A stretch of DNA of 28,765 bases from a virus. Below, piece after piece: positions 1 through 28,765 of the stretch (its first letter is position 1; every line of letters starts with the position of its first letter). The notes under the pieces are model-generated. The model was given only the letters and a program-made list of their open reading frames with translations. It did not search any database and had not been told where the DNA came from. The position numbers and the translations under genes were made by a program. Location of the stretch: positions 1-28,765 of the IMG/VR virus record IMGVR_UViG_3300035698_009200; one strand, 5' to 3'.

Positions 1-129
1 ACACGAAGTTATCACCCACGAATGTACGCCAAGGTATACCGTGCCGTAACGCCGAGATGACACCACTCTCTTGTTGCACGAGGGTGTACTTTCCATTGTC
101 CAACTCCAGTCTATATCCTGGGGTGTCAT
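1..129 (-). CDS. Hypothetical protein, cut by the window edge, with a possible frame error near the start
   Basis: An ATG at 127-129 overlaps the stop of the reductase gene (ATGA), the junction type used throughout this operon. Read from that ATG, the frame gives MTPQDIDWSW followed by an unconvincing Arg/Ser/Cys-rich stretch. The neighbouring frame encodes LELDNGKYTLVQQESG and then ALRHGIPWRTFVGDNFV. I recall similar short phage proteins that open with an L-E-D-G-K strand and continue with ALRxGxPWR. That better frame has a TAA just upstream and no ATG. One extra base in the C run at about 120-123 would join the ATG to it. So this is either a sequencing or assembly slip, a CTG or TTG start, or natural frameshifting. 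The function is unknown and the C-terminus lies outside the window. Confidence 0.5.
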   Translation of the reverse strand, partial: MTPQDIDWSWTMESTPSCNKRVVSSRRYGTVYLGVHSWVITSC

Positions 130-2111
130 CTTACGGGACAGGCTCCACCGACACACTCAGAACCATCTGCTTCGTCGAACTCACCTGCTGTTGCTATTTC
201 AGTTATAATAGTTGTTCTGTCAACCAATGCATTATACTCTTTCTCTGTGACTTCCTCGAAGGGAGCTTGCACAAAGCCGTGATCTTCATGTAGCATAAAA
301 GACAGTGTCTTGTGAAACTGATGGTAATTGTCGACCAGATACGCCTTTATTTCAGGCAACTCTTCTGGACTGTAGTAGATAGTACAGGATACGCTATTGT
401 CTGACCATATTGTTTGAAACAACCTAATAGTCTCCAACTGGCGTAGAGCAGTCATATCCTCTGCTAGAACAGTACCGTCGGGATACTTGAAAGGGAACGT
501 AGCGATCATGCTGCCCAGGTTCTGGGAGCCATCAAGCTCAAGCTTGTACTCGATAGGATAGCCATGTTGCTTACACACCTGAACTAGAGGGTGGTCTGAC
601 GCGATGGTTATTCTACGATACATGAATTTGGCGAAGCCTGGGTGTATCCCAGGTGTAACACCAGGTAACAACGATAGTGTGCCGCTCGGCTTTATCGTGG
701 TCAGCTTGATAGAGATAGGGAAGCCGTGTGCCGCTGAGTACTCGACATCGTACTCTCGTAAATCCTTGTACACTTCATCTAGCCAGGTGAGCTGCTCCTC
801 GGAGGCTTGGAGTATACCTGTGAGGCCGATACCCATACGGAGGTTCTTATGAACGACCGTTTCGGTCTCTTCATTGTGTGAACCCAGCGTCAATGAGTGT
901 TTGTTGACACGGTACAGCAGTCGGCAGACGTCCTTCATCTCGTCGATCGATTCCAGGTTAGGTAGGAACACCTCACTAAGACAACAAGTCTCGAATGGTT
1001 CCAACGACTGCTCAGCACATGGGTTATAACCTTCCACCAGAGGATCAGGATACTCAGTCTCTCCAAGCCTACCGCAGCTGCGTGACAGTTTCAGATTGAT
1101 CAGCCCATACGCCTCGCTCTTAGCCAGACCATTGGCACCCTTTTCGTATGTGTCCCAGAAGTATGGGTGCAAGTCATCGAGATCATCACACGCCACACTG
1201 TTGTTGGACATAGCACGCCACTTAGGTATGTTACCCATGTCCCAGCGCTTGGCCAATAGAAACTCAACATCATCAGGATCGCCGATGGCAATCATAGCTG
1301 AGCGTCTAACGTTGCCAGCCACAATTATCCATGCAATGATATTCATGATGTCCAGCGCATCAATCGGTCTAATGAATCGCCCCCGACGTTTCTCCAGCAC
1401 CTTTGCTATCTGGTTGATACCCCAGACCAAGTCTTCAGGTCCACTTGCGGTACCACCAAAACCTTTGATCGGAGCGCCTTTGCTGCGAACCAACGTAGTG
1501 GCAAACGTGAAGCTCCCCTTCCGAGGGCTTTGTGATAAGAACGCTGCCTTTAACGTCTTGCCCAGCAGTCGTACCCAACCTTCTCTTGAGTCGGGTACGA
1601 TAAAGTCAGCACCGTTGTCATTCACTCTTGTGGGTGCCTCGAACCATGAGGCGACCTTTGGGAGGTTAGCTACGTGGTGTCTTTGGATGTTGAATCCCAC
1701 CCCCGAACCCATCGCCAGCATGTCCATCGTCCACGTAAACGGGCGAATGGGACTATCCACGAGCGTGAAGGCGCAATTCTGGAGTGACCCCAGACCGAAG
1801 CGATCCACAGTTTTCGTGCCCGCCTGCCACCAGAAACGACCGCCTACAGACCCCTTGAGGGATAGCAGGTAACCCGCTAGCCGGATCTGCTCATCGGATG
1901 TGAACCCTGCACCGAACTGCGAATTGGCTGCGTTGACGACCCTGAGAGTGCTATCAGCGAACTCCTCAGTCGGTGCATCGGCATCCAGCAGTGTCGCGTC
2001 ATCAGCTTCTTCTGCAAGGGCTTCAAACTTACGCGCATAGGTTCGCTTGAAGGTGAGGTAACCCACGGTACTCCAAGGGATGTTTACTTCAGGCAGATCA
2101 TCGTATATCAT
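126..2111 (-). CDS. nrdJ: Adenosylcobalamin-dependent class II ribonucleotide reductase, monomeric RTPR type
   Basis: Reduces ribonucleotides to deoxyribonucleotides by a cobalamin-generated thiyl radical, without oxygen and without a second subunit. The 661-aa protein has the family marks. LQNCAFT near residue 110 supplies one redox cysteine. NPCAEQSLEPFETCCL near residue 363 supplies the thiyl cysteine, the catalytic glutamate two residues later, and the partner cysteine. IKPSGTLSLLPG is the conserved phosphate-binding loop. The extreme C-terminus, ECVGGACPVR, matches the C-x4-C relay that passes electrons from thioredoxin. Length is somewhat below the roughly 740 aa of the Lactobacillus enzyme. 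A TTG two codons upstream is possible, but the ATG at 2111 is better spaced (9 nt) from GAGG. It overlaps the preceding gene by 14 nt. Its place at the end of the replication operon fits dNTP supply. Confidence 0.95.
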   Translation of the reverse strand: MIYDDLPEVNIPWSTVGYLTFKRTYARKFEALAEEADDATLLDADAPTEEFADSTLRVVNAANSQFGAGFTSDEQIRLAGYLLSLKGSVGGRFWWQAGTKTVDRFGLGSLQNCAFTLVDSPIRPFTWTMDMLAMGSGVGFNIQRHHVANLPKVASWFEAPTRVNDNGADFIVPDSREGWVRLLGKTLKAAFLSQSPRKGSFTFATTLVRSKGAPIKGFGGTASGPEDLVWGINQIAKVLEKRRGRFIRPIDALDIMNIIAWIIVAGNVRRSAMIAIGDPDDVEFLLAKRWDMGNIPKWRAMSNNSVACDDLDDLHPYFWDTYEKGANGLAKSEAYGLINLKLSRSCGRLGETEYPDPLVEGYNPCAEQSLEPFETCCLSEVFLPNLESIDEMKDVCRLLYRVNKHSLTLGSHNEETETVVHKNLRMGIGLTGILQASEEQLTWLDEVYKDLREYDVEYSAAHGFPISIKLTTIKPSGTLSLLPGVTPGIHPGFAKFMYRRITIASDHPLVQVCKQHGYPIEYKLELDGSQNLGSMIATFPFKYPDGTVLAEDMTALRQLETIRLFQTIWSDNSVSCTIYYSPEELPEIKAYLVDNYHQFHKTLSFMLHEDHGFVQAPFEEVTEKEYNALVDRTTIITEIATAGEFDEADGSECVGGACPVR

Positions 2112-2313
2112 GGTCAACCCCCTCTACTAATACATCATGTGCGAGGTTGAACAGTGGGATGCGGTTAGGGTGCTCTTTAAACAAGCTATCAAGGTATTCC
2201 ACACTGAAGCCTCTAGCCATCAAAGCCCCATATATAATCTCTATCGCCCGGATTCTAACAAAATCCTCCATAGGAGCACTGCCTACAAATTCTTCTATCT
2301 TATTTAATTGCAT
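2098..2313 (-). CDS. Hypothetical protein, 71 aa
   Basis: A small, mostly helical, soluble-looking protein beginning MQLNKIEEFVGSAPMEDF with no signal or membrane segment. Its ATG shares one base with the stop of the 39-aa gene upstream (TAATG), and its 3' end overlaps the reductase start by 14 nt. It is therefore held in the coupled chain between primase-helicase and reductase. I do not recognise a family. Charged residues are spread evenly and there are no cysteines, so no metal site is apparent. Confidence 0.75.
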   Translation of the reverse strand: MQLNKIEEFVGSAPMEDFVRIRAIEIIYGALMARGFSVEYLDSLFKEHPNRIPLFNLAHDVLVEGVDHDIR

Positions 2314-2432
2314 TATTTATGTCGTCCTATTTTGAAGGTTATCTGTGACATCTTCTTGTAGGCTTCATTGACGAAGATTAAAGCTGATGCGTTGGTGTGT
2401 ATCCACTTAGTAGGTGGTATTGTATTAAGCAT
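2313..2432 (-). CDS. Hypothetical small protein, 39 aa
   Basis: This short frame begins MLNTIPPTKWIHTNASALIF. Its ATG overlaps the last codons and stop of the primase-helicase gene by 8 nt, and its TAA overlaps the next ATG (TAATG). Both junctions are of the type used by recognised genes here, and AAGAG lies about 11 nt upstream. The frame stays open further upstream inside the helicase gene, but the junction points to this start. It is basic at the C-terminus and has no membrane helix. Function unknown. Confidence 0.6.
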   Translation of the reverse strand: MLNTIPPTKWIHTNASALIFVNEAYKKMSQITFKIGRHK

Positions 2433-4113
2433 TGGTGGGTTTACTCTTAGGAACTTGTATCTTTGTGAATGTCTCTTTCTTGCTAAAGCTCTGAGCTGCA
2501 ACGCCGAGACGACCAGTTTTAAAATGATAAAACGCACTATCGACCTTTCCTGTGAGACCTGTAAATCTACACTTCAAAGCACTCATTTCGATAGTATTTC
2601 TTTCGGTTTCGTCTTCGGCTGTCATGTTGCGTGCAAACGCGATAATGTCAAACGAAATTTGTTTCAACGAACCTGAGCCACGTATATCATCAAGGGATGG
2701 TAGCTTACCCTCTTCAAAAGATTTTGTGCCCACTTGGACTTTCCTGAGATGTGAGACCAGACCTATCCAGACGGGATGGCGCTTGGTCAGTCTCAAGAGA
2801 TCGTTCATAACTTTGTCCTGTGCTTCATTACCCACAAGGTTGTCTACACCTTCGGACACAAGGATTGTGATATGGTCAATGAATAGCTTCTTACAGCCAG
2901 ACAGTGCCATATACTCAAGTTGATCCATTATCGAGCTATCGCTAATAGATCCTTGATGGTCCAACAGAATAATCCTGTCATCACCGAACACTTTGTCAAA
3001 ACCCACCTTGAGTTCTGCCAGAGGTATTTCTTCATCAGCTGGATTGCGGTTCAGGGCCATGCCTGCTAGTTTCCGCGCTGTTTCAGCTGGTGACTCTTCA
3101 AGGGATACGATGCCTATCTTCTCATCACTTGTTTCAAGGATGTGCATCATTATCTCTCTTAGTAAGGTACTCTTACCCGAGCCTGTTCCCGATATGAACA
3201 TCGTTATCTCACCATCCCGCATGCCTTTGATCTTGTCATTCAAGCTTCCTACGCATGGTGGGTATGGGAACGATGGTGTATCGTTGAACTTTACTAGTGA
3301 CTCCCATAGATCTTCCTTACCGATAATACCGGCGGGGATGAAGGGAGCAGCATCAAATAGCGCTTGCATCAATGCTTTTGGAGATTCATTTACAAGGACA
3401 TCGCTTGCGTCGTTGTAGAATAGCTTTGTTATCTTTGCCTTGTCTGCCCCGATTATTCTGATGGCTTCCGTACGCGCCTTGGCACCTGCATCATCTTCGT
3501 CAAAACATATAATCACCTCGTCAAAGCTGCGTATCCATTCACGCTTCTCAAGCAGTGACTTGGTCATAGCAGACGAGGACAGACCTACGACTGGGTAGAA
3601 TTTCTGATAGCGGTCGTAGCTCGCCTGAGCCACCGACAATGCATCTATCTCACCCTCGGTTATGATCAACCGCTTACCGCCACTTTGGAAATGCTCTATG
3701 CCAAACAAGCTGGAAGACTTATTAACCCAACGGAAGTCCTTGTTCTCCACGTCGCGGATCTTGTAAGCTTTGCCATCATCGTAGGGATAGTAGTGCGTGT
3801 CTATGTTCCCTGCACCGTCATACGACACACGGACATGGTAGAAGTCTGTCACTGGCTTCTTTATGTCACGCTCACGAAAACCTCTCACGGGGTACTGTTC
3901 TATTTCAAGTATCTCCCCGCTGCCTTTCGTCTTCGGTTTTGGAACTGTCTTATCTACCTTCGTGAACTGTTCAACATCATCCTCAAAGTCTTTCTTGAAG
4001 AACGATTGACATGAGAAACAGAAAGAAGAACCATCATCGTAAACCTGTCTTGCATCACTTGAGCCACATTCAGACTTCAAGCAAGGCTGGTCTTTCTGAA
4101 CAACATTACCCAC
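2425..4113 (-). CDS. T7 gp4-like bifunctional primase-helicase
   Basis: Unwinds the phage replication fork as a hexamer and makes primers for lagging-strand synthesis. The 562-aa length is close to T7 gp4 (566 aa). Domain order: a four-cysteine zinc ribbon (C11, C16, C32, C35, with the T7-like CGSSD string); a TOPRIM primase core with EGEIDALS and IICFDEDDAG; then a RecA-type helicase with Walker A GTGSGKST near residue 310, Walker B KKLFIDH, the WIGLVSHLRK strand, and RGSGSLKQ near the arginine-finger region. The longest open frame starts at 4254, but that part reads through the upstream membrane gene. The GTG at 4113 has AAGG 8 nt upstream and overlaps that gene's stop by 8 nt. Unlike T7 gp4, the C-terminus is basic (PKSKPTNA), not acidic with a terminal Phe. 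Confidence 0.95.
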   Translation of the reverse strand: MGNVVQKDQPCLKSECGSSDARQVYDDGSSFCFSCQSFFKKDFEDDVEQFTKVDKTVPKPKTKGSGEILEIEQYPVRGFRERDIKKPVTDFYHVRVSYDGAGNIDTHYYPYDDGKAYKIRDVENKDFRWVNKSSSLFGIEHFQSGGKRLIITEGEIDALSVAQASYDRYQKFYPVVGLSSSAMTKSLLEKREWIRSFDEVIICFDEDDAGAKARTEAIRIIGADKAKITKLFYNDASDVLVNESPKALMQALFDAAPFIPAGIIGKEDLWESLVKFNDTPSFPYPPCVGSLNDKIKGMRDGEITMFISGTGSGKSTLLREIMMHILETSDEKIGIVSLEESPAETARKLAGMALNRNPADEEIPLAELKVGFDKVFGDDRIILLDHQGSISDSSIMDQLEYMALSGCKKLFIDHITILVSEGVDNLVGNEAQDKVMNDLLRLTKRHPVWIGLVSHLRKVQVGTKSFEEGKLPSLDDIRGSGSLKQISFDIIAFARNMTAEDETERNTIEMSALKCRFTGLTGKVDSAFYHFKTGRLGVAAQSFSKKETFTKIQVPKSKPTNA

Positions 4114-4318
4114 CAGCACCACCTTTTCGCACCTTTTCTTGCTGCAGTTGATGTGCAACCATTGCTGCAAATCCAAAGACAAGTGAGAGGATGGCCCATT
4201 CACTTGTCTGTAACTCACTGAAACCCATCTCGATACCGAATGACAGGATGTCATACAGCAAGTAAAGGAGGATACTCGTTGAGGTCATGGCGCAGATCGC
4301 ACCTATTATCTTATACAT
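4106..4318 (-). CDS. Small two-helix membrane protein, 70 aa
   Basis: Two hydrophobic stretches are visible, around residues 3-24 (IIGAICAMTSTSILLYLLY) and 42-56 (WAILSLVFGFAAMV), joined by a short polar loop and followed by a Gln/Lys/Gly-rich tail. The ATG overlaps the preceding stop (TAATG), and the 3' end overlaps the GTG of the primase-helicase. An inner-membrane location is inferred. It lies between a nuclease and the helicase, but nothing in the sequence assigns a function. Confidence 0.75.
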   Translation of the reverse strand: MYKIIGAICAMTSTSILLYLLYDILSFGIEMGFSELQTSEWAILSLVFGFAAMVAHQLQQEKVRKGGAGG

Positions 4319-4794
4319 TAAAACTTCTCCAGACGTGATTCAGGTTCTAAGTTGATTGCGCGCTCCAAACGTGCTTTGTGGCGATCTTTGACCATCTCTT
4401 TTACAGGCCAGGATACCGCTTCCACACGTGTGTTATACCAATCTTTTGTTGTGGGGGCTTCCACATGGCACAGAGACCACGTCTCCGCATATGACAAACC
4501 ACTCTTTGTGGTGTACTGATCTAGGCATATGAAGTCGAATTCGTTGTCACCCCGTTCATCGAACATCTCAGCCAGTAGTTTAGAAGATGATGTGTAGTAC
4601 TTCCAAGAGGTTTCTTTGCCCTTGTTCTTACCTTTCATCACACGAAAGAGCTTCTTACCGAGGTAGAACCGCTCCATGTAGTTGTCTCGCACGACATATA
4701 TAAAGCCTATGGCATTCCCCATCTGTTCAGGGAATAACCAATGGCCATTATTGAATGCCGGCACGACTATCTTTGGTGCCGAGGGTACTCTCAT
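4318..4794 (-). CDS. Probable GIY-YIG-like (SegE-type) endonuclease
   Basis: The 158-aa protein has GFIYVVRDNYMERFYLGKK early on. This resembles the GIY...YIG strand pair as it appears in the phage SegE-like subgroup, which then has a basic stretch and a SxWKxYxSSS motif; here it is SWKYYTSSS. A glutamate in SYAETWSL may be the metal-binding acid. The family cuts DNA, either as homing nucleases or in phage genome processing. The choice here is open, since the gene is tightly coupled inside an operon and does not look inserted. The ATG at 4794 overlaps the upstream stop as ATGA; a TTG three codons earlier is less likely. The family call is by motif memory. Confidence 0.6.
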   Translation of the reverse strand: MRVPSAPKIVVPAFNNGHWLFPEQMGNAIGFIYVVRDNYMERFYLGKKLFRVMKGKNKGKETSWKYYTSSSKLLAEMFDERGDNEFDFICLDQYTTKSGLSYAETWSLCHVEAPTTKDWYNTRVEAVSWPVKEMVKDRHKARLERAINLEPESRLEKF

Positions 4795-5360
4795 CCGTTC
4801 CAAGCACCTCTCAGCCAGCTGTGCAGTTGTGCCTCTGCGATGGCGCTTTTACCCCCACCACGCCTGGCTCCAAACACAGTCATCTCACCTTTGCGAAGGC
4901 CAACCAAAGCTGGTTTGTCAACGGTGGGACTTATCCTCAAACGCCCGACGGACTGATCAAAGTATAGATCCTCGTGAGTCACTCCTTCAACGCTACCGCC
5001 GTAGAAGTATGTAAGAGTCTCTCGCTTAGAGAGTGTTCTATCCTTAAGGACTCTGACAGTCCTTACAAATGGATCCCTTCGAACCTTGCCGTCAAGGCAG
5101 AGCTTTTGACCGAGTGCGCCACGCTCGGCAGCGCTGTCAAACGAGGCGGGATACTCACAGTTGAAGTGCGGATGTATTCCACCACTAACGTCGCCAACCA
5201 TCCGAATAGTACCTGTAGGTTTGATGACCATGAGGCGGCCATTGCGACCGAGGTATACAAAACCCTTCACAGGTCGAATGGGCATTATATTCTCGGCGTG
5301 CACGATGGCCGGAGCCACCGCAGCTGCAAGACAACCCTTTAGGAAATTTCTTCTATTCAT
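4791..5360 (-). CDS. Tat-signal protein with a C-terminal P-loop
   Basis: The N-terminus MNRRNFLKGCLAAAVAPAIV is a near-ideal twin-arginine signal (RRxFLK, hydrophobic core, likely cleavage after VHA). A middle region of about 115 residues has short beta-like segments and no family I recognise. Near the C-terminus, KGEMTVFGARRGGGKSAIAE has the form of a Walker A P-loop like that of DnaB or RecA-type ATPases. Only about 15 residues follow it, so there is no Walker B or rest of the fold. Length is 189 aa. The ATG at 5360 is chosen because it overlaps the upstream stop (ATGA) and has AGGA 8 nt before it; a start at 5369 is possible. Export and nucleotide binding are hard to reconcile in one chain. 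Function unknown. Confidence 0.75.
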   Translation of the reverse strand: MNRRNFLKGCLAAAVAPAIVHAENIMPIRPVKGFVYLGRNGRLMVIKPTGTIRMVGDVSGGIHPHFNCEYPASFDSAAERGALGQKLCLDGKVRRDPFVRTVRVLKDRTLSKRETLTYFYGGSVEGVTHEDLYFDQSVGRLRISPTVDKPALVGLRKGEMTVFGARRGGGKSAIAEAQLHSWLRGAWNG

Positions 5361-5557
5361 GAACTCCATCCTATTCTCTTGGAAATGGCTACGGCCTCAC
5401 CTTCCGGTAACGCCCTGCGTCTGGCTGACATCTGCTCCATATAATAGATACCGCTGTCGCCCTGAAAGATCAAGTCATTCAGACCAGCGAACCTATTTCT
5501 ACAAAGTAACATTTCGTAGCTAGCCCCATCAATCCATAACTTATCAGCCTCGATCAT
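5357..5557 (-). CDS. Hypothetical protein, 66 aa
   Basis: A small soluble protein beginning MIEADKLWIDGASYEMLLCR, followed by a basic stretch (SARRRALPEGEAVAISKR). No motif is recognised. Both ends overlap neighbours as ATGA, so it is probably translated by coupling within the small-gene run between the exonuclease and the Tat-signal protein. The single cysteine gives no metal site. Confidence 0.75.
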   Translation of the reverse strand: MIEADKLWIDGASYEMLLCRNRFAGLNDLIFQGDSGIYYMEQMSARRRALPEGEAVAISKRIGWSS

Positions 5558-5772
5558 AACCCACCCAGCTCAGCTATGGGATTGTACGGCTCAAATGAAA
5601 TACCCTTGGCAAGCGCCATGGCTTTCCCTGTAAGCAGCATATGGATAGTGTTGGCCAGCAGCGTTGGGTATACCGTCACTACACGCCCACTTCGACCCGA
5701 AGTCCCTGAAGGATACTTGGGCACGACAGGCGCCTTGCTGCGTGGTTGCTTGTGCTTCATTTTACTCTTCAT
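5554..5772 (-). CDS. Hypothetical basic protein, 72 aa
   Basis: The first 35 residues are rich in Lys, Arg, Ser and Pro (MKSKMKHKQPRSKAPVVPK), followed by a more hydrophobic segment (VTVYPTLLANTIHMLLTGK). That segment is too polar for a certain membrane helix. The basic N-terminus could contact nucleic acid, but this is only composition. ATGA junctions at both ends support it as a real gene. Confidence 0.7.
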   Translation of the reverse strand: MKSKMKHKQPRSKAPVVPKYPSGTSGRSGRVVTVYPTLLANTIHMLLTGKAMALAKGISFEPYNPIAELGGL

Positions 5773-5993
5773 TGTAACACCTCAAATTTACGGATCATTA
5801 CCTTCAAATCACCTTCGTAGACACGTATCCGATTCAATGCCTTATTGGCATCGCGGGTATTTGCCTTCTCGATGAACTCTGTGTTGGCTAGCTTATTAGC
5901 CCTTGTGTAGGAGCTTTGCAGACCAGCCACCACTTGTGTTGCTCTCCAGTTACCTTCATGGAAGAGGTCAAGTACGTATACATTGTCACTCAT
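5769..5993 (-). CDS. Hypothetical protein, 74 aa
   Basis: Begins MSDNVYVLDLFHEGNWRATQ and is then helical and charged. The frame opens four codons earlier, but this ATG lies in the 8-nt overlap with the 38-aa membrane gene's stop (ATGAGTGA), a typical coupling site. It ends in an ATGA junction with the next gene. No family recognised; no cysteines or membrane segments. Confidence 0.7.
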   Translation of the reverse strand: MSDNVYVLDLFHEGNWRATQVVAGLQSSYTRANKLANTEFIEKANTRDANKALNRIRVYEGDLKVMIRKFEVLQ

Positions 5994-6102
5994 CTTCATC
6001 CTCACTTGCGGTTATTGCGTGTACAGCCCAAAGACCGGCTCCGAGTATGAGCAAGACAAGCACACCAATACCCCATACGGCGTGCTCCGGCTCCCAACTC
6101 AC
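5986..6102 (-). CDS. Tiny single-span membrane protein, 38 aa
   Basis: The GTG start overlaps the exonuclease stop as GTGA, and the stop overlaps the next ATG by 8 nt. The product is MSWEPEHAV followed by a strongly hydrophobic run (WGIGVLVLLILGAGLWAV) and an acidic tail (ASEDEDE). One transmembrane helix with an acidic end is clear. A holin-like or membrane-remodelling role is possible, but the actual role is unknown. No other reading of this gap is convincing. Confidence 0.7.
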   Translation of the reverse strand: MSWEPEHAVWGIGVLVLLILGAGLWAVHAITASEDEDE

Positions 6103-6956
6103 CCCAGCTCCTTGTAGATTGGCCAGTCGTCTATTGTAAAGACATCATCCAGTGTCTTAAGGATATACAAAAGTTTGCCATTCATCAACAGCATTCCAGC
6201 CCACTCGTCTGCGTACTCATGCATGTAGTAACCTGCAACCTGCTCTTGAAATTCTCCTTCTGTCTCGAACTCTGCCAGCGCCTTCACAGCTGTTATTGGA
6301 CCTACACCAGGTACACCAGGGATATTATCAGCCTGATCACCCATAAGTAGTTGCTCATAGAAGAATCTTGTGGCATACTCCTGCGTCACAGTTTCCAATG
6401 TTTTCTTTTGAGGGTTGTAGTACTTACCAGGTATACACTTCAAGTCTTTATCTATGGACACCACCACAAAGTCCTGACCTGCAGCGATACACTCCTCCGC
6501 CCAGATGCGAACATAGTCATCAGCTTCCATCCCGACTGCTTCCACAGCGAGACCTTGGGCGACCGCGAGCTTGCGCACATTACTGACGAAGGTGTTACGA
6601 GCGCCACCTTCAGCTTTTGCTTTCTCTGCTGCTGCTTCCACGGCACGCTTACGAGGTGCCTTGTAACCTGAGAAGATATCATCCCGAAAGTTAGTGCTGG
6701 ACTTGACGGCCATGAGCATATCAGTTGTGAAGAATTTCTCCATCAACTTGTTGACCATGCGCTCAAAGTTAGCCCAGGACTCTCGCATATAGCGTTCGTT
6801 TGTTTCTTTGTCGTATGAAGGCGGCACGTTACGGCCATCCTCCCCGACTTGTATCACGAAGCGATCCTGTCTCTGTTTTACTTTTGTCTGCCAACGGTCA
6901 TACCGACAGGCGAGATGACACAGAACGTCACCATCAATTATTAACTTAGTTCCCAC
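6099..6956 (-). CDS. T7 gp6-like 5'-3' exonuclease, FEN superfamily
   Basis: Degrades DNA from 5' ends. In T7-like phages this removes primers and recycles host DNA. The 285-aa protein shows the family acid clusters: IIDGDVLCH at the N-terminus, GMEADDYV near residue 145, VVVSIDKDLK near residue 165, and GDQADNIPGVPGVGPITA near residue 205. The last combines the GDxxDNIPG metal site with the helix-hairpin-helix DNA grip. The start is GTG with AGGAGG about 7 nt upstream, and it shares a base with the upstream TAG (TAGTG). It sits between the HD nucleotidase and small genes, consistent with a pathway from DNA breakdown to nucleotides. Confidence 0.93.
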   Translation of the reverse strand: MGTKLIIDGDVLCHLACRYDRWQTKVKQRQDRFVIQVGEDGRNVPPSYDKETNERYMRESWANFERMVNKLMEKFFTTDMLMAVKSSTNFRDDIFSGYKAPRKRAVEAAAEKAKAEGGARNTFVSNVRKLAVAQGLAVEAVGMEADDYVRIWAEECIAAGQDFVVVSIDKDLKCIPGKYYNPQKKTLETVTQEYATRFFYEQLLMGDQADNIPGVPGVGPITAVKALAEFETEGEFQEQVAGYYMHEYADEWAGMLLMNGKLLYILKTLDDVFTIDDWPIYKELG

Positions 6957-7561
6957 TAAAAAGCCTCCTGAGCTATGAGCACGAAGTACCCTGTGTCGTA
7001 CATTGCCTTCGCCAGCGCTTCACGTATATGAAGATCGACTGCTCCGTACTTAATGAATGTTTCTTTCAAAATCTTGTTCGTGTTCTCCCTAGCCTGCACC
7101 ATCGGTTGAGTGAGAGCCACATTCAGCTCATCTTCAATCTCACGTCTCACAGCCACGACGTCGGCTAACTTAACGATCAACAGCGCAATAGGGTTACGCT
7201 CCTTGACCATCTCTGGTAGGTGCGCCTGCATAAAGTCTGCTTCGATCTCAGACAATTTCTCCTTCAGTTCCGGATACTCAGCCTTAACTGGATACGGAAT
7301 GTCACCTGTGAACACCTCAGGGATGTCATGAAACAACCCATGTTCCAAGACATCAAGCCGTAGTGTCAACTGGGCATGTGGTTGCAAGACACCGTCATCG
7401 ATCTCCATCTGGATCAAATGCACGATAGAGTCCAGCAGGAACATACTGCAGAGCGTTACTTCATACGAGTGTTCTCCGATGCTCGCTCGCTTGTTGAACA
7501 GATGCTGACCTGCCCACCGATACACACTATTGGCCTTTGTGGCCAGACTAAATTTATTCAT
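6956..7561 (-). CDS. HD-domain nucleotidase, YfbR-like (5'-deoxynucleotidase family)
   Basis: A metal-dependent HD hydrolase of 201 aa. Visible marks are the first histidine in IGEHSYEV near residue 33, the HD pair in LEHGLFHDIPEVFTGDIP near residue 77 followed by PYPVK, and the late aspartate in IVKLADVV. The LFHDxxEVxTGDxPxPVK string is close to Escherichia coli YfbR. Likely substrates are deoxynucleotides, in line with the neighbouring exonuclease and the reductase. Related phage HD enzymes include the dATP hydrolase DatZ of 2-aminoadenine phages; motifs alone cannot separate the two. Start ATG follows GGAG. Confidence 0.85.
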   Translation of the reverse strand: MNKFSLATKANSVYRWAGQHLFNKRASIGEHSYEVTLCSMFLLDSIVHLIQMEIDDGVLQPHAQLTLRLDVLEHGLFHDIPEVFTGDIPYPVKAEYPELKEKLSEIEADFMQAHLPEMVKERNPIALLIVKLADVVAVRREIEDELNVALTQPMVQARENTNKILKETFIKYGAVDLHIREALAKAMYDTGYFVLIAQEAF

Positions 7562-7569
7562 TTACACTC

Positions 7570-7701
7570 CTAGGCGTCAACGAGCCTATTCTTCAGACGG
7601 ATATTCATCCACTCCGACTCAGGCCACTGCTGGTAGAATTTAAGTTCGACCTCAGCCACAAACAGCTGAGCCTTCAACGCATGATAGTAGCTAAAACGCA
7701 T
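7570..7701 (-). CDS. Hypothetical small protein, 43 aa
   Basis: Start and upstream stop form TAATG, and the stop lies just before the Shine-Dalgarno of the HD gene. The product begins MRFSYYHALKAQLFVAEVEL and is an amphipathic, aromatic-rich, probably helical peptide with a basic end (IRLKNRLVDA). No family recognised. It fills what would otherwise be a 140-nt gap. Confidence 0.65.
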   Translation of the reverse strand: MRFSYYHALKAQLFVAEVELKFYQQWPESEWMNIRLKNRLVDA

Positions 7702-8060
7702 TACTCTGTATCCTCTGGCATACGCGCGCTGTCAGCATTCTCTACTCCCTGGTATTGTTGTTGTTGGTTGGCCAAAAGATCGGCGAAAGTGGACGGCGGT
7801 ATAGCCACTCTGTGTAATATCAATGCGTTGGCTAGCTCCTTGTTGCGAAACTCAAGACGCATATAAGGGGTGAATGCTGAGTATGATGTCCACTCAAACG
7901 TTTTACAACCGCAGTGAGCAAACGGTTCATCGATGTCGTGCGAGATCATCTTCCCGCAATCGACACAGATACCGTGGGTCTCCAGCAGCTGCGCCATTTC
8001 GTTGAGTTGCTCTTGCATCTCCGTCATGATGCAGCTTAATGGTTCGTCTACTACTATCAT
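7701..8060 (-). CDS. Hypothetical protein with a possible zinc-binding knuckle, 119 aa
   Basis: After a helical N-terminus (MQEQLNEMAQLLETHG) the sequence has CVDCGK and then HCGC about 14 residues later. This arrangement could hold a zinc ion. The remainder is helical and Gln-rich near the end (NQQQQYQG). No membrane segment. ATGA with the upstream gene and TAATG with the downstream one. Function unknown. Confidence 0.75.
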   Translation of the reverse strand: MIVVDEPLSCIMTEMQEQLNEMAQLLETHGICVDCGKMISHDIDEPFAHCGCKTFEWTSYSAFTPYMRLEFRNKELANALILHRVAIPPSTFADLLANQQQQYQGVENADSARMPEDTE

Positions 8061-8365
8061 GGTGCTGTCCCCTGTGATAATTTGTTTACATCACTGATGT
8101 CGCTCTCAGGAATTCCAGCCAAGTTTAGGAGGATGACCGCATTCTGAATAAGCATGAGAGGTCGTTGGTAGCCTGGCAATCGATAGTTCTTACCGATGGT
8201 TTGAAAACGCCACTGTGCGCAGGACGACGTATGTTTACCGTTACGTGGACTCGCCAGACGAGGCTTCAAGACTTTGACATGCGCTTCTAGTACGAGCAGT
8301 GCCAGTTCCAACATCTTGGGCGAGTAGTTCTTAAATTCAATCGTTGTTATTTTGGCTTTAGCCAT
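8057..8365 (-). CDS. Hypothetical protein, 102 aa
   Basis: Begins MAKAKITTIEFKNYSPKMLE. It has an amphipathic helix rich in Leu and Val, a basic centre, and a second helix near the C-terminus (PLMLIQNAVILLNLAG). A GTG three codons earlier extends the frame, but AGAGGG at 8 nt before the ATG at 8365 supports this start. It is the first gene after the structured spacer at 8366-8473. Unknown function. Confidence 0.75.
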   Translation of the reverse strand: MAKAKITTIEFKNYSPKMLELALLVLEAHVKVLKPRLASPRNGKHTSSCAQWRFQTIGKNYRLPGYQRPLMLIQNAVILLNLAGIPESDISDVNKLSQGTAP

Positions 8366-8394
8366 TAGAAACACCCTCTTGGGTTTAGATTAGT

Positions 8395-8463
8395 CTACAC
8401 CATCGGGTTGCGAATCCGAATTCCCCATTATGGGCTACTCAAGGCATTTATAGTATGGTGTAG
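8395..8463 (-). other. tRNA-like folded element in the spacer
   Basis: A perfect 9-bp inverted repeat (CTACACCAT and ATGGTGTAG) closes a 51-nt interior. Inside are two further hairpins: CCCATAATGGG, and CGGATTCGCAACCCG with one mismatch. The minus-strand outline is acceptor-like stem plus T-arm-like hairpin with a 7-nt loop TTCGCAA. At 69 nt it is short, the T-loop lacks the conserved A58, the D and anticodon arms do not fit, and no CCA is encoded. A working tRNA is therefore unlikely. It could be a processing or stability element between two gene blocks. Confidence 0.4.
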
Positions 8464-8473
8464 GATGGAACTC

Positions 8474-9034
8474 TTACTTCTTTCTTACGAATACAGTGGC
8501 CGCGCCTGACCTTGTCACACGAGAGGCTTTGTAGTCGACAGTTACAGGACCAGGATACACAGTCACTTTCGTTTCAACGTACACAGGTTCAAGCTTTCCA
8601 GCCAGGCCTAGACACATAACCCAAGTTGCTTGTGTGTTCTTACTTGCGAAGATCCCATTAGGCTCGGGCTGCTCAACGACGTGCCGGTCATAACTAGATG
8701 TTCGTGCGAAGTTCACAGCTGCCAACGGGTTGGTGAGGGAGGTGTCGTATGGTATCCCGTACCCGTAAGAGGGACAGTCACCTTCGATCAGCCCTCTATC
8801 TGACCGCCAGACCGAGTGTGTCGCCGCTTTCTGATTACGGACATGATATAGCTGAATTACAAGATCACGCTCCAGTGACCAGTCCATCTGTGGTATAGGC
8901 TGACCGATTGCGTACTGCGATTGTTGTCGCTCAACGGCCTTCGAGTCGGCTCTATTCTGACCACCGTTTTCACCACAAGCACTGATGGAAAGAATGGCTA
9001 CGATTGAGATTACTGCTAGTGAGAGTTTCTTCAT
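8474..9034 (-). CDS. Phage lipoprotein, 186 aa
   Basis: The N-terminus MKKLSLAVISIVAILSISAC is a lipoprotein signal, with lipobox ISAC and the lipidated cysteine at residue 20. A Gln/Ser-rich linker leads to a beta-rich domain with motifs I recall from other phage conserved proteins: AIGQPIPQMDWSLERDL, SVWRSDRGLIEGDCPSYGYG, EPNGIFASKNTQATWVMCL and a YVETKVTVYPGPV strand near the end. The absence of Asp at +2 (Gly follows Cys) favours sorting to the outer membrane. The role is unknown; superinfection exclusion or an outer spanin component are guesses. Its start overlaps the stop of the adjacent membrane protein (TAATG). Confidence 0.8.
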   Translation of the reverse strand: MKKLSLAVISIVAILSISACGENGGQNRADSKAVERQQSQYAIGQPIPQMDWSLERDLVIQLYHVRNQKAATHSVWRSDRGLIEGDCPSYGYGIPYDTSLTNPLAAVNFARTSSYDRHVVEQPEPNGIFASKNTQATWVMCLGLAGKLEPVYVETKVTVYPGPVTVDYKASRVTRSGAATVFVRKK

Positions 9035-9378
9035 TATTTAAGTCTCCGGGCTGCTGCTAGACGTACACGGGCTGCGGACAGCTGTGCATTGAGGTTGAAT
9101 ACAGTGTTCTCATCCAGGTTCGGATTCATCAACTGCATATTGATTTCACTAATGGTTGCTTCGTCGTTTGCGATGCGCGCTTCAAAAGAGGAGCTACGCT
9201 GGTAAGACTGTTTGAACACTTCACGTTCCACGATGGTCTGGCCAATCACCCCGAACGCACGAAGCCCTCCGAAGAATAAAGCCAGGACGACAATGATAGT
9301 CATGAACAACGGAAGTCCTCTCCAGAACGACCAGCGTACACCTGCTTTTGCTTCTTTAAACTCATTTCTATAGCTCAT
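9034..9378 (-). CDS. Single-span membrane protein with coiled coil, 114 aa
   Basis: A cytoplasmic-looking basic N-terminus is followed by one membrane helix (LFMTIIVVLALFFGGLRAFG, about residues 24-43). Then comes a long, probably periplasmic, helical region with heptad character up to a basic end. It is coupled by TAATG to the lipoprotein gene. An N-in membrane protein beside an outer-membrane lipoprotein is the architecture of two-component spanins. However, the lipoprotein is large and the pair is far from the endolysin. AGGA precedes the ATG at good distance. Confidence 0.75.
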   Translation of the reverse strand: MSYRNEFKEAKAGVRWSFWRGLPLFMTIIVVLALFFGGLRAFGVIGQTIVEREVFKQSYQRSSSFEARIANDEATISEINMQLMNPNLDENTVFNLNAQLSAARVRLAAARRLK

Positions 9379-9386
9379 AGATTTTC

Positions 9387-9944
9387 CTATCTGTTGAAGG
9401 TTAGTATTGTGGCTCTTTCTTCAAGTTTAGCCAACTTGCCTGTTCTGCGCTGATCCGCCAGGATTTCTTGTGCACGTGGCTTTTGAGCCTTCAGTATCTT
9501 CTGCATCAACTCAGGTATGTCTTCCGGCATAACGAGCAGCTCTTCGGGCTTCACCACCAGATCTGTCGTTGCCCTTCCGTGGGCTGTGAAGATCACCATG
9601 TCGCTCATCATCGGCTTGGCCACTTCCACAGGTTCAAATGCCATAGGTGCCATGTACATCTGACGTGCCACCTCGACCTCCTGTATCATGTCTGCTTCAA
9701 AGTACAACCACATAGTTCTGTTGAACTCTCTGAAACTCCCGTTACGAAGTGATGTCACGAACACCAGATTTGTGTCGGTGTTCTTAGCGCGGACCATGTA
9801 GGTGTCGTACTCATGCGTCTCCTTTGAGATCTCAAACTGCCATCCATGGCGCAACATTTCGTGGATGTTTGAGATGAAAGGGCCAGCCCGTATCTGCATC
9901 GCGGGGTCAAGGGCACCTCTCCAGTTGCCCTCAGAAAACGCCAT
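9387..9944 (-). CDS. Hypothetical protein, 185 aa
   Basis: Begins MAFSEGNWRGALDPAMQIRA. The longest frame starts at 9998, but that part overlaps the upstream gene heavily, while this ATG overlaps it by 14 nt. The sequence is a mixed alpha/beta soluble protein with many Met residues and a basic C-terminal helix (LADQRRTGKLAKLEERA). No domain recognised and no cysteine. Function unknown. Confidence 0.7.
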   Translation of the reverse strand: MAFSEGNWRGALDPAMQIRAGPFISNIHEMLRHGWQFEISKETHEYDTYMVRAKNTDTNLVFVTSLRNGSFREFNRTMWLYFEADMIQEVEVARQMYMAPMAFEPVEVAKPMMSDMVIFTAHGRATTDLVVKPEELLVMPEDIPELMQKILKAQKPRAQEILADQRRTGKLAKLEERATILTFNR

Positions 9945-10368
9945 GTTCCATCTCATCTTCCAGTGCTTCCAACTCACGCCGAAGGTTGTGAACCACATTC
10001 TCGGCTGTGCGAATAGAGACCAGCAGCTCCTTGTAAGCCTTCGTGGCTTTCTTTATCACTTCGTCGTTAAGCTCTTTGCGAGCTTTCGCTTTTACGTCCT
10101 TCATGTCAATACCGATATCGGCCATGTTACGTTTCCTGTGTTTAAAGTCGTGGCAAACGCCACAGAATTCGTGCTCACCTGCATTGAGGGAAGCACAGCC
10201 TACGTACCCGTAATGCACTATTCTCTCCGGGTTATTGTTACAGTTATTTTCCAAGGTAGGTGCCACCAGCGACGCGCCCTTAGTCGCTCTACGAGTCCTC
10301 TCCTCTCGCCATTCTGCAAGAGCGATTTCAGCAACAGCTGAGACTACAGGAAGGTCATCATCACCCAT
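9931..10368 (-). CDS. Hypothetical protein with a possible zinc site and coiled coil, 145 aa
   Basis: The middle has CASLNAGEHEFCGVCHDFKH, where spaced Cys and His residues could bind a metal ion in the manner of an HNH-like or zinc-finger knuckle. The C-terminal half (residues about 80-140) is highly charged and heptad-like, predicting a coiled coil. The ATG overlaps the preceding stop by 8 nt (ATGGGTGA). No catalytic HNH pattern is complete, so no nuclease claim is made. Confidence 0.7.
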   Translation of the reverse strand: MGDDDLPVVSAVAEIALAEWREERTRRATKGASLVAPTLENNCNNNPERIVHYGYVGCASLNAGEHEFCGVCHDFKHRKRNMADIGIDMKDVKAKARKELNDEVIKKATKAYKELLVSIRTAENVVHNLRRELEALEDEMEHGVF

Positions 10369-10549
10369 CGAGTATCTCCGATTTACAGCAGGGGCAGCTT
10401 ACTTTACGTACAAAGTCATCCGCACTATCAGACCAGCCAGCTGAATCCATGTCTACCGAACCGTCATCATAGTACTTCACAGTCTTTCTCTTAAACAAGT
10501 ACCTCTTGTCCAAAACCATGCCGCACTCTTCACAAGATGTCAGGTTCAT
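10361..10549 (-). CDS. Zinc-ribbon protein, 62 aa
   Basis: CEECG at residues 6-10 and CPCC near residue 52 make a four-cysteine zinc-ribbon pattern, with an acidic loop between (DDGSVDMDSAG). Such small ribbons often contact nucleic acid or RNA polymerase, but the sequence does not show which. It starts within an ATGA junction with the 58-aa membrane gene and ends in an 8-nt overlap with the next gene. Confidence 0.75.
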   Translation of the reverse strand: MNLTSCEECGMVLDKRYLFKRKTVKYYDDGSVDMDSAGWSDSADDFVRKVSCPCCKSEILDG

Positions 10550-10722
10550 CCTCCTTTCCCCGAACCGCTGACGGCTACATATAGTGCCCAGTAGGCTGAG
10601 GAACCACCACCGAACAGCATGAACACGGCGGGTAGCGACGTCGTATGGAAACCAAACCCAATAGCTGCCATGGCGAGGGCTGCATGAAACGCCACTGTCG
10701 CCCCGAAGTTTATCTTAGTCAT
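10546..10722 (-). CDS. Small two-span membrane protein, 58 aa
   Basis: Begins MTKINFGATVAFHAALAMAA. Two hydrophobic stretches (residues about 9-24 and 30-52) include a Gly-rich centre (LFGGGSSAYWALYVAV). GAGGAA lies about 5 nt before the ATG. ATGA junctions link it to genes on both sides. The inner membrane is the likely location and its function is unknown. Confidence 0.7.
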   Translation of the reverse strand: MTKINFGATVAFHAALAMAAIGFGFHTTSLPAVFMLFGGGSSAYWALYVAVSGSGKGG

Positions 10723-10895
10723 TGTACTTCCTCCACAAGTTGATCTGAAAAATTAACACTCGCATCCGGATCAAGGTCATTCGCAAGATCTTCAACCGAA
10801 ATACCACCGTCGATGGCAGACTTGATATGCGCTAACGACTTGTCAGTCCATACCTCTGCTGTGCAAGCCTCGTTCGAGTTTACAGCAGATGTCAA
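10719..10895 (-). CDS. Small acidic protein with an unclear start
   Basis: The frame encodes TDKSLAHIKSAIDGGISVED, then LANDLDPDASVNFSDQLVEEVQ, and ends as ATGA on the next gene, so it looks coding. No ATG or GTG is in frame after the upstream TAA at about 10905; the coordinates given use a TTG without a good ribosome site. An ATG in the next frame (10845-10847, two codons before the stop of the upstream gene) follows AGAGGT and would give MTDKSLAH if one base were removed. A sequence error, a weak start or recoding are all possible. It overlaps the upstream gene by 53 nt in this reading. Confidence 0.5.
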   Translation of the reverse strand: MTSAVNSNEACTAEVWTDKSLAHIKSAIDGGISVEDLANDLDPDASVNFSDQLVEEVQ

Positions 10896-11046
10896 GCTGC
10901 GAACCCATTACGTGGAGGTAGCGGTCTGATACTGTGTGCAGAGTGGACGTCGTCTCCGACTTATAAAGTACATAGTCCACATGCTCAGGATTTATGTACA
11001 AGTGTCCATCGCCCTCAGCACTAACAAATGCTTTAAATGTGACCAT
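10843..11046 (-). CDS. Hypothetical beta-rich protein, 67 aa
   Basis: Begins MVTFKAFVSAEGDGHLYINP, then HVDYVLYKSE and TSTLHTVSDRYLHVMGS. The pattern of alternating strands around a YINPEHVDYV segment is like short FlbD-like or LytTR-like strands seen in phage hypotheticals, but no firm family is claimed. It begins 8 nt after the DNA polymerase stop, with AGAGG before the ATG. Confidence 0.7.
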   Translation of the reverse strand: MVTFKAFVSAEGDGHLYINPEHVDYVLYKSETTSTLHTVSDRYLHVMGSQLDICCKLERGLHSRGMD

Positions 11047-11054
11047 ATTGCCTC

Positions 11055-13037
11055 TTAGTGTATGTCCAGCCAGGTGTCGCCTATCTTGGCATCACCGTCC
11101 ATGATAGTTATATCATACATTGCTGGACCGTCTTTGAATGCCTTGGCGCCGATCGCCGCAGCTTCTTCAGCGTATTCTTCAGGAACCATGAAGTCCTCCT
11201 CGTCATGGTAGTATATAAGAGGTTGATACGGTATCCCCGCAGCTTCCAATCGTTGCATTGTCAACATAACTGCTGTTGAACATGTGATCTTCTCAAGCGA
11301 CTGCAGGAGATAAACCAGTAATTTATGTAGTGAATCTACATAGATCTTGTTTCCGGCCAACGAAGGTATGTATCCGTAGCCGTGTCGCCGAGTGGCATTG
11401 AAGATGTGCTCGAGGTGATCTACCAACACCTTAAATCCAGGGACTGCACTCACAAAGCCTTTCTTGAACTGATTACCCTTCTTCGCATTCTGCGATCCGA
11501 ATATGTAGCTCCAGAGTTTCTTACCAGAAGCGCCGAATAGGAAAGCATATAAGATACGCTTGGCCGCGCTACGGGGAACATCATGCTCAATCCCCATAGA
11601 GGCCAGTACCTCCGTCATCTTATCCTTGTTGTACGTGTGGATATCGCCATGTAGGATTATGTTCACGAAGTCCTCGTCACCCAAGTAGTAAGCCAAACCG
11701 CGAGCTTGATTACCTGACGAGTCACACCCTATAGCTTTCCAGCCTGGTCGCACCCCAAACAAGGCTCTCATCTCTGGACCCCAGGGGCTGACAGCTACAC
11801 CATCATCCGTGAGTTCACCTGAGGGCACATTCACAATGATCTGGTGACGCGTCCGCATGCTCGGGGTTCCGATGAGCATTGAGTTGCCATGAAGCAAGCC
11901 GTTCTCGTCTGTGTTCTCTATCCAGCCCCTGATGATGGACACCCTAGACTCCATTGTTTTGAAATCATTGTAGAGTGGACCGTCGCCACCTAGCATGTCG
12001 AGACTGTCATCTGTTATCTTTGGTGATGTCTTACAGAAAGAGCCATTGTCTTCACGCTTCACATTCCACTCAGTGGGTTCCCACCCCTGACGATACAGAA
12101 ACATCTTGACGTCGGCCGGAGACGACAGAGACAGGTCACGAAATTCGACCCTACAGTACTCCCCCTGCACCGGCTTTTCACCGTAGGTGAGCACAGCGGC
12201 GGCGATGTTGACCAATTCGTTGTCTTCGTCACCTTGCTCTTCCATCACCTCCAATGCTTCGTTGAACGTCATATCGAAGCCACTACGAGGATCGATCCCA
12301 AACCACTTAGCTAGATGCGCCACGTAGTAACCTGCTTTGGTTATCTTGACGGTTTTCGGGAGAACCACTCCCTTCACCTTGTCTGTGGCGATGGCCTTGT
12401 TACCGAGCTTTACCTCTAGCTTGGAGCGAATATCCGCCGTCAGAATTTCCAGCTTGGCTAAGAGTAGCTCAGCAGCGGGTTTATCGAAAGGCCATCCTTC
12501 ATACTCAGCGCGGGCTTGCCATTGAGCTGCCCAATGCTCAGCTTGCAGATAGGTCTTTATGTACGGAACTTCGGCGTGCAGCATCCGGAACTCATGCATT
12601 ACTTCATCATACACGAGGTCATTCAGAGACACATCTACATTACAGCGAGTGTTCATTTCAGGACTATACTGTGACCAGTCCTCGTGAACCACCTTGGCAA
12701 ACCCCAGATGATCACCCCACACCGCAAGGGAGTGGCCCTCGTGACCAAATCTGCGGTAGTCTAGTATCTGAGACATAATTAGTGTGTCGTGAAAAACAGT
12801 ACCTTTTTTGAACTCAAAGTCAAACAACTTCTTCAATACAACGTTATCATAGCCGATTATGTTGTGGCCGATGATAGTGCTCCCGTGCTCATTGAGGTAG
12901 TCTTGCCAGGACAGATCACCCTGCAGGTATTCAAAGCGCTCACCGGTGGTCTTGTTTAAGATAACCATGATCCACATCACGTCGACGTTGGCCATAATTT
13001 TGTCGTTGGTCTCCACATCGTAAACTATTTTAGCCAC
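11055..13037 (-). CDS. Family A DNA polymerase, T7 gp5-like, with 3'-5' exonuclease
   Basis: Replicates the phage genome. The 660-aa protein (T7 gp5 is 704) has an N-terminal proofreading domain: VYDVETND (Exo I), GHNIIGYDN (Exo II) and CNVDVSLND (Exo III region). The polymerase domain has SMRTRHQIIVNVPSG, motif A in IGCDSSGNQARGLAYYL near residue 438, motif B in RSAAKRILYAFLFGA near 489, and motif C in YYHDEED near 612. Motif A carries Gln where T7 has Glu480, next to the incoming sugar. The GTG start has GGGAGGT 9 nt upstream and overlaps the 38-aa membrane gene by 8 nt. Confidence 0.95.
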   Translation of the reverse strand: MAKIVYDVETNDKIMANVDVMWIMVILNKTTGERFEYLQGDLSWQDYLNEHGSTIIGHNIIGYDNVVLKKLFDFEFKKGTVFHDTLIMSQILDYRRFGHEGHSLAVWGDHLGFAKVVHEDWSQYSPEMNTRCNVDVSLNDLVYDEVMHEFRMLHAEVPYIKTYLQAEHWAAQWQARAEYEGWPFDKPAAELLLAKLEILTADIRSKLEVKLGNKAIATDKVKGVVLPKTVKITKAGYYVAHLAKWFGIDPRSGFDMTFNEALEVMEEQGDEDNELVNIAAAVLTYGEKPVQGEYCRVEFRDLSLSSPADVKMFLYRQGWEPTEWNVKREDNGSFCKTSPKITDDSLDMLGGDGPLYNDFKTMESRVSIIRGWIENTDENGLLHGNSMLIGTPSMRTRHQIIVNVPSGELTDDGVAVSPWGPEMRALFGVRPGWKAIGCDSSGNQARGLAYYLGDEDFVNIILHGDIHTYNKDKMTEVLASMGIEHDVPRSAAKRILYAFLFGASGKKLWSYIFGSQNAKKGNQFKKGFVSAVPGFKVLVDHLEHIFNATRRHGYGYIPSLAGNKIYVDSLHKLLVYLLQSLEKITCSTAVMLTMQRLEAAGIPYQPLIYYHDEEDFMVPEEYAEEAAAIGAKAFKDGPAMYDITIMDGDAKIGDTWLDIH

Positions 13038-13146
13038 AACAGCAATACCTCCCAGGGAGACTGCGTGATATTTCTATCCAGCCCCCTACTGCTGCCACAA
13101 AAAAGGCTAGGATGAGTAGAATAAGTACTACGTCAATCTTTTCCAT
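13030..13146 (-). CDS. Tiny membrane protein, 38 aa
   Basis: Begins MEKIDVVLILLILAFFVAAV: one membrane helix starting at once after a short charged end. A basic tail closes with YCCCG. Its start lies inside the last codons of the 44-aa membrane gene (14-nt overlap) and its stop overlaps the polymerase GTG by 8 nt, so it is embedded in a coupled chain. The triple cysteine could be lipid-modified or disulphide-bonded; this is a guess. Confidence 0.65.
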   Translation of the reverse strand: MEKIDVVLILLILAFFVAAVGGWIEISRSLPGRYCCCG

Positions 13147-13267
13147 TATGTCGCTCCCGTAGCCAACCCCAGATTGACCACCCAATATAGCCGAGACCCA
13201 CCCCAGTACCGACGGCACTGAGACTTACGATTACGATCATCCCGGCGGTTATCCAAGGATCATTCAC
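13133..13267 (-). CDS. Tiny membrane protein, 44 aa
   Basis: The GTG at 13267 overlaps the DUF3310 gene's stop (GTGAATGA) and has GGAGAT at a good distance. The product begins MNDPWITAGMIVIVSLSAVG, continues through a Gly-rich hydrophobic span, and ends in a basic tail (LRERHNGKD). One transmembrane helix with GxxxG-like spacing (GTGVGLG) suggests oligomerisation. Function unknown. Confidence 0.65.
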   Translation of the reverse strand: MNDPWITAGMIVIVSLSAVGTGVGLGYIGWSIWGWLRERHNGKD

Positions 13268-13790
13268 CTGGGTAATCTCCTTCCATGTAGTCCTTGATGA
13301 TCACGCCGACGTTATCCACCTTGATCGGTGTACCCGCGATTGTCCAGGCAATCCAGAAGTCCAGATACCACTTTGCCTTGAGCATCTCCTGCAGCTCCTT
13401 ATCTTTGCCACCGTTACGGCTGAGGTACTTATCCACTTGGACATCACACTCAGCAGCGAAGTTTCGTGAACGATGCTGGCGACTCTCAAACCACTGCATA
13501 CCAGGTACCCATTCCTTATAGTGAGTGGGGTTGATATGGTCTATCTTGGCGGCATTCCCTGTCTGGGGCTTGATTGCCATTGACTCAACCATCTCTTCAA
13601 AGAGAGGTGTAGGTCTGTCGCGTGACACCCATTGATCCCCGTCGCGGGTCTTAGACCATTCCTGCAATTCAGCGGGAGTGCTCAGACGTCCTTCAAAGAT
13701 CTCTTCACCGCGCTGATTCCCATGGTCTGCGTAAGAAGCGATGTCTATGTAGAATGGCTTGGTGACATCCGCTTCGAATATTTCCAACAT
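13260..13790 (-). CDS. DUF3310 (SaV-like, T7 gp1.7-related) protein
   Basis: The C-terminal half has the DUF3310 signature: DHINPTHYKEW, then a helix with KYLSRNGGKDKELQEMLKAK, then WYLDFWIAW. To my memory the family includes T7 gp1.7, a nucleotide kinase, and lactococcal SaV. The N-terminal 85 residues are less conserved. The long frame begins at 13865, but the ATG at 13790 has AGGA 7 nt upstream, so a 176-aa protein is preferred. It lies between SSB and DNA polymerase, fitting a role in nucleotide supply. The leader upstream contains overlapping hairpins (separate entry). Confidence 0.75.
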   Translation of the reverse strand: MLEIFEADVTKPFYIDIASYADHGNQRGEEIFEGRLSTPAELQEWSKTRDGDQWVSRDRPTPLFEEMVESMAIKPQTGNAAKIDHINPTHYKEWVPGMQWFESRQHRSRNFAAECDVQVDKYLSRNGGKDKELQEMLKAKWYLDFWIAWTIAGTPIKVDNVGVIIKDYMEGDYPGE

Positions 13791-13872
13791 GTCGCGTTCC
13801 TGTCTAAGACTCTCAGGTGGACTTAGACCACGACCTTTCATGCATTTAAATATATAATGTAACATTAGTGGT

Positions 13873-13919
13873 GGAGGCGCGACCTCCGTATCTTGTATTA
13901 CACAGATGTGTAAGAGGTC
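13873..13919 (-). promoter_or_regulatory. Overlapping inverted repeats in the SSB/DUF3310 spacer
   Basis: The 158-nt spacer holds three inverted repeats that share bases. They are TTACACAGATGTGTAA (7-bp arms, 2-nt centre), flanking GACCTC and GAGGTC arms, and GGAGG/CCTCC with a 5-nt loop. In the minus-strand RNA the GGAGGT can pair either with the upstream GACCTC or with the downstream CCTCC, so the two pairings exclude each other. An AT-rich run follows at about 13843-13866. This could be an attenuator, an operator for a dimeric protein, or part of an origin. No known class is matched. Confidence 0.4.
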
Positions 13920-13948
13920 AGTGAGAGCGACTCACCGCCTGACCATTA

Positions 13949-14728
13949 TCAGAACTCTTCAGTTTCAGGAGGTGCTGTGGGTGCCGCCGGCTTTGTGCGA
14001 GAAGGCGAAGGCGGCTTAGGCCCTGGAGGTTTAGGCGCTGGTTTACCTGTTGCTGGACCATCTTCACCACCAGTGTCATCCGCCATCTCGCTCGCAGTCT
14101 GAGCAACACGTGTGGTCGTTGTCTCCCCGAAGGACTCACGAGGTTTCGGAGTGTACACAATGTGCTTTGTTAGTTGAACAGCCATCAACATGCTGGCCAG
14201 ACCCTTCTCACCTTCGTCGTTTTCGTAGTCATACTGGAATACACGAACATTTGCAATCGATCCGTTACCGATTGTGCGACCGTCCACTTCATCCATATTA
14301 CCATCCACGATTTCAACAGGAGGCATTGGTTCACCATCTGACTTGATGGACTTCTTCTTGAGGTTTACACGCCAGTACAGATCATCGATAAGAGGATTCT
14401 CATCTTCATCTTCCGGAATTATCTTCTTAGGGACCAGCAGACACTCGCGCCAGTAAGCCACATCAGCTTTATTCTTGGCTTGCTGTTCTGTCCATTCCGC
14501 TTCGAAGGGATACGCCGCAAACGCTTCATCCACAGCAGTATCGGGAACAGCGCCGTCATGCGCCGAGGCCAACTTCAATGCCAGTGCTGCTCTGATCTCT
14601 TTGATCAGCTGGTTCTTTGGTTTAGTGCGTATCTGCAGTTCCCAGGTAGGGTTCTTTTTACTAAACTTCTTGCTTGGACGCTCAGGGTCTAACCTAGTAA
14701 ACCATATTTCGCAACCGTTAATTATCAT
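13949..14728 (-). CDS. Single-stranded DNA-binding protein, T7 gp2.5-like
   Basis: Coats single-stranded DNA and organises the replisome. The 259-aa protein has a basic N-terminal beta-rich domain (IWFTRLDPERPSKKFSKK, then PTWELQIRTKPK), a WRVNLKKKSIKSDGEP strand, and then GNGSIANVRVFQYDYEND, typical of this phage SSB group. A Pro/Lys-rich linker leads to an acidic end, PPETEEF. The terminal Phe after acids is the gp2.5-type hook for DNA polymerase and helicase. AGAGGAA precedes the ATG, which overlaps the upstream stop as ATGA. The linker is unusually proline-rich. Confidence 0.85.
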   Translation of the reverse strand: MIINGCEIWFTRLDPERPSKKFSKKNPTWELQIRTKPKNQLIKEIRAALALKLASAHDGAVPDTAVDEAFAAYPFEAEWTEQQAKNKADVAYWRECLLVPKKIIPEDEDENPLIDDLYWRVNLKKKSIKSDGEPMPPVEIVDGNMDEVDGRTIGNGSIANVRVFQYDYENDEGEKGLASMLMAVQLTKHIVYTPKPRESFGETTTTRVAQTASEMADDTGGEDGPATGKPAPKPPGPKPPSPSRTKPAAPTAPPETEEF

Positions 14729-14946
14729 ACTTGTTCCTCTGCTTCAGCACTTGTGCTAGTTGTTGTGTGTTCCCATGAGTCGGGCATTATACCTGTATTG
14801 ATGAACTCGCGATCATCGGCCGACAGGTGGGGCCATACTTTTTGAAGGAGAGCTCCGTTGTTCCACCGGCGAATCTCTTCGGCTGTTATAGGTAACTCGC
14901 GTTCATTTACCTTCTGTGTGAAGGGATCAGTTCGGGTTAGTAGCAT
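14725..14946 (-). CDS. Hypothetical protein, 73 aa
   Basis: Begins MLLTRTDPFTQKVNERELPI; an EEIRRWNNGAL helix and an acidic tail (SAEAEEQV) follow. GGAGG with 4 nt spacing selects the ATG at 14946 over one four codons upstream. It overlaps the preceding gene by 10 nt and the SSB gene as ATGA. No family recognised. Confidence 0.75.
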   Translation of the reverse strand: MLLTRTDPFTQKVNERELPITAEEIRRWNNGALLQKVWPHLSADDREFINTGIMPDSWEHTTTSTSAEAEEQV

Positions 14947-15356
14947 TTTTCCTCCCAAGCCTCCCTTGTCAATACCACAGAGGCGCGTACATTCGGTGTA
15001 CCATCCGCCACTGACTTAGGAACGTAATAGGTGTGACCGCCGCCATTGTTAGTCATCAGCATGATTTCTATGAAGGCACCGTCCAGTATCTCTCGACACA
15101 TGTCAAAGCTATCGGGTGTGTCAAGTATTGTGCGCGTGTCATGCTCATCATGTAGTGTAGAGACCAGTGGTATTTCTTTCAAGTCAACTGTCTTCTGAAT
15201 CAAGAAAACGTTACCGCCGAAGTAGTTCTGAAGGTCTTCGGCCTCGGCATTGTCCTGATCAAGTGCCAGCTGCTCATTTGCATTGATGATATACTCAACA
15301 AGTGGCTCACTTGAGCACAGCTCGATAAGCTGCGCGACTGTCTTTATTTCTAACAT
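14937..15356 (-). CDS. Hypothetical protein, 139 aa
   Basis: A soluble acidic protein beginning MLEIKTVAQLIELCSSEPLV. The C-terminal part has TNNGGGHTYYVPKSVA, a motif I recall in small phage proteins near early genes, but without an assigned function. GGAG lies 7 nt before the ATG and the gene starts 10 nt after the RNA polymerase stop, so it is the first gene downstream of that polymerase. Confidence 0.75.
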   Translation of the reverse strand: MLEIKTVAQLIELCSSEPLVEYIINANEQLALDQDNAEAEDLQNYFGGNVFLIQKTVDLKEIPLVSTLHDEHDTRTILDTPDSFDMCREILDGAFIEIMLMTNNGGGHTYYVPKSVADGTPNVRASVVLTREAWEEKCY

Positions 15357-15366
15357 TTAGTTTCTC

Positions 15367-17601
15367 CTATGCGAAACAATATTCAGATTCTAAAATTAAA
15401 TTGATATCTAGTGTACCTATATCAACCTTGCTTATGTCTCCACCTACTTCCTCAAGTAAGTGGTTCAATGGATTGACTGTGTAGAGTTCAACGAACGTCT
15501 CACGTATAAGCTTGAACAAGTCAGGCATATCAGCTAAGAGGCATCCAAAGGAATCATGTACAGTCGTAACTGCGTATGAGGCACCGCAGACTGTCATGAT
15601 CAGGTGCGTTGCATCCAGGCTGTGTATTGCGTTAGGCGCCGCGCCTTGAGACTGCTTCCGCTTAGAAGGTACAGTGTCCTCAATAAAGCACACGTGCAAC
15701 TGGAAGGTGTTCTCAAAGTAGCCAGTGCTAGTCCTAACACCCTTAGGTGGCCCGTATTGGACCCACGTCTTCTTTGTAGTACCCTCCGTATAGTTTTGGA
15801 CCACAGGAAACTTTGTAAAGGGAGAGGTCCACTTCAGGAAACGACCCTCAGTCTCAGCCAGTTTTCCAGCACCTTCGAAGATAGAGAGGAGCTGCATCGG
15901 TCTGCGTAATGATAGCTTGCAATCATTGAATACGAGGCGGCCTAGGTAGGCACCCCACTTATGCTCCATGAAAAGCAGCTGCTCAATACCCAGCTTACGA
16001 GAGTCATCAATTACCTGTTGACCAAGACCGTAAGGTGTTCCACCGTAGGGTAGTGTCATCGTGTTGCGCTTGACGATCTTTCGCTTCTGCTTGGCATCTC
16101 TGATTCTCAGCCAAAACACAGGACAAGTGAGTGTCATCAGCTCAGGGTTCTCTGACTTCAAGGCAGACAACATCTCCGTCAGCTCGGCTCGCAGTGGACT
16201 CTTATCCGGTGAGGCTATGAGCTTCCGCTTGAGGTCTATGAGGGTGTCTATAAAGAACTCACACTCATCTATCTCTTCAGCTGTCATCAAAGATATCTCT
16301 TTCGCCAACTCCTCCCAGACATGCTCTCCTACATAACGGTAGAGGTCTCCCGGAAATGCCAATGGCACTAGATTGACGTGTGGTGCCGTCACCTCATCAC
16401 GAGTCAAGGCGGTCAGATGCTGTGAGCCGTTATTGGAACCATCGATGAAGCACTCAAGATGTGACACGTACTCCTCTTTGAGACTCTCAGGATGCTCCAT
16501 CTCCCACACTCGTACTTTGCCAAGCTCGATACATGCGGCTAGAAACTGCCAAGGCTTGTCGGCTTTCATCCAACCTTGGTGGACCTTGGGATTCTCAGCG
16601 TAGGATAGAATGATGTCTTCATTATCCAGCGTCCACTGCGAACGGTCGTGTAACGGCAATTTGTCGGTCTTCAGATTATCCTCTCGACCGCTCTCACCAC
16701 CCCAGTTAGTTGCTATGCTTACGAGTAGCCAGAAGAAGCCGCCTTTCCCGATAGGCGCCGAAGCATCACGGAGTAAGAGACCCTTCGCTAGGTCAGGACC
16801 TTGCTCGTGGAGATACGCGGTAGCCGCATACTTCCTTGCTCTGAAGTCGTAGTAGTAAAGATGGTAAAAGGTCTCTCCCAAGAATCGATTAGCAATCATG
16901 TCAATTGCACGTGCCTCGCGTAGCTTGGTAGCCTTCGCTTCAGGGTTGTGCTGTTCCCATATATCGGTAAATGCATCGGTCTTGTTACGGAGCGCCCATC
17001 TCTGAATCTGGTATATCTCGGTGTTGATACGCCAGCCTACTTTCTGCGCTCTGTTCAGACAGTCAAACAACATAGGGTGCGTCGGTAGTGTGATAGTTGA
17101 CAACACTTCTTTATTGCCTGTCTTGACCATCACCACCCCTGTGCTGTGCCGTGTCGTTTCCCAAGGTGCATAGGGCTTTAGCTGAGGAAATTTATCCAGC
17201 TCTTTTATAGGTAACGCTTGCCACAGTTCACAAAGTATGTCGTCATTCAAGAGATCAACTATGTATGTCCCATGGCCACGTTTGCCCTTACCCATCTTCA
17301 CCCGCAAGATACCTAGCTGCTCAAAAGAGTAGACCAGGAACGCACCTGTCTTCGCTGCCAGCGCGGAGTCCTTCTTTTGGCCTAGGGTTTCCCTGACCTT
17401 GTGACCTACGGAGGCAATCACCTCGGTGAAATAGACAGTCTTGCTAGCGCCGCGAGATTGCCTTGTATATAGATACGTCGTAGAAATCAGAGCATTGATA
17501 TACTCTTCTACTTCATATACCTTCAAGTATTTCAAAGGATTTTGGGGCGCAATCTCTTTCCGAACACGTTGCGTTATTGATTGTATGAGCTTCTTCTTCA
17601 T
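15367..17601 (-). CDS. Single-subunit DNA-directed RNA polymerase, T7 type
   Basis: Transcribes phage genes from phage-specific promoters. At 744 aa it is shorter than T7 gp1 (883). Catalytic parts are clear: FIDGSNNGSQHLTALTRDEV near residue 385 (T7 Asp537 region), VKRNTMTLPYGGTPYG near 510 (T7 Lys631 and Tyr639), GAAPNAIHSLDATHL, and VTTVHDSFG near 680 (T7 Asp812). The C-terminus ends in Phe-Ala, as in T7, where it helps the active site. Most of the length difference is in the N-terminal domain and insertions, where promoter recognition and RNA binding occur. Three repeated intergenic motifs at 19016, 20909 and 21397 are candidate promoters. Confidence 0.96.
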   Translation of the reverse strand: MKKKLIQSITQRVRKEIAPQNPLKYLKVYEVEEYINALISTTYLYTRQSRGASKTVYFTEVIASVGHKVRETLGQKKDSALAAKTGAFLVYSFEQLGILRVKMGKGKRGHGTYIVDLLNDDILCELWQALPIKELDKFPQLKPYAPWETTRHSTGVVMVKTGNKEVLSTITLPTHPMLFDCLNRAQKVGWRINTEIYQIQRWALRNKTDAFTDIWEQHNPEAKATKLREARAIDMIANRFLGETFYHLYYYDFRARKYAATAYLHEQGPDLAKGLLLRDASAPIGKGGFFWLLVSIATNWGGESGREDNLKTDKLPLHDRSQWTLDNEDIILSYAENPKVHQGWMKADKPWQFLAACIELGKVRVWEMEHPESLKEEYVSHLECFIDGSNNGSQHLTALTRDEVTAPHVNLVPLAFPGDLYRYVGEHVWEELAKEISLMTAEEIDECEFFIDTLIDLKRKLIASPDKSPLRAELTEMLSALKSENPELMTLTCPVFWLRIRDAKQKRKIVKRNTMTLPYGGTPYGLGQQVIDDSRKLGIEQLLFMEHKWGAYLGRLVFNDCKLSLRRPMQLLSIFEGAGKLAETEGRFLKWTSPFTKFPVVQNYTEGTTKKTWVQYGPPKGVRTSTGYFENTFQLHVCFIEDTVPSKRKQSQGAAPNAIHSLDATHLIMTVCGASYAVTTVHDSFGCLLADMPDLFKLIRETFVELYTVNPLNHLLEEVGGDISKVDIGTLDINLILESEYCFA

Positions 17602-17604
17602 TCT

Positions 17605-17781
17605 CTAGTTACCCCAGAGTAGATATTTAAGGATCAAAGGGGCGAAAGCCACCAGATAGTAACCGGTGACAGACATCAAACCGCCTATGATGAACACTAA
17701 GAGGATCGCATAGAAAGCGCCGAGAAAGAACATTTGTATTTCTACAATAAGAGTAACAAGACTCTCCATAAAATTTGTCAT
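17605..17781 (-). CDS. Small membrane protein upstream of RNA polymerase, 58 aa
   Basis: Begins MTNFMESLVTLIVEIQMFFL and is almost wholly hydrophobic, with one long or two close membrane helices (FYAILLVFIIGGLMSV, then YYLVAFAPLILKYLL). GGAG lies 6 nt before the ATG at 17781. The frame is open further upstream, but that part runs through the T tract of a terminator and is not coding. It ends 3 nt before the polymerase ATG. Unknown function; a holin-like role is possible by form only. Confidence 0.7.
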   Translation of the reverse strand: MTNFMESLVTLIVEIQMFFLGAFYAILLVFIIGGLMSVTGYYLVAFAPLILKYLLWGN

Positions 17782-17830
17782 ACAGGTCTCCAAAGGGAAA
17801 AGCCAGAGCTTCGCCTTGAAGGGACTGAAC

Positions 17831-17905
17831 AAAAAAAAAAAAAAGAGTTTTCTTAAGGTAGACTCCCAGAACAACCCACACATAAAGTGTGAATTGCCCT
17901 GGGAG
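17831..17905 (-). terminator. Hairpin plus 14-base T tract
   Basis: In minus-strand sense a 7-bp stem (CTCCCAG/CTGGGAG at 17899-17905 and 17863-17869) with an inner CACAC/GTGTG stem follows the stop of the 146-aa gene by about 11 nt. About 18 nt later, after a weak GAGT/ACTC pairing, comes an uninterrupted run of 14 T (plus-strand A 17831-17844). The long T tract and the gene boundary support transcription termination before the RNA polymerase unit. The gap between stem and tract is longer than usual. Confidence 0.65.
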
Positions 17906-17916
17906 GACGAACTGGA

Positions 17917-18357
17917 TTAATCCAGCTTTGAGGTATAGCCTGAGGCGCCTCTCGAAAGAGACCAGTGTTGACGCAGCCACGATGTATCTAAGTCAGATAG
18001 AGAATCACCTCTCTGTTTCTTAGCTTGCACCGGCTTCGGTTTACTGAAGTCTTCTTCGTCTGGACACCATTCACCCCAGCCATCCAATCCTTGCTTATAC
18101 AAACCTCTGTCCGTAGAAGTCAAAAGACCGCCATCGGATGCTAGCTGTATCACAGGAAAAGGTTCCGGGTACTTCTTGCAGAACTGATAGATGTGGTAAT
18201 CTATGATTGCCTCACTGATGCGTATCTGCATAATGGCGACAAACAGCTCAGGTATTTCAGACCACACACGATACTCTTTTACAGGGTCCGCGAAGAAGGT
18301 TAGACCGTCCCATACAGCTGCGTAGATACTATACTCTTGCTTCTGCTTGCCGCTCAT
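17917..18357 (-). CDS. Hypothetical protein, 146 aa
   Basis: Begins MSGKQKQEYSIYAAVWDGLT. It contains an amphipathic helix (IPELFVAIMQIRISEAIIDY), a Cys-containing segment, and a basic/Ser-rich C-terminus. GGAGG lies 9 nt before the ATG at 18357, which decides the start over an earlier in-frame ATG. It is the last gene before the terminator. No family recognised. Confidence 0.7.
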   Translation of the reverse strand: MSGKQKQEYSIYAAVWDGLTFFADPVKEYRVWSEIPELFVAIMQIRISEAIIDYHIYQFCKKYPEPFPVIQLASDGGLLTSTDRGLYKQGLDGWGEWCPDEEDFSKPKPVQAKKQRGDSLSDLDTSWLRQHWSLSRGASGYTSKLD

Positions 18358-18361
18358 GACG

Positions 18362-18823
18362 TTAGTCCTCCATGAAAGATTCAATGGCTTCCGAATAGAA
18401 ACGAACAGTATCCTGGTACAGGCTTGTGGTGACGGGGCTGCTACGATGCTGCGTAATTACTGCGTGAGCCTGACTAAGCTTTGCAGTCTTTTCAGCTGTT
18501 ACACCTTTTGCTTTTTCAACTTCCACTTTCTGGCTTTGGAGTCTCTGTCTCAGGTCAGCGAGTTCTACCGAAGTAGCCTCTACATACTGATTCATCCCCA
18601 TCGACATTTCGTCAAGCTCTGCCACAGTCTGCTTGTAGTTAGTCTGCAGCTCATTGAACGCGATAAACGAGAAGGAACCCCCGACGATCGCAAGGAGCAT
18701 GAACATAACTAACACAGTTGTAACCAGACTTGCTTTGTGTTCGTGTTGCTTGTGACTAAGTTCCAGTGTTAATAAGTTAGCTAGCTTTACTTTGTCTTCA
18801 GTGCTTAATGTATCAATATTCAT
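18362..18823 (-). CDS. Membrane-anchored coiled-coil protein, 153 aa
   Basis: A cytoplasmic N-terminus with His/Glu-rich helix (LSHKQHEHKASL) leads to one membrane helix (VTTVLVMFMLLAIVGGSFSF, about residues 34-53). A long heptad-bearing helix follows (about 57-120), then a short C-terminal segment. The form fits an inner-membrane spanin or a membrane scaffold. No lipoprotein partner is adjacent, so no spanin claim is made. Starts with MNIDTLSTEDKV behind AAGAGAGA. Confidence 0.75.
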   Translation of the reverse strand: MNIDTLSTEDKVKLANLLTLELSHKQHEHKASLVTTVLVMFMLLAIVGGSFSFIAFNELQTNYKQTVAELDEMSMGMNQYVEATSVELADLRQRLQSQKVEVEKAKGVTAEKTAKLSQAHAVITQHRSSPVTTSLYQDTVRFYSEAIESFMED

Positions 18824-18883
18824 TTTAAAGTCTCTCTTGAGGTTGTGCCCACTTGGGCGTTAAGTTTTTGTTTCGGGTATTGT

Positions 18884-19027
18884 CTAATCTATGACTTCGA
18901 TTGTTCCGTCGGGAAGTACTCTGTAAGTGTTAATAGAAGTAGTGGCGACGTTAGTATTTAAATTTAACATTTTATTGGTCCATTTGGATTGTTGAGAGAG
19001 ACGGGATTGTCTTTCTCTTTCTTTCAT
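18884..19027 (-). CDS. Hypothetical small protein, 47 aa, downstream of promoter repeat 1
   Basis: The frame from MKERERQSR to TYRVLPDGTIEVID looks coding in its second half. The ATG used lies inside the conserved promoter-like repeat. If transcription starts at or after its G, the real start may be a later ATG (18970, giving 28 aa from MLNLNTNV). The frame also runs upstream to 19126 through the repeat and the previous gene, which I take as read-through. Function unknown. Confidence 0.45.
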   Translation of the reverse strand: MKERERQSRLSQQSKWTNKMLNLNTNVATTSINTYRVLPDGTIEVID

Positions 19028-19051
19028 ATAAGATACCGCTATTTGCGCGTT
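19016..19051 (-). promoter_or_regulatory. Promoter-like repeat 1 for the phage RNA polymerase
   Basis: In minus-strand sense: AACGCGCAAATAGCGG, then TATCTTATATGAAAGAAAGA. It starts right after the TAA of the 72-aa gene and matches the copies at 20909-20944 and 21397-21430. The TATAT followed by G and a purine-rich run resembles the TATAGGGAGA end of T7-type promoters, which suggests a start at about 19025. It matches copy 2 beyond the core, through AACAATYCCGT-like bases. Confidence 0.6.
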
Positions 19052-19053
19052 TC

Positions 19054-19272
19054 TTAGTCTACGTACTTCGAAGGATTTATATAGATCGAATCGTCCAGCT
19101 CGGAGATAGATCGTATGTATTCCCATTGCTTGAGTTCTGCAGCAGCCAAGGTATCAACAGTTTCTATTGGAACCCCGTCAACCAGCACTTCAAACTCTTC
19201 CACCACCGCGACTACATCAGCCATAAGAAACCCTTCTAGTATTGCCACTTGGCCTGCTGTCAGAAGATTCAT
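19054..19272 (-). CDS. Hypothetical acidic protein, 72 aa
   Basis: Begins MNLLTAGQVAILEGFLMADV and is rich in Val, Glu and Asp, with beta-type strands (EEFEVLVDGVPIETVDTL) and no membrane helix. Its ATG overlaps the stop of the 372-aa coiled-coil gene as ATGA. Promoter-like repeat 1 begins immediately after its stop. No family recognised. Confidence 0.7.
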   Translation of the reverse strand: MNLLTAGQVAILEGFLMADVVAVVEEFEVLVDGVPIETVDTLAAAELKQWEYIRSISELDDSIYINPSKYVD

Positions 19273-20387
19273 GATTGAGGCTCCTTGCCGAAAATGCCCA
19301 GCAGCGTATTCTCGATCTCAGCCACATCGACTTCAGCAACACCATCAAACTTCAGATTGACACGCTCGGCTCCCCGCAACGCTTCGATCAGCCTCTCGAC
19401 ACGTTCAATCTCCTGCCCACACTGTGAGATGGCGACGTCGTGATTAACGTCAGGACGTACCGTACGGTCCAGTAGAGGCACTCCGACATTGCACAGACTA
19501 TCCAGCAGAACATTCAGATTGTACTGTAGTCTCCCAAACATCTCACCGTCCTCGCGGAGATCCTCGCGGGCTTCTTTCAGCTTAAGCTGAAGCTTATCCG
19601 CACGCTTTTTCAAGATGCGGTGATGTGTCTCACCGACAGTGACTCGGGCATTCAGTTCGGAGACTAGTGCACAATGCTGTTTTTCCAAACGTACTGTCCT
19701 TTCGTCATACTGCACACGTAGTACCTTGTTGCCTTCTTCCAATTCAACACAGCGCCGTTCCGAGATGTCCAGTCGGCTCCTCAGATCGTCGAGGGCGTAG
19801 GCAGCATTAATGCTAGCTTCCGAGCCAGGAAGATTCCTTGAGGCAGCAGCCTCGGTAGGTGATTGACCAGCCAAGTGAAGTTTACAACTTTGCAAAGCCA
19901 GCGCAAGATCTTCGCTCTGCTTCACCGAGGCACGTGTGAGTCCTTTCTGAATTTCCAGTTTCATAGCTAAACCTTTCAGTTCATCGCTTGCGTCTTTCTC
20001 ACGAGAGGTCGCTGCATTGAGATGCCCGTTTAGACAGTCGATTGTGCCGTCACGAGATTCCAAAACCTTGGCGTACGTCTCACAGTTACTGGTGAGCTGG
20101 TCAACTTCGGCTTGCAGCGTGTCCACATGTGAGCTGGCGAATCCATATTTCTCCTTGACTTCACGTGCCTGCTTTTCGAACTGTCTAGATAGCTGTTGGC
20201 TAGGTGTCGGCTCTACCTCTCTCTTAGTGGCTTCCATACCCTGGGTGTGCCGGATTACGCGTAGAATGTTTTCAATATTCTTCCCACGTAATTTGTTGAT
20301 GTTGTCTGCTCCCAGACGGATCAAAGAAGCCAGTGTACTGGCTGTGTAGAGTTGTTCAGCTGTTATTAAATATTGGTCTGCGATCAT
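19269..20387 (-). CDS. Long coiled-coil protein, 372 aa
   Basis: After a helical N-terminal 60 residues (ITAEQLYTASTLASLIRLGA), the region from about 65 to 330 is highly charged with heptad spacing of Leu, Val and Ala, predicting a long interrupted coiled coil. A short non-coil segment near 300 (CNVGVPLLDRTVRPD) precedes a last helix and an acidic C-terminal strand region. No signal or membrane segment and no enzymatic motif. It resembles structural or tether proteins in form only. AAAGGA precedes the ATG. Confidence 0.7.
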   Translation of the reverse strand: MIADQYLITAEQLYTASTLASLIRLGADNINKLRGKNIENILRVIRHTQGMEATKREVEPTPSQQLSRQFEKQAREVKEKYGFASSHVDTLQAEVDQLTSNCETYAKVLESRDGTIDCLNGHLNAATSREKDASDELKGLAMKLEIQKGLTRASVKQSEDLALALQSCKLHLAGQSPTEAAASRNLPGSEASINAAYALDDLRSRLDISERRCVELEEGNKVLRVQYDERTVRLEKQHCALVSELNARVTVGETHHRILKKRADKLQLKLKEAREDLREDGEMFGRLQYNLNVLLDSLCNVGVPLLDRTVRPDVNHDVAISQCGQEIERVERLIEALRGAERVNLKFDGVAEVDVAEIENTLLGIFGKEPQS

Positions 20388-20398
20388 GATTGTGTCCT

Positions 20399-20530
20399 TT
20401 AGAAGTTAACTGTAAATGTAGGGATAATACCTGAGAGTTGCCCCAGCGAGAGTAACCCGTAGAATACGAGTGTGCCACAGAAGATACCGGCGGCGATTTC
20501 CAACTTTTCTGATTTTGTGAACTTAGTCAT
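20399..20530 (-). CDS. Tiny membrane protein, 43 aa
   Basis: Begins MTKFTKSEKLEIAAGIFCGT with one hydrophobic helix from about residue 12 to 31 (AAGIFCGTLVFYGLLSLG) and a short beta-like tail ending TFTVNF. AAGAGG lies about 8 nt upstream of the ATG, the ribosome site form used repeatedly in this section. It lies between a 44-aa helical gene and the coiled-coil gene. Function unknown. Confidence 0.7.
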   Translation of the reverse strand: MTKFTKSEKLEIAAGIFCGTLVFYGLLSLGQLSGIIPTFTVNF

Positions 20531-20542
20531 TGTATTGCCCTC

Positions 20543-20677
20543 TTAGGCGGTTAGGTCGATTAATTTACGAACTTTGTGTAGTATGTTTTGAAGACGTATT
20601 ACTTCAGCGGACATCTTAGCTTCGCGCTCTTTGTAATACTTCAACTCGGCTTCCAGCCTTACGGTGGGAGGCTCCAT
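20543..20677 (-). CDS. Small helical protein, 44 aa
   Basis: Begins MEPPTVRLEAELKYYKEREA and is one continuous charged helix with heptad pattern to its end (HKVRKLIDLTA), so probably a short coiled coil. Start overlaps the preceding stop as TAATG. No cysteines or membrane stretch. Function unknown. Confidence 0.7.
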   Translation of the reverse strand: MEPPTVRLEAELKYYKEREAKMSAEVIRLQNILHKVRKLIDLTA

Positions 20678-20865
20678 TACTTCATCCTTCGTGAAACTGC
20701 GTAGGCTACTGCTGCAAGCAACACACCGAACGCTATGAAGACGACACCCGCAAACATCTCGAGGGGGTCTGCTGTGTAGCTAAGTACTTGAAGTGCGGTG
20801 TACATCATGAAGATAAAGATGGCAAGTGATAGTGCTTGGAGTATTCTTTTTGGAGATATATTCAT
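20677..20865 (-). CDS. Two-span membrane protein, 62 aa
   Basis: Begins MNISPKRILQALSLAIFIFM. Two hydrophobic helices (about residues 9-28 and 37-56) are joined by an acidic turn (TADPLEMF), and the C-terminus is basic (SRRMK), so both ends probably face the cytoplasm. AAGAGG lies upstream of the ATG. It is the first gene after promoter-like repeat 2. A holin-type or accessory membrane role is possible but not shown. Confidence 0.75.
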   Translation of the reverse strand: MNISPKRILQALSLAIFIFMMYTALQVLSYTADPLEMFAGVVFIAFGVLLAAVAYAVSRRMK

Positions 20866-20908
20866 TGTGTTATCCTCTTGGACGTTGAATTGAACGGAAT
20901 TGTTCTTT

Positions 20909-20944
20909 TCTTTCTTTCATATAAGATACCATTATTTGTGCGTT
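20909..20944 (-). promoter_or_regulatory. Promoter-like repeat 2
   Basis: In minus-strand sense: AACGCACAAATAATGG, then TATCTTATATGAAAGAAAGA. It lies directly after the TAA of the outer-membrane protein gene and before the 62-aa membrane gene. It is nearly identical to the other two copies. The purine-rich run after TATAT suggests a start near 20918. Confidence 0.6.
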
Positions 20945-21373
20945 TTAAAACAGGGGTATTACGACACCTACTGACAAGATGTAATGAGGTGCGTATAAAA
21001 CCTTGATGTACTTATAACGAGCTGTTAGCAGTCCCATGTCGTAGTTATCACTGTCGTAAACATACTCAGTAGGTGTCTGCTTGTAGCCTGTAGCGGTCCC
21101 TGCAATAACACCGAAATACTTGCCCTCATAGCCAACATAGTAGAGGTTGGATAGGTTACCGAAAGAGTTATTATAGTGACTGATTCCTGTTAGCACACCC
21201 ATCTCTGTCTTATATTCAAAGCCGATCCCGGTGGTCTTTCGATTGTATTCGCAAGGGGCGTCACCTATCTTACAGTCATTGAAGTGTTGTGTAAATAGCG
21301 AAACGGTCATTGAAAGGTCTCCTGCGTTAGCGGAAGAGGCGAGTAGTAATAGTAGAGCTATCGAGAGTTTCAT
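20945..21373 (-). CDS. Exported small outer-membrane beta-barrel protein, 142 aa
   Basis: The ATG at 21373 begins a Sec signal peptide, MKLSIALLLLLASSANAG, with cleavage after ANA. The mature part alternates short strands with aromatic and Gly/Ser residues and turns rich in Asn and Asp (GVLTGISHYNNSFGNLSNLY, then YVGYEGKYFGVIAG). It ends in a strand with terminal Phe (LSVGVVIPLF), the signal for barrel insertion. About eight strands would fit, as in PagP- or OmpX-sized barrels. Two cysteines in the first loop could form a disulphide. The frame extends upstream to 21454 only through promoter repeat 3. Likely roles are receptor masking or envelope modification, both inferred. Confidence 0.7.
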   Translation of the reverse strand: MKLSIALLLLLASSANAGDLSMTVSLFTQHFNDCKIGDAPCEYNRKTTGIGFEYKTEMGVLTGISHYNNSFGNLSNLYYVGYEGKYFGVIAGTATGYKQTPTEYVYDSDNYDMGLLTARYKYIKVLYAPHYILSVGVVIPLF

Positions 21374-21396
21374 TTGGTATCCATAGTTTGTTTTAT

Positions 21397-21430
21397 TTCT
21401 TTTCATATAAGATACCATTAGTTGCGCGTT
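21397..21430 (-). promoter_or_regulatory. Promoter-like repeat 3
   Basis: In minus-strand sense: AACGCGCAACTAATGG, then TATCTTATATGAAAAGAAA. It overlaps the last bases of the 32-aa gene's stop and lies just upstream of the exported barrel gene. With copies 1 and 2 it shares an almost unbroken 30-nt core. The expected transcript start is near 21404. Confidence 0.6.
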
Positions 21431-21527
21431 ACGGGAGCCACGTCCTGAGCACAAAATATATACACACCCACAGTACGACGGGCCAATAGCTCACCTCACC
21501 CATCTGCGGCTCTATCGAGTCTTCCAT
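21429..21527 (-). CDS. Tiny membrane protein, 32 aa
   Basis: Begins MEDSIEPQMGEVSYWPVVLW with one hydrophobic helix (WPVVLWVCIYFVL) and a short basic end (RTWLP). GGAG lies 6 nt before the ATG. An acidic N-terminus and basic C-terminus favour N-out, C-in. It follows the lysis genes and the hairpin at 21552. A lysis accessory role is possible from position only. Confidence 0.6.
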   Translation of the reverse strand: MEDSIEPQMGEVSYWPVVLWVCIYFVLRTWLP

Positions 21528-21551
21528 ATTAATCTCCAATTGCGTTTTAAA

Positions 21552-21575
21552 GCCTACAGCGTGGAGGCCGTAGGC
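21552..21575 (-). terminator. Hairpin after the endolysin gene
   Basis: A 6-bp GC-rich stem (GCCTAC/GTAGGC) with a 12-nt loop begins 6 nt after the endolysin stop in the minus-strand sense and is followed by TTTAAAA. The T run is short, so it may be a weak terminator or an RNA processing and stability element closing the lysis unit. Confidence 0.5.
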
Positions 21576-21581
21576 GTTGAA

Positions 21582-22046
21582 TTAAACTGTCCTCTGATAA
21601 TGAGGACCATCTTTAATTTTCTTCCAAAACATACCGGCTCGGTTTCTAGGGTTTAAACTCTCCCAAAAGGTTCCCAGTTCTTTTGGATACACCAAATCAC
21701 CTCCGCTTGTGAAATAGATGTCGGCAGCACACTTCTTTAAATGCATACTGTCCAGTGTCAAAGACCGCTTAGTCTTGACATATATTTGCTGTTGCTCCAA
21801 TGTCCTTTGGAACTCGCCTAGCCTCATAGAGTATCCCAACTCAAAAGCCTTAAGCATTAATTTACAGATATCCTCGGCGAAAGCTTCTTGATGCTGTCCG
21901 AGGGTCATCTTGGGTTCAGGTTCGGTGACCAACGTGATCTTTGAGGCGGTCATGTACTGCGCGATGTCAGTGAGCACACTCTCTGCTTGTGACGATGTCA
22001 CACCCGCAATCCGTAGTATTTGAAGTAAGTGACGTGCATCATCCAT
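21582..22046 (-). CDS. Endolysin, M15-family peptidoglycan peptidase
   Basis: Cuts peptide cross-bridges or stems in the cell wall at the end of infection. The 154-aa protein has the M15 zinc site: SMHLKKCAADI (His102, Asp109) and GPHYQ (His149). The stretch from residue 47 (MTLGQHQEAFAEDICKLMLK) matches how many phage M15 endolysins begin. The first 46 residues are an extra, helical N-terminal part here. An internal start at residue 47 lacks a ribosome site, so the long form is kept. No signal peptide or membrane segment, so release should need the holin. It overlaps the holin gene by 8 nt. Confidence 0.88.
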   Translation of the reverse strand: MDDARHLLQILRIAGVTSSQAESVLTDIAQYMTASKITLVTEPEPKMTLGQHQEAFAEDICKLMLKAFELGYSMRLGEFQRTLEQQQIYVKTKRSLTLDSMHLKKCAADIYFTSGGDLVYPKELGTFWESLNPRNRAGMFWKKIKDGPHYQRTV

Positions 22047-22581
22047 TACCTGTCCCCTTCATAGCTGCCTGATGTAGCGCCGCATCCTTATTCTGAGACG
22101 ATTTACTGCTACCGAAAAAGAACTGAATGATCTGTGACACAACTGTCCCCAGTAAAAACCCAAGGATTGTGTTTACGTACGGTCGGTTCACAGAGGGGAT
22201 ATCCAAAAATGAGATACACCCAATGTAGATGATGGCAGCTAAGGACCACGCCGCAGCATAGTAATAGAGGAACCGTTTAGAGAACTTATCCTCCTGCTCC
22301 AAAGCTTTGCCTTGCATGACTCGCGCAGAATCCACACTCGCTAGATAAGCTATTGTTGTGTCCAGCTCTAGCCTGTTGTCTTCCTGTCGAATCTTCAGAA
22401 GCTCTTCTTCATGAGCCATTTCAAATTGACGTAGTTTCAGCATATCCGCGTCCGGTATCTTTCCCTTGCTGTCTAACTTAACTCCTGTTTTCTCTTCCAC
22501 CCAGTCCTTGCCTTTCGCTAAAAAAGCATTGCCTAGCAGCGATAAGCCACCTTGGACTAATCCAGCTACAATTGGTATCAT
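22039..22581 (-). CDS. Probable holin or lysis-associated membrane protein, 180 aa
   Basis: An N-terminal glycine-rich hydrophobic segment (IPIVAGLVQGGLSLLGNAFL) is followed by an acidic helical domain (about 35-100). Two strong membrane helices follow (YYYAAAWSLAAIIYIGCISF, and NTILGFLLGTVVSQIIQFFF) and a Ser/Lys-rich tail beginning FGSSKSS. The FFFGSSxxS end is common in phage holins of the three-helix type. Immediate coupling to the endolysin supports the call. AGGAG precedes the ATG by 10 nt. Confidence 0.8.
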   Translation of the reverse strand: MIPIVAGLVQGGLSLLGNAFLAKGKDWVEEKTGVKLDSKGKIPDADMLKLRQFEMAHEEELLKIRQEDNRLELDTTIAYLASVDSARVMQGKALEQEDKFSKRFLYYYAAAWSLAAIIYIGCISFLDIPSVNRPYVNTILGFLLGTVVSQIIQFFFGSSKSSQNKDAALHQAAMKGTGNG

Positions 22582-22838
22582 AAAAATTCTACTCCTAAAT
22601 CAATATTATTAAAGGGGTCACCACTGATGACTGTTACCACTAAGTGTATAATACAGGGGGGCCAGTCGGGGTTAATTCAACGGGGTCAGCCCCAGAGAGC
22701 GATGCAGGGCATCAAACTCCCCGGAGTGTCCATGTCTCGGGCGATTTTTTCGGGCTGAGTGAGGGCAGGGTCACCCCCCGAAAATTCCGTCAGCGAGCAC
22801 TGAGGCGACAGAAATCGGTCAGCCGCCCCACGGAAACG
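22582..22838. other. GC-rich non-coding spacer with GGTCA elements
   Basis: This 257-nt stretch lies between the tail genes and the lysis genes. On the plus strand the core GGTCA or GTCA followed by G/C recurs at about 22617, 22683, 22768, 22788 and 22817, partly inside short hairpins (GGGGTCAGCCCC; ACTCC/GGAGT at 22716-22727). On the minus strand TATTAT with an upstream TTGAAT could be a host-type promoter, but the spacing is about 20 nt. Base composition differs from the flanking genes. A 68-codon plus-strand frame is present but has no supporting context. Confidence 0.45.
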
Positions 22839-23150
22839 TCAAGGGAGTGAATCGAGGGGGTTGAAATCCTTCGCCAATATTGCCTGTGCCTCAGCAGCGT
22901 TGGATGCGATCTTTATAAGCTCGATCTTGGCGAACACGGTTTTGATGTGGGTCAACTCGTTCTCCTCGGAGACTCTGAGTGATCGCTCTAGCCGTATTTC
23001 AAGAAGCTCACTTCGGCGTGCGTTTAGGTTGGACTGCTTCCATTCAGGTGCGAAAGTATGTATTGCATCTCTCGCTAGTTCCTTGATCCTCTGAACCCGT
23101 TGCAGCTCTCTCGTGGACTCATCCCTGTAAGGGTGCACATTAACTAACAT
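22839..23150 (-). CDS. Small tail-associated protein, 103 aa
   Basis: Begins MLVNVHPYRDESTRELQRVQ. The stretch FAPEWKQSNLNARRSEL, then a charged helix and IKIASNAAEAQAIL, fits a pattern I recall in phage proteins coded beside tail fibre or tail-tip genes (xPxWKQxN...ASN). The form is helical throughout. It overlaps the previous gene by 11 nt and is the last of the tail unit. A role in tail assembly or as an adaptor is inferred from position. Confidence 0.65.
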   Translation of the reverse strand: MLVNVHPYRDESTRELQRVQRIKELARDAIHTFAPEWKQSNLNARRSELLEIRLERSLRVSEENELTHIKTVFAKIELIKIASNAAEAQAILAKDFNPLDSLP

Positions 23151-23502
23151 TAATCACCTCTCTGAAGACCTTGGAAGGCCAGTTTTCAACTTCAATTTCA
23201 TACACGCCACTCACATCGAAATTCAAAGTGATGTCGGTACCATCAGCTACGAATTGAAGTCCCGCGCTACCTTTGATCTTTACAGGAACTCCACTTGGAA
23301 CTCCCTTCAAGACGCCCGAAGCTAACGAAATACCGTGCGGTGGCCTTTGCAGTACATCAAAGGACTCGGAGAAATAAGTGCTGTCTGCGTCAAACTCTCC
23401 TTCGACCAATGACTGCGCCGTCAAAAACTCAGCAGGCGGTGGGCTCGAATAGCTAATACTGGAAATAATACCACCATTAACATCTACCTTTACATATCTC
23501 AT
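23140..23502 (-). CDS. Tail-associated beta-rich protein, 120 aa
   Basis: Begins MRYVKVDVNGGIISSISYSS and looks beta-rich throughout, with an immunoglobulin-like rhythm in the C-terminal half (VPVKIKGSAGLQFVADGTDI, then SGVYEIEVENWP). Its start overlaps the gpJ-like gene's stop as ATGA, so it should be made together with the tail tip. A tail-fibre adaptor or small head-binding part is possible; nothing is specific. Confidence 0.7.
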   Translation of the reverse strand: MRYVKVDVNGGIISSISYSSPPPAEFLTAQSLVEGEFDADSTYFSESFDVLQRPPHGISLASGVLKGVPSGVPVKIKGSAGLQFVADGTDITLNFDVSGVYEIEVENWPSKVFREVINVS

Positions 23503-26500
23503 CTCTTAAACTCCGTAATCTCAATGAAGGCGTTGGTGAGTTCAATGGCGTTCGCAATGTCTGCGATACGATCAAATTCTGAATTCACCACTTCAAGGGC
23601 AATGCCATACTCTAAGTCCGACGCGACCGGATTGTCTATCACTATTGCGTATTCGAAAGACTTCATACCTAAGTACAAAGCCTGACCATCCGGCACCCAG
23701 CCTTGGAAACCCGCAGTTGCGTCGTTCCACCCATAGTTTCGCTCTAAGCCTACGCCTGTGAAAGCACCGTTAGATAACTTGCGATAGATAACCGACGACA
23801 CACTTAGGTAGTTTCTCCAGATGTAGTCGAGTTTATCAACGATGCAACCTGGCCCGTTCTGCGCAAACTGACAACCCACCCTTATACGTAGAGATGTATT
23901 CGTGTCGGACAAGACAATCGCAGCCGCTAATGGTCGCTGTATCCACGCCCAAGACCCTCTACCGATATACCGAAGAATGTTACCTTCATACGTTTTCCAG
24001 CCGAGCCTCACATGCACATCAGAGACCCATGGAGCAGCGAGTTCTGCATACACCGTCTGTGTGACAGCCCCAGGGTCGATATCGATCGTAGTTACCGTAT
24101 CCTGATTGGCAAGTGCGCCCGTATTGTAAGTACTCACCGATTCCCAAACCGATCCGGTCCACCTCGCCAATAAGCTTGTACTGGTATTGTACCAAAGATC
24201 TCCCAGGTCAAGCAACGGTGTGTTTATGACGGTAGGTTGCGTCGTTGTGTAATACGTAGCAATCTTACCATCTGCCGTAGATTGCGCATTGACGGCTTTC
24301 GAGTCGGCAGTTGAGGCCGCTAACTGAGCCGCAGCGATGTCCAGATCCTTGGCCACTGCGTACGCAGTCCCGTTGTGCCGGTAAAGCGTATTATTGTCGT
24401 CGGTGTCGAACCAGAGGTCGCCCAGCGTGCCTGCTGGAGCTGTCGGTTGGAAGTACGTATCGACTTTGCCCTCTGCCGTAAATTGCGCTTGGGCTGCATC
24501 AAAGAGAGCCTTCCCTATCTCGTTGTCCTGTAAAGCAACCCAAGCTCCATTATAACGATGCAACTGATTATCATCTGTATCGATCCACAGATCGCCTATC
24601 ACCAGCCCTGTCACTGGAGCCGTAGCCTGAGCATACGTCGTAGGTGCTACGTTTCCGACTAACTCCCAAGCAGACCCACTCCATCTCTGTAATCGGCTTG
24701 TGTTGGCATTGTACCACAGATCACTCACTACTGGCGCCCCTGGCGTAGCTGTCTGGTAATAGGTGGTGCTACCTGCTTCGCCTTTGAAAGGTGACCACGT
24801 GTAGTCCAAGTAGTCCAGAGAATCTAGGATAATAGCATCCGTCAGCACTCCGATGTAGTCCCCTGTATCTTCGCCGGCATTTGCGGTGAGGGGGTTGCCT
24901 GAAGGATTGTCGGAATACTTGATATGCAGATAGCTGCTTGTACCATTATCTCCTGCTGTCCCATTCACCCCTGGAAGCCCTTGCTCGCCTTTGAATGAAC
25001 TCCACACATAGCTTACTGTGGGATCAGAGCCTTCAGCCTGTACCGCTTGGTTCGCTGCTATCCCTATTGAGATCGTGGTGCTGATGGGTATATCATACAT
25101 GTGGCTAGGCAGCGTTGGATTAGCCAAGTCACTATACTTGATCCAGGTGTAGAACGTTACACCGTCATCGCCTGTCGCACCGACAATCCCTTGATCGCCT
25201 TTGAGACCCTGTGGCCCGACGATCAGACTCCAGGTATATGCCAGTGGATCTGTCCCTTCGAGGGCAACTATTTGATTAGGTGCCAAGCCTATGTACGACA
25301 TTCCAGTGGGATCATTTACAAGACCCGTCCCATCGGCATTCGGAGCATACTTCACCCACGTATACGTAGTGATGCCGTTAGCGCCTGCATCTCCTGGCAC
25401 GCCTTGTGGCCCTCTGAATCCACTCCAAGTATAGTCCCCAACAGTAGAACTAGGCGTAGCGCTTGCACTTACAAGCATACCTAATGCTGCTGTGGCGGCT
25501 CCAGGTGAGACCGTCATCGTCGTGGGAGGAGCATCGAAGGCTTCAGTACTGTAGCGTATATGCGTGTAGCTGCTAGTGCCATTCGTACCGTTATCGCCTG
25601 CGGGTCCACCTATCAGACTCCAAGCATAGTCGCCGGGAATAACTCCCTCGACTGCTGTGGACTTGTTATGCGCGAGGCCTAAATAGAGCTTTCCAGTAGG
25701 ATCGTCCGTAAGTCCTACCGTGCCCGTAGCGTTGTCAGCATACTTTATCCACGTATACGTAGTGACACCCGTGCCGTCTGTACCAGCATACCCATTGACC
25801 TGCGCCGTAGCGTCACTCCAGAAATAAGGAGATGTCAACGCCGTGAGGTTCTCGATGATAGTCACCTGGGCTTCATACAACGTGGCACCCGCTACCGGAG
25901 CAGGGACACCTGTCGATGACCACCCAGCCGGCACCCCAGTTGAGACGCCCGTCGCCCAAGTGTAAGTAGAAGCGACAGCCGCGAATGCTGCAGGTACACC
26001 GACATCCCACTTAAAGATAGATATCGTAACCGTGCGTCCCTCGTCAACCGTAGGATACGCGGCAACTGTCCCGTTAGCTGTCCAGTCCACGTTTGTGAGA
26101 CCCACACCCGCTGTCTCAAAAAGAACCTTAGAGGTTTGGAACAGAAACAAACCTTCGGTGGAAGGCCTGGCGGGAACAGTAGTTGCCCAGCCAGCAAGAT
26201 TGGCGAGACTGGTCTGGGTGTCTAATGTCCAATCATACACTGATGAGGCGCCTGCCCCGATGATCGGTTGCACTGTGCCCCAGTGGAACAGTTTAATTCT
26301 CCCTGACTGCGAACCAGCGCTAAGCAACAGCACCGGAGTGCTCCACAGGTTAGTATCTTCGTTCGGCCCCACACCTATACGGCTGAAGCTTCTGTAACTG
26401 ACATACGTCACACCTAGACCTGCGGGGATAGCCTCAGACCAGCCAGCAGGAATAGCTGAGAGCACTTCAGATGGAAACGCTACCGAGCCACCTACAGGCG

Positions 26501-28765
26501 TAGCGGGTATGCCGGAAGCGGCAGCAACTGTTAGATAGATAGTCTTCGTTGACTGCATTGGTGTTGTTTGATCAAGGTCAGGCGCGCTCCACCCAAGAGT
26601 AGTGTCCAGTGTGATCGGCCAATCCACTTGTGCTTGTCCAGCCGACACATAGATGTTACCTGGACTGGCGGGATCAACAGCAGCAGCGATTGCTTCAACC
26701 CTTGTTGCGTACCACCCAGCGGGTGGCGTCAGCACCTTCGTCAAAAAGTCGTAACCACCGCCGGTGGGTGCAGCCACAGTTGCACCCCAAGCCTTGTATA
26801 CTACAAAGTCTGTTCTGGTCAACGTAGTGAGTGCCGCCGCAGGGTCTACGGACAGCTCCGCCCATCTTGAGTGTGTCTTCAAGTTGTTACGCTGCGACTG
26901 TTTGCCTGCCACCTCCACAGCAATCATGAAGACCTTCGGTCCAACACCTAGTTGAGGAAGGACATAAGTAGGCTCACTGACAGTAGCTATAACAATCCCT
27001 GCTTCGTCTGTCTCTGTCGCTAGGTACACATGATACCTGACACGACCTGAGGCTTTGGCGGCTGTCCAGGTCAACCGTCCTGAGCTGACATAGATATCAC
27101 CAACAACAGGTGCTGTGAATACCAAGTCTGTCACTTGTGGGATAGCCGTACTGTATGAAGGTACAGGTGTTATGATCTCGTTGTCAGGAGCATTCCAAGC
27201 GAATGTTGTTGCATCGAACAGTGAGGCAGCGACTTCCAGATGATCATCGTCTGTTGTTTTAAGCTCATTCAAGATGAACAACGAAGACTGTATTCCCAAC
27301 GCAATACTACTGACATGCACCACATCGCCAGGCTCTAGATGACGAAAGTTAGGTGCAGACAGGGTGATTGCTAGCATACTCTCATGCCGTGACCGTCTAA
27401 CTGTTTCTTCAGCTACCGCCATCGCATGATGGGCATCGGTGATTCCCGCTGGACTCTTTGTGGTCTCCAGAATCAGACCGTTGTCCTCCGCAAGATACGT
27501 CTGGTACACTAAGTTGCTAGGTGCACCGTATTTATCAGGCCAGTGAACAGTATCCTTCTCGAAGTTCTTGGCATCGTTCACAAACTCAACAGTGCAGAAG
27601 TTGTATCGCTCGGTAAGTCCAGGCCACACAATCGTGTTAGCCTCTGTCCCGAGGATATCATCATCCGTCAAGTATGCACTGACTAGCTCAGGGTCATCCG
27701 TGTCACGCGTCCACGTTGCATCTGTGGGTAGCTGCGAGGTAGTGGAGACTGCTCGGTACAAGTCGACTGTTACACCGTCAAAGTACTGCACAGTGTCGTT
27801 AGCCTGGTATGTTCCAGCTGCGTATACTGCGGGATACTTCAAAGATAACTTGTACTTGCCGTCAGACCAAAAGAGTCTGGCTTGGAACAAGTTCTCAAGA
27901 ATCTTCTCAATGTTGGTTCTAACGGAGTTCTCAGTATCGATGATCCCGTTGAACTCGTAGCGTCTTAATGTCTTGTCAGAAGTCTTGACACGTTCTTTCC
28001 AGAATACACCCTCTGCTGGCAAGATCGCTGAGCCATTGACAATCACTGAAGTTTCACACAAGACTGCTGCTCTGTAAAAGCTCGCCAAGTCAATACGCGA
28101 TAGCGGTAGGTTTGCACCATACTCCGTATCCATCATATAGTCAAGCAGCACCAGTGCGGTATTGTTGGTATACGACTTTAGAGCAGACAGGCTATAGACT
28201 TCAAGGTTCTTATCAATCGTGTGAACAGCAGCGCCTTCCACAGAGAAGTTAAGTGTAGGTACGCCATTATACTCAGGGTCGTCACGATTCAGTTTGAATG
28301 CGCCAACAGCATAAGCTGTCTCAGGAAAATTAGAGTTGTACGCTACAGTGTCGTCATCATCTATGAATGGAAAGTTGGTGGACATGAGTGTGTCCATACC
28401 GCCATCTTTATGAATGTGTATCCTACCGCTTAATCCGTATTCCTCGTCGTTGTAAGCCTTGTCGTTGATTTCCACGTAGTACACTTCACGGATACCTTTC
28501 CAAGACAGTACCTGATTGAAGAACAGTATTTCACGCTTGGCACCGTCATAGCTAGTACTGAGTGAGCTTTCATTGTAGTCGTCAAAGTACAAAGGATTGA
28601 AGACCGCAGGCGTAAGATTCAAAGCACCTGTACTGGCATTGTAACTTGTGATCTTGTACTTTAATGTAGTTGTTGCGTTGATATCGAACGTGTTCACACC
28701 GGTCACAGCATTCAGCCATGGTGGTATGTCCGTAGGGTACGGCTTGTAGAATAAGTCAACAGTCT
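23499..28765 (-). CDS. gpJ-like tail tip / host specificity protein, 5' end outside the window
   Basis: Forms the tail-tip hub and receptor-contact fibre of a long-tailed phage. The frame is open to the window edge: 19 codons precede the first GTG at 28706, so the visible 1754 residues are a C-terminal part. The first 520 residues show gpJ-type hub features (TALVLLDYMMDTEYGANLP, then ENLFQARLFWSDGKYKLSL, and LEPGDVVHVSS). A fibronectin-III-like segment follows near 525-620. Next come repeated beta modules, then five modules joined by short collagen-like Gly-X-Y runs (GPQGVPGDAGANG and similar, about 1030-1310). Four DLW-type repeats follow (about 1310-1510), then a unique C-terminal domain that probably touches the receptor. 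Overlaps the next gene as ATGA. Confidence 0.9.
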   Translation of the reverse strand, partial: TVDLFYKPYPTDIPPWLNAVTGVNTFDINATTTLKYKITSYNASTGALNLTPAVFNPLYFDDYNESSLSTSYDGAKREILFFNQVLSWKGIREVYYVEINDKAYNDEEYGLSGRIHIHKDGGMDTLMSTNFPFIDDDDTVAYNSNFPETAYAVGAFKLNRDDPEYNGVPTLNFSVEGAAVHTIDKNLEVYSLSALKSYTNNTALVLLDYMMDTEYGANLPLSRIDLASFYRAAVLCETSVIVNGSAILPAEGVFWKERVKTSDKTLRRYEFNGIIDTENSVRTNIEKILENLFQARLFWSDGKYKLSLKYPAVYAAGTYQANDTVQYFDGVTVDLYRAVSTTSQLPTDATWTRDTDDPELVSAYLTDDDILGTEANTIVWPGLTERYNFCTVEFVNDAKNFEKDTVHWPDKYGAPSNLVYQTYLAEDNGLILETTKSPAGITDAHHAMAVAEETVRRSRHESMLAITLSAPNFRHLEPGDVVHVSSIALGIQSSLFILNELKTTDDDHLEVAASLFDATTFAWNAPDNEIITPVPSYSTAIPQVTDLVFTAPVVGDIYVSSGRLTWTAAKASGRVRYHVYLATETDEAGIVIATVSEPTYVLPQLGVGPKVFMIAVEVAGKQSQRNNLKTHSRWAELSVDPAAALTTLTRTDFVVYKAWGATVAAPTGGGYDFLTKVLTPPAGWYATRVEAIAAAVDPASPGNIYVSAGQAQVDWPITLDTTLGWSAPDLDQTTPMQSTKTIYLTVAAASGIPATPVGGSVAFPSEVLSAIPAGWSEAIPAGLGVTYVSYRSFSRIGVGPNEDTNLWSTPVLLLSAGSQSGRIKLFHWGTVQPIIGAGASSVYDWTLDTQTSLANLAGWATTVPARPSTEGLFLFQTSKVLFETAGVGLTNVDWTANGTVAAYPTVDEGRTVTISIFKWDVGVPAAFAAVASTYTWATGVSTGVPAGWSSTGVPAPVAGATLYEAQVTIIENLTALTSPYFWSDATAQVNGYAGTDGTGVTTYTWIKYADNATGTVGLTDDPTGKLYLGLAHNKSTAVEGVIPGDYAWSLIGGPAGDNGTNGTSSYTHIRYSTEAFDAPPTTMTVSPGAATAALGMLVSASATPSSTVGDYTWSGFRGPQGVPGDAGANGITTYTWVKYAPNADGTGLVNDPTGMSYIGLAPNQIVALEGTDPLAYTWSLIVGPQGLKGDQGIVGATGDDGVTFYTWIKYSDLANPTLPSHMYDIPISTTISIGIAANQAVQAEGSDPTVSYVWSSFKGEQGLPGVNGTAGDNGTSSYLHIKYSDNPSGNPLTANAGEDTGDYIGVLTDAIILDSLDYLDYTWSPFKGEAGSTTYYQTATPGAPVVSDLWYNANTSRLQRWSGSAWELVGNVAPTTYAQATAPVTGLVIGDLWIDTDDNQLHRYNGAWVALQDNEIGKALFDAAQAQFTAEGKVDTYFQPTAPAGTLGDLWFDTDDNNTLYRHNGTAYAVAKDLDIAAAQLAASTADSKAVNAQSTADGKIATYYTTTQPTVINTPLLDLGDLWYNTSTSLLARWTGSVWESVSTYNTGALANQDTVTTIDIDPGAVTQTVYAELAAPWVSDVHVRLGWKTYEGNILRYIGRGSWAWIQRPLAAAIVLSDTNTSLRIRVGCQFAQNGPGCIVDKLDYIWRNYLSVSSVIYRKLSNGAFTGVGLERNYGWNDATAGFQGWVPDGQALYLGMKSFEYAIVIDNPVASDLEYGIALEVVNSEFDRIADIANAIELTNAFIEITEFKR
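24140..24766 (-). repeat. Four DLW-type repeats within the tail-tip gene
   Basis: Four units of roughly 35-50 residues share xYxxTxPxxxxxGDLWxxTxxxxLxRxNGxxWxxV. Examples are VSDLWYNANTSRLQRWSGSA and IGDLWIDTDDNQLHRYNGAW. Spacers between units contain helical Ala/Gln-rich segments. Such modules are common in phage fibre shafts and adapt by unit gain or loss. Confidence 0.7.
24770..25790 (-). repeat. Five collagen-linked modules within the tail-tip gene
   Basis: Each unit of about 60-75 residues runs TxYTWIKYxxN, a DPTGxxYxGLAxN-type strand, EGxDPxxYxWS, then a short Gly-X-Y run (for example GPQGLKGDQGIVGATGDDG). Units are related but not identical; DNA words such as tccacgtatacgtagt recur. 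The Gly-X-Y parts likely trimerise the fibre. Confidence 0.75.

Follow-up and report, generated by a model that had tools for sequence, protein, structure and literature searches.

Tat signal peptides, as described by the profiles PF10518 and TIGR01409 and known notably from alphaproteobacterial periplasmic binding proteins, are the closest counterpart of the N-terminus considered here. Folded proteins are the normal cargo of the Tat pathway. The viral leader has in common with these signal peptides an n-region of the SRRxFLK type, a hydrophobic core almost without charges and an A/V-x-A cleavage-like site, but it adds a conserved [SN][LI]MP[VI][KR] past the presumed cleavage site, is almost confined to viral contigs and carries unrelated short tails instead of a periplasmic domain.

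The tail of the protein at our locus can be compared with two phage replication enzymes. With the Walker A region of DnaB and gp4 (phrog_19, phrog_239, PF03796) it shares G[LM]RxGE[IM]TxF...GxGKS in the same order, but only 25-30 residues of a domain of more than 200 are represented, and Walker B, the linker and the ring-forming parts are lacking. With class II ribonucleotide reductase (RNR; TIGR02504, phrog_367, PF02867) it shares the loop KP[ST]GT...G(V/D)xxGIHPxF, although over about 30 residues only, and the complete barrel and the catalytic cysteines are absent.

Some host sensors are known to bind phage capsid proteins (CapRel), and short capsid peptides can act as triggers (T4 Gol); in T4 Gol/Lit and CapRel a short or whole capsid protein is the recognition signal inside the host (PMC9712102). 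The trigger in those systems is the real capsid protein, whereas in the family described here a segment of it is imitated by a separate protein that bears the leader, and no defence protein has been linked to the leader family. Small phage proteins that act on capsid assembly, such as the virion-assembly inhibitors of phages and prophages (e.g. PMC10884400), would also be expected to follow the capsid sequence; these inhibitors are anti-phage defences, and the accessible part of that source mentions neither a Tat-like leader nor imitation by a tail.

The window, by which we mean the whole stretch of DNA analysed, is a virus record of 28,765 bases with a T7-type replication region whose genes all lie on the minus strand. 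The region encodes an ssRNAP, an SSB-like protein, PolA, a 5'-3' exonuclease, a gp4 primase-helicase and a class II RNR, where we take the names SSB and PolA from similarity to relatives and general knowledge. A sequence-only reading of this DNA had described an ORF at 4791-5360 with an RRNFLKG leader and a C-terminal GARRGGGKS, placed in a replication operon, and both the ORF with its two motifs and the setting proved to be real: three small ORFs and the exonuclease (6099-6956) lie upstream, and the GIY-YIG nuclease, gp4 and RNR genes lie downstream (Table 1). The protein starts MNRRNFLKGCLAAAVAPAIVHAENIMPI and ends GARRGGGKSAIAEAQLHSWLRGAWNG. GGAG is found 3 nt upstream of ATG 5360; the alternative start ATG 5369, which is also possible, gives the 192-residue form, here called P0001, whose residue numbers are used throughout.

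Table 1. Coordinates of the gene under study, of the segments of its product and of neighbouring genes that bear on them.
Feature	P0001 residues	Position in window	Strand	Remarks
Coding sequence		4791..5360	-	189 aa from ATG 5360; stop at 4791
Leader module	4-34	5268..5360	-	MNRRNFLKGCLAAAVAPAIVHAENIMPIRPV; PF10518/TIGR01409, family pattern and alignment
RNR-like segment	40-70	5160..5252	-	LGRNGRLMVIKPTGTIRMVGDVSGGIHPHFN; resembles PSGT...GIHP active-site loop of class II RNR
Ambiguous segment	107-131	4977..5051	-	VLKDRTLSKRETLTYFYGGSVEGVT; resembles phage RNAP (15367-17601) motif B and a 62-aa protein (10361-10549)
Possible capsid-like segment	112-168	4866..5036	-	57-aa ungapped match to G003 major head protein 28-84
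Helicase-like segment	155-183	4821..4907	-	LVGLRKGEMTVFGARRGGGKSAIAEAQLH; resembles Walker A region of gp4/DnaB
GARRGGGKS, Walker A pattern	167-175	4845..4871	-	Inside the helicase-like segment
GIY-YIG (SegE-like) nuclease gene		4318..4803	-	PF19835 E 2.5e-15; overlaps 3' end of coding sequence
T7 gp4-like primase-helicase		2425..4254	-	phrog_239 E 2.3e-146; outside the element; resembled by C-terminal segment
Class II ribonucleotide reductase		126..2117	-	phrog_367 E 2.3e-110; outside the element; resembled by middle segment

The core genes of the window are about 30-74% identical to those of the IMG/VR contigs L003-L008, and phages DSS3_VP1 (Noahvirus, Naomviridae) and Roseobacter phage CRP-7 are more distant kin. 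A homing-endonuclease island was considered and rejected, since the GIY-YIG gene is resident and syntenic in L003-L008, with orthologues 46-62% identical in the same place before gp4; the gene therefore gives no evidence of recent homing insertion. Felixounavirus-type relatives of this nuclease gene are labelled 'NAD synthetase', which looks like a misannotation. In L003 the exonuclease adjoins the GIY-YIG gene directly, which indicates that the coding sequence and the three small upstream ORFs are extra in the lineage of the window; a leader gene was not detected in any relative of the window's phage. The three small ORFs (5357-6005, minus strand), also absent from L003, had no family match save weak PHROG hits for 5769-6005. 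Elsewhere on the minus strand of the window, 20945-21454 encodes a protein like PagP (phrog_3600, E 4.6e-9; antimicrobial peptide resistance, lipid A acylation), which as an outer-membrane enzyme is unusual for a phage and lies near an endolysin-like ORF (21582-22046), and 23499-28706 encodes a tail/host-range protein of 1735 aa with collagen-like G-x-y repeats and repeated 'TYTWIKY' blocks.

P0001 has the twin-arginine RRxFLK and the hydrophobic core by which a Tat signal peptide is recognised. Against a cut-off of 22.7 bits, Pfam PF10518 scores 20.4 when the whole protein is the query and 23.3 when only its first 43 aa are used, and NCBIfam TIGR01409 gives 18.2 bits (cut-off 16.7); RRxF[LM][KR] near the N-terminus arises by chance at a rate of 6e-5 in shuffles of the same protein. 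The Tat-like n- and h-regions are followed by a likely signal-peptidase site V-x-A and the conserved [SN][LI]MP[VI][KR], and every position of the family pattern RRx[FL]...PA[IV]VxAx[SN][LI]MP[VI][KR] is matched. The Tat-type signal proposed earlier is thus supported, and the leader is in addition a conserved virus-specific module. A role of the leader as a targeting or anchoring part is plausible.

P0001 is a member of a newly seen family of small chimeric proteins, in which a non-conserved tail follows a conserved leader that is about 31 residues long and similar to a Tat signal. The leader consensus is RRxFL, 7-11 hydrophobic residues and APA[IV]VxAx[SN][LI]MP[VI][KR]. The DNA pattern used for searching covered only a part of it, APAIVxAx[SN]xMP, and matched 82 IMG/VR contigs; in 257 Gb of bacterial and archaeal genomes it matched only 5, of which four belong to metagenome-assembled genomes. 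Nearly all of the 82 contigs encode a small protein that starts with the same roughly 31 residues and is almost entirely different downstream; the leaders can be aligned across otherwise unrelated proteins. In this set RR is present in 80 of 82 and RK in the remainder, F or L stands two residues further on, and the hydrophobic core is mostly 7, 10 or 11 residues long. The RR, the F/L, the core length and the basic residue after MP[VI] lay outside the search pattern, yet RR and the basic residue are nearly universal. With variant patterns the collection came to 105 distinct tails, with RR kept in 100, and the mean GRAVY of the leader is 2.06. We regard the existence of a virus-specific leader family as practically certain. 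No match to the leader was found by tblastn in cultured phages, a search in which the low-complexity filter may mask the leader; P0001 as a direct query found no homologous relative, and a search of published papers returned none on such a leader family. A query in which the leader had been lightly edited was matched only in its unedited tail. Two leader genes stand in tandem at L184:12149-13039, L201:3380-4270 and L058:1324-2096, with different tails within each pair.

The tail of P0001 probably contains an RNR-like and a helicase-like segment, judging from profile comparisons. Residues 40-70 match NCBIfam TIGR02504 (E 6.5e-6) and phrog_367 (E 0.0067), and the likeness falls at the same place in three libraries, the matches to PF02867 and PHROG_367 being weak; 12 of 25 residues are identical to the phage's own RNR, and an own-lineage RNR profile gives 12.1 bits on the tail, against a maximum of 4.5 in 5000 shuffles. 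The surroundings of the Walker A pattern, LRKGEMTVFGARRGGGKS, match DnaB/gp4 profiles when the C-terminal 59 aa are used (phrog_239, E 1.7e-4; phrog_19, E 2.2e-4), and an own-lineage gp4 profile gives 9.0 bits, with a maximum of 6.7 in 5000 shuffles. Among the ORFs of the window, the own RNR (z 6.9) and the own gp4 (z 6.4) are the best two partners of the tail.

Other parts of the tail are less clear. Residues 107-131 give 3.9 bits with the RNAP and 6.8 bits with the 62-aa protein, each reached by 1 of 5000 shuffles, and PHROG_38315 is matched at E 6.5e-4 on this segment. The capsid likeness of residues 112-168, which overlaps both neighbouring segments, is suggestive only: the score of 52 against the N-terminal part of the capsid of the relative G003 (phrog_247 major head protein) was reached by 10 of 4000 shuffles (p about 0.003), no such match was found with the capsid of the relative G005, and the own capsid gene of the window's phage lies outside the 28.8-kb contig. 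A likeness to PolA motif B, seen with the Pelagibacter HTVC019P DNA polymerase in the phage collection (27% over 132 aa, E 0.9), was rejected as the own-lineage PolA profile gave no match. Single-sequence AF2 of P0001 reached a pLDDT of 34.5. P0001 is without a close relative, and its segments represent single-sequence similarity of 25-30 residues. It is conceivable, if rather improbable, that the leader is real and the tail of P0001 an ordinary fast-evolving orphan, with RNR-like and helicase-like stretches that are chance or convergent loops. This would fit the lack of any relative found with a similar tail, the occurrence of the Walker A pattern alone in 2% of shuffles and the competition of PolA, RNAP, capsid and the 62-aa protein for parts of the tail, but it agrees poorly with an RNR match in three libraries (reaching the NCBIfam E-value given above), with scores that none of the 5000 shuffles equalled for either RNR or gp4, and with the unmistakable imitation in relatives of the same architecture.

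The sequence-only reading had taken GARRGGGKS for a Walker A loop like that of DnaB/RecA ATPases, with no space for a Walker B motif. The second point stands, as the 17 residues C-terminal of GKS leave no room for Walker B. The pattern [AG]x4GK[ST] alone occurs in 2.2% of shuffles, and GKS is present in 1 of the 105 family tails, that of P0001 itself, so that homologues retain the RR end but lack the GKS end (0 of the 104 other tails). Pfam, PHROG and PDB gave no full-domain match of P0001 to a complete P-loop domain or RecA-like fold. A functional ATPase was therefore rejected, Walker B being absent and GKS not conserved, and we have little doubt that GKS is not a working NTPase site. Since the tail segment of about 30 residues around it resembles the phage's own helicase, the P-loop is most likely part of a helicase imitation and not an ATPase. 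A Tat signal and a Walker A pattern are both present in P0001, which speaks for a Tat-exported or anchored protein that binds nucleotide or another phosphate ligand, but with GKS in a single member of the family, no place for Walker B and no complete P-loop domain, such a protein is very unlikely. The Tat-type leader of the earlier interpretation is thus supported, and the P-loop as a nucleotide-binding loop is not.

Many tails of the family contain short segments (about 25-60 aa) that resemble core proteins of the same phage, chiefly the major capsid protein. At E<=0.01, 16 tails match when compared with all other ORFs of the loci, with no match for reversed tails, and 9 of 10 matched proteins that were checked are major head proteins, belonging to six PHROG families. 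With 23 capsid proteins as targets, 45 of the 105 tails match at E<=0.01, where the 105 are not all independent, about 20 being from one subfamily; the controls gave no match when an equal number of random phage ORFs took the place of the capsids, none with reversed tails and 2 with shuffled tails. Other small ORFs of the same contigs match capsids in 22 of 3245 cases, which is close to the rate of false positives; the strongest of these matches is a further leader gene that the search expression had missed (G012). In that phage two leader genes lie in tandem, and they resemble different segments of the phage's capsid, residues 54-101 and residues 291-342. When 21 testable tails were compared with 22 capsids, the own capsid was the best match for 10 and the runner-up for 3, in two of the latter cases tied with an identical phage, and 8 of the 21 were without resemblance to their own capsid. 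We are confident that imitation of the capsid, preferentially that of self, occurs in many members.

The imitated parts vary among phages and include the N-terminus, middle and C-terminus of the capsid protein, RNR, helicase and a tailspike, the last in L096, whose tail resembles a pectate-lyase tailspike (PF12708 above cut-off). The capsid-like segments often correspond to the capsid N-terminal region. About half of the tails match nothing detectable. Among second leader copies (G031, G043, G052), 1 of 5 further tails reached z above 4 against the own capsid. The tail of one second leader gene, G043:C1:39430-39519 (locus L132, local 19430-19519, minus strand), reads like a tail-collar domain (GEIIMANGSAPSVLIPCDGR), for which Pfam gave no collar match at E 0.05. 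The predicted structure of subfamily A3 has an overall pLDDT of 61; the part that resembles the capsid N-terminus forms a C-terminal helix (54-86), for which most values exceed 70, and the leader helix is of low confidence.

The codon positions of tails and capsids give information about the origin of the resemblance. In the pairs checked, in which tail and capsid share a contig, agreement is 0.58-0.79 at codon positions 1-2 and 0.28-0.45 at position 3; amino acids agree and third positions are near-random, which indicates that these tails are not recent copies. Recent duplication or misassembly would give similar values at the three positions and is therefore disfavoured. An individual tail could show this pattern after recent capture from a diverged capsid of a different phage, but the excess of same-phage matches makes such capture unlikely as a general account. 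Homologous tails have a median pN/pS of 0.41 between them, the leader being lower still. For the family, these patterns suggest that selection keeps a tail segment similar to the phage's own core protein, in a protein that is probably membrane-directed.

Tails are otherwise highly variable, 81 of them falling into 54 clusters, many unrelated, and tails of one subfamily exchange blocks. L187, L188, L198 and L204 have the same leader and first tail block (QHLHELDGIGLTSIAHPV) with different second blocks, which points to block exchange between tails; one of the second blocks is like the capsid N-terminus and one like capsid residues 83-131. Such shuffling, together with the slower evolution of leaders than of tails, would also be expected if the leader were a mobile cassette that captures random gene fragments and is functional alone, for instance by binding or clogging Tat. 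In neutral fragments, however, agreement at codon positions 1-2 would decay at the same rate as at position 3, contrary to what is observed, and neither the large over-representation of capsid segments relative to random ORFs (45 against 0) nor the preference for the capsid of the same phage agrees with recombination debris, an origin that we consider improbable.

The explanation that we find best overall, at about even odds, is that of a leader-borne, self-like tail acting as a decoy at the inner membrane, with the P-loop as helicase imitation. The leader would take the protein to the inner membrane by Tat-dependent insertion or export, and there the tail would substitute for one segment of the parent protein and engage whatever partner binds that segment. 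Most likely it would act as a decoy, keeping a host sensor or another inhibitor off the real protein. The decoy function as such is tentative and less likely than not. Periplasmic tails could not reach cytoplasmic sensors, so that a decoy would need an uncleaved or retained form, and the varied imitated segments indicate no single partner, which counts against this explanation.

The same leader and tail could instead serve as a membrane tether, in which the self-like segment co-assembles with its parent (capsid N-arm, helicase ring or RNR) and brings capsid assembly or replication to the inner membrane. The N-terminal region makes inter-subunit contacts in many capsids, and the frequent likeness to this region, the hydrophobic leader and the position of the RNR/helicase-like member in a replication operon with those very genes are in line with a tether. 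On the other hand, there is no clear clustering of leader genes beside the capsid gene, the strand often differs, the imitated segments are not consistently one interface, and close relatives of the window's phage have no detectable leader gene. We regard a tether as not very probable, and the imitation of different capsid parts and different enzymes, together with the missing leader gene in these relatives, slightly favours a decoy.

It is tempting to speculate, although this is doubtful as yet, that there is a general phage self-mimicry, in which a virus-specific Tat-like leader presents, at the host membrane, tails that imitate capsid or replication proteins of the phage itself. Equally speculative is the further step that these imitations follow the parent protein through evolution and, in conflicts between phage and host or among phages, serve as decoys or triggers. 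Phage genomes are full of small orphan genes, most of which lack an explanation, and the genes described here form a recognisable class among them, with a fixed leader and tails that copy the phage's own capsid or, in P0001, its RNR and helicase. Amino-acid likeness despite diverged synonymous sites strongly suggests that resemblance to self is selected for; it also directs attention to a partner bound by the parent protein, for which a search is now possible. If the proteins are decoys, their tails would reveal the phage segments that are read by host sensors.
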